In this document: positions 1-64,000 of the stretch, piece after piece
Numbering within the stretch: the stretch's first letter is position 1
Layout of the letters: each line of letters starts with the position of its first letter
From: Onthophagus taurus
Taxonomy: Eukaryota; Arthropoda; Insecta; Coleoptera; Scarabaeidae
Length of the DNA stretch: 64,000 nucleotides
Direction of reading: 5' to 3'
Assembly (NCBI RefSeq): GCF_036711975.1
Contig: NC_091975.1
Span: 12,526,501 to 12,590,500, forward strand
Program-made: the position numbers and the translations under genes
Notes under the pieces: model-generated
Told to the model about the DNA's origin: nothing
Database searches by the model: none
The model's input: only the letters and a program-made list of their open reading frames with translations

Positions 1-90
1 TAACATGCTCCGATTCCCAAATGTTACCATTAGCTAATAGTAAAACAAGAAAATTCATCAAATTTTTAAATTTTCGTACTTTTCTGAATA

Positions 91-463
91 GTTTTTCATT
101 CTGAACAAAACTTCTTAGTAACACTTTCACGTACTGTAAACAGAAAAGCTACTTTACCTGCCATAAAAAGCGTTTTTCTTTCACTGTCAAGGTTCACTTC
201 TTTTTTAAAAATTGAAAATATGTTCAAAATTAGTCTTTAATCAAGCAGGGCTAAACCACAAAAAATGACAATTAATATCTAAAAAATTTTACCTTTTATG
301 AGAGTCGTTTCACCTATCCGGGGACTCACTGTAGATAACTTAACTTAAATCGACCTATTTCGAGCCAAGGAATCTGTGGTCTTCCGTTGTATACGCATTT
401 CGGAGACATCCTGTATATTTCATGTATAATACATAAGTGCCCGATCACTTATGTGAGTCACTG
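91..463. mobile_element. Unclassified insertion in satellite A
   Basis: Non-satellite sequence interrupts a monomer between AATAG and the next ATGCTCC box. Pieces such as CACCTATCCGGGGACTCACTGTAG and GGAGACATCCTGTATA look like transposon-derived sequence, but no terminal repeats or target duplication are clear and no coding frame is present. Confidence 0.35.
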
Positions 464-1386
464 TAACATGCTCCGATTTCCAAGTGTTACTATTAATAAT
501 TTGTAGAACAACAAAATTCATCAAATTTTCATATTTTCGTATCTATCTCGATATTGACGCATTTGAGAGCAAATATACAAGAGAACAATATTGTTAAGAA
601 CAAAATTTGCTACAACTTTTGTTATAAAAGTTTTTTGATAACATTCTCCGATTCCTAAATATTACCATTAGCTAAAGTAAAACAAGGAAATTCATCAAAT
701 TTTTAAATTTTCGTATTTTTCTCAATATTGACGCATCTAAGAGCAAAAATACAAGAGAGCAATATAGGTAAGAACAAAATTTGCAACAACTTTTGTTCTA
801 AAAGTTTTTTAATAGCATGCTCCGATTCCAAAATGTTACCATTAATTAGTAAAACAAGAAAATTCATCAAATTCTTAAATTTTCGTATTTATCTCAATAT
901 TGACGCAACTGAGAGCAAAAATAAAAGAGAGCAATATTGTTAAGAACAAAATTTGCTACAACATTTGTTATAAAAGTTTTTTGATAACATTCTCCGACTC
1001 CTAAATATTACCATTAGCTAAAGTAAAACAAGGAAATTCATTAAATTTTTAAATTTTCGTATTTATCTCGATATTGACGCTTCTGAGAGCAAATATACAA
1101 GAGAGCAATATTGTTAAGAACAAAATTTGCTACAACATTTGTTATAAAAGTTTTTTGATAACATTCTCCGACTCCTAAATATAACCATTAGCTAATAGTA
1201 AAACAAGAAAATTCGTCAAATTTTTAAATTTTCGTATTTATCTCAATATTGACGCATCTGAGAGCAAAAATACAAGAGAACAATATTGGTAAGAATAAAA
1301 TTTGCGACAACTTTTGTTCTAAAAGTTTTTTTATAACACGCTAGGATTCCCGAATGCTACCATTAATTACTAAATAAAGTAAAATA

Positions 1387-1725
1387 CTTTTTCTGTTTGT
1401 ACTTTTATTATAAAAATGGATTTATTGTTTTAAATTCTACCGGTTTCGGTTTATTCACAAAACCATCTTCAGGAATCTTCGAATTTCGCACACCTAATCC
1501 TGTTCGAAAATTTAAGCATAATACACATTACACCTAAAAATAAAGACACAGCTTCATTTCAATAAAAATGTTTACTAGAAAATCAACATGCTTATTATCA
1601 CAAGAGACATTAAAATAAATTGACGAGATTCGAAGGTTCCTGAAGATGGTTTTGTGAATAAACCGAAACCGGTAGAATTTAAAACAATAAATCCATTTTT
1701 ATAATAAAAGTACAAACAGAAAAAG
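1387..1725. mobile_element. Foldback MITE, 339 bp
   Basis: Two inverted arms of about 95 bp flank a ~150-bp loop. Both ends read CTTTTTCTGTTTGTAC inward, followed by TATTGTTTTAAATTC, ACCGGTTTCGGTTTATTCAC and CCATCTTCAGGAA. No coding frame is present. The arms would form a long hairpin in RNA or single-stranded DNA. The superfamily is not determined and no clean target duplication was found. Confidence 0.8.
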
Positions 1726-2828
1726 TTTGTACTTTTAAAACAATATTAATTACTAGTAAAACAACGAATTCATCAAATTTTCACATTTTCTTATTTTTCT
1801 CAATATTGACGCATCTGAGAGCAAGACTAGAAGAGAGCAATATTGGTAAGAATAAAATTTGCTACAACTTTTGTTTTAACAATTTTTTTGTAACATGCTC
1901 CGATTTCCGAGTGCTACCATTAATTACTAGTAAAACAACGAATTCATAAAATTTTCATATTTTCTCATTTTTCTCAATATTGACGCATCTAAGAGCAAAA
2001 ATACAAGAGAACAATATTGTTAAGAACAAAATTTGCAACAACTTTTGTTCTAAAAGTTTTTTGATAACATGCTCCGATTCCCAAATGTCACCACTAGCTA
2101 ATAATAAAATAAGAAAATTCATAAAATTTTAAAATTTTCGTATTTTTTTCAATATTGACGCATCTGAGAGCAAAAATACAAGAGGGCAATATTGTAAAGA
2201 ACAAAATTTGCAACAACTTTTGTTCTAAAAAATTTTTCGATAACATGCTCCCATTTCCAAATGTTACCATTAGCTAATAGTAAAACTAGGAAATTCATCA
2301 AATTTTTAAATTTTCGTATTTGTCTCGATATTGACGCATCTGAGAGCAAAAATACAAGAGGACAATATTGTTAAGAATAAAATTTGCTAAAACTTTTGTT
2401 ATAAAAGTTTTTTAATAACATACTCCGATTCCCAAACACATATCACCATTAGCTAATAGTAAAACAAGAAAATTCGTAAAATTTTTAAATTTTTGTATTT
2501 ATCTCAATATTGACGCATCTGAGAGCAAAAATACAAGAGAGCAATATTGTTAAGAACAAAATTTGCTACAAGTTTTGTTATAAAAGTTTTTTTATAACAT
2601 TCTCCGATTCCTAAATATTACCATTAGCTAAAGTAAAACAAGGAAATTCATCAAATTTTTAAATTTTCGTATTTATCTCGATATTGACGCATCTGAGAGC
2701 AAAAATACAACAGAACAATATTGTTAAGAATAAAATTTGCAACAACTTTTGTTATAAAAGTTTTTTTATAACATGCTTCAATTCCCAAATGTTACCATTA
2801 AGAGCAAGTAAAACAACAAAATTCATTA

Positions 2829-3202
2829 ATTCATATATAAAAAACACTTCTTCTCAGTATCAAAATGTTTTATTATTTATATGATTAAAAACATTATTTT
2901 TTCGTCAACGTTTCGAGCATTTATTGCTCATTATCAAGAATATGTTCATTTTGCATTTGTAAATTTCAATATTGGTTTTAGTAAAATGCGCTCACCGACG
3001 GCACCCACTTGAAATTTCCTCAGTAAGCGTCTGCATTCTTCTTTGATGTTAAAACTGTACTTTATATTGGTTTATTGAAATGTGTATGGATTTTTGTGTT
3101 TTCACATATTCTTGATAATGAGCAATAAATGCTCGAAACTTTTTAATTATATAAATAATAAAACATGTCGATACTGAGAAGAAGTGTTTTTTATATATGA
3201 AT
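2829..3202. mobile_element. Foldback MITE, about 374 bp
   Basis: The termini are inverted copies beginning ATTCATATATAAAAAACAC, then TTCTTCTCAGTATC, and inner arms share ATTGCTCATTATCAAGAAT. Arms are about 110 bp and the loop is non-coding. It interrupts a satellite A monomer. Superfamily is not determined. Confidence 0.75.
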
Positions 3203-4330
3203 GAATAAGTCAAACCTCAGTAAAACAAGAATTACTGTATTAAAATTCATTAAATTTTCGAATTTTTGTGTTTTCTTGATATTGACGCATCTGAGAGCAA
3301 AAGTGAAAGAGAACAATATTGTTAAGAATAAATTTTGCTACAACTTTTGTTCTAAAAGTTTTTTTGTAACATGCTTCGATTCCCGAATGTTACCATTAGC
3401 TAATAGTAAAACAAGAAAATTCATCAAATTTTCAAATTTTCGTATTTATTTCGATATTGACGGATCTGAGAGCAAAAATACAAGAGAACAATATTGTTAA
3501 CAACAAAATTTGCTACAACTTTTGTTATAAAAGTTTTTTGATAACATGCTCCGATTCCCAAATGTTACCATTAGCTAATAGTAAAACAAGAAAATTCATC
3601 AAATTTTTAAATTTTCGTATTTATCTCAATATTGACGCATCTGAGAGCAAAAATACAAGAGAACAATATTGTTAAGGATGAAATTTGCTACAACTTTTGT
3701 TATAAAAGTTTTTTGAGAACATGCTCCGATTCCCAAATGTTACCATTAGCTAATAGCAAAACAAGAAAATTCATAAAATTTTTAAATTTTCGTACTTTTC
3801 TGAATATTGACGCATCTGAGAGCAAAAATACAAGAGAGCAATATTGTTAATAACAAAATTTGCTACAACTTCTGTTATAAAAGTTTTTTAATAACATGTT
3901 CCGATTCCCAAATGTTACCATTAGCTAATAGTAAAACAAGAAAATTCATAAAATTTTTAGATTTTCGTATTTTTCTCGATATTGACGCACCTGAGAGCAA
4001 AAATACAACAGAGCAATATTGTTAAGAACAAAATTTGCTACAACTTTTGTTATAAAAGTTTTTTTATAACATTCTACGATACCTAAATATTACCATTAGC
4101 TAAAGTAAAACAAGAAAATTCATCAAATTTTTAAATTTTCGTATTTATCTCAATATTGACGCATCTGAGAGCAAAAATATAAGAGAGCAATATTGTTAAT
4201 AACAAAATTTGCTACAACTTTGGTTATAAAAGTTTTTTAATAACATGTTCCGATTCCCAAATGTTACCATTAGCTAATAGTAAAACAAGAAAATTCATAA
4301 CATTTTTAGATTTTCGTATTTTTCTCGATA

Positions 4331-5378
4331 TTGACGCACCTGAGAGCAAAAATACAAGAGAGCAATATTGTTAAGAACAAAATTTGCTACAACTTTTGTT
4401 ATAAAAGTTTTTTGATAACATGCTCCGATTCCCAAATGTTACCATTAGCTAATAGTAAAACAAGAAAATTCATCAAATTTTTTAATTTTCGTACTTTTCT
4501 GAATATTGATGCATCTGAGAGCAAAAATACAAGAGAGCAATATTGTTAAGAACAAAATTTGCTACAACTTTTGTTATAAAAGTTTTTTGATAACATTCTC
4601 CGATACCTAAATATTACCATTAGCTAAAGTAAAACAAGAAAATTCATGAAATTTTTAAATTTTCGTATTTATCTCAATATTGACGCATCTGAAAGCAAAA
4701 ATACAAGAGAGCAATATTGTTAATAACAAAATTTGCTACAACTTCTGTTATAAAAGTTTTTTAATAACAAGTTCCGATTCCCAAATGTTACCATTACCTA
4801 ATAGTAAAACAAGAAAATTCATAAAATTTTTAGATTTTCGTATTTTTCTCGATATTGACGCACCTGAGAGCAAAAATACAAGAGAGCAATATTGTTAAGA
4901 ACAAAATTTGCTACAACTTTTGTTATAAAAGTTTTTTGATAACATGCTCCGATTCCCAAATGTTACCATTAGCTAATAGTAAAACAAGAAAATTCATCAA
5001 ATTTTTTAATTTTCGTACTTTTCTGAATATTGATGCATCTGAGAGCAAAAATACAAGAGAGCAATATTGTTAAGAACAAAATTTGCTACAACTTTTGTTA
5101 TAAAAGTTTTTTGATAACATTCTCCGATACCTAAATATTACCATTAGCTAAAGTAAAACAAGAAAATTCATGAAATTTTTAAATTTTCGTATTTATCTCA
5201 ATATTGACGCATCTGAAAGCAAAAATACAAGAGAGCAATATTGTTAATAACAAAATTTGCTACAACTTCTGTTATAAAAGTTTTTTAATAACAAGTTCCG
5301 ATTCCCAAATGTTACCATTACCTAATAGTAAAACAAGAAAATTCATAAAATTTTTAGATTTTCGTATTTTTCTCGATA
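4331..5378 (+). repeat. 524-bp higher-order repeat in satellite A (two copies)
   Basis: The stretch 4331-4854 is repeated almost base for base at 4855-5378. Each copy holds three diverged monomers, so this is a three-monomer higher-order unit. The frames at 4331 and 4855, and those at 4680 and 5204, are identical in translation. Confidence 0.8.
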
Positions 5379-7544
5379 TTGACGCACCTGAGAGCAAAAA
5401 TACAAGAGAGCAATATTGTTAAGAACAAAATTTGCTACAACTTTTGTTATAAAAGTTTTTTTATAACATTCTCCGATACCTAAATATTACCATTAGCTAA
5501 AGTAAAACAAGAAAATTCATAAAATTTTTAAATTTTCGTATTTATCTCAATATTGACAACAAGAAAATTCATAAAATTTTTAGATTTTCGTATTTTTCTC
5601 GATATTGACGCATCTGAGAGCAAAAATACAACAGCGCAATATTGTTAATAACAAAATTTGCTACAACTTCTGTTATAAAAGTTTTTTAATAACAAGTTCC
5701 GATTCCCAAATGTTACCATTAACTAATAGTAAAACAAGAAAATTCATAAAATTTTTAGATTTTCGTATTATTCTCGATATTGACGCACCTGAGAGCAAAA
5801 ATACAGGAGAGCAATATTGTTAAGAACAAAATTTGCTACAACTTTTGTTCTAAATGTGTTTTGATAACATGCTTCAATTCCCAAATGTTACCATTAACTA
5901 ATAGTAAAACAAAAAATTCATAAAATTTTCATATTTTCGTATTTTTCTCGATATTGATGGATCTGAGAGCAAAAATACAAGTGAGCAATGTTATTAAGAA
6001 CAAAATTTACTACAACTTTTGTTATAAAAGTTTTTTGATAACATTCTCCGATTCCAAAATGTTACCATTAATTAGTAAAACAAGAAAATTCATCTAATTT
6101 TTAAATTTTCGTATTTATCTCAATATTGACGCATCTGAGAGCAAAAATACAAGACAGCAATATTGTTAAGAACAAAATTTGCTACAACTTTTGTTATAAA
6201 AGTTTTTTGATACATGCTCTGATTCCCAAATGTTACCATTAGCTAATAGTAAAACAAGAAAATTCATAAAATTTTTAGATTTTCGTATTTTTCTCGATAT
6301 TGACGCACCTGAGAGCAAAAATACAAGAGAGCAATATTGTTAAGAACAAAATTTGCTACTACTTTTGTTATAAAAGTTTTTTTATAACATTCTACGATAC
6401 CTAAATATTACCATTAACTAAAGTAAAACAAGAAAATTCATCAAATTTTTAAATTTTCGTATTTATCTCAATATTGACGCATCTGAGAGCAAAAATACAA
6501 GAGAGCAATATTGTTAATAACAAAATTTGTTACAACTTTGGTTATAAAAGTTTTTTAATAACATGATCCGATTTCCAAATGTTACCATTAGCTAAAGTAA
6601 AACAAGAAAATTCATCAAATCTTTAAATTTTCGTATTTATCTCAATATTGACGCATCTGAGAGCAAAAATACAAGAGAGCAATATTGTTAATAACAAAAT
6701 TTGCTACAACTTTGGTTATAAAAGTTTTTTAATAACATGATCCGATTCCCAAATGTTACCATTAGCTAATAGTAAAACAAGAAAATTCATAAAATTTTTA
6801 GATTTTCGTATTTTTCTCGATATTGACGCACCTGAGAGCAAAAATACAAGAAAGCAATATTGTTAATAACAAAATTTGCTACAACTTTGGTTATAAAAGT
6901 TTTTTAATAACATGATCCGATTCCCAAATGTTACCATTAGCTAATAGTAAAACAAGAAAATTCATAAAATTTTTAGATTTTCGTATTTTTCTCGATATTG
7001 ACGCACCTGAGAGCAAAAATACAAGAAAGCAATATTGTTAAGAGCAAAATTTGCTACAACTTTTGTTATAAAAGTTTTTTAATAACATGATCCGATTCCC
7101 AAATGTTACCATTAGCTAATAGTAAAACAAGAAAATTCATAAAATTTTTAGATTTTCGTATTTTTCTCGATATTGACGCACCTGAGAGCAAAAATACAAG
7201 AAAGCAATATTGTTAAGAGCAAAATTTGCTACAACTTTTGTTATAAAAGTTTTTTAATAACATGATCCGATTCCCAAATGTTACCATTAGCTAATAGTAA
7301 AACAAGAAAATTCATAGAATTTTTAGATTTTCGTATTTTTCTCGATATTGACGCACCTGAGAGTAAAAATACAAGAAAGCAATATTGTTAAGAGCAAAAT
7401 TTGCTACAACTTTTGTTATAAAAGTTTTTTAATAACATTCTCCGATTCCTAAATATTACCATTAATTAGTAAAACAAGGAAATTCATGAAATTTAAAATT
7501 TTTGTTTTTATCTCATTTATAACAAAATTTGTTATAAAAGTTTT

Positions 7545-7852
7545 TTTATGATACCCCCGCTCGAAAGTTAAGGCGATTTTATTTCGTGTTCTTCCGAAAA
7601 TAAAAAAATCGTTGCTCAAAATAATTTTTTAGGAGTTACGATTTGGCATTCCTTTTGACGGGAGACGACATCTTTGGTGTTTATACAGGGTGGTACGTCT
7701 AAAATACACCAAAATTATTCTTAATTTAATAATTAAATCCAATCTAACGCTTTGTAAGCTAGAATTTCGTATTCAATTAATTCGAAGCTAACTCCGATTT
7801 AACTTAATTTCTCACTTAATTTATTAATTAATCAATTAATTAATTGTTAAAG
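7545..7852. other. Intronic spacer before the first myosin exon
   Basis: Non-satellite AT-rich sequence between satellite A and the exon at 7853. It contains a TACAGGGTGGTACGTCT motif near 7684, of the kind found at transposon ends, and long runs of AATTAATTAA before the splice acceptor. I see no gene in it. Confidence 0.5.
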
Positions 7853-7939
7853 GCTCGCGAAGAATTTCGCACGTTAAAACACCGCAGAGAAATCGAATGG
7901 GCCGCGACGGTCATTCAAAGACATTACATCCAATGGAAA
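7853..7939 (+). CDS. Class I myosin, IQ-motif exon (first exon in window)
   Basis: This internal exon encodes 29 residues with an IQ-like calmodulin-binding motif (AATVIQRHYIQWK). It is flanked by an AG acceptor at 7851-7852 and a GT donor at 7940-7941, and both boundaries are phase 0. It belongs to a class I unconventional myosin, a monomeric actin motor whose neck binds calmodulin and whose basic TH1 tail binds membrane phosphoinositides. Four further exons follow: 8004-8390, 25921-26073, 26167-26360 and 26414-26537, together about 294 residues. The best family match from memory is the MYO1A/MYO1B group, to which one insect class I myosin (probably Myo95E) seems closest; I give no symbol because the motor is missing. 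The motor exons must lie upstream, beyond 7.5 kb of satellite. Confidence 0.8.
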
Positions 7940-8003
7940 GTTAGTAACAAATTTAACTTAATTCATTGATTTAGTTAATATAATTATACTTTTTTGGTAA
8001 CAG

Positions 8004-8390
8004 AGAAAACAGTTCCTTTTAACTTTGGCGAATTTCCTAAAAAACAAAGACCTCGAAAGTCCGACCTGCACGAATTGGCCCACCACGAATAAATCAAAAT
8101 TTCAAGAATGTAACGTCCTATTGAGGCGGCTCTACCATAAGTGGAGGTGTCATAAGTACCGGTTAAAGTTCGACCAAACGTCGCGGAATCGGATGAGAGA
8201 GAAAGTAACGGCCAGTTTGATTTTTAAAGATCGAAAATCGTCCTATAGTCGGAGCGTTTCGCACCCATTCCTCGGAGATTACGTGCGATTGAGGCAAAAC
8301 ATCCAGTGGAAAAAGCTGTGCTTGGAAACCAACGACCAATACGTCGTGTTCGCCGATATTGTGAATAAAATCGCCCGATCGAGTGGAAAG
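8004..8390 (+). CDS. Class I myosin, neck/TH1 tail exon
   Basis: This exon encodes 129 residues in phase 0, starting after TAACAG at 7998-8003 and ending at a GTAAGC donor. The exon is open upstream of its first Met codon, so that Met is not a start. Diagnostic features of the MYO1A/B tail are visible: NWPT, then LLRRLYHKWRCHKYRL, REKVTASLIFKDRKSSY, SV-HPFLGDYVRL, KKLCL, and VFADIVNKIARSSGK, which in the family leads directly into the PH-like part of TH1. The exon is rich in Lys and Arg, as expected of a lipid-binding tail. The intron before it is 64 bp; the intron after it is 17.5 kb. Confidence 0.9.
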
Positions 8391-8487
8391 GTAAGCTTAA
8401 AAATCTTAATATATCTTCTTATTGGTTGCCCTATTCTACGTCACACTATTTGCCACGCCCAATTAGCTGTCAATTTTTAGAGGTATC

Positions 8488-11480
8488 TTTAGAGGCATTT
8501 TTCTCAAAATTTTTTTATATAAAGTTTTTAAACAACATACGGACTTCGAAAGAAGACATCTTCAGCTTCAATTTGAGGCATAAATCGCTTCTTCATTATC
8601 ATAAATAAAAAAATTATGATTTTTTGAAAATTAACTATTCAAATCAAATTATCTAAGAAAGCTTTTTTCTCAAAATTTTTTTATATAAAGTTTTTAAACA
8701 ACATACAGATTAGGAAAGACGACATCTTCAGCTTCAATTTGAGGCATAAATCGCTTCTTCATTATCATAAATAAAAAAGTTATGATTTTTTGAAAATTAT
8801 CTAAAAAGCTTTTATCTCAATATTTTTTTATATAAAACTTTTAAACAACATACAGATTTCGAAAGAAGACATCTTCAGCTTCAATTTGAGACATAAATCG
8901 CTTCTTCATGATCATAAATAAAAAAGTTATGATTTTTTCAAAATTAACTATTTTTTTTCAATCTCATAAAATTATCTAAGAAAGCTTTTTTCTCAAAATT
9001 TTTTTATATAAAGTTTTTAAACAACATACAGATTTCGAAAGAAGACATTTTCAGCTTCAATTTGAGCCATAAATCGCTTCTTCATTATCATAAATAAAAA
9101 AGTTATGTTTTTTTGAAAATTAACTATTTAAATCAAATTATCTAAGAAAGCTTTTTTCTCAAAATTTTTTTATATAAAGCTTTTAAACAACATACAGATT
9201 TCGAAAGAAGACATCTTCAGCTTCAATTTGAGGCATAAATCGCTTCTTCATTATCATAAATAAAAAAGTTATGATTTTTTGAAAATTAACAATTTTTTTT
9301 AAACATAATCAAATTATCTAAGAAAGCTTTTTTCTGAAAATTTTTTTATATAAAGTTTTTAAACAACATACAGATTTCGAAAGACGACATCTTCAGCTTC
9401 AATTTGAGACATAAATCGCTTCTTCATTATCATAAATAAAAAAGTTATGATTTTTTGAAAATTAACTATTTTAATAAAATTATCTAAAAAGCTTTTATCT
9501 CAAAATTTTTTTATATAAAACTTTTAAACAACATACAGATTTCGAAAGAGGACATCTTCAGCTTCAATTTGAGACATAAATCGCTTCTTCATTATCATAA
9601 ATAAAAAAGTTATGATTTTTTGAAAATTAACTATTTAAATCAAATTATCTAAGAAAGCTTTTTTCTCAAAATTTTTTTATATAAAGCTTTTAAACAACAT
9701 ACAGATTTCGAAAGAAGACATCTTCAGCTTCAATTTGAGGCATAAATCGCTTCTTCATGATCATAAATAAAAAAGTTATGATTTTTTCAAAATTAACTAT
9801 TTTTTTTCAATCTCATAAAATTATCTAAGAAAGCTTTTTTCTCAAAATTTTTTTATATAAAGTTTTTAAACAACATACAGATTTCGAAAGAAGACATTTT
9901 CAGCTTCAATTTGAGGCATAAATCGCTTCTTCATGATCATAAATAAAAAAGTTATGATTTTTTCAAAATTAACTATTTTTTTTTCAATCTCATAAAATTA
10001 TCTAAGAAAGCTTTTTTCTCAAAATTTTTTTATATAAAGTTTTTAAACAACACACAGATTTCGAAAGAAGACATCTTCAGCTTCAATTTGAGGCATAAAT
10101 CGCTTCTTCATTATCATAAATAAAAAAGTTATGATTTTTTGAAAATTAACTATTTTTTTTCAATCTAATCAAATTATCTAAGAAGGCTTTTTTCTCAAAA
10201 TTTTTTGTATAAAGTTTTTAAACAACATACAGATTTCGAAAGAAGACATCTTCAGCTTCAATTTGAGGCATAAATCGCTTCTTCATTATCATAAATAAAA
10301 AAGTTATGATTTTTTGAAAATTAACTATTTTTTTTAAACCTAATCAAATTATCTAAGAAAGCTTTTTTCTCAAAATTTTTTTATATAAAGTTTTTAAACA
10401 ACATACAGATTTCGAAAGAAGACATCTTCAGCTTCAATTTGAGGCATATATCGCTTCTTCATTATCATAAATAAATAAGTTATGATTTTTTGAAAATTAA
10501 CTATTTTTTTTCAATCTAATCAATTTATCTAAGAAGGCTTTTTTCTCAAAATTTTTTTATATAAAGTTTTTAAACAACATACAGATTTCGAAAGAAGACA
10601 TCTTCAGCTTCAATTTGAGGCATAAATCGCTTCTTCATGATCATAAATAAAAAAGTTATGATTTTTTGAAAATTAACTATTTTTTTTAAACCTAATCAAA
10701 TTATCTAAGAAAGCTTTTTCTCAAAATTTTTTTATATAAAATTTTTAAACAACATACAGATTTCGAAAGAAGACATCTTCAGCTTCAATTTGAGGCATAA
10801 ATCGCTTCTTCATGATCATAAATAAAAAAGTTATGATTTTTTCAAAATTAACTATTTTTTTTCAATCTCATAAAATTATCTAAGAAAGCTTTTTTCTCAA
10901 AATTTTTTTATATAAAGTTTTTAAACAACATACAGATTTCGAAAGAAGACATTTTCAGCTTCAATTTGAGGCATAAATCGCTTCTTCATGATCATAAATA
11001 AAAAAGTTATGATTTTTTCAAAATTAACTATTTTTTTTCAATCTCATAAAATTATCTAAGAAAGCTTTTTTCTCAAAATTTTTTTATATAAAGTTTTTAA
11101 ACAACATACAGATTTCGAAAGAAGACATCTTCAGCTTCAATTTGAGCCATAAATCGATTCTTCATTATCATAAATAAAAAAGTTATGATTTTTTGAAAAT
11201 TAACTATTTTTTTTAAACCTAATCAAATTATCTAAGAAAGCTTTTTTCTCAAAATTTTTTTATATAAAGTTTTTAAACAACATACAGATTTCGAAAGAAG
11301 ACATCTTCAGCTTCAATTTGAGGCATAAATCGCTTCTTCATTATCATAAATAAAAAAGTTATGATTTTTTTAAAATTAACTATTTTAATAAAATTATCTA
11401 AGAAAGCTTTTTTCTCAAAATTTTTTTATATAAAGTTTTTAAACAACATACAGATTTCGAAAGAAGACATCTTCAGCTTT
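8488..11480 (+). repeat. Satellite B array
   Basis: About 18 tandem monomers of 145-178 bp, mostly near 170, each carrying TTTAAACAACATACAGATTT, CGAAAGAAGACATCTTCAGC, TTCAATTTGAGGCATAAATC and ATCATAAATAAAAAAGTTAT. Two sub-variants (TTCATTATC with GAAAATT, and TTCATGATC with CAAAATT) recur in blocks, suggesting multi-monomer amplification. There is no similarity to satellite A. It begins about 100 bp after the splice donor at 8391. Confidence 0.93.
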
Positions 11481-11790
11481 TCAATGACAGAAGCGGATTT
11501 TCAAAATATCTATTAGTTTTAGAGATATTAATTTTTTAACAGAAGGCATTTTCTCATCTTTTTCGGGATAAACAATTATTTTCATTCATTTTCAAAAAAT
11601 CGTAATAAATCGTTGTTTTAACAAATCCTTATGAAATTATCAGCATTTGCAATACAAATTATCGGCTTTCCAATGAAACAAACGGATTTTTAAAATATCT
11701 TTTAGTTTTTGAGATATTAATTTACAAGCGTAATAACACAATAACAGCTGACTGGGTGTGGCAAATGGTAATGGAAAAACTAAGAGAGTT
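11481..11790. repeat. Degenerate pair of ~187-bp repeats between satellites B and C
   Basis: Two diverged copies share GCGGATTTTCAAAATATCT and TTAGTTTTAGAGATATTAAT (near 11490 and 11677). They look like the last two units of an older satellite. No coding potential is seen. Confidence 0.6.
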
Positions 11791-12843
11791 AGAATAAAAT
11801 CGATTAAGAAACATATCTTGTAGGGTTTATAACGGACAAAATTTATTAATAAAGTTTTGCCCCATCATTTTTTATTTAGGAGTTATGACGATTTTGAATC
11901 ACCAAAAACCTTGATTTTTAAGTTTTTTCGTGATAGGGATGTAATTGAAAAATTAAGAGAGTTGGAATAAAATCGATTAAGAAACATATCTTTTAGGGTT
12001 TATAACGAACAAAATTTATTAATAAAGTTTTGCCCCATCACTTTTAGTTTACGAGTTATGATCGATTTGAATCACCAAAAACCTTAATTTTTTGAATTTT
12101 TTCGTGAATTACATCCCTAATTGAAAAATTAAGAGAGTTGGAATAAAATCGATTAAGAAACATATCTTTTAGGGTTTATAACGAACAAAATTTATTAATA
12201 AAATTTTGCCCCATCACTTTTAGTTTAGGAGTTATGATGATTTTGAATCACCAAAAATCAATTTTTAAGATTTTTTCGTGATAGGGATGTAATTGAAAAA
12301 TTAAGAGAGTTGGAATAAAATCGATTAAGAAACATATCTTTTAGGGTTTATAACGAACAAAATTTATTAATAAAATTTTGCCCCATCACTTTTAGTTTAG
12401 GAGTTATGATCGATTTGAATCACCAAAAATTTTAATTTTTGAGTTTTTTCGTGATAGGGATGTAATTGAAAAATTAAGAGAGTTGGAATAAAATCGATTA
12501 AGAAACATATCTTTTAGGGAGTATAACGAACAAAATTTATTAATAAAGTTTTACCCCATCACTTTTAGTTTAGGAGTTATGATCGATTTGAATCACCAAA
12601 AATTTTAATTTTTGAGTTTTTTCGTGATAGGGATGTAATTGAAAAATTAAGAGAGTTGGAATAAAATCGATTAATAAACATATCTTTTAGGGAGTATAAC
12701 GAACAAAATTTATTAATAAAGTTTTACCCCATCACTTTTAGTTTAGGAGTTATGATCGATTTGAATCACCAAAAATTTTAATTTTTGAGTTTTTTCGTGA
12801 TAGGGATGTAATTGAAAAATTAAGAGAGTTGGAATAAAATCGA
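11790..12843 (+). repeat. Satellite C array, left block a
   Basis: About six monomers of about 172 bp with the boxes AATTAAGAGAGTTGGAATAA, AATCGATTAAGAAACATATC, AACAAAATTTATTAATAAAG, CCCCATCACTTTTAGTTTAG, GAGTTATGATCGATTTGAAT and TTCGTGATAGGGATGTAATT. The block is cut off by the foldback element at 12845. It is unrelated in sequence to satellites A and B. Confidence 0.93.
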
Positions 12844-12844
12844 T

Positions 12845-14125
12845 GGTATAATTGAAGATTAGACATGTCGCTTAAAAATCGCCAATTTTTTTTTTACCGG
12901 TGCGAAATCACTCAAATAAGCCGTTAAAAATAAAAAAAAAGTGAAAAACCTACCGAAAAATAAGTTTGAAATTTCCATGTGACGTCACAAACCTTCCTTA
13001 CGACGTATTTTTCACAACACAATGGTTAAAATTAGTCCGATAAATAATTTGTTCCATATCCACGTGCACAACACGAATAATGTAAGTAAAAAAAAATCAT
13101 TTTCTCAAATTTAATGATAGAATTAACAACTTGTTAGTATTATCGTATTTTCGAGTGATATACCTGCTCTTGAGGATTAGGTATGGAGAAGGGTGTGGGT
13201 CAAATATTGGTATAGTCTTGTTGAAAAAAAACGTTACATTCGGATCCACCTAATATACTGATTTATTTCAGAATTTTGTGTAGAAATTAAGATTTTGAAT
13301 TAGATTAATTTACGTTTAAATTAGTGAGAATTTCCCAAATGTCGGATTAGATATGGGGAAGGGTGTGGGTCAAATATTGGTATGGTCTTGTTGAAAAAAA
13401 AGCGTTACATTCGGATCTACCTAAATTACTGATTTATTTCCGAATTTTGTGTAGAAATTAGATTTTGAATTAGATTAATTTACGTTTAAATTAGTAAGAA
13501 TTTCCCAAATGTCGGATTAGATATGGGGAAGGGTGTGGGTCAAATTTTGGTATGGTCTTGTTGAAAAAAAAGCGTTACATTCGGATCTACCTAAATTACT
13601 GATTTATTTCCGAATTTTGTGTAGAAATTAGATTTTGAGTTAGGTTAATTAACATTTAAACAACTGCAAAATCCCGAAATGTCGGGTCGGGTTCGGAGTA
13701 GGGGCAGGGTAAAGACACGAGCAGGCAGATGGTTAATAAACGCGTTTTAGTTGTTATGCGTCGAGAACCAAAGATGTTTCACCCGAAAATATGCGTTATA
13801 AGACTAAAAAGTTGTTAATTCTTTCATTAAATTTGAGAAAATGATTTATTTTTACTTACATTATTCGTGTTGTGCACGTGGATATGGAACAAATTATTTA
13901 TCGGCCCAATTTTAACCATTGTGTTGTGAAAAATACGTCGTAAGCATGGTTCGTGACGTCACAAATTGTGACGTCACGTCGAAATTTCAAACTCATTTTT
14001 CGGTAAGTTCTTCACTTTTCCGCACTTTCTTTTTATTTTTAACGTGTTTTTTAGGCATTTTTACGACGGCAAAAAAAAAATCATCGATTTTTAAGCGACA
14101 TGTCTATTCTTCAATTTTTCCCACC
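12845..14125. mobile_element. Foldback element with internal 170-bp tandem repeats
   Basis: Arms of about 300 bp at about 12845-13150 and 13815-14125 are inverted copies; both start with GACATGTCGCTTAAAAATCG close to the end and share ATTCGTGTTGTGCAC inward. The core is three tandem units of about 170 bp (13170-13680) sharing GGAAGGGTGTGGGTCAAAT. The CRE palindrome TGACGTCA occurs at 12980 in the left arm and at 13954 and 13969 in the right arm. No transposase frame is present. Exact ends and target duplication are not resolved, because both flanks are satellite C in different register. Confidence 0.75.
13170..13680 (+). repeat. Three ~170-bp tandem repeats in the foldback core
   Basis: Three copies carry GGATTAG-TATGG-GAAGGGTGTGGGTC, then TTGTTGAAAAAAA-CGTTACATTCGGAT, then TGATTTATTTC-GAATTTTGTG. 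The GGATTAG box recurs at about 13173, 13344 and 13513. The sequence is not related to satellites A-D. Confidence 0.8.
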
Positions 14126-14126
14126 A

Positions 14127-15441
14127 AAAATCAATTTTTATGTTTTTTTCGTGATAGGGATGTAATTGAAAAATTAAGAGAGTTGGAATAAAATCGATTA
14201 AGAAACATATGTTTTAGGGTTTATAACGAACAAAATTTATTAATAAAGTTTTGCTCCATCACTTTTAGTTTAGGAGTTATGATCAATATGAATCACCAAA
14301 AACCTTAATTTTGTGAGTTTTTTCGTGAGAGGGATGTAATTGTAAAATTAAGAGAGTTGGAATAAAATCGATTAAGAAACATATCTTTTAGGGTTTATAA
14401 CGAACAAAATTTATTAATAAAGTTTTGCTCCATCACTTTTAGTTTAGGAGTTATGATCAATTTGAATCACCAAAAACCTTAATTTTGTCAGTTTTTTCGT
14501 GAGAGGGATGTAATTGTAAAATTAAGAGAGTTGGAATAAAATCGATTAAGAAACATATCTTTTAGGGTTTATAACGAACAAAATTTATTAAGAAAGTTTT
14601 GCTCCATCACTTTTAGTTTAGGAGTTATGATCAATTTGAATCACCAAAAACCTTAATTTTTTGAGTTTTTTCGTGATAGGGATGTAATTGTAAAATTAAG
14701 AGAGTTGGAATAAAATCGATTAAGAAACATATCTTTTAGGGTTTATAACGAGCAAAATTTATTAATAAAGTTTTGCCGCTATCACTTTTAGTTTAGGAGT
14801 TATGATCGATTTGAATCAGCAAAAATCGATTTTTAAGTTTTTTTCGTGATAGGGATGTAATTGAAAAATTAAGAGAGTTGGAATAAAATCGATTAAGAAA
14901 CATATCTTTTAGGGCTTATAACGAGCAAAATTTATTAATAGAGTTTTGCCCCATCACTTTTAGTTTAGGAGTTATGATTGATTTGAATCACCAAAAATCA
15001 ATTTTTAAGTTTTTTTCGTGATAGGGATGTAATTGAAAAATTAAGAGAGTTGGAATAAAATCGATTAAGAAACATATCTTTTAGGGCTAATAACGAGCAA
15101 CATTTATTAATAAAGTTTTGCCCCATCACTTTTAGTTTAGGAGTTATGATTGATTTGAATCACCATAAATCAATTTTAGGTTTTTTTCGTGATAGGGATG
15201 TAATTGAAAAATTAAAAGAGTTGGAATAAAATCGATTAAGAAACATATCTTTTAGGGATTATAACGAACAAAATTTATTAATAAAGTTTTACCCCATCAC
15301 TTTTTATTTAGGAGTTATGACGATTTTGAATCACCAAAAATCAATTTTTAAGTTTTTTTCGTGATAGGGATGTAATTGAAAAATTAAGAGAGTTGGAATA
15401 AAATCGATTAAGAAACATATCTTTTAGGGCTAATAACGAGC
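14127..15441 (+). repeat. Satellite C array, left block b
   Basis: About 7.5 monomers of satellite C between the two foldback elements. A run of about 1.1 kb (about 14.32-15.4 kb), including the rare variant GCCGCTATCAC at about 14775 and CAGCAAAAATCG after it, is repeated near-identically at about 23.80-24.87 kb. Confidence 0.93.
15433..15441 (+). repeat. 9-bp target-site duplication, left
   Basis: ATAACGAGC, identical to 22150-22158 on the other side of the foldback element. It is part of a satellite C monomer. Confidence 0.88.
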
Positions 15442-15779
15442 ACTGGTGTGAAGTTATCCATAAATCCCAGCAATAAACTTAAAACATTAATAATTCCGTA
15501 ACCAATACGATTTGGGTAACCAAATTTCACACACAGGTCACTCTTATCCTCAAGAACAGCTAACCACCCCCATTTGGTAAAAAAAAATTTTTTCAACCCT
15601 CACCCCCGAAAAAGGGATGTTTTCGCCCTGATGGGCACCTTCGAATTAAACGAAATTCTACCACATAATAGAACACACTTCTAAGTATTTTTATCAATTT
15701 TCAAAACACCGTAAGCCCTAACGGTTTTCGAGAAAAAAAATCAGTATTATAAACCGCGGATGGGACTTTAGGGGTGAAT

Positions 15780-18450
15780 TTGACCCCGTTGGGCACCTTC
15801 AAAATTGATGAAATTTTAGGATGATTTAGAGGATGCCTTTAGCAATTGAAATCAACCATCCAAACACCGTAAGGTATAACGGTTTCCGAGAAAAAAAATG
15901 TGTTATTAGACACTATAGGTACACAGCGCGGCGCGGACATTGGGGGTGAATTTGACCCCGTTGGGCACCTCCAAAATTGACGAAATTTTAGGATGATTTA
16001 GAGGATGCCTTTAACGATTGATATCAACCATCCAAACACCGTAATGTATTACGGTTTCCGAGAAAAAAAATGTGTTATTAGACACTATAGGTATACAGCT
16101 CGGCGCGGAATTTGGGGGTGAATTTGACCCCGTTGGGCACCTCCAAGATTGACGAAATTTTAGGATGATTTAGAGGATGCCTTTAGCAATTGAAATCAAC
16201 CATCCAAACACCGTAAGGTATAACGGTTTCCGAGAAAAAAAATGTGTTATTAGACACTATAGGTACACAGCGCGGCGCGGACTTTGGGGGTGAATTTGAC
16301 CCCGTTGGGCACCTCCAAAATTGACGAAATTTTAGGATGATTTATAGGATGCCTTTAGCAATTGAAATCAACCATCCAAACACCGTAAGGTATAACGGTT
16401 TCCGAGAAAAAAAATGTGTTATTAGACACTATAGGTACACAGCGCGGCGCGGACATTGGGGGTGAATTTGACCCCGTTGGGCACCTCCAAAATTGACGAA
16501 ATTTTAGGATGATTTAGAGGATGCCTTTAACGATTGATATCAACCATCCAAACACCGTAATGTATTACGGTTTCCGAGAAAAAAAATGTGTTATTAGACA
16601 CTATAGGTATACAGCTCGGCGCGGAATTTGGGGGTGAATTTGACCCCGTTGGGCACCTCCAAGATTGACGAAATTTTAGGATGATTTAGAGGATGCCTTT
16701 AGCAATTGAAATCAACCATCCAAACACCGTAAGGTATAACGGTTTCCGAGAAAAAAAATGTGTTATTAGACACTATAGGTACACAGCGCGGCGCGGACTT
16801 TGGGGGTGAATTTGACCCCGTTGGGCACCTCCAAAATTGACGAAATTTTAGGATGATTTATAGGATGCCTTTAGCAATTGAAATCAACCATCCAAACACC
16901 GTAAGGTATAACGGTTTCCGAGAAAAAAAATGTGTTATTAGACACTATAGGTACACAGCGCGGCGCGGACATTGGGGGTGAATTTGACCCCGTTGGGCAC
17001 CTCCAAAATTGACGAAATTTTAGGATGATTTAGAGGATGCCTTTAGCAATTGATATCAACCATCCAAACACCGTAAGGTATAACGGTTTCCGAGAAAAAA
17101 AATGTGTTATTAGACACTATAGGTACACAGCGCGGCGCGGACATTGGGGGTGAATTTGACCCCGTTGGGCACCTCCAAAATTGACGAAATTTTAGGATGA
17201 TTTAGAGGATGCCTTTAACGATTGATATCAACCATCCAAACACCGTAATGTATTACGGTTTCCGAGAAAAAAAATGTGTTATTAGACACTATAGGTATAC
17301 AGCTCGGCGCGGAATTTGGGGGTGAATTTGACCCCGTTGGGCACCTCCAAGATTGACGAAATTTTAGGATGATTTAGAGGATGCCTTTAACGATTGATAT
17401 CAACCATCCAAACACCGTAATGTATTACGGTTTCCGAGAAAAAAAATGTGTTATTAGACACTATAGGTATACAGCGCGGCGCGGACTTTGGGGGTGAATT
17501 TGACCCCGTTGGGCACCTCCAAAATTGACGAAATTTTAGGATGATTTATAGGATGCCTTTAGCAATTGAAATCAACCATCCAAACACCGTAAGGTATAAC
17601 GGTTTCCGAGAAAAAAAATGTGTTATTAGACACTATAGGTACACAGCGCGGCGAGGACTTTGGGGGTGAATTTGACCCCGTTGGGCACCTCCAAAATTGA
17701 CGAAATTTTAGGATGATTTAGAGGATGCCTTTAGCAATTGATATCAACCATCCAAACACCGTAAGGTATAACGGTTTCCGAGAAAAAAAATGTGTTATTA
17801 GACACTATAGGTACACAGCGCGGCGCGGACATTGGGGGTGAATTTGACCCCGTTGGGCACCTCCAAAATTGACGAAATTTTAGGATGATTTAGAGGATGC
17901 CTTTAGCGATTGAAATCAACCATCCAAACACCGTAAGGTATTACAGTTTCCGAGAAAAAAAATGTGTTATTAGACACTATAGGTATACAGCGCGGCGCGG
18001 ACTTTGGGGGTGAATTTGACCCCGTTGGGCACCGCCAAAATTGACGAAATTTTAGGGTGATTTAGAGGATGCCTTTAGCGATTGAAATCAACCATCCAAA
18101 CACCGTAATGTATTACGGTTTCCGAGAAAAAAAATGTGTTATTAGACACTATAGGTATACAGCGCGGCGCGGACTTTGGGGGTGAATTTGACCCCGTTGG
18201 GCACCTCCAAAATTGACGAAATTTTAGGATGATTTAGAGGATGCCTTTAGCAATTGATATCAACCATCCAAACACCGTAATGTATTACGGTTTCCGAGAA
18301 AAAAAATGTGTTATTAGACACTATAGGTATACAGCGCGGCGCGGACTTTGGGGGTGAATTTGACCCCGTTGGGCACCTCCAAAATTGATGAAATTTTAGG
18401 ATGATTTAGAGGATGCCTTTAGCGATTTAAATCGACCATCCAAACACCGA
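15780..18450 (+). repeat. Satellite D array, left arm
   Basis: Sixteen units of about 172 bp, counted by the box GACCCCGTTGGGCACC (first at about 15782, last at about 18362). Other boxes are CAACCATCCAAACACCGTAA, TTAGACACTATAGGTA and CAGCGCGGCGCGGAC. The units are more GC-rich than the other satellites. A three-unit higher-order period of about 516 bp is visible: the variant CAGCTCGGCGCGGAATTTG recurs at about 16.1, 16.6 and 17.3 kb. Confidence 0.93.
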
Positions 18451-18812
18451 CCACGGCTTCAGAGAAACAATTTCGTTATTAAATTGTACACGTATGTAGA
18501 GCAGATAGTAGGTGCCTTTAGCGATTTTAATAGATTATGAAAACTGCGAAACTCTTAATATTTCATGGAAAAAATAAATTTTGTTAAGAAAGGCATTTTG
18601 TAGTTTTATGGGCTTTTAGTCGTTACTGGCAAAGGGTAAGAACTCCGCCACGTGCAGTTACAAAAGGCGCAGGTATTAAGGAAAAAATATGTCCATATTT
18701 TTTGCATTATAAGTGCATTCCGGGAAAATAGTTGCCGACTTATTCGGTGTTGTTTTAGAGCGTCATACACATTTTTTAGATTTTGCCCGAAAGGTGAGGA
18801 GTAAACTTATAA

Positions 18813-18850
18813 TATATAAAGATTCCTCAGCTATTGCAGAGATCAGCTGT
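18813..18850 (+). promoter_or_regulatory. TATA box and initiator of the SGNH gene
   Basis: TATATAAA at 18813-18820 is followed 32 bp later by an initiator-like GATCAGCTG (candidate +1 near A 18845). The first ATG of the gene is 43 bp further on, at 18888. The spacing is right for a TATA-directed RNA polymerase II promoter. Inferred from sequence only. Confidence 0.55.
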
Positions 18851-18887
18851 TCTAGTTATCTCTTGTTAAAACCAGTGACCAGTGAAG

Positions 18888-19642
18888 ATGTCGACGAAAT
18901 TACTGTTTTTGGGCGATAGTAATTTTTGCCGAATGCTACGTACTAGAACTAACTACAAAGTATTTGTTCTAACAGATGTGAAATTAATTCCTACTAATGG
19001 TATATATTTTAGGACGACAACCAAAACAGTCAAGCAACGGAAAATATTTCCTCGACTTAGCAGTAGGCGGTCAAACAATACTAAAACTTTTGCGGCGCGC
19101 AAAGTGTATTCCAAAAACATGTTACCCTTGCTTTTGTGGAGATATTGTTGAACGTCATATCGTTATAATGATAAGAACTAAAGATATACTCCATAAAACA
19201 TCACCATCCCAACTGAAGTCCCAATATTCTCACCTCTTCCGCTTCCTTCTTTCCTTAAATCCTAAAGGAATACAAATTTGCACAATTCCTCCCTGCAAAA
19301 ACTTCGAGTCTGTGAACGTAAGATATTATAACTTCTCTGTCATGCTATAAATAAATACTCTCCATGCCTTTATAGGAAATCAATCATTACATTCGACGGT
19401 TTTGTGCTGAAAAGCAAATCAATTGTACCGACATTGAAGCAATTGTTAACAGAACCATGATGGAAGGGTAACAAAACGTAAAAATGTTTCTTTTCTTATG
19501 TATTTAATACAAATTTCTACACAGGGATGACATTTACTTAAATGAACAAGGGTTGGAAACGGTCTGGAACGCGGTAGCAAGTAATTATAATCATATTCTC
19601 AATCCATTACACAATTTAATTATAAGTAAAACAGACCATTAA
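18888..19642 (+). CDS. SGNH/GDSL-fold protein in the foldback element core
   Basis: Four exons join in frame: 18888-18959, 19030-19317, 19376-19467 and 19525-19642, giving 189 residues with GT-AG introns of 57-70 bp. SGNH-family blocks are visible in order: LLFLGDSN (residues 5-12, nucleophile-type Ser11), DLAVGGQT (33-40, block II Gly), HIVIMIRTKDIL (67-78, block III position), and DDIYLNEQG (152-160, block V position). The usual block III GxND reads RTKD and the block V DxxH His reads Tyr155, so hydrolase activity is doubtful; the catalytically dead OSK domain of Oskar is a precedent for the fold being used otherwise. AATAAA at 19646 almost abuts the stop. I cannot say what it does. The first intron's acceptor is the least certain: TTTTAG at 19012 is an alternative but breaks the phase. 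Confidence 0.72.
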
Positions 19643-19645
19643 TAT

Positions 19646-19651
19646 AATAAA
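19646..19651 (+). promoter_or_regulatory. Poly(A) signal of the SGNH gene
   Basis: AATAAA four bases after the TAA stop. The gene is in the same orientation as the host myosin gene, so this signal lies inside the myosin intron. Confidence 0.5.
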
Positions 19652-19689
19652 TTTCTTTCTCTATCAAAAGTTTTTTTTCTATCAAAAGT

Positions 19690-21830
19690 CCGCCCTCCAA
19701 ATCATCCTAAAATTTCATCAATTTTGGAGGTGCCCAACAGGGTCAAATTCACCCCCAAAGTCCGCGCCGCGCTGTATACCTATAGTGTCTAATAACACAT
19801 TTTTTTTCTCGGAAACCGTAATACATTACGGTGTTTGGATGGTTGATTTCAATCGCTAAAGGCATCCTCTAAATCATCCTAAAATTTCATCAATTTTGGA
19901 GGTGCCCAACGGGGTCAAATTCACCCCCAAAGTCCGCGCCGCACTGTATACCTATAGTGTCTAATAACACATTTTTTTTCTCGGAAACCGTAATACATTA
20001 CGGTGTTTGGATGGTTGATATCAATTGCTAAAGGCATCCTCTAAATCATCCTAAAATTTCATCAATTTTGGAGGTGCCCAACGGGGTCAAATTCACCCCC
20101 AAAGTCCGCGCCGCGCTGTATACCTATAGTGTCTAATAACAGATTTTTTTTCTCGGAAACCGTAATACATTACGGTGTTTGGATGGTTGATTTCAATCGC
20201 TAAAGGCATCCTCTAAATCATCCTAAAATTTCGTCAATTTTGGAGGTGCCCAACGGGGTCAAATTCACCCCCAAAGTCCGCGCCGCGCTGTATACCTATA
20301 GTGTCTAATAACACATTTTTTTTCTCGGAAACCGTAATACATTACGGTGTTTGGATGGTTGATATCAATTGCTAAAGGCATCCTCTAAATCATCCTAAAA
20401 TTTCGTCAATTTTGGAGGTGCCCAACGGGGTCAAATTCACCCCCAAAGTCCGCGCCGCGCTGTATACCTATAGTGTCTAATAACAGATTTTTTTTCTCGG
20501 AAACCGTAATACATTACGGTGTTTGGATGGTTGATTTCAATCGCTAAAGGCATCCTCTAAATCATCCTAAAATTTCATCAATTTTGGAGGTGCCCAACGG
20601 GGTCACATTCACCCCCAAAGTCCGCGCCGCCCTGTATACCTATAGTGTCTAATAACAGATTTTTTTTCTCGGAAACCGTAATACATTACGGTGTTTGGAT
20701 GGTTGATATCAATTGCTAAAGGCATCCTCTAAATCATCCTAAAATTTCGTCAATTTTGGAGGTGCCCAACGGGGTCAAATTCACCCCCAAAGTCCGCGCC
20801 GCGCTGTATACCTATAGTGTCTAATAACAGATTTTTTTTCTCGGAAACCGTAATACATTACGGTGTTTGGATGGTTGATTTCAATCGCTAAAGGCATCCT
20901 CTAAATCATCCTAAAATTTCATCAATTTTGGAGGTGCCCAACGGGGTCAAATTCACCCCCAAAGTCCGCGCCGCCCTGTATACCTATAGTGTCTAATAAC
21001 AGATTTTTTTTCTCGGAAACCGTAATACATTACGGTGTTTGGATGGTTGATATCAATTGCTAAAGGCATCCTCTAAATCATCCTAAAATTTCGTCAATTT
21101 TGGAGGTGCCCAACGGGGTCAAATTCACCCCCAAAGTCCGCGCCGCGCTGTATACCTATAGTGTCTAATAACAGATTTTTTTTCTCGGAAACCGTAATAC
21201 ATTACGGTGTTTGGATGGTTGATTTCAATCGCTAAAGGCATCCTCTAAATCATCCTAAAATTTCATCAATTTTGGAGGTGCCCAACGGGGTCAAATTCAC
21301 CCCCAAAGTCCGCGCCGCCCTGTATACCTATAGTGTCTAATAACACATTTTTTTTCTCGGAAACCGTAATACATTACGGTGTTTGGATGGTTGATTTCAA
21401 TCGCTAAAGGCATCCTCTAAATCATCCTAAAATTTCGTCAATTTTGGCGGTGCCCAACGGGGTCAAATTCACCCCCAAAGTCCGCGCCGCGCTGTATACC
21501 TATAGTGTCTAATAACACATTTTTTTTCTCGGAAACTGTAATACCTTACGGTGTTTGGATGGTTGATTTCAATCGCTAAAGGCATCCTCTAAATCATCCT
21601 AAAATTTCGTCAATTTTGGAGGTGCCCAACGGGGTCAAATTCACCCCCAATGTCCGCGCCGCGCTGTGTACCTATAGTGTCTAATAACACATTTTTTTTC
21701 TCGGAAACCGTTATACCTTACGGTGTTTGGATGGTTGATTTCAATTGCTAAAGGCATCCTCTAAATCATCCTAAAATTTCATCAATTTTAAAGGTGCCCA
21801 ACGGGGTCAAATTCACCCCTAAAGTCCCAT
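19690..21830 (-). repeat. Satellite D array, right arm
   Basis: Thirteen units of about 172 bp in the opposite orientation to the left arm. Here the higher-order structure is a two-unit period (about 344 bp): units reading GATTTCAATCGC alternate with units reading GATATCAATTGC. The arms therefore share sequence but not higher-order pattern. Confidence 0.93.
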
Positions 21831-22149
21831 CCGCGGTTTATAATACTGATTTTTTTTCTCGAAAACCGTTAGGGCTTACGGTGTTTTGAAAATTGATAAA
21901 AATACTTAGAAGTGTGTTCTATTATGTGGTAGAATTTCGTTTAATTCGAAGGTGCCCATCAGGGCGAAAACATCCCTTTTTCGGGGGTGAGGGTTGAAAA
22001 ATTTTTTTTTTACCAAATGGGGGTGGTTAGCTGTTCTTGAGGGTAAGAGTGACCTGTGTGTGAAATTTGGTTACCCAAATCGTATTGGTTACGGAATTTA
22101 TTAATGTTTTAAGTTTATTGCTGGGATTTATGGATAACTTCACACCAGT

Positions 22150-22158
22150 ATAACGAGC
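22150..22158 (+). repeat. 9-bp target-site duplication, right
   Basis: ATAACGAGC, the right copy. The monomer continues with AACATTTATTAATAAAG as in uninterrupted satellite C. Confidence 0.88.
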
Positions 22159-25100
22159 AACATTTATTAATAAAGTTTTGCCCCATCACTTTTAGTTTAG
22201 GAGTTATGATTGATTTGAATCACCATAAATCAATTTTAGGTTTTTTTCGTGATAGGGATGTAATTGAAAAATTAAAAGAGTTGGAATAAAATCGATTAAG
22301 AAACATATCTTTTAGGGTTTATAACGAACAAAATTTATTAAGAAAGTTTTGCTCCATCACTTTTAGTTTAGGAGTTATGATCAATTTGAATCACCAAAAA
22401 CCTTAATTTTTTAAGTTTTTTTCGTGATAGGGATGTAATTGAAAAATTAAGAGAGTTGGAATAAAATCGATTAAGAAACATATCTTTTAGGGCTAATAAC
22501 GAGCTACATTTATTAATAAAGTTTTGCCCCATCACTTTTAGTTTAGGAGTTATGATTGATTTGAATCACCATAAATCAATTTTAAGTTTTTTTCGTGATA
22601 GGGATGTAATTGAAAAATTAAGAGAGTTGGAATAAAATCGATTAAGAAACATATCTTTTAGGGCTTATAACGAGCAAAATTTATTAATAGAGTTTTGCCC
22701 CATCACTTTTAGTTTAGGAGTTATGATTGATTTGAATCACCAAAAATCAATTTTTAAGTTTTTTTCGTGATAGGGATGTAATTGAAAAATTAAGAGAGTT
22801 GGAATAAAATCGATTAAGAAACATATCTTTTAGGGCTAATAACGAGCAACATTTATTAATAAAGTTTTGCCCCATCACTTTTAGTTTAGGAGTTATGATT
22901 GATTTGAATCACCATAAATCAATTTTAGGTTTTTTTCGTGATAGGGATGTAATTGAAAAATTAAAAGAGTTGGAATAAAATCGATTAAGAAACATATCTT
23001 TTAGGGATTATAACGAACAAAATTTATTAATAAAGTTTTACCCCATCACTTTTTATTTAGGAGTTATGACGATTTTGAATCACCAAAAATCAATTTTTAA
23101 GTTTTTTTCGTGATAGGGATGTAATTGAAAAATTAAGAGAGTTGGAATAAAATCGATTAAGAAACATATCTTTTAGGGCTAATAACGAGCTACATTTATT
23201 AATAAAGTTTTGCCCCATCACTTTTAGTTTAGGAGTTATGATTGATTTGAATCACCATAAATCAATTTTAGGTTTTTTTCGTGATAGGGATGTAATTGAA
23301 AAATTAAAAGAGTTGGAATAAAATCGATTAAGAAACATATCTTTTAGGGATTATAACGAACAAAATTTATTAATAAAGTTTTACCCCATCACTTTTTATT
23401 TAGGAGTTATGACGATTTTGAATCACCAAAAATCAATTTTTAAGTTTTTTTCGTGATAGGGATGTAATTGAAAAATTAAGAGAGTTGGAATAAAATCGAT
23501 TAAGAAACATATCTTTTAGGGCTTATAACGAGCAAAATTTATTAATAGAGTTTTGCCCCATCACTTTTAGTTTAGGAGTTATGATTGATTTGGATCACCA
23601 AAAATCAATTTTTAAGTTTTTTTCGTGATAGAGATGTAATTGAAAAATTAAGAGAGTTGGAATAAAATCGATTAAGAAACATATCTTTTAGGGTTTATAA
23701 CGAACAAAATTTATTAATAGAGTTTTGCTCCATCACTTTTAGTTTAGGAGTTATGATCAATTTGAATCACCAAAAACCTTAATTTTGTGAGTTTTTTCGT
23801 GAGAGGGATGTAATTGTAAAATTAAGAGAGTTGGAATAAAATCGATTAAGAAACATATCTTTTAGGGTTTATAACGAACAAAATTTATTAATAAAGTTTT
23901 GCTCCATCACTTTTAGTTTAGGAGTTATGATCAATTTGAATCACCAAAAACCTTAATTTTGTCAGTTTTTTCGTGAGAGGGATGTAATTGTAAAATTAAG
24001 AGAGTTGGAATAAAATCGATTAAGAAACATATCTTTTAGGGTTTATAACGAACAAAATTTATTAAGAAAGTTTTGCTCCATCACTTTTAGTTTAGGAGTT
24101 ATGATCAATTTGAATCACCAAAAACCTTAATTTTTTGAGTTTTTTCGTGATAGGGATGTAATTGTAAAATTAAGAGAGTTGGAATAAAATCGATTAAGAA
24201 ACATATCTTTTAGGGTTTATAACGAGCAAAATTTATTAATAAAGTTTTGCCGCTATCACTTTTAGTTTAGGAGTTATGATCGATTTGAATCAGCAAAAAT
24301 CGATTTTTAAGTTTTTTTCGTGATAGGGATGTAATTGAAAAATTAAGAGAGTTGGAATAAAATCGATTAAGAAACATATCTTTTAGGGCTTATAACGAGC
24401 AAAATTTATTAATAGAGTTTTGCCCCATCACTTTTAGTTTAGGAGTTATGATTGATTTGAATCACCAAAAATCAATTTTTAAGTTTTTTTCGTGATAGGG
24501 ATGTAATTGAAAAATTAAGAGAGTTGGAATAAAATCGATTAAGAAACATATCTTTTAGGGCTAATAACGAGCAACATTTATTAATAAAGTTTTGCCCCAT
24601 CACTTTTAGTTTAGGAGTTATGATTGATTTGAATCACCATAAATCAATTTTAGGTTTTTTTCGTGATAGGGATGTAATTGAAAAATTAAAAGAGTTGGAA
24701 TAAAATCGATTAAGAAACATATCTTTTAGGGATTATAACGAACAAAATTTATTAATAAAGTTTTACCCCATCACTTTTTATTTAGGAGTTATGACGATTT
24801 TGAATCACCAAAAATCAATTTTTAAGTTTTTTTCGTGATAGGGATGTAATTGAAAAATTAAAAGAGTTGGAATAAAATCGATTAAGAAACATATCTTTTA
24901 GGGATTATAGCGAACAAAATTTATTAATAAAGTTTTACCCCATCACTTTTTATTTAGGAGTTATGACGATTTTGAATCACCAAAAATCAAGTATTAAGTT
25001 TTTTTCGTGATAGGGATGTAATTGAAAAATTAAAAGAGTTGGAATAAAATCGATTAAGAAACATATCTTTTAGGGATTATAGCGAACAAAATTTATTAAT

Positions 25101-25905
25101 AAAGTTTTACCCCATCACTTTTTATTTAGGAGTTATGACGATTTTGAATCACCAAAAATCAATTGTTAAGTTTTTTTCGTGATAGGGATGTAATTGAAAA
25201 ATTAAAAGAGTTGGAATAAAATCGATTAAGAAACATATCTTTTAGGGATTATAGCGAACAAAATTTATTAATAAAGTTTTACCCCATCACTTTTAGTTTA
25301 GGAGTTACGATCGATTTAAATCACCAAAAATTTTAATTTTTGAGTTTTTTCGTGTTAGGGATGTAATTGAAAAATTAAGAGAGTTGGAATAAAATCGATT
25401 AAGAAACATATCTTTTAGGGTTTATAACGAACAAAATTTATTAATAAAGTTTTGCCGCATCACTTTTAGTTTAGAAGTTATGATCGATTTGAATCACCAA
25501 AAATCTTAATTTTTGAGTTTTTTCGTGATAAGGATGTAATTGAAAAATTAAGAGAGTTGGAATAAAATCGGTTAAGAAACATATCTTTTAGGGTTTATAA
25601 CGAACAAAATTTATTAATAAAGTTTTGCCCCATCACTTTTAGTTTAGGAGTTATGATCGATTTGAATCACCAAAAACCTTAATTTTTTTATTTTTTCGTG
25701 AATTACATCCCTAATTGAAAAATTAAGAGAGTTGGAATAAAATCGATTAAGAAACATATCTTTTAAGGTTTATAACGAACAAAATTTATTAAGAAAGTTT
25801 TGCCCCATCGCTTTTAGTTTAGGAGTTACGATCGATTTGAGGCACCAAAAATCGATTTTTGAGTTTTTTCGTGATAGGGATGTAATTGAAAAACTAAGCG
25901 GGTTA
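22150..25905 (+). repeat. Satellite C array, right block
   Basis: About 22 monomers of about 172 bp running from the foldback element almost to the myosin splice acceptor. Variants (AACGAGCAACATTT, AGCTACATTT, GGATTATAACG, GGATTATAGCG) repeat in order, showing multi-monomer amplification. The block at about 23.80-24.87 kb is a near copy of the one at about 14.32-15.4 kb. The final monomer has decayed to GAAAAACTAAGCGGG, then the polypyrimidine tract. Confidence 0.93.
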
Positions 25906-25920
25906 TTTCCTCAATTTTAG

Positions 25921-26073
25921 TTCGTGCCAATTCTCCTTGTTGTCTCAACAAGATCCATGCTTATTCTGGACCAACGTACCTTACAGATTAAATATAGAGT
26001 GCCTGCCACGGAGATATACCGCATTTCTTTATCGCCGTTCTTAGACGACGTCGCCGTCGTCCATATTAAAGCC
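25921..26073 (+). CDS. Class I myosin, TH1 exon
   Basis: This exon encodes 51 residues in phase 0, between AG at 25919-25920 and GTAAGT at 26074. It reads as the first strands of the PH-like part of TH1: a hydrophobic ILLVVS strand, LILDQ, then IKYRVPATEIYRISLSP and a DDVAVVHIKA strand. This matches the alternating strands of the MYO1A/B tail, where the preceding exon's NKIARSSGK is followed by a similar hydrophobic strand. Confidence 0.88.
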
Positions 26074-26166
26074 GTAAGTACTTCCCCACCCCTTTACCCT
26101 TTAGGCAGCTAGATTAATAGGTAGTTCCAACGAGTACTCTGCTTTTTGTTGCAAAAAACGACTTAG

Positions 26167-26360
26167 TCATCGCCTCTAGTCACCTCAGACACCTCAAGCG
26201 CGTTATCTGAACCCACGGGGTGCTTATTCCAGGGCGATATGAGTCGGAAAAAGGGCGATTTCGTGCTCCAAACGGGCCACGTAATCGAAATCGTCACCAA
26301 ACTCTTCCTCGTCGTTCAAAACGCGCTTGGAAAAGCCCCGGAAGTCAACATAACCACGGA
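26167..26360 (+). CDS. Class I myosin, TH1 exon
   Basis: The acceptor is CTTAG ending at 26166 and the donor is GTAAAT at 26361. The exon is 64 codons plus 2 nt. It starts in phase 0 to match the previous exon and ends in phase 2. After a Ser/Thr-rich loop that is probably poorly conserved, it encodes KKGDFVLQTGHVIEIVTKLF, the family's KGDF-HVIE-TK signature, and ends in NITTE. Other AG dinucleotides nearby would break the frame, which supports 26167 as the start. Confidence 0.85.
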
Positions 26361-26413
26361 GTAAATATCTTTTTTGCCATCATTTAAGATATGATAACAT
26401 TTTAATGATGCAG

Positions 26414-26537
26414 GTTTGAAGCTAACTTTGGTTCTCAAACGGTTACGTTCACGTTTAAGTGTGTGGGTTTACCGGAAGTACAACATGGTCAAATTCGCGT
26501 GATGCGAAAAGGGGCCAGAATGGAGGTCTTGGTGTGA
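26414..26537 (+). CDS. Class I myosin, last coding exon
   Basis: The acceptor is GCAG ending at 26413. The first base completes the split Glu codon, and 40 further residues precede TGA at 26535-26537. The ending RKGARMEVLV resembles the short hydrophobic ends (LEV-V) of MYO1A and MYO1B. Poly(A) signal hexamers follow at 26612, 26824 and 26896; the last is followed by GT-rich sequence at about 26916-26930, a plausible cleavage downstream element. Satellite A resumes about 60 bp beyond the last hexamer. Confidence 0.88.
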
Positions 26538-26895
26538 CAGGTCGAAAAAGAAGGAATACATATCGAATTTAGATGAGGAGTAAATTTGGATTGAAAAGAG
26601 GGATATTAAGTAATAAATAAAAAAAAATGATATGAATCACTGCCAAAAAAGAAATCCACCCATGGAGAGGAGGAGGAGGAGGACGTTTTTTTAATTTCTT
26701 TTTTGTTGGTTTAAAGAGAAATTAATTAATGCAAAAATGATTAAAAAAAATAAGTAGTGCACAATGAGTATGTACAAGCACGTGTTTGGTCGCGTTAAAG
26801 TTGTACATAATTTTATTACGATTAATAAAAAGAAAGTCTAAATAAGAATATTGTAAAGAGAGAGGTACAAAAAATAGGAAATGGAGATTAAATCA

Positions 26896-26901
26896 AATAA
26901 A
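26896..26901 (+). promoter_or_regulatory. Poly(A) signal, class I myosin
   Basis: AATAAA lies 360 bp after the stop, with a GTGTGTTTGTGTCT downstream element at about 26917. It is the most distal of three hexamers (26612, 26824, 26896) and the one with the best downstream context. Confidence 0.55.
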
Positions 26902-26961
26902 AACGGTTAAAACGAAGTGTGTTTGTGTCTAAAATCCTTCCCTCTCTGCTCCAAGAAAAAC

Positions 26962-29900
26962 TCCGATTTTTCATATTTTCGTATTTTTCTCGAAATTGAC
27001 GCATCTAAGAGCAAAAATACACTAGAGGAATATTATTAAGAACAAAATTTGCTACAAGTTTTGTTCTAAAAGTTTTTGATAACATTCTCCGATTCCTAAA
27101 TATTACCTATGGCTAATAATAAAATACGGAAATTCATAAAATTTTTAATTTTCGTATTTTTCTCAATATTGACGCATTTGAGAGTAAATATATCAAATTA
27201 ATAACATAATTTGCTACAACTTTTGTTTTAAAAGTTTTTTGATAACATGCTTCAATTCCGAAGTGTTACCATTAGCTAATAGTAAAACAAGAAAATTCAT
27301 CAAATTTTTAAATTTTTCTCAATATTGACGCATCTGAGTGCAAAAATATAACAGAGCAATATTGTTAAGAACAAAATTTGCTACAACTTTTGTTCTAACA
27401 ATTTTTTGATAACATTCTCGGATTCCTAAATATTGCCATTAGCTAAAGTAAAACAAAAAAATTCGTCAAATTTTTAAATTTTCGTATTTTTCTCAATATT
27501 GACGCATCTGAGAACAAAAATAAGACAGAGCAATATTGTTAAGAATAAAATTTGCTACAACTTTTGTTATAAAAGTTTTTTGATAACATGTTCCGATTCC
27601 CAAATATTACCATTAGCTAATAATAAAACAAGAAAATTCATCAAATTTTTTAATTTTCGTATTTTTCTCAATATTGACGCATCTGAGAGTAAATATACAA
27701 GAAAGCAATATTGTTAATAACAAAATTTGCAACAACTTTTGTTCTAAAAATTTTTTGATAATATAATCAGATTTCCAAATATTACCATCAGTTAATAGTA
27801 AAACAAGAAAATTCATCAAATTTTTTAATTTTCGTAATTTTCTCAATATTGACGCATCTAAGAGCAAAAATTCAAGAGAACAATATTGTTAAGAACAAAA
27901 TTTGCTACAACTTTTGTTTTATACATTTTTTAATAACTTTCTCCGATTTCCAAATGTTACCATTAGCTAAAGGTAAAACAACAAAATTCATCAAATTTTT
28001 AAATTTGTGTATTTTTTTCAATATTGACGCATCTGAGAGCAAAAATACAAGAGAGCAATATTATTAATAATAAAATTCGCTACAACTTTTGTTCTAAAAA
28101 ATTTTTGATAACATTCTCCGATTCCTAAATATTTCCATTAGCTAATAGTAAAATACGGAAATTCATAAAAATTTTTATTTTTGTATTTTTCTCAATATTG
28201 ACGCATTTGAGAGCAAATATATCAAATTAGTAACAAAATTTGCTACAACTTTTGTTCTAAAAGTTTTTTGATAACATGCTTCAATTCCGAAGTGTTACCA
28301 TTAGCTAATAGTAAAACAAGAAAATTCATCAAATTTTAAAATTTTTCTCAATACTGACGCATCTGAGAGCAAATATACAACAGAGCAATATTATTAAGAA
28401 CAAAATTTGCTACAACTTTTGTTCTAACAATTTTTTGATAACATTCTCCGATTCCTAAATATTACCATTAGCTAAAGCAAAACAAAAAAATTCATCAAAT
28501 TTTTAAATTTGTGTATTTTTCTCAATATTGACGCACTTGAGAGCAAATATATCAAATTAGTAACAAAATTTGCTAAAACTTTTGTTCTAAAAGTTTTTTG
28601 ATAACATGCTCCGATTCCCAAATGTTACCATTAACACTAGAAAACAAATAAATTGTTCAAATTTTCATATTTTCGTATTTTTCTCAATATCGACGGATCT
28701 GAGAGCAAATATACAAGAGAGCAATATTGTTAAGAACGAAATTTGCTACAACTTTTGTTCTAACAATTTTTTGATAACATTCTCCGATTCCCAAATATTA
28801 CCATTAGCTAAAGCAAAACAAAAAAATTCGTCAAATTTTTAAATTTTCGTATTTTTCTCGATATTGACGCATTTGAGAGCAAATATACAAGAGAGCAATA
28901 TTGTTAACAACAAAATTTGCTACAAGTTTTGTTCTAAAAGTTTTTTGATAACATGCTCCGATTCCCAAATGGTACCATTAGCTAATAGTAAAACGAGAAA
29001 ATTCATCAAATTTTTAAATTTTCGTATTTTTCTCAATATTGACGAATCTGAGAGCAAAAGTGCAAGAGAGCAATATTGTTAACAATAAAATTTGCTACAA
29101 CTTTTGTTATAAAAGTTTTTTGATAACATGCTCCGATTCCCAAATGTTACCATTAGCTAATAGTAAAACAAGGAAATTCATCCATTTTTTAAATTTTCAT
29201 ATTTTTCTTAATATTGACGCATCTGAGAGCAAAAATACAAGAGAACAATATTGTTAAGAACAAAATTTGCTGCAACTTTTGTTATAAAAGTTTTTTGATA
29301 ACATGCTCCGATTCCCAAATGTTACCATTAGCTAATAATAAAACAAGGATGTTTGTTCGAAAACGGTTCGGAAACAAAATAAAAGGTACTGATTCAAAAA
29401 AAGGAAGATATTAAAAGGAAAAGATCATGAATAAGAAATTATTAAAATAATTTCTTACTTTATTGTCCCTATCGCGATTTCGACACAATATCGTTTATAT
29501 TATTTTATATATAACTTTACAATAATGCGTAACTTATAAAAGTTATTTTTAAAAGTCGCCTTACAATACTTGTTTAAAAGGCGAAGTCAAGTGTGTGGCT
29601 GGTTCGAGTCGAGCCGTATTTCTTAAATTTTGCTAAGAGCCCGCTCTTGCGCTGCCAAAGAAATTCATCAAATTTTTAAATTTTCGTGTTCTTCTCGATA
29701 TTGACACATCTGAGAGCAAATATGCAAGAGAGCAATATTGTTAAGAACAAAATTTGCTACAACTTTTGTTCTAAAAGTTTTTTGATAACATGCTCCAATT
29801 CCCAAATGTTACCATTAGCTAATAGTAAAACAAGAAAATTCATCAAATTTTTAAATTTCTGTATTTTTTTCAATATTGACCCATCTAAGAGCAAATGTAT

Positions 29901-30115
29901 AAGAGAGCAATATTGTTAAGTACAAAATTATCTACAACTTTTGTTCTAAAAGTTTTTTGAAAACATTCTCCGATTACTAAATATTACCATTAACACTAGT
30001 AAAACAAAAAAATTCGTAAAATTTTCATATTTTCGTGTTTTTCTCGATATTGACGCATCTGAGAGCAAAAGTGCAACAGAGCAATATTGTTAACAATAAA
30101 ATTTGCAACGATTTC
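26962..30115 (+). repeat. Satellite A array, block 2
   Basis: Satellite A monomers start about 60 bp after the last poly(A) signal of the myosin gene. Several are shortened (for example ATATATCAAATTAATAAC versions near 27185, 28210 and 28550). One insertion lies at about 29350-29657. All monomers are in + orientation. Confidence 0.9.
29350..29657. mobile_element. Possible solo LTR in satellite A
   Basis: A 308-bp non-satellite stretch starts TGTTTGTTCG and ends GCGCTGCCA, flanked by AGGA and AAGA (one mismatch), which would be a decayed 4-bp duplication. It splits the monomer box AACAAGGAAATTCATC. No coding frame is present. A B-box-like GGTTCGAGTCG near 29612 is not part of a tRNA. Confidence 0.4.
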
Positions 30116-30600
30116 TGACTTTGTACTTAAACCTACCGATTTTTTACCGACATTTGGTCGACATAGGTTGGCAACTCTGATTTGTACTATGGTTTTCACA
30201 ATAATAATTGTTAAGATAAAGAAGGTCAAAAAATTGGAATATTATTAGCAGTTATTGGATTGTAGTTGCTAAAAAATAAAGAATTTAATAAAAATAACAA
30301 AAACAAATTTTAATTAAATTTTAATTGTTACTGCGATATATTATGCAGATCACATAGCAATCTATGCAGGTGCAAAGGAGGTGAAATGTTGCCTACACCA
30401 ACTTAATGAAGCTACTAAAGTGTTGTCAAGATTTTTAGAGGTGATACATATTTTCTAGAAAAAGGCATATAACTGGAGACCCAATATATTACGAAGGAAC
30501 TAGGATTGATAAATGTTGAACATAAATTGTTTATAATGATGGAAGAATACACAATCCATAACCAGATATAGCTCAATTGTGATTATATTCTAGCTAGGTT
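30116..30600 (+). pseudogene. Non-LTR reverse transcriptase relic
   Basis: The frame 30333-30455 reads AIYYADHIAIYAGAKEVK and continues with a helix-like CCLHQLNEATKVLSRFL before a TAG stop. YADH-IAIY corresponds to the YADD-ALY active-site motif of non-LTR retrotransposon reverse transcriptases, with the second catalytic Asp changed to His. Downstream fragments (EL, ETQYITKELG) continue in broken frames. It is a dead fragment. The flanking 30116-30330 is AT-rich with nothing else recognised. Confidence 0.65.
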
Positions 30601-30890
30601 TTTTTTTTAATTTAACAAATATTTTCGATTTTTGCTATAATTAAAGATTGATATTTTTCGATTTTGCAAACAAACTTTATCATCAAACGTATTACTTATT
30701 ATACATAGAAATGAAGATTAAAGTTTAAGCTTTAATTTAAAAAAAATATCATTTCTTAGTTCCAATAAATAAAGTTGTTATGATTTTTTAAAGTTTAACA
30801 AAGATTTTCCATTTCTGCTACAATTAAACATTGACATCTTTCGACTTTACAAAAAAACTTCATCATAAAATGTATTACTTATTATAGAAA
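30600..30890. repeat. Two decayed satellite B-like monomers
   Basis: Two diverged copies about 182 bp apart share AACAAA-ATTTTC, CTATAATTAAA-ATTGA and GTATTACTTATTATA. Pieces such as AAGCTTTAATTT followed by CAATAAATAAAGTTGTTATG line up with satellite B's order of boxes. They lie well outside the myosin intron. Confidence 0.5.
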
Positions 30891-33230
30891 GAAACACACA
30901 TCAAATGCCAGATTCATTTTTGCTCTCAAATACGTAATAAGTATTTGTATAAGAAAAACACGAAAATATGAAAATTTGATGAATTTATTGCATTTATTGC
31001 ATAATGGTAATATTTGAGAAACGGAGCATATTACATAAAAACTTTTGAAACAATAGTTATAGCAAATTTTATTCTTAACAATATTGCCCTCTTTCAATTT
31101 TGTCCTCAGATGCGTCAATATCGAGAAAAATACGAAAATATGAAAATTTGATGAATTTCGCTGTACTACAAATTAGTTAATGGTAACACTTGGAAACTGG
31201 AGCATGTTATAAAAAAACTTTTGAAACGAATATTGTAGTTAGTCTTATTCTTAACAATATTGCTCTCTTGTATATTTGCTCTCAGATGCGTCAATATCGA
31301 GAAAAATACGAAAATTTGAAAAGTTGAATTTCCTTGTTTTACTATTAGCTAATGGTAATATTCGGGAATCAAAGCATGTTATAAAAAAACTTTTAGAACA
31401 AAAATTGTTGCAAATTTTGTTATTAACAATATTGCTCTCTCGTATATTTGTTCTCAGATGCGTCGATATCGAGATAAATAGGAAAATATGAAATTTTGAT
31501 GAATTCAATTTTTCTTCAGAAATTTTTTTCTCCAAAAGTATATCATCAAACCCTATATTTTTTTAATCCTATCTCAAAATATAATCATTTAGCTTAAATT
31601 TGAGATATATTACGTATCTTAATACAAAAATTAAAAGCAGGACAATTTTTTATGCATTCTAGACAGTACGTCGCGCCTTTCTTTACCTACATAAAGAAAT
31701 AAAGACGCGACGTCGTAAAAATATTATGTAAAAATCTTCACTGATTGCAATTAATTTTGTCACCATTTTTTTTATCGACCGGTTGCGAAAATTTGATAAT
31801 TTAATGAATTTTTTGTTTTACTATTAGCTAATGATAACATTTGGAAATCGGAGCATGTTATTAAAAAACTTTTATAACAAAAGTTGTAGCAAATTTTGTT
31901 CTTAACAATATTGTTCTCTTGTATATTTCCTCTCAGATGAGTCAATATTGAAAAAAATACGAAAATTTGGAAATTTGATGAATTTCTTTGTTTTACTGTT
32001 AGCTAATGATGACATATAGGAATCGGAGCATGTTATCAAAAAACTTTTATAATAAAAGTTGTAGCAAATTTTATTCTTAACAATATTGCTCTCACGTCAA
32101 TATTGAGAAAAATACGAAAATTTTAAAAATTGATGAATTTTCTTGTTTTACTTAGCTAATGGTAAAATTTGGGAATCGGAGCATGTTATAAAAAAACTTT
32201 TGGAACGAATATTGTAGCTAGTCCTATTCTTAACAATATTGTTCTCTTGTATATTTGCTCTCAGATTCGTCAATATTGAGAAAAATACGAAAATTTGATG
32301 AATTTCTTTGTTTTACTATTAGCTAATGGTAACATTCGTAAAACTTTTATAACAAAAGTTGTAGCAAATTTTGTTCTTAACAATATTGTTCTCTTGTATA
32401 TTTCCTCTCAGATGAGTCAATATTGAAAAAAATACGAAAATTTGGAAATTTGATGAATTTCTTTGTTTTACTGTTAGCTAATGATGACATTTAGGAATCG
32501 GAGCATGTTATCAAAAAACTTTTATAATAAAAGTTGTAGCAAATTTTATTCTTAACAATATTGCTCTCTTGTATATTTGCTCTCAGATGCTTCAATATTG
32601 AGAAAAATACGAAAATTTAAAAAATTGATGAATTTCCGTATTTGACTGTTAGCCAATGGTAACATTTGGGAATCGGAGCATGTTATCAAAAAACTTTTAG
32701 AACAAAAGTTGTAGCAAATTTTGTTCTTAACAATATTGCTCTCTTGTATATTTGCTCTCAGATGTGTCAATATTGAGAAAAATAGGAAAATATGAAAATA
32801 TGACGAATTTTTTTGTTTTAGTAGTGTTAATGGTAACATTTGGGAATTAAAGCATGTTATTAAAAAACTTTTATAACAAAAGTTGTTGCAAATTTTGTTC
32901 TTAACAATATTGTTCTCTTATATATTTGCTCTCAGATGCGTCAATATTGAGAAAAATTTAAAAATTTGATGAATTTCCTTGTTTTACTATTAGCTAATGG
33001 TAACATTTGGGAATCGGAGCATATTATGAAAAAATTTTTACAACAAATGTTGTAGCAAATTTTATTGTTAACAATATTGCTCTTTTACACTTTTGCTTTT
33101 AGATACGTCAATATCGAGATAGATGCGAAAATATAAGAATTTGTTGAATCTGTAGTTTTTTGAAGTTATTAAAGCTAATACTCGGGAATCGTAGTTGCGT
33201 CAATATTTATTTTGACAATATTTTATTTTG
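30890..33230 (-). repeat. Satellite A array, block 3 (reverse orientation)
   Basis: Monomers read in the minus direction: GAATTTCTTGTTTTACTATT, ATGGTAACATTTGGGAATC, TTGTAGCAAATTTTGTTC, TCTCAGATGCGTCAATATTG. The direction is opposite to block 2, with only the 0.8-kb spacer between. About 31535-31790 is a non-satellite insertion with AT-rich, weakly satellite B-like sequence. Confidence 0.88.
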
Positions 33231-33637
33231 AACCGATTTCAAATTAGGCACTTATGACTCGTACTGTATACACCAACGATCTGGCAGCGTTGCTTGAGCG
33301 ACATTGCCATATCGTTGATATATATTTTTATACAATATACAATTTTTAGTACAATTTTTGTCGCAATTGTATTGATTTTTATGGCCGGTTTCTCGTACGA
33401 AAATGCATGTCGATATCGAACCGATATCGCGCTGTTGATCGATAACTATGGCGATATCGGTCATTTGAGTTTCTGAAAGGATCGATAGGAGATATCGGAT
33501 CGATAACTATATCGCATGCAACAAGCCGATATCGACTCGATAAGTGTGATTAATGACAGTGATGTGTGTTAAAAGATTGCGAATTTTGATTAAACTGTTC
33601 ATCCCATGCTTGTTTCTTTACCATGTTTGTGGATATT

Positions 33638-33736
33638 TTATTTCGTTTGATTTTCTATTACTGATTTTCGTTCCATAACTAATTCCACTAACAATTTTTT
33701 ATCGCAAGAAATAAAATTCTTCGATCGTTTCTCCAT
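33638..33736 (-). pseudogene. Myb/SANT-like domain fragment (left arm)
   Basis: The minus-strand frame starts ATG at 33736 and reads MEKRSKNFISCDKKLL, then VELVMERKSVIENQTK, then stops. The K-R-NFT..E..LLVELV...K..IE pattern is typical of Myb/SANT-like DNA-binding domains of the MSANTD/zeste type, which also occur in Harbinger-type transposons. The following piece (MVKKQAWDEQFN in another frame) would be the rest of the domain, so the copy is frameshifted. Confidence 0.55.
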
Positions 33737-34634
33737 AGCGCACGTATTATCAAACTAACCGTTTTCGAAAAAAGGAAGAGCCCAAATTTCAACAGATGTC
33801 TTTTATTATACGTTAGTAACGTTATTTTTCTTTTCTAAATTATTTAATTATTAAAAAAAAGAAATAATTTAACTTAAATAATTAAAATATTGGTTTCTCT
33901 TTTTTGGATTACCAAAACAATGTAGTGGATGCTTCGCTGGGTTTGTCCCGTTTGCATCCCAAGTGTAATAACTAAATAAATAAATAATTTTACGAACTGT
34001 TTGTTCAAAATTTTTACCGGCACCTATCGGCGGAAATAAACAAGTAACCGATTTTTTGACAAAATCGTTCGATAACCATGGATATCGGAACAATAGTTAT
34101 CGGATCGATATCTTTTGACAGGTCGATATCGGCTGTTTGTGTTCTGGTACGAACTGATCGACAGACATTGCATACAATAGTTATCGAACGATTTTGTCAA
34201 AAAATCGGTTACTTTTTTATTCCCGTAGATAGGTGGCGGTGAAAATTTTGAACAAATAGTTCGTAAAATAATTTATTTATTTGTTTATTACACTTGGGAT
34301 TCAAACGGGACAAGCCCAGCGAAGCATCCACTAATAAAACACACAATACATAAACAAAAATAAAAAGTTGCTAAGACAAGGAATTGATAACGGATTGATA
34401 ATAATAATAAAAATTAACAAACAAAAATCATCAAATAATAACAAAAATGATTAGTAAAAAAAAACAATTAACAAAAAAGAGAAACTAAAAACTTAATTAT
34501 TTAAGTTAAATTATTTCCTTTTTTAAATAAGTAAATAATTTACAAAAGACTATACTAACGTACAATAAAAGATATCTGTTAAAATTTGGGCTATCCCTTT
34601 TTTCGAAAACGATTAGTTTGATAATACGCGCGCT

Positions 34635-34733
34635 ATGTCGAAACGAACGAAGAATTTTACTTCTTTCGATAAAAAATTGTTAGTGGAATTAGTTATGGAA
34701 CGAAAATCAGTAATAGAAAATCAAACGAAATAA
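34635..34733 (+). pseudogene. Myb/SANT-like domain fragment (right arm)
   Basis: This is the mirror copy of the fragment in the left arm: MSKRTKNFTSFDKKLL, VELVMERKSVIENQTK, stop at 34731. The continuation MVKKQAWDEQFNQ starts at 34747 in another frame. Both arms carry the same break, so it predates or was copied with the arm duplication. Confidence 0.55.
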
Positions 34734-35002
34734 AATATCTACAAATATGGTAAAGAAACAAGCATGGGATGAACAGTTTAATCAAAATTTGCAATCTTTT
34801 AACACACATCACTGTCATTAATCACACTTATCGAGTCGATATCGGTGCTTGTTGCATGCGATATAGTTATCGATCCGATATCGGTCCGATATCTCCTATC
34901 GACCCTTTCAGAAACCCAAATGACCGATATCGCCATAGTTATCGATCAACAGCGCAATATCGGTTCGATATCTACATGCATTTTCGTACGAGAAACCGGC
35001 CA

Positions 35003-35550
35003 AGCCGTCAAAAGATATTGATCCGATATCTATTCGATATTATAATGTACGAGAAACCGGGCATAAGTCCGGTGTTTTTCATAATACTTTATTAAAATTT
35101 TTAGAATCAGTAGATTAAGTGGTATATCGGTAATGTAGGAAACACATTATCGTTTTTATTTCGCCGATAGCAATCCTACCGACAAAAATAGTTTGTATAA
35201 CAGCGAATATCTTTATCCCCTTAATATATCCCCTTAATATATAAGTTTAACAACAATAATTTCATTTAACGTATAAATATCAACGTAATTACATTACATA
35301 TCCTTGATATGTTTACTATTGCATTGTTAGATGGCGCTAAATTGATTATTTTTTACAACAATTTTATCCAAAAGATTAACAAATCTTATAGAATTAAAAT
35401 TACCTTTTAAATAATAAAAATACAATTTAATTTGTAATTATTTTTTAAAATAAGAAGTAATTTATAAATATATCTGAGGGATTTTTTGACAGATTTCTGT
35501 AATGACATACGTATAGGTTATGTTGTCGTCTTAGGAAGAATCATTTAAAA
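35003..35550 (+). promoter_or_regulatory. Upstream region of LIPT2 with CTCF-like motif
   Basis: Unique AT-rich sequence. AGATGGCGCT at 35329-35338 matches the core of the insect CTCF-type motif (AGRKGGCGC). No TATA box is well placed. ATAGGTTATG near 35514 precedes the ATG by about 35 bp. Regulatory function is inference. Confidence 0.4.
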
Positions 35551-36334
35551 ATGACCCAAAATTTAATAAAAATTGTAAACGCCGGCAAACTTTCCTATTT
35601 AAAATCGTTAAATTTACAAGAATCCATTTCAAATAACCATAAAGCAAGTATAAATAACAAAAATGAAGGTTATAATAACAAAGTTTTGGATACTTTAATT
35701 CTTGTGGAGCACCCTCCTGTATATACAATAGGACTTAGAACGAACAATTATACAATTGAGGATGAAACGCGGTTAAAACAAACAGGTTAGTACCTAATAA
35801 ATCAAATTTTTACATTTATGATTTAATTCCATTTAAAAAGGTGCTGATTTCTTTAAAACCAACAGAGGTGGTTTAATAACATTCCATGGCCCTGGACAAC
35901 TCGTAGTGTATCCAATTTTGAATTTAAAAAATTATAACCCAAGTATGAAATGGTACATTAACAAAATTGAGGAAGTTGTGATTCAAACTTGTAATTTATT
36001 TGATTTGGAATCATCAAGATCCCCACATACAGGAGTTTGGATTGGAAATAATAAGGTAATAATAACAAAGTTAAATTTAAAAGATGTGTTATTAAAATGA
36101 AATTAGATTTGTGCAATTGGAGTTCATGGAAGTCGATTTATAACAACACATGGCCTAGCAATCAATTGTAATGTTAATTTGGATTGGTACAAGCATATTG
36201 TACCATGTGGAATTGAAGGAAAAGGGGTTACTTCTTTCTCAAAGGAATTAAATCGAGTTGTATTGATAAGTGAGGTTATCCCAAAGTTTTTAGAATCGTT
36301 TTCGAAGTGTTTTAATTGCAAATTTGATGAATAA
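35551..36334 (+). CDS. LIPT2: Lipoyl(octanoyl) transferase 2, mitochondrial
   Basis: Three exons (35551-35785, 35841-36055, 36107-36334) encode 225 residues, with introns of 51-55 bp. LIPT2 moves octanoyl from mitochondrial acyl carrier protein to the H protein, the first step of lipoate synthesis. Family signatures are present: EHPPVYTIG (53-61), RGG (87-89), T-HGPGQLV-YP (92-103), the catalytic Lys at the end of exon 2 (K150, NNK followed by ICAIGV), HGLAINCN, and the acyl-accepting Cys in PCGIEGKGVTS (C184). Length and order fit the family. A cleavable mitochondrial signal is not obvious. The start is the first in-frame ATG, in context AAAAATGA. AATAAA overlaps the stop. Part of its last exon is duplicated just downstream. 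Confidence 0.93.
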
Positions 36335-36466
36335 ATAATTCGTTTTATGGATTATTTAAATGATTTGTTATCAAATTAATCGATTTAATACAATTTTTGA
36401 TGAATTTTTTAATGTTTAGGTTAATGTGTAAGTTTGGTTGCCTATCTACTCAGTTGACAGAATAAA

Positions 36467-36642
36467 AATTCTAATAAGTGAGGTTATCTCAAAGTTTTTA
36501 GAATCGTTTTAATTTTAATTCCAAATTTAATGAATAAAATAATTTATTTTATAAATTATTTAAATAATTTCTCGCTAAATTAATCGATTTTTAATTTTTA
36601 GCTTAATGCGTATGTTTGGTTGCCTATCTACTCAGGTGACAG
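36467..36642 (+). pseudogene. Partial tandem copy of the LIPT2 3' end
   Basis: Sequence from AGTGAGGTTATC through TTTTTAGAATCG, AATTTAATGAATAAA and AAATTAATCGATTT repeats the LIPT2 last-exon end and 3' flank with a period of about 208 bp. The flank TTTGGTTGCCTATCTACTCA occurs at about 36433 and 36614. Only about 15 LIPT2 codons are included, so it is non-functional. The second flank copy was split by the insertion at 36643. Confidence 0.75.
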
Positions 36643-37322
36643 CATATATATACTATCTCCTATATCGCTGACTCCCTATCTAAGCAATGAGTGGCGAGCG
36701 TTTCCATCAAAAGCAGACGGAATGATATATGTTTTGTCTTTGTCGTGCCCCCATATCGCGAAGGCGCTTGCGCGAATCCTAAATTTTTAAGAGTTTGAAG
36801 TGTTTCGCGCGTATTTTATGCAGCTTTGAAATGCAATTATTGTAGATAGTTGACTTTAATTATAAATTATCGTAGATGCAGCAAATAAATTAGAAAATAT
36901 GTACTTTTGTGTGAAATTGACGTTGAATATTGCTTTAAATATCAACTTTATGTAGGTTGTTCATTAAACATTATATTCTTTACTTTTGTTTAGGCAACCC
37001 AAATAACAAACCAAATTTTATGTAACCATGACAATTTTGTCGATTTCAAATGTTATAAATAAAACAAGAAGCCATTATTGTATTAGATTTTAGGTTATGT
37101 TTATGTCAAACATTTATTTGGTGTTTTATAAACATCAAGGTCATCAGCTGCTATTAATTTTTAATTCACCGTCCAATAAGATAAAAGCGTACTCACCACG
37201 TGTTCACGCATGTCTCTTGTATAGACGGGGACACGACAGAGACAGATATATATATATCTGCACTCTAGTGTTTACACTCTTTTGCTGCCTTAGTCAGCGA
37301 TATAGAAGATAGTATATATATG
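36643..37322. mobile_element. 680-bp TIR element with 8-bp target duplication
   Basis: Terminal inverted repeats begin CATATATATACTATCT and continue CTATATCGCTGACT at both ends. A perfect 8-bp direct repeat, GGTGACAG, flanks it (36635-36642 and 37323-37330). An 8-bp duplication fits hAT or P superfamilies; the ends do not let me choose. There is no transposase frame. Inserted in the duplicated LIPT2 flank. Confidence 0.82.
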
Positions 37323-37330
37323 GGTGACAG

Positions 37331-37690
37331 AATAATTATTTTTTTATAAAATAATTTTTACTAAATTAATTAACAAAATTTGTTTATATATAACTTAAAC
37401 ATTCGTTATTTTTATGACCTTTAATTTTCTACTTATACCAGAATTTAATTCATCATTCTCATTAAGTCAATTTTGATGTTTTGAGGATTCCTGGTTTGAA
37501 CCTAAGAAGTGGTGATTTTGGTTATGGATTAAGTTATATTGATCCATTATCATCAATTTTTGTAGGAAACGTTTTTCTCTATCACTTTTGGTTTATTAAT
37601 CATAACAGAATTTGATGTAGATAATGCCAATTTTGATTTTTTTTGGAAATCCTGGGTTGTTATTATTATGTTATGGTTATTTGTTATGGC
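37331..37690. other. AT-rich spacer
   Basis: No gene seen. The first ~40 bp (AATAATTATTTTTTTATAAA) resemble a further remnant of the LIPT2 3' flank. The rest is unique and grades into satellite A near 37690. Confidence 0.4.
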
Positions 37691-38807
37691 AATGTTGTTA
37701 ACAATAAAATTTGCAACAATTTTTGTTATAAAAGTTTTTTGATAACATGCTTTAATTCCCAAATGTTACCATTAACTAATAGCAAAACAAGAAAATTCAT
37801 AAAATTTTCGTATTTTTCTCGATATTGACGCATCTGAGAGCAAAAATACAAGAGAGCAATATTGTTAAGAATAAAATTTGCAACAACTTTTGTTCTAAAA
37901 GTTTTTTGATAACATGCTCTGATTCCTAAATATTACCATTAGCTAAAATAAAAAAAGGAAATTCATCAAATTTTTAAATTTTCGTATTTTTCTCGATATT
38001 GACGCATCTGAGAGGAAAAATACAAGAGAACAATATTGTTAAGAATAAAATTTGCAACAACTTTTGTTCTAAAAGTTTTTTGATAACATGCTCCGATTCC
38101 CAAATGTTACCATTAGCTAATAGTAAAATAAGGAAATTCATCAAATTTTTTAATTTTCCTATTTTGCTCAATATTGACGCATCTGAGAGCAAATATACAA
38201 CAGAGCAATATTGTTAACAACAAAATTTGCAACAACTTTTGTTCTAAAAGTTTGTTTATAACATGCTTCCATTTCTGAATATTACCATGAGCTAATAGTA
38301 AAATAAGGAAATTCATCAAATTTTTAAATTTTCGTATTTTTTTCAATATTGATGCATCTGAGAGCAAAAATACTAGAGAGCAATATTATTAAGAACAAAA
38401 TTTGCTACAACTTTTGTTCTAAAAGTTTTTTATAATATGCTCCGATTCCTAAATATTACCATTAGCTAAAGTAAAAAAAGGAAATTCATCAAATTTTTAA
38501 ATTTTCGTATTTTTCTCAATATTGACGTATCTGAGAGCAAAAATACAAGAGAGCAATATTGTTAAGAATAAAATTTGCTACAACTTTTGTTCTAACAGTT
38601 TTTTGATAACATGCTCCGATTCCCAAATGTTACCATTAGCTAATAGTAAAACAAGGAAATTCATCAAATTTTTGTATTTTTCTCAATATTGACGCATCTG
38701 AGAGCAAATATACAACAGAGCAATATTGTTAAGAACAAAATTTGCTACAACTTTTGTTCTAAAAGTTTTTTGATAACATGCTCTGCTTCCCAAATGTTAC
38801 CATTAGC

Positions 38808-39252
38808 TAGTGATGGGAATACCGCTCATAACCGTGTCGCGCTCCAGGAACGGACGCTACACAAAAATACCGTTCCAAAATACCACTCCAAAATACCGTG
38901 ACCTTGAGCAAAAACATAGCTGGTTTCCTAGAAAATTAGAAACAATTATATATTCCCTACCCCTAATTATCATAATTTTAAAAAATTACACGCTATCAGA
39001 AAATTGAAAAAGAAATATATTAAGGGAGCCTTGAACAAATATGGAAATATGGAGACAGATATCGGAAGGTATTATCGCGCCGGAATGGTACGTTCCATTA
39101 GAATAATGCTCCAAAATATCGTTCCTCAAATATCGAACCATCACTTCCAATATGTAAGTATATTATTAACGTTCTGTAATGGGTATTTTAAAATCGCGTG
39201 GAAGCGGTACGCTCCTCAAAAATACCGTTCCTCAAATACCGTCCCATCACTA
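38808..39252. mobile_element. hAT-like MITE, 445 bp
   Basis: Ends TAGTGATGGGA and TCCCATCACTA are perfect 11-bp inverted repeats of hAT type. A perfect 8-bp target duplication CCATTAGC lies at 38800-38807 and 39253-39260, and is part of the satellite A box ACCATTAGCTAATAG. The interior is rich in AAATACCGTTCC repeats and non-coding. Confidence 0.9.
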
Positions 39253-40423
39253 CCATTAGCTGATAATAAAACAAGAAAATTCATCAACTTTTCATATTTT
39301 CGTATTTTTCTCAATATTCACGCATCTGAGAGCAAATATACAACAGAGCAATATTGTTAATAACAAAATTTGCTACAACTTTTGATCGAAAAGTTTTTTG
39401 ATAACATGCTCCGAATCCGAAATATTACCATTAACACTAATAAACAAAAAAACTCGTTAAATTTTCATATTTTCGTATTTTTCTCGATATTAACGTAACT
39501 GAGAGCAAATATACAAGAGAGCAATATTGTTAAGAACAAAATTTGCTACAACTTTTGTTATAAAAGTTTTTTGATAACATGCTCCGATTCCCAAATGTTA
39601 CTTACCATTAGCTAATAGTAAAACAAGAGAATTCATCAAACTTTTCAAATTTTCGTATTTTTCTCGATATTGACGCATCTGAGAGCAAAAATACAAGAGA
39701 GCAATATTGTTAACAACAAAATTTGCTACAACTTTTGTTATAAAAGTTTTTTGATAACATGCTCCGATTCCCAAATGTTACCATTAGCTAATAGTAAAAG
39801 AAGAAAATTTATCAATTTTATAAATTTTCGTATTTTCTCAATACTCACACATCTGAGAGCAAGTATACAAGAGAGAAATATTGTTAAGAATAAAATTTGC
39901 TACAACTTTTGTTCTAAAAGTTTTTTGATAACATGCCTCGATTCCTAAATGTGACCATTAACACTAATACAACAAAAAAATTCGTCAAATTTTTATATTT
40001 TCGTATTTTTCTCGATATTGACGCATCTGAGAGCAAAAATAAAAGAGAGCAATATTGCTAAGAATACAATTTGCTACAACTATTATTATAAAAGTTTTTT
40101 GATAACATGCTCCGATTCCAAAATGTTACCATTAGCTAATAGTAAAACAAAAAAATTCGTCAAATTTTCATATTTTCGTATTTTTCTCGATATTGACGTA
40201 TCTGAGAGCAAATATACAAGAGAGCAATATTGTTGAGAACAAAATTTGCTACAACTTTTGTTCTAAAAGTTTTTTGATGACATGTTCCGATTCCCAAATG
40301 TTACCATTAGCTAATTGTAAAACAAGAAAATTCATCAATTTTTTAAATTTTCGTATTTTTCTCAATATTGACGCATCTGAGAGCAAATATACAAGAGAGC
40401 AATATTGTTAAGAATAAAATTTA

Positions 40424-41160
40424 CTGTACGAGCCCTACTAGCTATATATTGGGACAAAATAAAATGTGTATATAATTAACAACAATTAAACAGTTTATTT
40501 TGTTTTAATAATTTTTTCAGATTAATATCATTTGATATAACAACAATTTTGTCTAATGAACAACGCAAAAAACAAAATACGTACCCTATTACTTTTAATT
40601 AAACTAGAAAAATGTACATTTCACCTCACAACTTAATACTGGGACAGTGTAAAGTAATTTCCATAAAACTGGAGCGAATTAAGATCAGTAAACTGTGGAA
40701 ATTGCCGGTTTGATCCAAAGCTTGTAACATTGTTGCTGTTGAGTAAATCTGTATTTATCAATTAAAATGGTGCGTGGCATATCTACAGGGTAAAAATCCG
40801 TGAACGAGTGATTAAAAATTATTGCCGCAATAAAACAATACGTGAAATAGCAGACGAACTTAATATTCCTAAAAGCACATTGTGGAATGTAATTAAACAT
40901 TATGGAGAAACTGATCAAATTTTAGAAAAAAAAAGGATCTGATAGAAATAAAAGAATACTTTTAAAAATCTGCAAAAAACGACGAAGAAATACTTTAAGA
41001 CAAGTTAGCGCCGAATGGAATAATGAAACTGGGTTAAATATATCAAGGGAATGCTGTCGCAAATGGATTCTTAAAACTGGATTAAAGTTTTACAAGGTTT
41101 ACTTACAAGTAATAATTTAAAAATGTAGCTTTTAGAAAATTGTTGTTTTATAGGCAAAAG
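40424..41160 (+). pseudogene. Tc1-like transposase relic (N-terminal half)
   Basis: A broken frame from ATG 40767 to TAA 41120 reads MVRGISTG, stop, then RVIKNYCRNKTIREIADELN, IPKSTLWNVIKHYGETD, a frame change, then SDRNKRILLKICKKRRRNT, LRQVSAEWNNETGLNIS and RECCRKWILKTGLKFYK. Two helix-turn-helix units of this kind are the DNA-binding region of Tc1-family transposases. The DDE catalytic domain is missing. Flanks 40424-40760 are non-satellite and presumably part of the same element. Confidence 0.7.
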
Positions 41161-42859
41161 CAATTTCATATTTTCTTATTTTTCTCGATATTGACGCATC
41201 TGAGAAAAAAAATTAAAGAGAGCAATATTATCAAGAATAAAATTTGCTATAACAATTGTTTCAAAAGTTTTTTTGTATCATGCTCCGTTTCCCAAATTAT
41301 ACCATTATGCAATAAATTCATCCAATTTTCATATTTTCGTATTTTTCTCGATATTGACGCATCTGAGAACAAAAATTAAACAGAGCAAGATTGTTAAGAA
41401 TAAAATTAGCAACAACTTTTGTTTTAAAAGTTTTTTGATAACATGCTCCGATTCCCAAATGTTACCATTAGCTAATAGTAAGACAAGGAAATTCATCAAC
41501 TTTTCAAATTTTAGTATTTTTCTCGATATTGACGTATGTGAGAGCAAATATACAACACAGAAATATTGTTAAGAATAAAATTTGCTACAACTTTTGTTCT
41601 AAAAGTTTTTTGATAACATGCTTCAATTCCCAAATGTTACCATTAACACTAGTAAAAAAAAAATTCGTCAAATTTTCATATTTTTGTATTTTTCTCAATA
41701 TATACGCATCTGAGAGCAAAAACACAACAGAGCAATATTGTTAAGAATAAAATTTGCAACAACTTTTGTTCTAAAAGTTCTTTGATAACATGCTCCGATT
41801 TCCAAATGTTACCATTAGTTAATAGTAAAACAAGGAAATTCATCAAATTTTCGTATTTTTCTCAATATTCATGAATCAGAGAGCAAAAATACAAGAGAGC
41901 AATATTGTTAAGAACAAAATTTGCAACAACTTTTGTTCTAAAAGTTTTTTGATATCATGCTCCAATTCCCAAATGTTACCATTAACACTAGTAAAACAAA
42001 GAAATTCATCAAATTTTCAAATTTTTGTATTTTTCTCAATATTGACGCATCTGAGAGCAAATATACAAGAGAGCAATATTGTTAAGAACAAGATTTGCTA
42101 CAACTTTTGTTCTAAAAGTTTTTTGATAGCATGCTCCGATTCCCAAATGTTACCATTAGCTAATAGTAAAACAAGGAAATTCAGGAAATTTTTAAATTTT
42201 CATATTTTTCTTAATATTGACGCATCTGAGAGCAAATATACAAGAGAGCAATATTGTTAAGAACAAAATTTGCTACAACTTTTGTTATAAAAGTTTTTTG
42301 ATAACATACTCCGATTCCCAAATGTTACCATTAGCTAATAGTAAAACAAGCAAATTTATCAAATTTTAAATTTTCGTATTTTTCTCAATATTGACGCATC
42401 TGAGAGCAAATATACAAGAGAGTAATATTGTTAATAACAAAATTTGCTACAACTTTTGTTCTAAAAGTTTTTTGATAACATGCTCCGATTTCCAAATGTT
42501 ACCATTAGCTAATAGTAAAAGAAGAAAATTCATCAATTTTTTAAATTTTCGTATTTTTATCAATATTGACGCATCTGAGAGCAAATATACAAGAGAGCAA
42601 TATTGTTAATAACAAAATTTGCAACAACTTTTGTTCTAAAAGTTCTTTGATAACATGCTCCGATATCCAAATGTTACCATTAGCTAATAGTAAAACAAGG
42701 AAATTTATCAAATTTCCAAATTTTCGTATTTTTCTCAATATTGACGCATCTGAGAGCAAATATACAAGAGAGCAATATTGTTAATAACAAAATTTGCTAC
42801 AACTTTTGTTCTAAAAGTTTTTTGATAACATGCTCCGAATCCGAAATATTACCATTAAC

Positions 42860-42992
42860 ACTCGTTCTCAAATCGTTTCTCAAATATCGAACCATCACTT
42901 CCAATATGTAAGTATATTATTAACGTTCTGTAATGGGTATTTTAAAATCGCGCTCCCAAAAATACCGTTCCTCAAATATCGTCCCATCACTA
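42860..42992. mobile_element. Truncated copy of the hAT-like MITE
   Basis: Sequence from TCTCAAATATCGAACCATCAC to TCCCATCACTA and the following CCATTAGCTGATAATAAAAC is near-identical to 39123-39270, including the satellite variant beyond it. The left end is missing. It therefore arose by duplication of a satellite segment holding the MITE, not by a second transposition. Confidence 0.75.
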
Positions 42993-44880
42993 CCATTAGC
43001 TGATAATAAAACAAGAAAATTCATCAACTTTTCATATTTCCGTATTTTTCTCAATATTGACGCATCTGAGAGCAAAAATACATGAAATCAATATTGTTAA
43101 GAATAAAATTTGCTACAACTTTTGTTTGAAAAGTTTTTTGATTACATGCTTCAATTCCCAAATGTTACCATTAGCTAATAATAAAACAAGAAAATTCATC
43201 AAATTTTTAAATTTTCGTATTTTTCTCTATATTGACGCATCTGAGAGCAAAAATACAACAGGGCAATATTGTTAAGAATAAAATTTGCTACAACTTTTGT
43301 TCTAAAAGTTTTTTGATAACATGCTCCGATTTCTAAATATTACCATTACCTAAAGTAAAAAAAGAAAATTCATCAAATTTTTAATTTTTGTATTTTTCTC
43401 AATATTGACGCATCTGAGAGCAAATACACAAGAGAGCGATGTTGTTAAGAACAATATTTGCTACAACTTTTATTATAAAAGTTTTTTGATAACATACTTC
43501 AATTCCCGAATATTACCATTAGCTAAAATAAAACAAGGAAACTCATAAAATTTTTTAATTTTCGTATTTTTCTCAATATTAACGCATCTGAGAGCAAAAA
43601 CAGAACAGAGCAATATTGTTAAGTACAAAATTTACTACAACTTTTGTCCTAAAAGTTTTTTGATAACATGCTCCAATTCCCAAATGTTACCATTAACTAA
43701 TAGTAAAACAAAAAAAATCGTCAAATTTTCAAATTTTCGTATTTTTCTCGATATTGACGTATCTGAGAGCAAATCTACAAGAGAGCAATATTGATAAGAA
43801 CAAGATTTGCTACAACTTTTGTTCTAAAAGTTTTTTGATAACATGCTCCAATTCTCAAATGTTACCATTAACTAATAGTAAAACAAAAAAATTCGTCAAA
43901 TTTTCAAATTTTCGTATTTTTCTCGATATTGACGTATCTGAGAGCAAATCTACAAGAGAGCAATATTGATAAGAACAAGATTTGCTACAACTTTTGTTCT
44001 AAAAGTTTTTTGATAACATGCTCCGATTCCCAAATTTTACCATTAGCTAATAGTAAAACAAGAAAATTCATCAAATTTTCGTATTTTTCTCAATATTGAC
44101 GCATCTGAGAGCAAATATACAACAGAACAATATTGATAAGAACAAGTTTTGCTACAACTTTTGTTCTAAAAGTTTTTTGATAACATGCTCCGATTCCTAA
44201 ATATTACCATTACCTAAAGTAAAAAAAGGAAATTCATCAAATTTTTAAATTTTCGTATTTTTTTCAATATTGACGCATCTGAGAGCAAATATATAAGAGA
44301 ACAATATTGTTAAGAACAAAATTTGCTACAACTTTTATTATAAAAGTTTTTTGATAACATGCCTCGATTCCCAAATGTTACCATTAGCTAATAGTAAAAC
44401 AAGGAAATTCATCAAATTTTCGTATTTTTCTCAATATTGATGCATCAGAGAGCAAAAATACAAGAGAGCAATATTGTTAAGAATAAAATTTGCTACAACT
44501 TTTGATCTAAAAGTTTTTATGTAATATGCTCCATTTCCCAAATATTACCATTATGCAATAAATGTAATAAATTCATCCAATTTTCATATTTTCGTATCTA
44601 TCTCAATATTGACGCATCTAAGAGCAAAAATGCAAGAGAGCAATATTGTTAATGACAAAATTTGCAACAACTTTTGTTCTAAAAGTTTTTTTATAACATG
44701 TTTTAATTTCCAAGTGTTACCATTAACAACTTGAAAACGCAATAAATTCATCAAATTTTCGTATTTTTCTCGATATTGACGCATCTGAGAGCAAAAATGA
44801 AAGAGAGCAATATTGTTAATAATAAAATTTGCTACAACTTTTGTCTCAAAAGTTTTTTTGTAATATATTCCGTTTATAAG

Positions 44881-45425
44881 TTTATCCAATTTTCATATAT
44901 TTTTTTATCATTGCAACCAGATTTAAGGGAACTAAGAATTTATTTATGGCACAATAAAAATTTCATTAAATCAACCTTAATCCATTAAAACCATTACAAC
45001 AAATCAAATTTAAATAAATCAAATTTTAATAAATAAATTTTTTTGACGTTTAATTCAAATTTCCCGCCACCAAACACAACCTCAATCTTACATAAACTTC
45101 CGACACTTTTTTCGGTTAAATTTCATTAAAATTTCTCGCTAATAAACTCTAATCGACGCCGTTTTAAACCGAATTCAACAATTTAACCAATTTCCACATT
45201 AATTTCGCAAGATTTAATAAGCAATAAAATTCACGTGTCTCATTCTGTCAAAGGGGTTCAATAATCGAACGAAATTCATTCAATCTCATCGTTTTACTTA
45301 AAAGAAAGGTAAGTTTTGATTAATCCTAAACAAATTGAATCATAATTAATGAATTAATTCAAATTAATACAAAATTAGTTAAAAAAAAATTTTTTTTTGA
45401 GGTTATAATCACTTAAGGCCCCCAA
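44881..45425 (+). promoter_or_regulatory. TIMM17 promoter and 5' leader
   Basis: Unique AT-rich sequence. A GTAAGT donor at 45309 and an AG acceptor near 45401 suggest a non-coding first exon ending at about 45308 and a ~93-bp leader intron. No TATA box is well placed, as is common for housekeeping mitochondrial genes. Inferred only. Confidence 0.45.
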
Positions 45426-45970
45426 ATGGAGGAATACACGAGAGAACCTTGCCCTTGGAGGATTGTGGATGATTGTGGGGGTGCTTTTACGATGGGATTA
45501 ATCGGCGGGGGTGTTTTTCAAAGTATTAAAGGGTTTAGAAATGCCCCTTCTGGTGTTGGGCGAAGATTGGTACATAACCTCACTTTTTTTAATGCTTTAA
45601 TTTAATTCTTACCTTTTAGGCTGGAAGTTTAACTGCAATTAAGCAACGTTCTCCAATTATAGCGGGAAATTTCGCTGTTTGGGGTGGGATGTTCTCCACA
45701 ATTGATTGTGCTTTAATCCATATTAGGAAGAAAGAGGATCCTTGGAACTCAATCATAAGTGGTGCAGCAACTGGAGGGATTTTAGCAGCTAGAAATGGGT
45801 TACCTGCTATGGCGGGGAGTGCCTTTATTGGTGGAGTCCTTCTTGCTTTAATTGAAGGGGTTGGAATCTTATTTACTCGGTTATCTGCTGAACATTTTCA
45901 ACCTCAACCTCCTGTGTTTGATGATTCGCCCCCTTCAGGGGGCCCTAATTCAGGGTATACTTTTCAATAG
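45426..45970 (+). CDS. TIMM17: Mitochondrial import inner membrane translocase subunit Tim17
   Basis: Two coding exons (45426-45569 and 45620-45970) encode 164 residues with a 50-bp intron. Tim17 is a core subunit of the TIM23 complex, which carries presequence proteins across or into the mitochondrial inner membrane. The start [16 protein letters not shown] is almost the same as the animal Tim17 N-terminus. Later signatures are [41 protein letters not shown] and LAARNG, then four Gly-rich membrane segments. Cys9 and Cys78 match the conserved disulfide pair. The C-tail is Pro-rich (QPQPPVFDD) and short. The ATG is the only one fitting the family start. AATAAA follows at 46102. Confidence 0.95.
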
Positions 45971-46019
45971 ACTTGGAAGTTGAGTTCAAGAAGAATTAGC
46001 TGTGATTCATCTCCATTTT

Positions 46020-46983
46020 TTTAAGTTTTTCTCCTCCAACAAACAGTTTGTAGTGAAATAATCCTGGAATTAAGTTTAGTTTAAATTTATGTTGTTTAAT
46101 TAATAAACAATTTATCTACTTTTTCGAATTTTAAATAATTACTTCTTTTTAAGGTTATAATTAATAACCCAAAAGATGGCGCTACTGACAAATCGTTTAT
46201 GTCAATTTATATTAAAAATTAAATTTTTTCCTCTATAACAAAGAATTTGTAATGAACTAATTTGATAATTAAATTTAGATTAAATTTATGTTAATTAATT
46301 AATAAACAATTTATTAACATTTTAGATTTATAAATAAATAAATTTTTTTAAGAGTATAATTAGTAACTCAAAAGATGGCGCTGCTTAAAATTCGTTGATG
46401 TCAATTTATATTAAAAATGAAATTTTTTCCTCTAACAAAGAGTTTTTAATAAAATAATTTAGGAATTAAATTTAGATTAAATTTATGTTGATTAATTAAT
46501 AAACAATTTATTAACTTTTTAGATTTTTAAATAAATAAATTTTTTTAAGGGTATAATTAGTAACTCAAAAGATGGCGCAGCTTAAAAATCGTTTAAGTCA
46601 ATTTATCATAAAAATTAAAAAATGAAATTTTTTCCTTTAACAAACAACTTGGGAATTAAAATTATGTTGATTAATTAATAAACAATTTAACAACTTTTTA
46701 GATTTTTAAATAAATAATTTTTTTTAAGAGTATAATTAATAACTCAAACGATGGCGCTGCTTAAAAATCGTTTAAGTCAATTTATCCTAAAAATTAAAAA
46801 TGAAATTTTTTCCTTTAACAAACAATTTGTAGTGAAATAATTTGGGAATTAACGTAAATTTATTAACTTTTTAGATTTTTAAATAAATAAATTTTTTAAG
46901 GGTGTAATTAATAACTCAAAAGATGGCGCTGCTTAAAAATCGTTTATGTCAAGCAATTTAATCCTAAAAATTAAAAATGAAGT
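46020..46983 (+). repeat. Tandem repeat of TIMM17 3' flank (172-199 bp units)
   Basis: About five units share CTAACAAAGAG, AATTTAGATTAAATTTATG, AATTAATAAACAATTTA, TTTTTAGATTTTTAAATAAA and ACTCAAAAGATGGCGCTGC. The first unit contains the poly(A) signal of TIMM17. AATAAA recurs at 46102, 46301, 46498 and 46677. The CTCF-like core AGATGGCGCT is at 46174, 46373, (GCA variant) 46570, (CGATGG variant) 46749 and 46921, so spacing is 172-199 bp. Confidence 0.85.
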
Positions 46984-49283
46984 TAATTACAAGAAAACTT
47001 TTATAACAAAAATTGTTGCAAATTTTATTGTTAACAATATTGCTCTCTTGCACTTTTGCTCTCAGATGCGTCAATATTGAGAAAAATACGAAAATTTAAA
47101 AAATTGATGAATTTGCTTGTTTTACCTAGTTAATGGTAACATTTGGGAATCGGAGTATGTTATCAAAAAACTTTTAGAACAAAAGTTGTAGCAAATTTTG
47201 TTCTTAATAATATTGCTCTCTTGTATATTTGCTCTGAGATGCGTCAATATTGAGAAAAATAGGAAAATTTAAAAAAATTGATGAATTTTCTTGTTTTACT
47301 TAGCTAATGGTAATATTTGGAAATCGGAGCGTGTTAACAAAAAACTTTTATAACAAAAGTTGTAGCTAATCTTATTCTTAACAATATTGTTGTCTTGTAT
47401 TTTTGCTCTCAGATGCGTCAATATTGAGAAAAATACGAAAATTTGATGAATTTGTTGCGTTTTCAAGTTGTTAATGGTAACACTTGGAAATTAAAACATG
47501 TTATAAAAAAACTTTTGGAACGAAAGTTGTAGCTAATTTTATTCTTAACAATATTGCTCTCTTTTATTTTTGCTCTCCGATGCATCAATATTTAGAAAAA
47601 TACGAAAATTTAATAAATTGATGAATTTTCTTGTTTTACTATTAGCTAATGGTAACAGTTGGGAATCGGAGCATGTTATCACAATACTTTTAGAACAAAC
47701 GTTGTAGCAAATTTTGTTCTTAACAATATTGCTCTCTTATATATTTGCTCTCAGATGCGTCGATATTGAGAAAGATACGAAAATTTGGAAATTTAATGAA
47801 TTTTATTGTTTTACTATTAGCTAATGGTAACATTTGGGAATCGGGGCATGTTATCAAAAAACTTTTAGTACAAAAGTTGTAGCAAATTTTATTCTTAACA
47901 ATATTGCTCTCTTGTATATTTGCTCTCAGACGCGTCAATATTGAGAAAAATAGGAAAATTTAGAAATTTTATGAATTTCCTTGTTTTACTATTAGCTAAT
48001 GGTAACATTTGGGAATCGGAGCATGTTATCAAAAAACTTTTAGAACAAAAGTTGTAGCAAATTTTATTCTTAGCAATATTGCTCTCTTTTACTTTTGCTA
48101 TCAGATGCTTCAATATGGAGAAAGAAGTGGAAATATGAAAATTTGATGAATTTCGTTGTGTTATAAGCTGTTAATGATAACGTTTGGGAATCGAAGCATG
48201 TTACAAAAAAACTTTTCCAATAATAGTTATAAAAAATTTTATTGTTAATAATATTGCTCTTTTTCACTTTTGCTATCAGATGCTTCAATATGGAGAAAGA
48301 AACGAAAATATGAAACTTTGATGAATTTCGTTATTTTATTAGTTGCTCATGATAACATTTGAAAATCGGGTTGTGTTACAAAAAAACTTTTTAAACAAAA
48401 GTTATAGCAAATTTAATTCTTAACAATATTGCTCTGTTGTATTTTTGCTCTCAGATGCGTCAATAATAAGTAAAATACGAAAATATGAAAATTTAATGAA
48501 TTTCGTTGTTTTATAAATTGCTAATGGTAACATTTGGGAATCGGAACATGTTACATAAAAACTTTTCCAACAAAAGTTATAGCAAACTTTATTGTTAACA
48601 ATATTGCTCTCTTTCATTTTTGCTCTCAGATGCGTCAATATTGAGAAAAATACGAAAATTTAAAAATTTGATGACTCCTTGTTTTACTATTAATTGGTAA
48701 CATGGTAACATTTGGGAATTAAAGCATGTTATCAAAAAATTTTTAGAACAAAAGTTGTTGCAAATTTTGTTCTTAACAATATTGTTCTCTTGTATATTTG
48801 CTCTCCGATGCGTCAATCGAAAAATACGAAAATTTGGAAATTTGATGAATTTTCTTGTTTTACTTTTAGTTAATGGTAACATTTAGGAATCGAAGCATGT
48901 TAGCAAAAAACTTTTAGAACAAAAGTTGTAGCTAATCTTATTCCTAACAATATTGCTCTCTAATATATTTGCTCTCAGATGCGTCAATATTAAGAAAAAT
49001 ACGAAAATTTAAAAATTTGATGAATTTTCTTGTTTTACTATTAGCTAATGGTAACATTTGGAAATCGAAGCATGTTATCAAAAAACTTTTAGAACAAAAG
49101 TTGTAGCTAATCTTATTCTTAACAATATTGCTCTCTTGTATATTTGCTCTCAGATGCGTCAATATTGAGAAAAATATGAAAATTTAAAAATTTTATGAAT
49201 TTCCTTGTTTTACTATTAGCTAATGATAACATTTGGGAATCGGAGCATGTTATCAAAAAACTTTTAGAACAAAAGTTGTAGCT

Positions 49284-51068
49284 TGTTACATTCCGAAAAT
49301 TTGTATGTTATGTGTGGGTGACTTGTTTATTTGTAATGGGTTATGAGTTGCATACATTCGGAGATTTGTTATTATTTTTATTTATTTTGTTTACATTTTG
49401 TTTGTTTATAACATTTTATTGTATTCTCTTTCAGCAACATATTCTGAGTATTCCTTTTTTTTTCCTTTTAACTCCCATCACTTTAAAATTCTCCTTTTTG
49501 CTTTTGAGAGGGTGTCGTAAATTCATGATGTTATCTTGCGCAGACGTAATTTTTTTTTGATATTTTCGATCTTTGGGTATAAAAGACCGTTCAAGTTTCT
49601 TCTTGAGCCTCTCTTTCTTAGCATATTACCAGAGCAATACGTGTTCTCGAGTGTTAAAGAAATTTTGGGTTGGTTCGCCATTTTTGGTTTTGGTGTAAAA
49701 TTTTGTTTCTAATCCATATTTGTGGGATTCATCACTCGAAATAAAGTTTTGGAAAAGTGTTTTTCTTTTACCAAATTGTACGGAGATTCCGGATTTCAAC
49801 GTATTTCATTACATTTTCTTCTGTCTTCTGGTTAAACCTCGAACATCAGAGGTAAGCATTTTTGTAAGGTCTTTGTTAATTAGTTTTTGGCATATTCGTT
49901 CACCCTTTCACATTTTCCTTTTGATTCTTAAACTAACAATCTACTAAATCTATTTTCCAAAAAAAAAAAAAAAAAACTAGCTACTTTATATAAAAAAAAA
50001 ATTCTAACTACTTTAAAAAAAAAAATTTCTAATTACTTAAAAAGCAAACCTATCCTACAAACAAAAAAATTCTTAAATCTAATATTTCCACGTTTCATTT
50101 TTTTTAAATTTCTATATCCAGGTTTTTGTTGAGGGGAGCAACTTTTGGCCTCTCTTATTGGAACAACCTTTTTTTTTATTGGTATTTTGGAACCATTGTC
50201 CAAGGGTTTCCATTACATCCTAAGGATTCTAATTATTCTTTTGGAACAAAACAAAGAATATTACCTTACCTTTCCTGAGTCACCAGAATTTGTTGCTGAG
50301 GAGTTATTTCGAATCGGACCGGTGATCAAGACTTGGAGTAAAGGTCAGATAGAACAACATATTATTATTTTGGCCATTGAAGAATTTGTATTTTATATTT
50401 TTTTTATTAATTGATTTTCCTTAAGAAAATCTTTAAATTAATTAATCTTTGGGACATTAAACATATTCAATTTTTTTTTATAATATCATTTCATTTTTTT
50501 TGTAAATTCTTGTTTGGCGAGATTTTTTTTAATTCTATTTTTGGCGTTGATTTTTTTTTAATAATTTTGATTTCACGTTGAGCTCAACCATACGGAGTCA
50601 GACGCGGGTTAATTTTTCATTTTTTTTTGGTATTTTGATTTAAATTTCCTTTCAGTTTTGACTTTCATTTTTTTTTAAAGCTCGCAAACATCAATATAGT
50701 TTTTTTTTTGTTGTTCGAACCTAAAAGTTTACGGTTTTATAATTTTGTTATTAGTTTTTTTTTACTTACCTGTTATTTACGGGAGTTTTAATAAATTTTT
50801 GTCTGCAACTCAAAACCCATTTTGTTGGACGTTTATGTTTTGTTGTGTTATTTGTTTATATCACCATACTTCATCATCTCACGTCACAGTTCGTGTTGTA
50901 CGCGGGGTTAACTGTGTGGCGCCATATAAATACCCCTCCCTTCTTCACTGAGCCGGTCGAGGACTCGCGTACATCTCAGGGTGATAAAACTAGTTTTGTC
51001 CTTGTTGAAAATTACGTTATTTTTTTTGTTGTTTCGATTTAAAATCTTTTAACGCACCTGGCGTCATA
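49284..51068. mobile_element. Unclassified 1785-bp insertion
   Basis: It splits the satellite box TTGTAGCTAATCTTATTC, with AGCT on both sides (49280-49283 and 51069-51072) as a 4-bp duplication. Its ends read TGTTACATTCCG and CTGGCGTCATA. TATAAAAG near 49578 with downstream GAGCC-like sequence, and CATATAAATACC near 50920, look like promoters. A frame at 50145-50414 (89 codons) resembles no protein I know. It may be a long LTR or a deleted LTR element; no internal direct repeats were seen. Confidence 0.5.
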
Positions 51069-51526
51069 AGCTAATCTTATTCTTAACAATATTGCTCTCT
51101 TGTGTTTTTGCTTTCAAATGCGTCAATATTAGGAAAAATACGAAAATTTAAAAAAGCAAGGAATTTCTTTGTTTTACTATCAGCTAATGGTAACATTTGG
51201 GAATCGGAATATATTATCAAAAAACTTTTAGAACAAAAGTTGTTGCAAATTTTGTTATTAACAATATTGCTCTGTTGTATTTTTGCTCTCAGATGCGTTA
51301 ATATTGAGAAAAATATAAAAATTTAAAAATTTCATGAATTTTCTTGTTTTACTATTAGCTAATGGTAACATTTGGGAATTAGAGCATGTTATCAAAAAAC
51401 TTTTACAACAAAGGTTGTAGCAAATTTTGTTCTTAACAATATCGCTATCTTGTATTTTTGCTCTCAGATGCGTCAATATTGAGAAAAATACGATAAATTT
51501 GCTGAATTTTCCTTGTTTTACTATCA

Positions 51527-51837
51527 TGTAATGATCAACTTATTTATGATGCCAGATTCCTCGAGAGAGGAGAAAAAGGCTTTTTGGATTTTATATAACT
51601 GTGTTTATTTAGTAATACTTATAACTTATAACTAACATTTTCGTGTTAACGCATCGACGACTTATTCTATTCTATTCTCCTTCTACATGCTAATAAACCT
51701 ATTTAACTTACTTACTAATATTGCTGATTTATCTAAAATACTAAAGTAAATGTACTGGACTCCAACACGTATTGTTATTTAATTTTTCAATAATAAAATG
51801 TATAATAAAATGAACAACAACTCATGTGTCCAGTACA
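51527..51837. mobile_element. Solo LTR, 311 bp
   Basis: Starts TGTAATGATC and ends GTCCAGTACA (TG...CA with TGTA/TACA inverted ends), flanked by a perfect 4-bp duplication ATCA (51523-51526 and 51838-51841). Removing it restores the satellite box TACTATCAGCTAATGG, seen intact near 51177. Non-coding, with AATAAA near the 3' side. 4-bp duplications fit Gypsy-type elements. Confidence 0.75.
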
Positions 51838-54690
51838 ATCAGCTAATGGTATCATTTGGGAATCGAAGCATGTCACAAAAATACTTCTATAACAAAAGTT
51901 GTAGCAAATTTCGTTCTTAACAATATTGCTCTCTTGTATATTTGCTCTCAGATCCGTCGATATTGAGAAAAATACGAAAATATGAAAATTTGAACAATTT
52001 ATTTGTTTTCTAGTGTTAATGGTAACATTTGGGAATCGGAGCATGTTATCAAAAAACTTTTAGTACAAAAGTTGTAGCAAATTTTGTACTTAACAATATT
52101 GCTCTCTTGTATATTTGCTTTCAGATTCGTAGATATTGAGAAAAATACGAAAATTTAAAAAATTGATGAATTTTCTTGTTTTATGATTAGCTAATGGTAA
52201 CATTTGGGAATCGGAGCATGTTATCAAAAAACTTTTATAACAAAAGTTGTAGCAAATTTTGTTATTAACAATATTGCTCTCTTGTATATTTGCTCTCAGA
52301 TACGTCAATATTGAGAAAAATACGAAAATTTTAAAATTTGATGGATTTTCTTGTTTTACTTAGCTAATGGTAATATTTGGAAACCGGAGCGTATTATCAA
52401 AAAACTTTTAGAACAAAAGTTGTAGCAAATTTTGTTCTTAAAAATATTGCTCTTTTGTATATTTGCTCTCAGATGCGTTAATATTGAGAAAAATATGAAA
52501 ATTTAAAAATTTTATGAATTTTTTGTTTTATTATTAGTTAATGGTAACATTTGGGAATCGGAGCATGTTATCAAAAAACGTTTATAACAAAAGTTGTAGC
52601 AAATTTTGTTCTTAACAATATTGCTCTCTTGTATTTTTGCTTTCAGATGCGTCAATATTGAGAAAAATACGAAAATTTAAAAATTTCATGAGTTTCCCTG
52701 TTTTACGATTAGCTAATGGTAATGTTTGGGAATCGGAGCATGTTATCAAAAAACTATTAGTACAAAAGTTGTAGCAAATTTTGTACTTAACAATATTGCT
52801 CTCTTGTATATTTGCTCTCAGATTCGTCGATATTGAGAAAAATACGAAAATTTAAAAATTTCATGAGTTTCCTTGTTTTATGATTAGCTAATGGTAACAT
52901 TTGGGAATCGGAGCATGTTATCAAAAAACTTTTATAACAAAAGTTGTAGCAAATTTTGTTATTAACAATATTGCTCTCTTGTATATTTGCTCTCAAATAC
53001 GTCAATATTGAGAAAAATACGAAAATTTAAAAATTTGATGGATTTTCTTGTTTTACTTAGCTAATGGTAATATTTAGAAACCGGAGCGTATTATCAAAAA
53101 ACTTTTAGAACAAAAGATGTAGCAAATTTTGTTCTTAACAATATTGCTCTTTTGTATATTTGCTCTCAGATGCGTTAATATTGAGAAAAATATGAAAATT
53201 TAAAAATTTTATGAATTTTCTTGTTTTATTATTAGTTAATGGTAACATTTGGGAACCGGAGCATGTTATCAAAAAACGTTTATAACAAAAGTTGTAGCAA
53301 ATTTTGTTGTTAACAATATTGCTCTCTTGTATTTTTGCTTTCAGATGCGTCAATATTGAGAAAAATACGAAAATTTAAAAATTTGATGAATTTCCTTGTT
53401 TTACTATTAGCTAATGGTAACATTTGGGAATTGAAGCATGTTATCAAAAAACTTTTATAACAAAAGTTGTAGCAAATTTTGTTATTAACAATATTGTTCT
53501 CTTGTATTTTTGCTCTCAGATGCGTCAATATTGAGAAAAATACGAAAATTTGATGAATTTCCTTGTTTTATTATTAGCTAATGGTAACATTTGCGAATCG
53601 GAGAATGTTATCAAAAAACTTTTATAACAAAAGTTGTAGCAAATTTTGTTCTTACCAATATTGCTCTCTTTCACTTTTTCTGTCAGATATCTCAATATGG
53701 AGAAAGAAGCAGAAACATGAAAATTTGATGAATTTCGTTATTTTACAAGTTGCTCATGATAACATTTGAAAATCGGGTTATGTTACAAAAAAAAATTGTT
53801 ATCTTTCAGTTTTGCTGTCAGGTGCTTCAATATGGAGAAAGAAGCGAGATTATGAAAATTTGATGAATTTTGTTGTTTTATAAGCTGTTGATGGTAGCAT
53901 TTCAGAATCGAAGCATATTACAAAAAAACTTTTCCAACAAAAGTTATAGCAAATTTTATTTTTAATAATATTACTCTCTTTCAGTTTTGCTGTCAGATAC
54001 CTCAATACCGAGAAAAATACGAAAATATAAAAATTGAATGAATTTGTTACTTTTTCTAATTGTCAATGGTAACACTCGGGAAACAGAAGTTATTAGAAAA
54101 AGCTTTTGGATTGAAAGTTATAGCAAATTTTATTCTTAATAATATTGCTCTCTTTCATTTTTGCTCTCAGATGCGTCAATATCGAGACAAATACGAAAAT
54201 ATGAAAATTGGATGAATTTATTGCATAATGGTAACATTTGGGAAACGGAGCATATTACATAAAAACTTTTCCAACAAAAGTTATAGCAAATTTTATTGTT
54301 AACAATATTGCTCTGTTTCATTTTTGCTCTCAGATGCGTCAATATTGAGATAAATACGAAAATTTAAAAATTTTATGAATTTCCTTGTTTTATTATTAGC
54401 TAATGGTAATATTTGCGAATCGGAGAATGTTATCAAAAAACTTTTATAACAAAAGTTGTAGCAAATTTTGTTCTTAACAATATTGCTCTCTTGCACTTTT
54501 ACTCTTAGATACGTCAATATCAAGATAGATACGAAAATATAGAAAATGGATTAATTTGTTGCTTTTTTAGTTGTTAATGGTAACACTCGAAAAATGGAGG
54601 TTGTTACAAAAAAACTCTTATAATAAAAGTTGTAGCAAATGTTATTCTTAACAATTTTACTCTCAGATGCGTTATATTACTCAATTAATT

Positions 54691-54926
54691 AACTTTTGCG
54701 TTCCAAAAAACCCTTAATTAAAACGAATCCGGTTTTAAATCTCAAATCGACTGTCAAAATGAAAACGTGAGGTTAGATTTTTGGGGGGAAATTCGAATTT
54801 AAACGTCACGCGTCACCACGCGCTATTTTAAAACATCCCGAGTTCTATTAATAAAAATGTTCCCCGGGGAAAATATCTAAAAATATCGCAGTCAAAACGC
54901 GCATTTCGTTCCTTTAACACCAAAAA
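54691..54926 (+). promoter_or_regulatory. Upstream region of the coiled-coil gene
   Basis: Unique sequence between satellite A and the ATG at 54927, with higher GC than the arrays (ACGTCACGCGTCACCACGCG near 54804). No TATA box is clear. It presumably holds the promoter and 5' leader. Confidence 0.4.
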
Positions 54927-55864
54927 ATGGCTTCATCGACGAACCAAAACGAAATTAAGGTAAAAATTTTTCAAATTATAATTTTAATTAAATTAATTGA
55001 GTTAATTTTAGCCCCAAAAAGGGGATTTAATTGAATGGAAGGAAGAACAAGAACGTTTGGTGAACATGATTGGAGATTTCGAGCAAAAATTATCCCACAC
55101 CAGCTTAAGATTGCTCACTTTAGAGAACGATTTAAAAGTATTGGGTTAAATTTATGCAAGGGAAGTTAATTTTTAAACGAAATTTGTTTATTTAGGCTCG
55201 AACTGACGAAAGAGATGGTTTAAAAGCTCGAGTGGTTGAGTTAGAAGCTCAACTTGGAGAAAGTCGCAAATCCCAGTTAAAATCAGCATCTGAGAACCAA
55301 GCTGTAGATGAAATCAAACAAAAATCAGAAGAGATGTTAACAAAAGCTAAATCGATTATATTCGAAAAAACCAAAGTCTGTAAAAACCAAGAATTACAAA
55401 TTGAGGCTCTTCACCAACAAGTCGAGTCGTTAAGAGAAGTGGTGAGAATCACAAAAGATTTGCTCGAAATACGAAACGTCGAGGTGACTCATCTCCAAGA
55501 TAAATTATCATCGATGGAGTCGAAAATTGGGACCGAATCGGAAAGGAATAAGTTGATCCATTCGAAATTAGAGAAGATGGTGAGCATGAATGTTGAGTTA
55601 AAACGGGAGTATGAAACGCAATTGTGCTTGTTTACGGCGTTGAGGGAACGATATAACGAAAGGGAATTGGCTAGGAATGTTTTGGATGATTTGAAGAACG
55701 ATAATAAACAAGCGGGGACGAGTAATAACACCCAAAGTAATAATAACGAGGAATTGGGTGCTCAAGAATTGAGTCAAGAAGCGGTTCAAGTGGAAAATGT
55801 CGAGGAGAATAAAGAGGAAACTGATTGTAATGAGAAAGAAACGGTTAGGAATGGGAAAAATTAA
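54927..55864 (+). CDS. Coiled-coil protein, family not recognised
   Basis: Three exons (54927-54959, 55012-55137, 55196-55864) encode 275 residues, all phase 0, with introns of 52-58 bp. From about residue 20 to 220 it is rich in Glu, Lys, Leu and Gln with heptad spacing (for example LVNMIGDFEQKL, LTLENDLK, VVELEAQLG, LQIEALHQQVESLREVV, VTHLQDKLSSM), so it is very probably a long alpha-helical coiled coil. The last ~50 residues are a low-complexity Asn/Gln/Glu tail. No signal peptide or membrane segment is seen. The start MASSTNQNEIK is the first ATG, in context AAAAAATGG. AATAAA is at 55936. It could be a centrosomal, Golgi or motor-adaptor protein, but nothing in the sequence settles this. 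Confidence 0.82.
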
Positions 55865-55935
55865 ATTTGTGGTGTTTTAGGATTTTAAGAATAAGATTTT
55901 TTAAAGATTTGCAGTTTTTAAAAATATGTTTTTAA

Positions 55936-55941
55936 AATAAA
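55936..55941 (+). promoter_or_regulatory. Poly(A) signal of the coiled-coil gene
   Basis: AATAAA 72 bp after the TAA stop, with a TTTAATGTTTTATTT stretch about 20 bp further. Satellite A starts about 45 bp later. Confidence 0.55.
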
Positions 55942-57204
55942 CACGATTTTACGAACGTTTAATGTTTTATTTATATTTTGTTGAGCAAGAAATAAAGATC
56001 GAATATCTCGATTTAGACGCGTCTGAGAGCAAATATACATGAGAGCGATATTGTTAAGAACACAATTTGCTACAACTTTTGTTCTAAAAGTTTTTTTGTA
56101 ATATGCTCCGATTCCCAAATGTTACCATTAGCTAATAGTAAAACAAAGAAATTCATCAAAGTTTTAAATTTTCATATTATTCTCAATATTGACGCATCTG
56201 AGAGCAAATATGCAAGAGAGCAATATTGTTAAGAATAAAATTTGCAACAACTTTTGTTCTAAAAGTTTTTTCATAACATGCTCCGATTCCCAAATGTTAC
56301 CATTAGCTAATAGTAAAACAAAGAAATTCATCAAAGTTTTAAATTTTCATTTTTTCTCAATATTGACGCATCTGAGAGCAAATATGCAAGAGAGCAATAT
56401 TGTTAAGAATAAAATTTGCAACAACTTTTGTTCTAAAAGTTTTTTGATAACATGCTCCGATTCCCAAATGTTACCATTAGCTAATAGTAAAACATGAAAA
56501 TTCATCAATTTTTTAAATTTTCGTATTTTTCTCAATATTGACGCATCTGAGAGCAAATATACAAGAGAGAAATATTGTTAAGAACAAAATTTGCTACAAC
56601 TTTTGTTCTAAAAGTTTTTTGATAACACGCTCCGATTTCCAAATGTTACCATTAGCTAATAGTAAAACAAGAAAATTCATCAATTTTTTAAATTTTCGTA
56701 TTTTTCTCAATATTGACGCATCTGAGAGCAAATATACAAGAGAGAAATATTGTTAAGAACAAAATTTGCTACAACTTTTGTTCTAAAAGTTTTTTGATAA
56801 CACGCTCCGATTTCCAAATATTACCATTAGCTTAGTAAAACAAGAAAATTCATCAATTTCTTAAATTTTTGTATTTTTCTCAATATTGACGCATCTGAAA
56901 GCAAATATATAAGAGAACAATATTGTTAAGAACAAAATTTGCAACAATTTTTGTTATAAAAGTTTTTGGATAACATGCTCCAATTCCCAAATATTACCAT
57001 TAGCTAAGTAAAACAAGAAAATTCATCAATTTTTTAAATTTTCTGAGAGCAAATATACAAGAGAGCGATATTGTTAAGAACAAAAGTTGCAACAACTTTT
57101 GTTCTAAAAATTTTTTGATTACATGCTCCGATTCCGAAATGTTACCATTAGCTAATCGTAAAACAAGAAATTACATCAAATTTTCATATTTTTGTATTTT
57201 CCTC

Positions 57205-57425
57205 GATATTTCAAAATTTCAATAATATGATCTTATAATTTTTGTATGATATCATAAACTAGAAATTTAAATTAAATTAAAGTTAATGGACACTGATATG
57301 CCTCAATTACTTCACATTAATCATTCTTCGATTATAGCCTAATTTTATTCAACCAGTCACTTTTTTAATCTTAATTAATCGAAATAACACATTTTTTAAT
57401 CATTTTAACAAGCACCACATTAAAA
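57205..57425. repeat. Short copy of the 62.16-62.58 kb spacer
   Basis: Shares TTGTATGATATCATAAACTAG, AATCTTAATTAATCGAAAT and CATTTTAACAAGCACCAC in the same order with 62160-62575, but about 200 bp of the middle is missing. Not satellite A. No gene. Confidence 0.7.
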
Positions 57426-57791
57426 TTCATTAATTTCTTAAATTTTTGTATTTTTCTCAATATTGACGCATCTGAGAGCAAAAATACAAGAGAGCAATAT
57501 TGTTAACAACAAAATTTGCTACAACTTTTATTATAAAAGCTTTTTGATAAAATGCTCCGAATCCGAAATATTACCATTAGCTAATTGTAAAACAAAAAAA
57601 TTCGTCAAATTTTCATATTTTCGTATTTTTCTTAATATTGACGCATTTGGGAGCAAAAATGAAAGAGAGCAGTTCTGTTAAGAATAAAATTTGCTATAAC
57701 TTTCGTTCCAAAAGTTTTTTTGTTATAACTTCTGTTTCCCGAGTGTTACCATTAACAATTAGAAAAAGCAACAAACTCATCCAATTTTCAT

Positions 57792-58085
57792 TGTTTAATC
57801 CGCGCAATGCCATCCGGCGGTGGGCGTGTGTACTTGGCTACCTCCACTTAAATTATTGAGATTTGAGAGAAGAATAAAGTTTTCAAGAGATCATTATCGT
57901 GCGAAGCGGTCGTAACTAAAATGCGTTACCATTTTTTATTATCGAAAATTATAATAAAAGTATTGTGATTACGAGTAAGAAATTTTTTCATTCCATTTCT
58001 ACAAAATATTTTATTTTCTTTGAAATTTTTGAAGCACCCCTTCTCTTTTGTTTTTCGTCACCTTTTATTTTTACCTGCGTGAACA
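57792..58085. mobile_element. Solo LTR, 294 bp
   Basis: Starts TGTTTAATCC and ends GCGTGAACA (TGTT/AACA ends), flanked by a perfect 5-bp duplication TTCAT (57787-57791 and 58086-58090). It lies in the satellite box CAATTTTCATATTTTCG. AATAAA is at about 57873. Non-coding. Confidence 0.75.
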
Positions 58086-59628
58086 TTCATATTTTCGTAT
58101 TTTTTTCTGTATTGATGCATCTAAGAGCAAATATACAAGAGAGCAATATTGTTAACAATAAGATTAGCTACAGCTTTTGTTATAAAAGTTTTTTGATAAC
58201 ACGCTCCGATTCCCAAATGTTACCATTAACTAATAGTAAAACAAGAAAATTCATCAATTTTTGAAATTCTCGTATATTTCTCAATATTGACGTATCTGAG
58301 AGCAAATATACAAGAGAGCAATATTGTTAAGAACTAAATTTGCTACAACTTTTATTCTAAAAGTTTTTTGATAACATGCTCCAATACCCAAATGTTACCA
58401 TCGGCTAACAGTAAAACAAGAAAATTCATCAAATTTTCAAATTTTCGTATTTTTCTCAATATTGACGCATCTGAGAGCAAATATACAAGAGGGCAATATT
58501 GTTAAGAACTAAATTTGCTACAACTTTTATTCTAAAAGTTTTTTGATAACATGCTCCAATACCCAAATGTTACCATCAGCTAACAGTAAAACAAGAAAAT
58601 TCATCAAATTTTCAAATTTTCGTATTTTTCTCGATATTGACGTACCTAAGAGCAAATATACAAGAGAGCAATATTGTTACTAACAAAATTTGCTACAACT
58701 TTTGTTGTAAAAGTTTTTTGATAACATGCTCCGATTCCTAAATGTTATTAGCTAATAGTAAAACAAGAAAATTCATAAATTTTTTAAATTTTCGTATTTT
58801 ATTCAATATTGACGCATCTGAGAGCAAAAGTGCAAGAGAGCAATATTGTTAACAATAAAATTTGCTACAACTTTTGTTCTAAAAGTTTTTTGATAACATA
58901 CTCCGATTCCCAAATGTTACCATTAGCTAATAATAAAACAAGAAAATTCATCAATTTTTAAAATTTTCGTATTTTTCTCAATATTGACGCACCTGAGAGC
59001 AAAAATACAAGATAGCAATATTGTTAAGAACAAAATTTGCTACAACTTTTGTTATAAAAGTTTTTTGATAACATGCACCGATTCTCAAATGTTACCATTA
59101 ATAACATGAAAGAGCAACAAATTCCTAAAATTTTCATATTTTCATATCTAACTCGATATTGACGTATCTAAGAGCAAAAGTGCAAGAGAGCTATATTGTT
59201 AACAATAAAATTTGCAACAATTTTTGTTCTAAAAGATTTCTTATAGCATGCTCCAATTCTCAAGTGTTACCTTTAATAGCTTGAAAGAGTGACAAATTTT
59301 TATATTTTCGTATATATCTCGATATTGACGTATCTAAGAACAAAAGTGCAAAAGAGCAATATTGTTAACAATAAAATTTGCTACAACTTTTGTTCTAAAA
59401 GTTCTTTTATAACATTCTCTGATTCCCGAATGTTACCTTTAATGACATGAAAAAGCAACAAATTCATAAAATTTTCGTATCTATATCAATATTGACGTAT
59501 CTAAGAGCAAAAGTGCAAGAGAGCAATACTGGTAAGAATAAAATTTGCAACAACTTTTGTTCTAAAAGTTTTTTTATAACATTCTCCGATTTCCGAATGT
59601 TACCATTAGCTAATAGTAAAACAAGGAA

Positions 59629-60090
59629 TGTTCGTACAAAAAAGAAAAATTGCCGAACTAAAAGCAAGGTGCCGGTTAATAATGATTAATAAACGGTTAA
59701 TAAAATAATAATTAAATTCTATTAATAAAATCAAAAATATAACTTTAATGTGAAAGCGGTTGCAATGAATGCAAACCGTGCAATTAATAAAGAAAATTAT
59801 AAAGAATGAGCGAAAGAATGTAAATAAAGGTAAATAAAATAAAGCGTACAGACAAGAATGCGGCGAAAATTGCGGAAATTGAGGGCACACGATGCAGACG
59901 ATACGACGACTAGCGGAAGATTGAAATCTTGCCGATTAAGAGTGATAACGATGGACAAGAAGTGAGACAAAATGCGTCACACGTGCGCTTCAATTTCAAA
60001 AACAAAAATATTGACATTTACGATAAGATTGGAAATACAATAAAATAAATTTGAATTTAACTAATTTCATTTTCTATTCCGGTAGGAACA
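59629..60090. mobile_element. Solo LTR candidate, 462 bp
   Basis: Starts TGTTCGTAC and ends GGTAGGAACA, which are near-inverted ends of LTR type. Flanks AGGAA and ACGAA would be a 5-bp duplication with one mismatch. AATAAA lies near 60042. It enters the satellite box AACAAGGAAATTCATC within a base of where the 29350 insertion did. Confidence 0.6.
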
Positions 60091-60772
60091 ACGAAATTCA
60101 TCAAATTTTTGTATTTTTCTCAATATTGACCCATCTGAGAGCAAATATACAAGAGAGCAATATTGTTAAGAATTAAATTAGCTACAACTTTTGTTATAAA
60201 GGTATTTTGATAACATGCTCCGATTCCGAAATGATACCATTAGCTTATAGTAAAACAAGAAAATTCATCAATTTTTAAAATTTTCGGATTTTTCTCAATA
60301 TTGACGCATCTGAGAGCAAAAGTGAAAGAGAGCAATATTGTTAAGAACGAAATTTGCTACAACTTTTGTTCTAAAAGTTTTTTGATTACATGCTCTTATT
60401 CCCAAATATTACCATTAGCTAAGTAAAACAAGAAAATTCATCAATTTTTTAATTTTTCGTATTTTTCTCAATATTGACGCATCTGAGAACAAAAATAAAA
60501 GAGAGCAATATTGTTAAGAATAAAATTTGCTATAACTTTCATTTCAAAAGTTTTTTTGTAATATCTTCTGTTTCCCGAGTGTTACCATTAACAGCTGGAA
60601 CACGCAACAAATTCATCTAATTTTCATATTTTCGTATTTTTCTCGATATTGATGCATCTGAGAGCAAAAATAAAAGAGAGCAATATTGTTAAGAACAGAA
60701 TTTACTACAACTATTGTTTCAAAACTTTTATGTAATATGCTCCGTTTCCCGAATGTTACAATTATGCAATAA

Positions 60773-60924
60773 TAGGTAAATGGGTTTTCATCCAGATTGG
60801 TTTATTGTATGTGTTTTTAAAAATAAATGTTTAAACTCTAATATATTTGATAAATTTATTAACTCTACCAGTTTCGACATAGACCATCGTCAGGAGTCTA
60901 TAAGGTTTTAAACGTTCAGAATAA
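60773..60924. mobile_element. 152-bp insertion flanked by ATGCAATAA
   Basis: Non-satellite sequence between two copies of ATGCAATAA (60764-60772 and 60925-60933). The interior CCAGTTTCGACATAGACCATC followed by GTCAGGAGTC resembles the loop-side motif of the MITE at 1387 (ACCGGTTTCGG, CCATCTTCAGGAA). The flanking repeat could also be natural, since variants of this satellite box repeat AATAAATG. Confidence 0.4.
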
Positions 60925-62149
60925 ATGCAATAAACTCATCCAATTTTCATATTTAGATATATTTCTCGATATTGACTCATCTGAAAGCAAAAATAAAACA
61001 GAGCTATATTGTTAAGAATAAAATTTGCTACAACTTTCGTTCGACAAGTTTTTTTGTAACAAGATCCATTTCCCGAGTGTTACCATTAACAACTAAAAAA
61101 AGAACAAATTAATCCATTTTTCATATTTTCGTATTTTTCTTGATATTGACGCAAATAAAAGCAAAAATGCAAGAGAGCAATATTGTTAAGAACAAAATTG
61201 GCTACAACTTTTGTTCTAAAAGTTTTTTGATAACATGCTCCGACTCCCAAATGTTACCATTAGCTAATAGTAAAACAAGAAAATTCATCAAATTTTTAAA
61301 TTTTCGTATTATTCTCAATATTGACGCATCTGAGAGCAAATATACAAGAGAACAATATTGTTAAGAACAACATTTGCTACAACTTTTGTTATAAATTTTT
61401 TTTGATAACATGCTCCGATTCCCAAATGTTACCATTGGCTAATAGTAAAACAAGAAAATTCATAAAATTTTTAAATTTTCGTATTTTTCTCAATATTGAC
61501 GCATCTGAGAGCAAATATACAAGAGAGCAATATTGTTAAGAACAAAATTTGCTACAACTTTTGTTAAAAAAGTTTTTTGATAACATCCTCCGATTCCCAA
61601 ATGTTACCATTAGCTAATAATAAAACAAGAAAATTCATCAAATTTTTAAATTTTCGTACTTTTCTCAATATTGACGTATCTGAGAGCAAATATACAAGAG
61701 AGCAATATTGTTAAGAACAAAATTTGCTACAACTTTTGTTCTAAAAGTTTTTTGATAACATGCTCCGATTCCCAAATGTTACCATTAGCTAAGTAAAACA
61801 AGAAAATTCATCAAATTTTTAAATTTTCGTATTTTTCTCAATATTGACGCATCCGAGAGCAAATATATCAAATTAATAACAAAATTTGCTACAACTTTTG
61901 TTATAAAAGTTTTTTAATAACAAGCTCCGATTCCCAAATATTACCATTAGTTAATAGTAAAACAAAAAATGCATCAATTTTTTAAATTTTCGTATTTTTC
62001 TCAATATTGACGCATCTGAGAGCAAAAATACAAGAGAGCAATATTGTTAAGAATAAAATTTGCAACAACTTTTGTTAAAAAAGTCTTTTGATAAATTACT
62101 CCGATTCCTAAATGTTACCATTAGCTAATCGTAAGACAACGTTTCATAT

Positions 62150-62580
62150 TTTTCTCGGTATTTTGAAATTTCAGTAATATGATCCCATAATTTTTGTATG
62201 ATATCATAAACTAGAATCTTCAAGCTTTAATTTAACACACATATCTATCATTATTCATAAAAATACAGCAGATATGATTTTTTGAAAATTTCACATTTTT
62301 AAAAAACAGCTCTCTGCAATCCAAATTTATCTTTTTCTGTTGATTCTTCAGAGATGTCGCTAGTTTATTTTTCAACTCCCATTACGAATATAAATCTGTA
62401 TTAACAATCTTATTTCACACTTTCATTATATATAAAAAAATAAAAATTAAATTAAATTTAAATCAAAATTAAATTTAATAGACATTGATAGCCTAATTTA
62501 ATCCAACCAATCACTTTTTTAATCTTAATTGATCGAAATAGCACATTTTTTAACCATTTTAACAAGCACCACGTTATTTT
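62150..62580. repeat. Spacer with one decayed satellite B-like monomer
   Basis: At about 62190-62300 the boxes CTTCAAGCTTTAATTT, ATTATTCATAAAAATA and ATATGATTTTTTGAAAATTT follow satellite B's order. The rest is AT-rich. A shortened copy of the whole spacer lies at 57205-57425. No gene seen. Confidence 0.55.
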
Positions 62581-63269
62581 AAACGAATCCCCACCACCCA
62601 TTTCTCAATAAACCAAGCCTCAATAGGTTTTAAACTACACTCTATACATACTAACACGAAAATTACCCACAACATGCAGTAGTCTCACTCAATTCAAGTT
62701 TAAACTCAGAACCCGATCATCGTCATAGTCATTCGTGGTAAAAGTCACGTGTTTTCACTTTATTAAGTTCGTTTTGTTCCAACTAAATAAGTTATTTGGG
62801 TAAGTTCACCAATTAAATCGTTAACATTAACTTTAATTCCTTTTCTAATGAATTGTTTATAATCTACGTCGTTTTGAGGAGCAATACGAGGACGTTTATC
62901 GCTTTAAAATTCCTAACACGATAAGAATTTGACGCGTTTAGGTCTTCTTGATCTTGAAACTCTCAAAGTTGAAGAGAATTAATTTAAAAAACGCGATTAA
63001 TAAATTTTTATACCTCTTCTCGATACCGATTGATTCGAAACGATCGATTTCAACCTTGACACAGTAAAATTGAAGAATTCCGGTCAATGTCTTTTTGTTG
63101 TAAAGGCCATAAAGAGAATTGTTTTTAATTCGACCAGAGGAAATAATTGTTAAGTTGTGTTGACCTTGTTTACGTTTTTGATGCGTATTAAATTCGTATT
63201 GATTACTTTTTTCGTGTTAAAGAAATTTGCTGTGTTGAATTAAATTCGAGTCGGTGGGAATTAGGGGAA
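62580..63269 (+). other. Unique sequence, possible promoter and 5' exon
   Basis: No satellite and no long coding frame. TCACGTG (an E-box) near 62750 and a GTAAGTTC donor-like site near 62799 would fit a non-coding first exon of a gene lying beyond the window. Nothing else supports this. Confidence 0.3.
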
Positions 63270-64000
63270 GTTGTGGCAATTCGGGGCGTTTTGGAAAAAA
63301 AGTTTTTGTATAAAAGTTGTAGCAAATTTAGTTCTTAACAAAATCGCTCTCTTACACTTTTCCTCTCAGATGCGTAGAAATCGAGAAAAATGCGAAATTC
63401 AATTAGATGAAATCGTCGTTTTGGATCTTGTGGGTATAGGACGAATCAGAAAATCGGGGCGTTTTAGAAAAAAAGTTTTGGTATAAAAGTTGTAGCAAAT
63501 TTAATTCTTAACAATATCACTCTTTTACACTTTTACTCTCAGATGCATAGAAATCGAGAAAAAATCGAAATTCAATTAGATAAAATCGTGATTTTGGATC
63601 TTGTTGGTAGAGGATGAATCAGAAATTCGGAACGTGTCAGAAAAAAAGATTTAATACAAAAGTTGTAGCAAATTTAATTCTTAACAATATCACTCTTTTA
63701 CACTTTTACTCCCAGATGCATAGAAATCGAGAAAAATTCGTAATTCAATTAGATGAAATCGTCGTTTTGGATCTTGTGGGTATAGGACGAATCAGAAATT
63801 CGGAACGTGTCAGAAAAAAAGTTTTAATATAAAAGTTGTAGCAAATTTAATTCTTAACAAAATCACTCTTTTACACTTTTACTCCCAGATGAATAGAAAT
63901 CGAGAAAAATTCGTAATTCAATTAGATGAAATCGTCGTTTTGGATCTTGTGGGTATAGGACGAATCAGAAATTCGGAACGTGTCAGAAAAAAAGTTTTAA
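63270..64000 (-). repeat. Satellite A-related array running off the window
   Basis: Four units of about 178-180 bp carrying AAAGTTGTAGCAAATTTA, CTTAACAA-ATC-CTCT, CTCAGATGC-TAGAAATCGAG and a private part GGATCTTGTGGGTATAGGAC. The shared boxes are those of satellite A in minus orientation; the private part is new. A sister family or ancestor of satellite A. Confidence 0.85.

Follow-up and report, generated by a model that had tools for sequence, protein, structure and literature searches.

A foldback transposon family of Onthophagus taurus that carries an SGNH gene, a probable old resident

The window, which is the whole 64,000-nucleotide stretch of Onthophagus taurus DNA that was analysed, contains a recent copy of a large DNA-transposon family. 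We consider it probable that this is a foldback family moved in trans, that an old resident SGNH gene travels in it as a passenger, and that the product of subfamily A, to which the window copy belongs, is a pseudo-enzyme. Foldback cores are often empty or shifting in content, but in this family one spliced gene is found in dozens of young copies. Catalytic and non-catalytic SGNH forms also occur in one genome, which makes the question of whether a transposon gene is a passenger or a helper testable.

Structure of the window element

The features of the element are as follows, with the basis of each given in brackets.

15442-22149, whole element
15433..15441, no strand, left target-site duplication, 9 bp, ATAACGAGC (equality with right copy checked)
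15442..15762, plus strand, left terminal domain, 321 bp, beginning ACTGGTGTGAAGTTATCC (end searches, alignment)
15763..18449, plus strand, left arm, tandem array of a 172-bp unit, about 15.6 copies (tandem-repeat analysis)
18450..19693, plus strand, core, 1,244 bp (genome matches to 1231 bp of the core)
19694..21827, minus strand, right arm, inverted array of the same 172-bp unit, about 12.4 copies (tandem repeats and complementarity)
21828..22149, minus strand, right terminal domain in inverted orientation, 99% identity with the left domain (alignment)
22150..22158, no strand, right target-site duplication, 9 bp, ATAACGAGC (equality with left copy checked)

A sequence-only reading of this DNA had placed the element boundaries correctly to the base. 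Its perfect inverted ends, noted over 12 bases, extend to 52 bp, its perfect 9-bp duplication is present as ATAACGAGC on both sides, and the 16 and 13 tandem units that it counted in opposite arms correspond to about 15.6 and 12.4 copies. The terminal domains share 319 of 321 bases, and the inverted ends are 99.07% identical over 322 aligned columns (2 mismatches and 1 gap). The two arms are 97% complementary over 2,405 nt, and the empty site, once its flanks are rejoined, aligns over 800 bp with a satellite array (97.6%). Four open reading frames of at least 60 aa overlap the element; SGNH exon 2 accounts for the longest (117 aa), and none is transposase-like, in line with the earlier statement that the element holds no transposase.

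Distribution of the family

A whole-genome search with a 25-mer of the element end, allowing up to 3 mismatches, gave 117 + 119 matches versus 0 + 0 for a reversed control. When the 1231-bp core was searched, with 40 of 125 candidates scored, 36 of the 41 matches listed were full-length at 98-100% and five were partial. An exact 9-bp duplication flanks 20 of the 24 elements that were fetched with both ends; the exceptions are L017 (8 bp), L054 and L056 (8 of 9 bases each) and L058 (none recognised). Tandem-unit runs vary from 1 to 49 per arm among family copies. The anatomy is that of the foldback structural class, with inverted termini, tandem repeats of variable number, a duplication of about 9 bp and a core that is variable or absent. 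Most family copies carry the SGNH gene: for 144 of the 182 perfect 19-mer ends an exon 2 of this gene is found no more than 15 kb away, and 77 of the 88 exon-2 matches listed have a perfect end at that distance or less.

Thirty-eight perfect ends have no SGNH exon 2 within 15 kb, and the 13 of these that fall in L053-L060 were read. L053 is coreless, yet it has TCTTTAATC on both sides as a perfect duplication. The SGNH cores of L054 and L056 are broken, L055 contains three tandem piggyBac pieces, and in L058 a Gypsy pol is nested together with a piece that looks Tc1-like by eye. The interior of L057 is mostly different and has other tandem repeats; its likeness to the window element is limited to the outer 42-55 bp (91-93%), two short patches and 164 bp of core at 82%. 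Since L057 nevertheless has a 9-bp duplication, the outer bases are probably the part that is recognised.

Long inverted satellites assemble poorly, and the exact unit number of single copies may be wrong. However, the same anatomy recurs at many sites that differ in flanks and unit numbers and have exact duplications, and the control pattern gave no match against 236 for the ends. With about 236 ends genome-wide and 20 of 24 duplications exact, the structure of the window element is not an assembly artefact; as to the structure, the idea that the arms are artefactual or the whole a chance arrangement is refuted and next to inconceivable. The sequence-only reading had proposed a search for more copies with 9-bp duplications, and such copies were found; of the two findings that it named as contrary, a single copy with no related ends and artefactual arms, neither was obtained.

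The SGNH gene and its subfamilies

The gene in the core of the window copy has the following parts, all on the plus strand.

18813..18821, TATATAAAG, candidate TATA box (motif search)
18827 and 18843, TCAGCT initiator-like sites (motif search)
18888..18939, exon 1, with block I FLGDSN and its Ser kept as codon 11 at 18918-18920 (splicing, block reading)
19013..19317, exon 2 (splicing)
19174..19185, block III, RTKD in the window copy, catalytic Asn lost (comparison of copies)
19376..19467, exon 3 (splicing)
19525..19642, exon 4 including the stop (splicing)
19526..19537, block V, reading DDIY here, catalytic His lost (comparison of copies)
19646..19651, AATAAA, candidate poly(A) signal (motif search)

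The four exons, joined across GT..AG introns, give 188 aa and a stop, which is the four-exon frame of 189 codons proposed earlier, and the promoter and poly(A) motifs proposed with it are present as candidates. The description of the gene as intact is true of the reading frame and not of the catalytic set, in which Asn is replaced by Lys and His by Tyr and Ser is kept. The window copy scores 23.1 bits against PF13472, under the curated cut-off of 32.9 bits, and family proteins score 20.8 and 24.7 bits against PF17182, the OSK domain of Oskar, under its cut-off of 27. The protein of the window copy is a derived SGNH-like protein that is not predicted to be an active enzyme.

The window element, with RTKD and DDIY, belongs to subfamily A. 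In contrast to this, all five subfamily B copies subjected to block reading have GDSN, GG, GTND and DGIH, and the B protein reaches 48.1 bits against PF13472, above the curated cut-off. The older copies read have GTND in block III in six of six cases and D-x-I-H in block V in all three of the six in which the position is readable. Because older copies carry it, these comparisons indicate that the complete catalytic set is ancestral and that A lost Asn and His. Four of the older copies (L035, L036, L046 and L047) have stops or an insert in the SGNH sequence and may be element relics. No unit or end was seen in the stretch read at these four loci, and no perfect end lies within 15 kb of them.

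Constraint on the gene appears weak. The dN/dS ratio is 0.64 for A versus B (5 synonymous and 12 non-synonymous changes; p = 0.38) and 0.52 for older copies versus B (p = 0.23). A comparison of the B copy L029 with the window copy gave 19 differences in 567 exon positions versus 23 in 311 positions of introns and flanks (p = 0.012), and 15 B copies have an identical exon-2 protein without stops. The larger young burst is that of subfamily A. Two A copies, L013 and L026, have in common the premature stop R15* and three more variants and are flanked by different duplications; therefore, a copy with a broken gene has spread. Because of this spread, and because the coreless L053 has a perfect duplication, the SGNH gene seems not to be needed in cis.

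Search for a transposase

A profile search of the genome with PF10551 gave 16 matches, and none lies within 37 kb of any of the 182 perfect ends placed in this test, which make up at most 182 of the 236 ends with up to 3 mismatches. At four MULE loci (L049-L052) matching ends were not found in the 6.5-7 kb fetched for each; one of them, L051, has a zf-AD domain. Ends that share the first 12 bases and diverge directly behind them were sought with a 13-mer, which gave 10 matches versus 17 in the control, a chance level, and a variant-end search gave 17 places. Among the six pairs of ends without SGNH exon 2 (L053-L058) no transposase was found that looks like the family's own. L054 does contain a 471-aa frame, with no Pfam match under E 0.03, which sits in a nested insert that has an 8-bp duplication, CTCTATAG, and CAG ends and that we take to be hAT-like. 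The 4 kb read at the single variant ends L059 and L060 held nothing transposase-like; a mitofusin-like ORF close to an end there is probably a neighbouring gene. The family has the 8-11 bp duplication of the MULE superfamily, a feature that is not specific to MULEs. Of the earlier description of an FB- or MULE-like non-autonomous element, the foldback-like and non-autonomous parts hold, and MULE membership does not gain support from the PF10551 matches. The full element with the same ends and a MULE-type transposase that was proposed as a partner was searched for, and none is present among the elements read.

Passenger, helper or captured gene

In our preferred explanation the window element is a foldback-type DNA transposon that inserted recently, moves by cut and paste and is non-autonomous. 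A transposase supplied from elsewhere would move it by recognising the terminal 40-55 bp, and the 9-bp duplication suggests that this enzyme is most likely of the MULE or Rehavkus kind. The arms would lengthen and shorten through unequal exchange of 172-bp units, as the range of unit runs suggests. The SGNH gene would be a long-time resident of the core that rides along, with lineage A leading to a probable pseudo-enzyme, lineage B keeping the catalytic set and both having multiplied recently.

The SGNH protein might instead work in the life cycle of the element, for example as a trans-acting helper for spread or germline expression, with B copies supplying the enzyme and A copies exploiting it or interfering. 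A life-cycle role has been proposed for the esterase of the CR1 retrotransposon. The same has been proposed for texim, an SGNH gene on fish Helitrons (PMC4021074), and this precedent is joined by the presence of the gene in most copies, GTND in all older copies read, the lower exon divergence of L029 and the uniform exon 2 of B. However, R15* copies and a coreless copy stand at sites of their own, the larger young burst has neither catalytic Asn nor His, and the dN/dS ratios are not significantly different from 1. These points would all be hidden if the enzyme came in trans. We regard a working role as unlikely rather than negligible. Its most specific form, in which SGNH is a resident trans helper of a class II family, an esterase module is shared by CR1, Helitron and foldback elements and A is a pseudo-enzyme parasite of B, is in our estimate quite unlikely.

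A Pack-type event, in which a foldback element recently picked up a host SGNH gene, would agree with the introns, candidate TATA box and poly(A) signal, all as in a host gene, and family foldbacks do take up foreign DNA, as the piggyBac pieces of L055 illustrate. The four older loci with neither unit nor end in the stretch read are also classed as element relics by their sequence only. Nevertheless, these four loci have stops or an insert, and copies with exon-2 protein identities of 73-89% exist. When B exon 2 was compared with the whole genome, with 122 of 122 candidates scored, no non-transposon parent gene was recognised among the matches read, which were all but a few; the best clearly non-close match has 25% identity at E 1.27. 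The earlier suggestion of a captured gene is therefore without support as a recent capture from the insect's own genome. Given no close paralogue and diverged copies, any capture would be old or from another genome, and a recent one seems rather improbable. No relative was confirmed in viral contigs scanned with the B protein, and among the sequences of solved structures no match fell under E 0.5, with the GDSL protein 4rw0 at 0.58.

Comparison with known systems

Drosophila FB elements have tandem-repeat arms, a 9-bp duplication and a core that may hold a gene, NOF, a large ORF with a suspected role in transposition. The present family shares the arms, the duplication and a gene-bearing core but differs in that its core gene is SGNH. 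As with texim, a DNA transposon has mobilised an SGNH gene that has introns and has raised its copy number, but the texim carrier is a fish Helitron, and Helitron-free texim-like genes are described in other animals (PMC4021074). Among the open-access papers listed by our literature searches, none describes a foldback element that carries an SGNH gene.

Tetris, a foldback of Drosophila virilis described from three complete copies without conserved ORFs, likewise is non-autonomous and has long inverted termini, each made of an outer domain and then satellite-size tandem units (about 220 bp), a variable middle and duplications of 8-9 bp; the family here differs in its dozens of young copies, spliced gene and 172-bp unit (PMC4079207). 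Tm1, a Mutator/Foldback element of Meloidogyne with a known Phantom-type transposase member, is similar in its composite foldback-like termini with internal repeats, its 9-bp duplications and a resident non-transposase segment in non-autonomous members. However, its repeats are about 14 bp, the resident segment is a histone-hairpin motif rather than an SGNH gene, and for the present family no partner was found (PMC3169594). Rehavkus also has, by description, 9-bp duplications and satellite repeats in its inverted termini (TCsat23, 164 bp), but it encodes a PHD-finger transposase; among the elements read here, none with a transposase of its own was found. Rehavkus-1_TC of Tribolium castaneum is given as 9.5 kb (PMC6446971, PMC10218199). 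The Tribolium satellite Cast2 likewise has a unit of 172 bp. The arms of the present family illustrate a way in which transposons can produce and scatter tandem repeats of satellite length.

Structure and insertion site of the window element

Analysis of the window indicated that the foldback-type transposon carries an SGNH gene in its core and is composed of the following features (window positions).

15442-22149, entire element, flanked on both sides by target duplication ATAACGAGC
Arms of the element, 172-bp unit in 15.6 and 12.4 copies, opposite orientation
18450-19693, core
18888-18939, 19013-19317, 19376-19467 and 19525-19642, exons of the SGNH gene, with GT..AG introns

The inverted ends, 9-bp duplication, tandem arms and four-exon frame described in an earlier sequence-only reading are all present. 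The outer domains match at 99.07% across 322 aligned columns with the outermost 52 bp being perfect, the arms are 97% complementary over 2,405 nt, and the gene comprises 188 codons plus a stop. Four ORFs of at least 60 aa overlap the element, the longest of which is a read-through of SGNH exon 2 (117 aa).

When the empty site was rebuilt by joining the flanks minus one copy of the duplication, all 800 bp aligned to the adjacent satellite array at 97.6% with one gap. Thus, the window element jumped into an already existing satellite array. Comparison of the arm unit with the remainder of the window gave matches that were chance-sized at most. The window is largely tandem arrays at 464-15439 and 22149-64000, with periods near 172-176 bp that are unrelated to the arm unit, and some arrays show doubled periods of 343-349 bp.

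A genome-wide family with an SGNH core

A genome search with the outer 301 bp gave 256 candidates, of which the best 40 were scored and all matched at 99-100%. The corresponding core search (40 of 125 candidates scored) listed 41 matches: 36 full-length over 1231 bases at 98-100%, four longer partial matches and one 195-base piece. Allowing up to 3 mismatches, the end 25-mer occurs 117 + 119 times in the genome versus 0 + 0 for a reversed control pattern. Approximately 30 elements lie behind the best 40 end matches, and 20 of these copies (numbered with the prefix L) were taken including the window, with L053 added later. Both ends are available for 18 of the 20, and in all 18 the inverted ends enclose units together with an SGNH core; defects among them are an interrupted core (L025), a core missing some bases (L016) and an interrupted right arm (L011). 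Units and core are also present in L021 and L027, for which the stretch read includes one end each. Runs of units vary from 1 to 49 per arm.

Target duplications were counted in 24 both-ended elements, namely those 18 plus L053-L058, the latter picked for lacking SGNH exon 2. An exact 9-bp duplication occurs in 20 of the 24, the exceptions being L017 (8 bp), L054 and L056 (8 of 9 matching) and L058 (none seen). The additional copies with 9-bp duplications that the sequence-only reading had proposed to look for, using the outer ~300 bp and the core, were found. SGNH exon 2 is located within 15 kb of 144 of the 182 perfect ends (exact 19-mer matches to the element terminus) and, among the matches listed, 77 of 88 exon-2 matches have a perfect end within 15 kb. 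The family-wide copies, the 236 end matches versus none for the control, and the 20/24 exact duplications rule out both a misassembly and a one-off structure.

SGNH subfamilies and catalytic blocks

The SGNH genes form two lineages, subfamily A, which includes the window, and subfamily B, represented by L029-L032 and L034. Exon 2 of B is present stop-free at 100% protein identity in 15 genome copies. Block names and catalytic roles follow those generally given for SGNH hydrolases. The five B copies read have the blocks FLGDSN, GG, GTND and DGIH, while the 10 tabulated A copies have FLGDSN, GG, RTKD and DGIY, the last being DDIY in the window and L010. B reaches a Pfam score of 48.1 bits versus 23.1 for the window copy (cut-off 32.9). 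The gene that had been called intact has an incomplete catalytic set in the window. Older copies (L035, L036, L042, L045, L046, L047) have IGTND in 6/6; their block V is D-x-I-H in L035, L036 and L042, out of frame in L045 and outside coverage in L046 and L047. In these older copies block I could not be read, and block II is variable (AAGG, AVGD, AIAG). Partly decayed near-B copies have ETND and DGIH (L037) or GTND and DGIP (L038). The simplest reading of these blocks is that the complete catalytic set is ancestral and that the window lineage lost Asn and His.

Origin of the SGNH gene and its role in the element

All 122 candidates from a whole-genome search with B exon 2 were scored; leaving aside close copies, the top clear match has 25% identity (E 1.27). 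Of the 88 exon-2 matches listed, 11 are without a perfect end within 15 kb, and seven of these were read (L035-L038, L043, L046, L047); C14:618241 is among those left out, as are short exon-2 pieces such as C6:18754299. Arm-like units occur beside the gene in L037, L038 and L043. The stretches fetched for L035, L036, L046 and L047 contain no unit or end, and the gene has stops or an insert. No host parent gene was recognized in this search or among the matches read, so recent capture from the O. taurus genome is unlikely. An old capture or a transfer is possible.

Four SGNH pseudogene copies (G000:C7:30796888, 30809417, 30821631 and 30835035) are spaced 12-13 kb apart, with the closest perfect element end over 1 Mb away. 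The two that were read (L035, L036) are missing exon 3 and have no arm unit beside the gene. The quartet has the appearance of a long segment duplicated in tandem.

L013 and L026 have stop R15* and three flanking variants in common at different insertion sites (GTTAATTAA and ATCACTAGG), indicating that a copy whose gene was already broken went on to multiply. L053 is coreless, with units head to head, and still has a perfect duplication (TCTTTAATC) on both sides; insertion may have preceded the loss of its core. Across the A cores compared (the window plus 17 others), variable coding positions are protein-changing in 12 cases and not in 5, a count that omits rows where only L016 or L021 has a gap. 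Of the changes between A and B, 5 are synonymous and 12 non-synonymous (dN/dS ratio 0.64, p = 0.38); the ratio is 0.52 for the old-copy majority against B (p = 0.23) and 0.32 to 1.75 for single old copies. Pointing the other way, exons are less diverged than introns and flanks between L029, one B copy, and the window (differences at 19 of 567 versus 23 of 311 positions, p = 0.012). Our reading is that the SGNH gene is not needed in cis, with past constraint on the gene and a role in trans both being possible.

Variable interiors and probable recognition of the ends

Elements lacking SGNH exon 2 have diverse interiors. The core of L055 (G000:C6:1791950-1795720) consists at 558-2635 of three tandem piggyBac transposase fragments (PF13843) ~680 bp apart, and an exact 9-bp duplication, AGGATAATT, lies on either side of the element. 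Cores of L054 and L056 are broken or rearranged SGNH, and L058, which is old, contains a nested Gypsy pol. An arm of L054 (G000:C7:32248600-32256500), an older copy, contains a nested insert at 675-2477 with its own 8-bp duplication CTCTATAG, CAG ends and a 471-aa open frame for which a Pfam search gave nothing under E 0.03. From such ends and the look of the protein, this insert is presumably hAT-like.

The interior of L057 consists of other tandem repeats and 164 bp of core-like sequence (82%), and its resemblance to the window element otherwise involves the outer 42-55 bp (91-93%) and two short patches. L057 has a 9-bp duplication despite its mostly different interior, so the outer bases are probably what the transposase recognizes. 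The end of L027, a B element (G000:C5:8927000-8936999), differs from that of the window at 2 of 321 bases, versus 40 mismatches plus 5 gap openings over 891 core columns, or about 5% (2 of 321 against 40 of 891, p = 0.0005). This contrast reflects either tighter constraint on the ends or exchange of arms between elements by recombination.

The MULE-type transposase partner that the sequence-only reading proposed to look for did not appear near the perfect ends, as all 16 matches to the MULE transposase profile PF10551 are more than 37 kb away from any of them. The 9-bp duplication length agrees with MULE and Rehavkus elements (PMC6446971), which points to a possible affinity. L059 (G000:C2:8297800-8301800) has a single element end and, ~1.5 kb away, a 488-aa mitofusin-like frame (PF04799; 601-2064, minus strand).

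Comparison with known elements

Tetris (PMC4079207) has termini containing 220-bp units, makes duplications of 8-9 bp and lacks a conserved ORF, whereas the window family has 172-bp units and 9-bp duplications, and most of its copies carry a spliced SGNH gene. The 9-bp duplication is shared with Tm1, a family that includes a Phantom-type member (PMC3169594). Rehavkus-1_TC has a satellite within inverted termini (excerpt of PMC10218199) with a unit of 164 bp versus 172 bp in the window arms. A search of open-access papers, a scope that excludes Repbase, listed no foldback family whose copies mostly carry a spliced SGNH gene. An SGNH gene on a DNA transposon does have a counterpart in fish, where texim is carried on a Helitron (section of PMC4021074), while the O. 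taurus gene is carried on a foldback.
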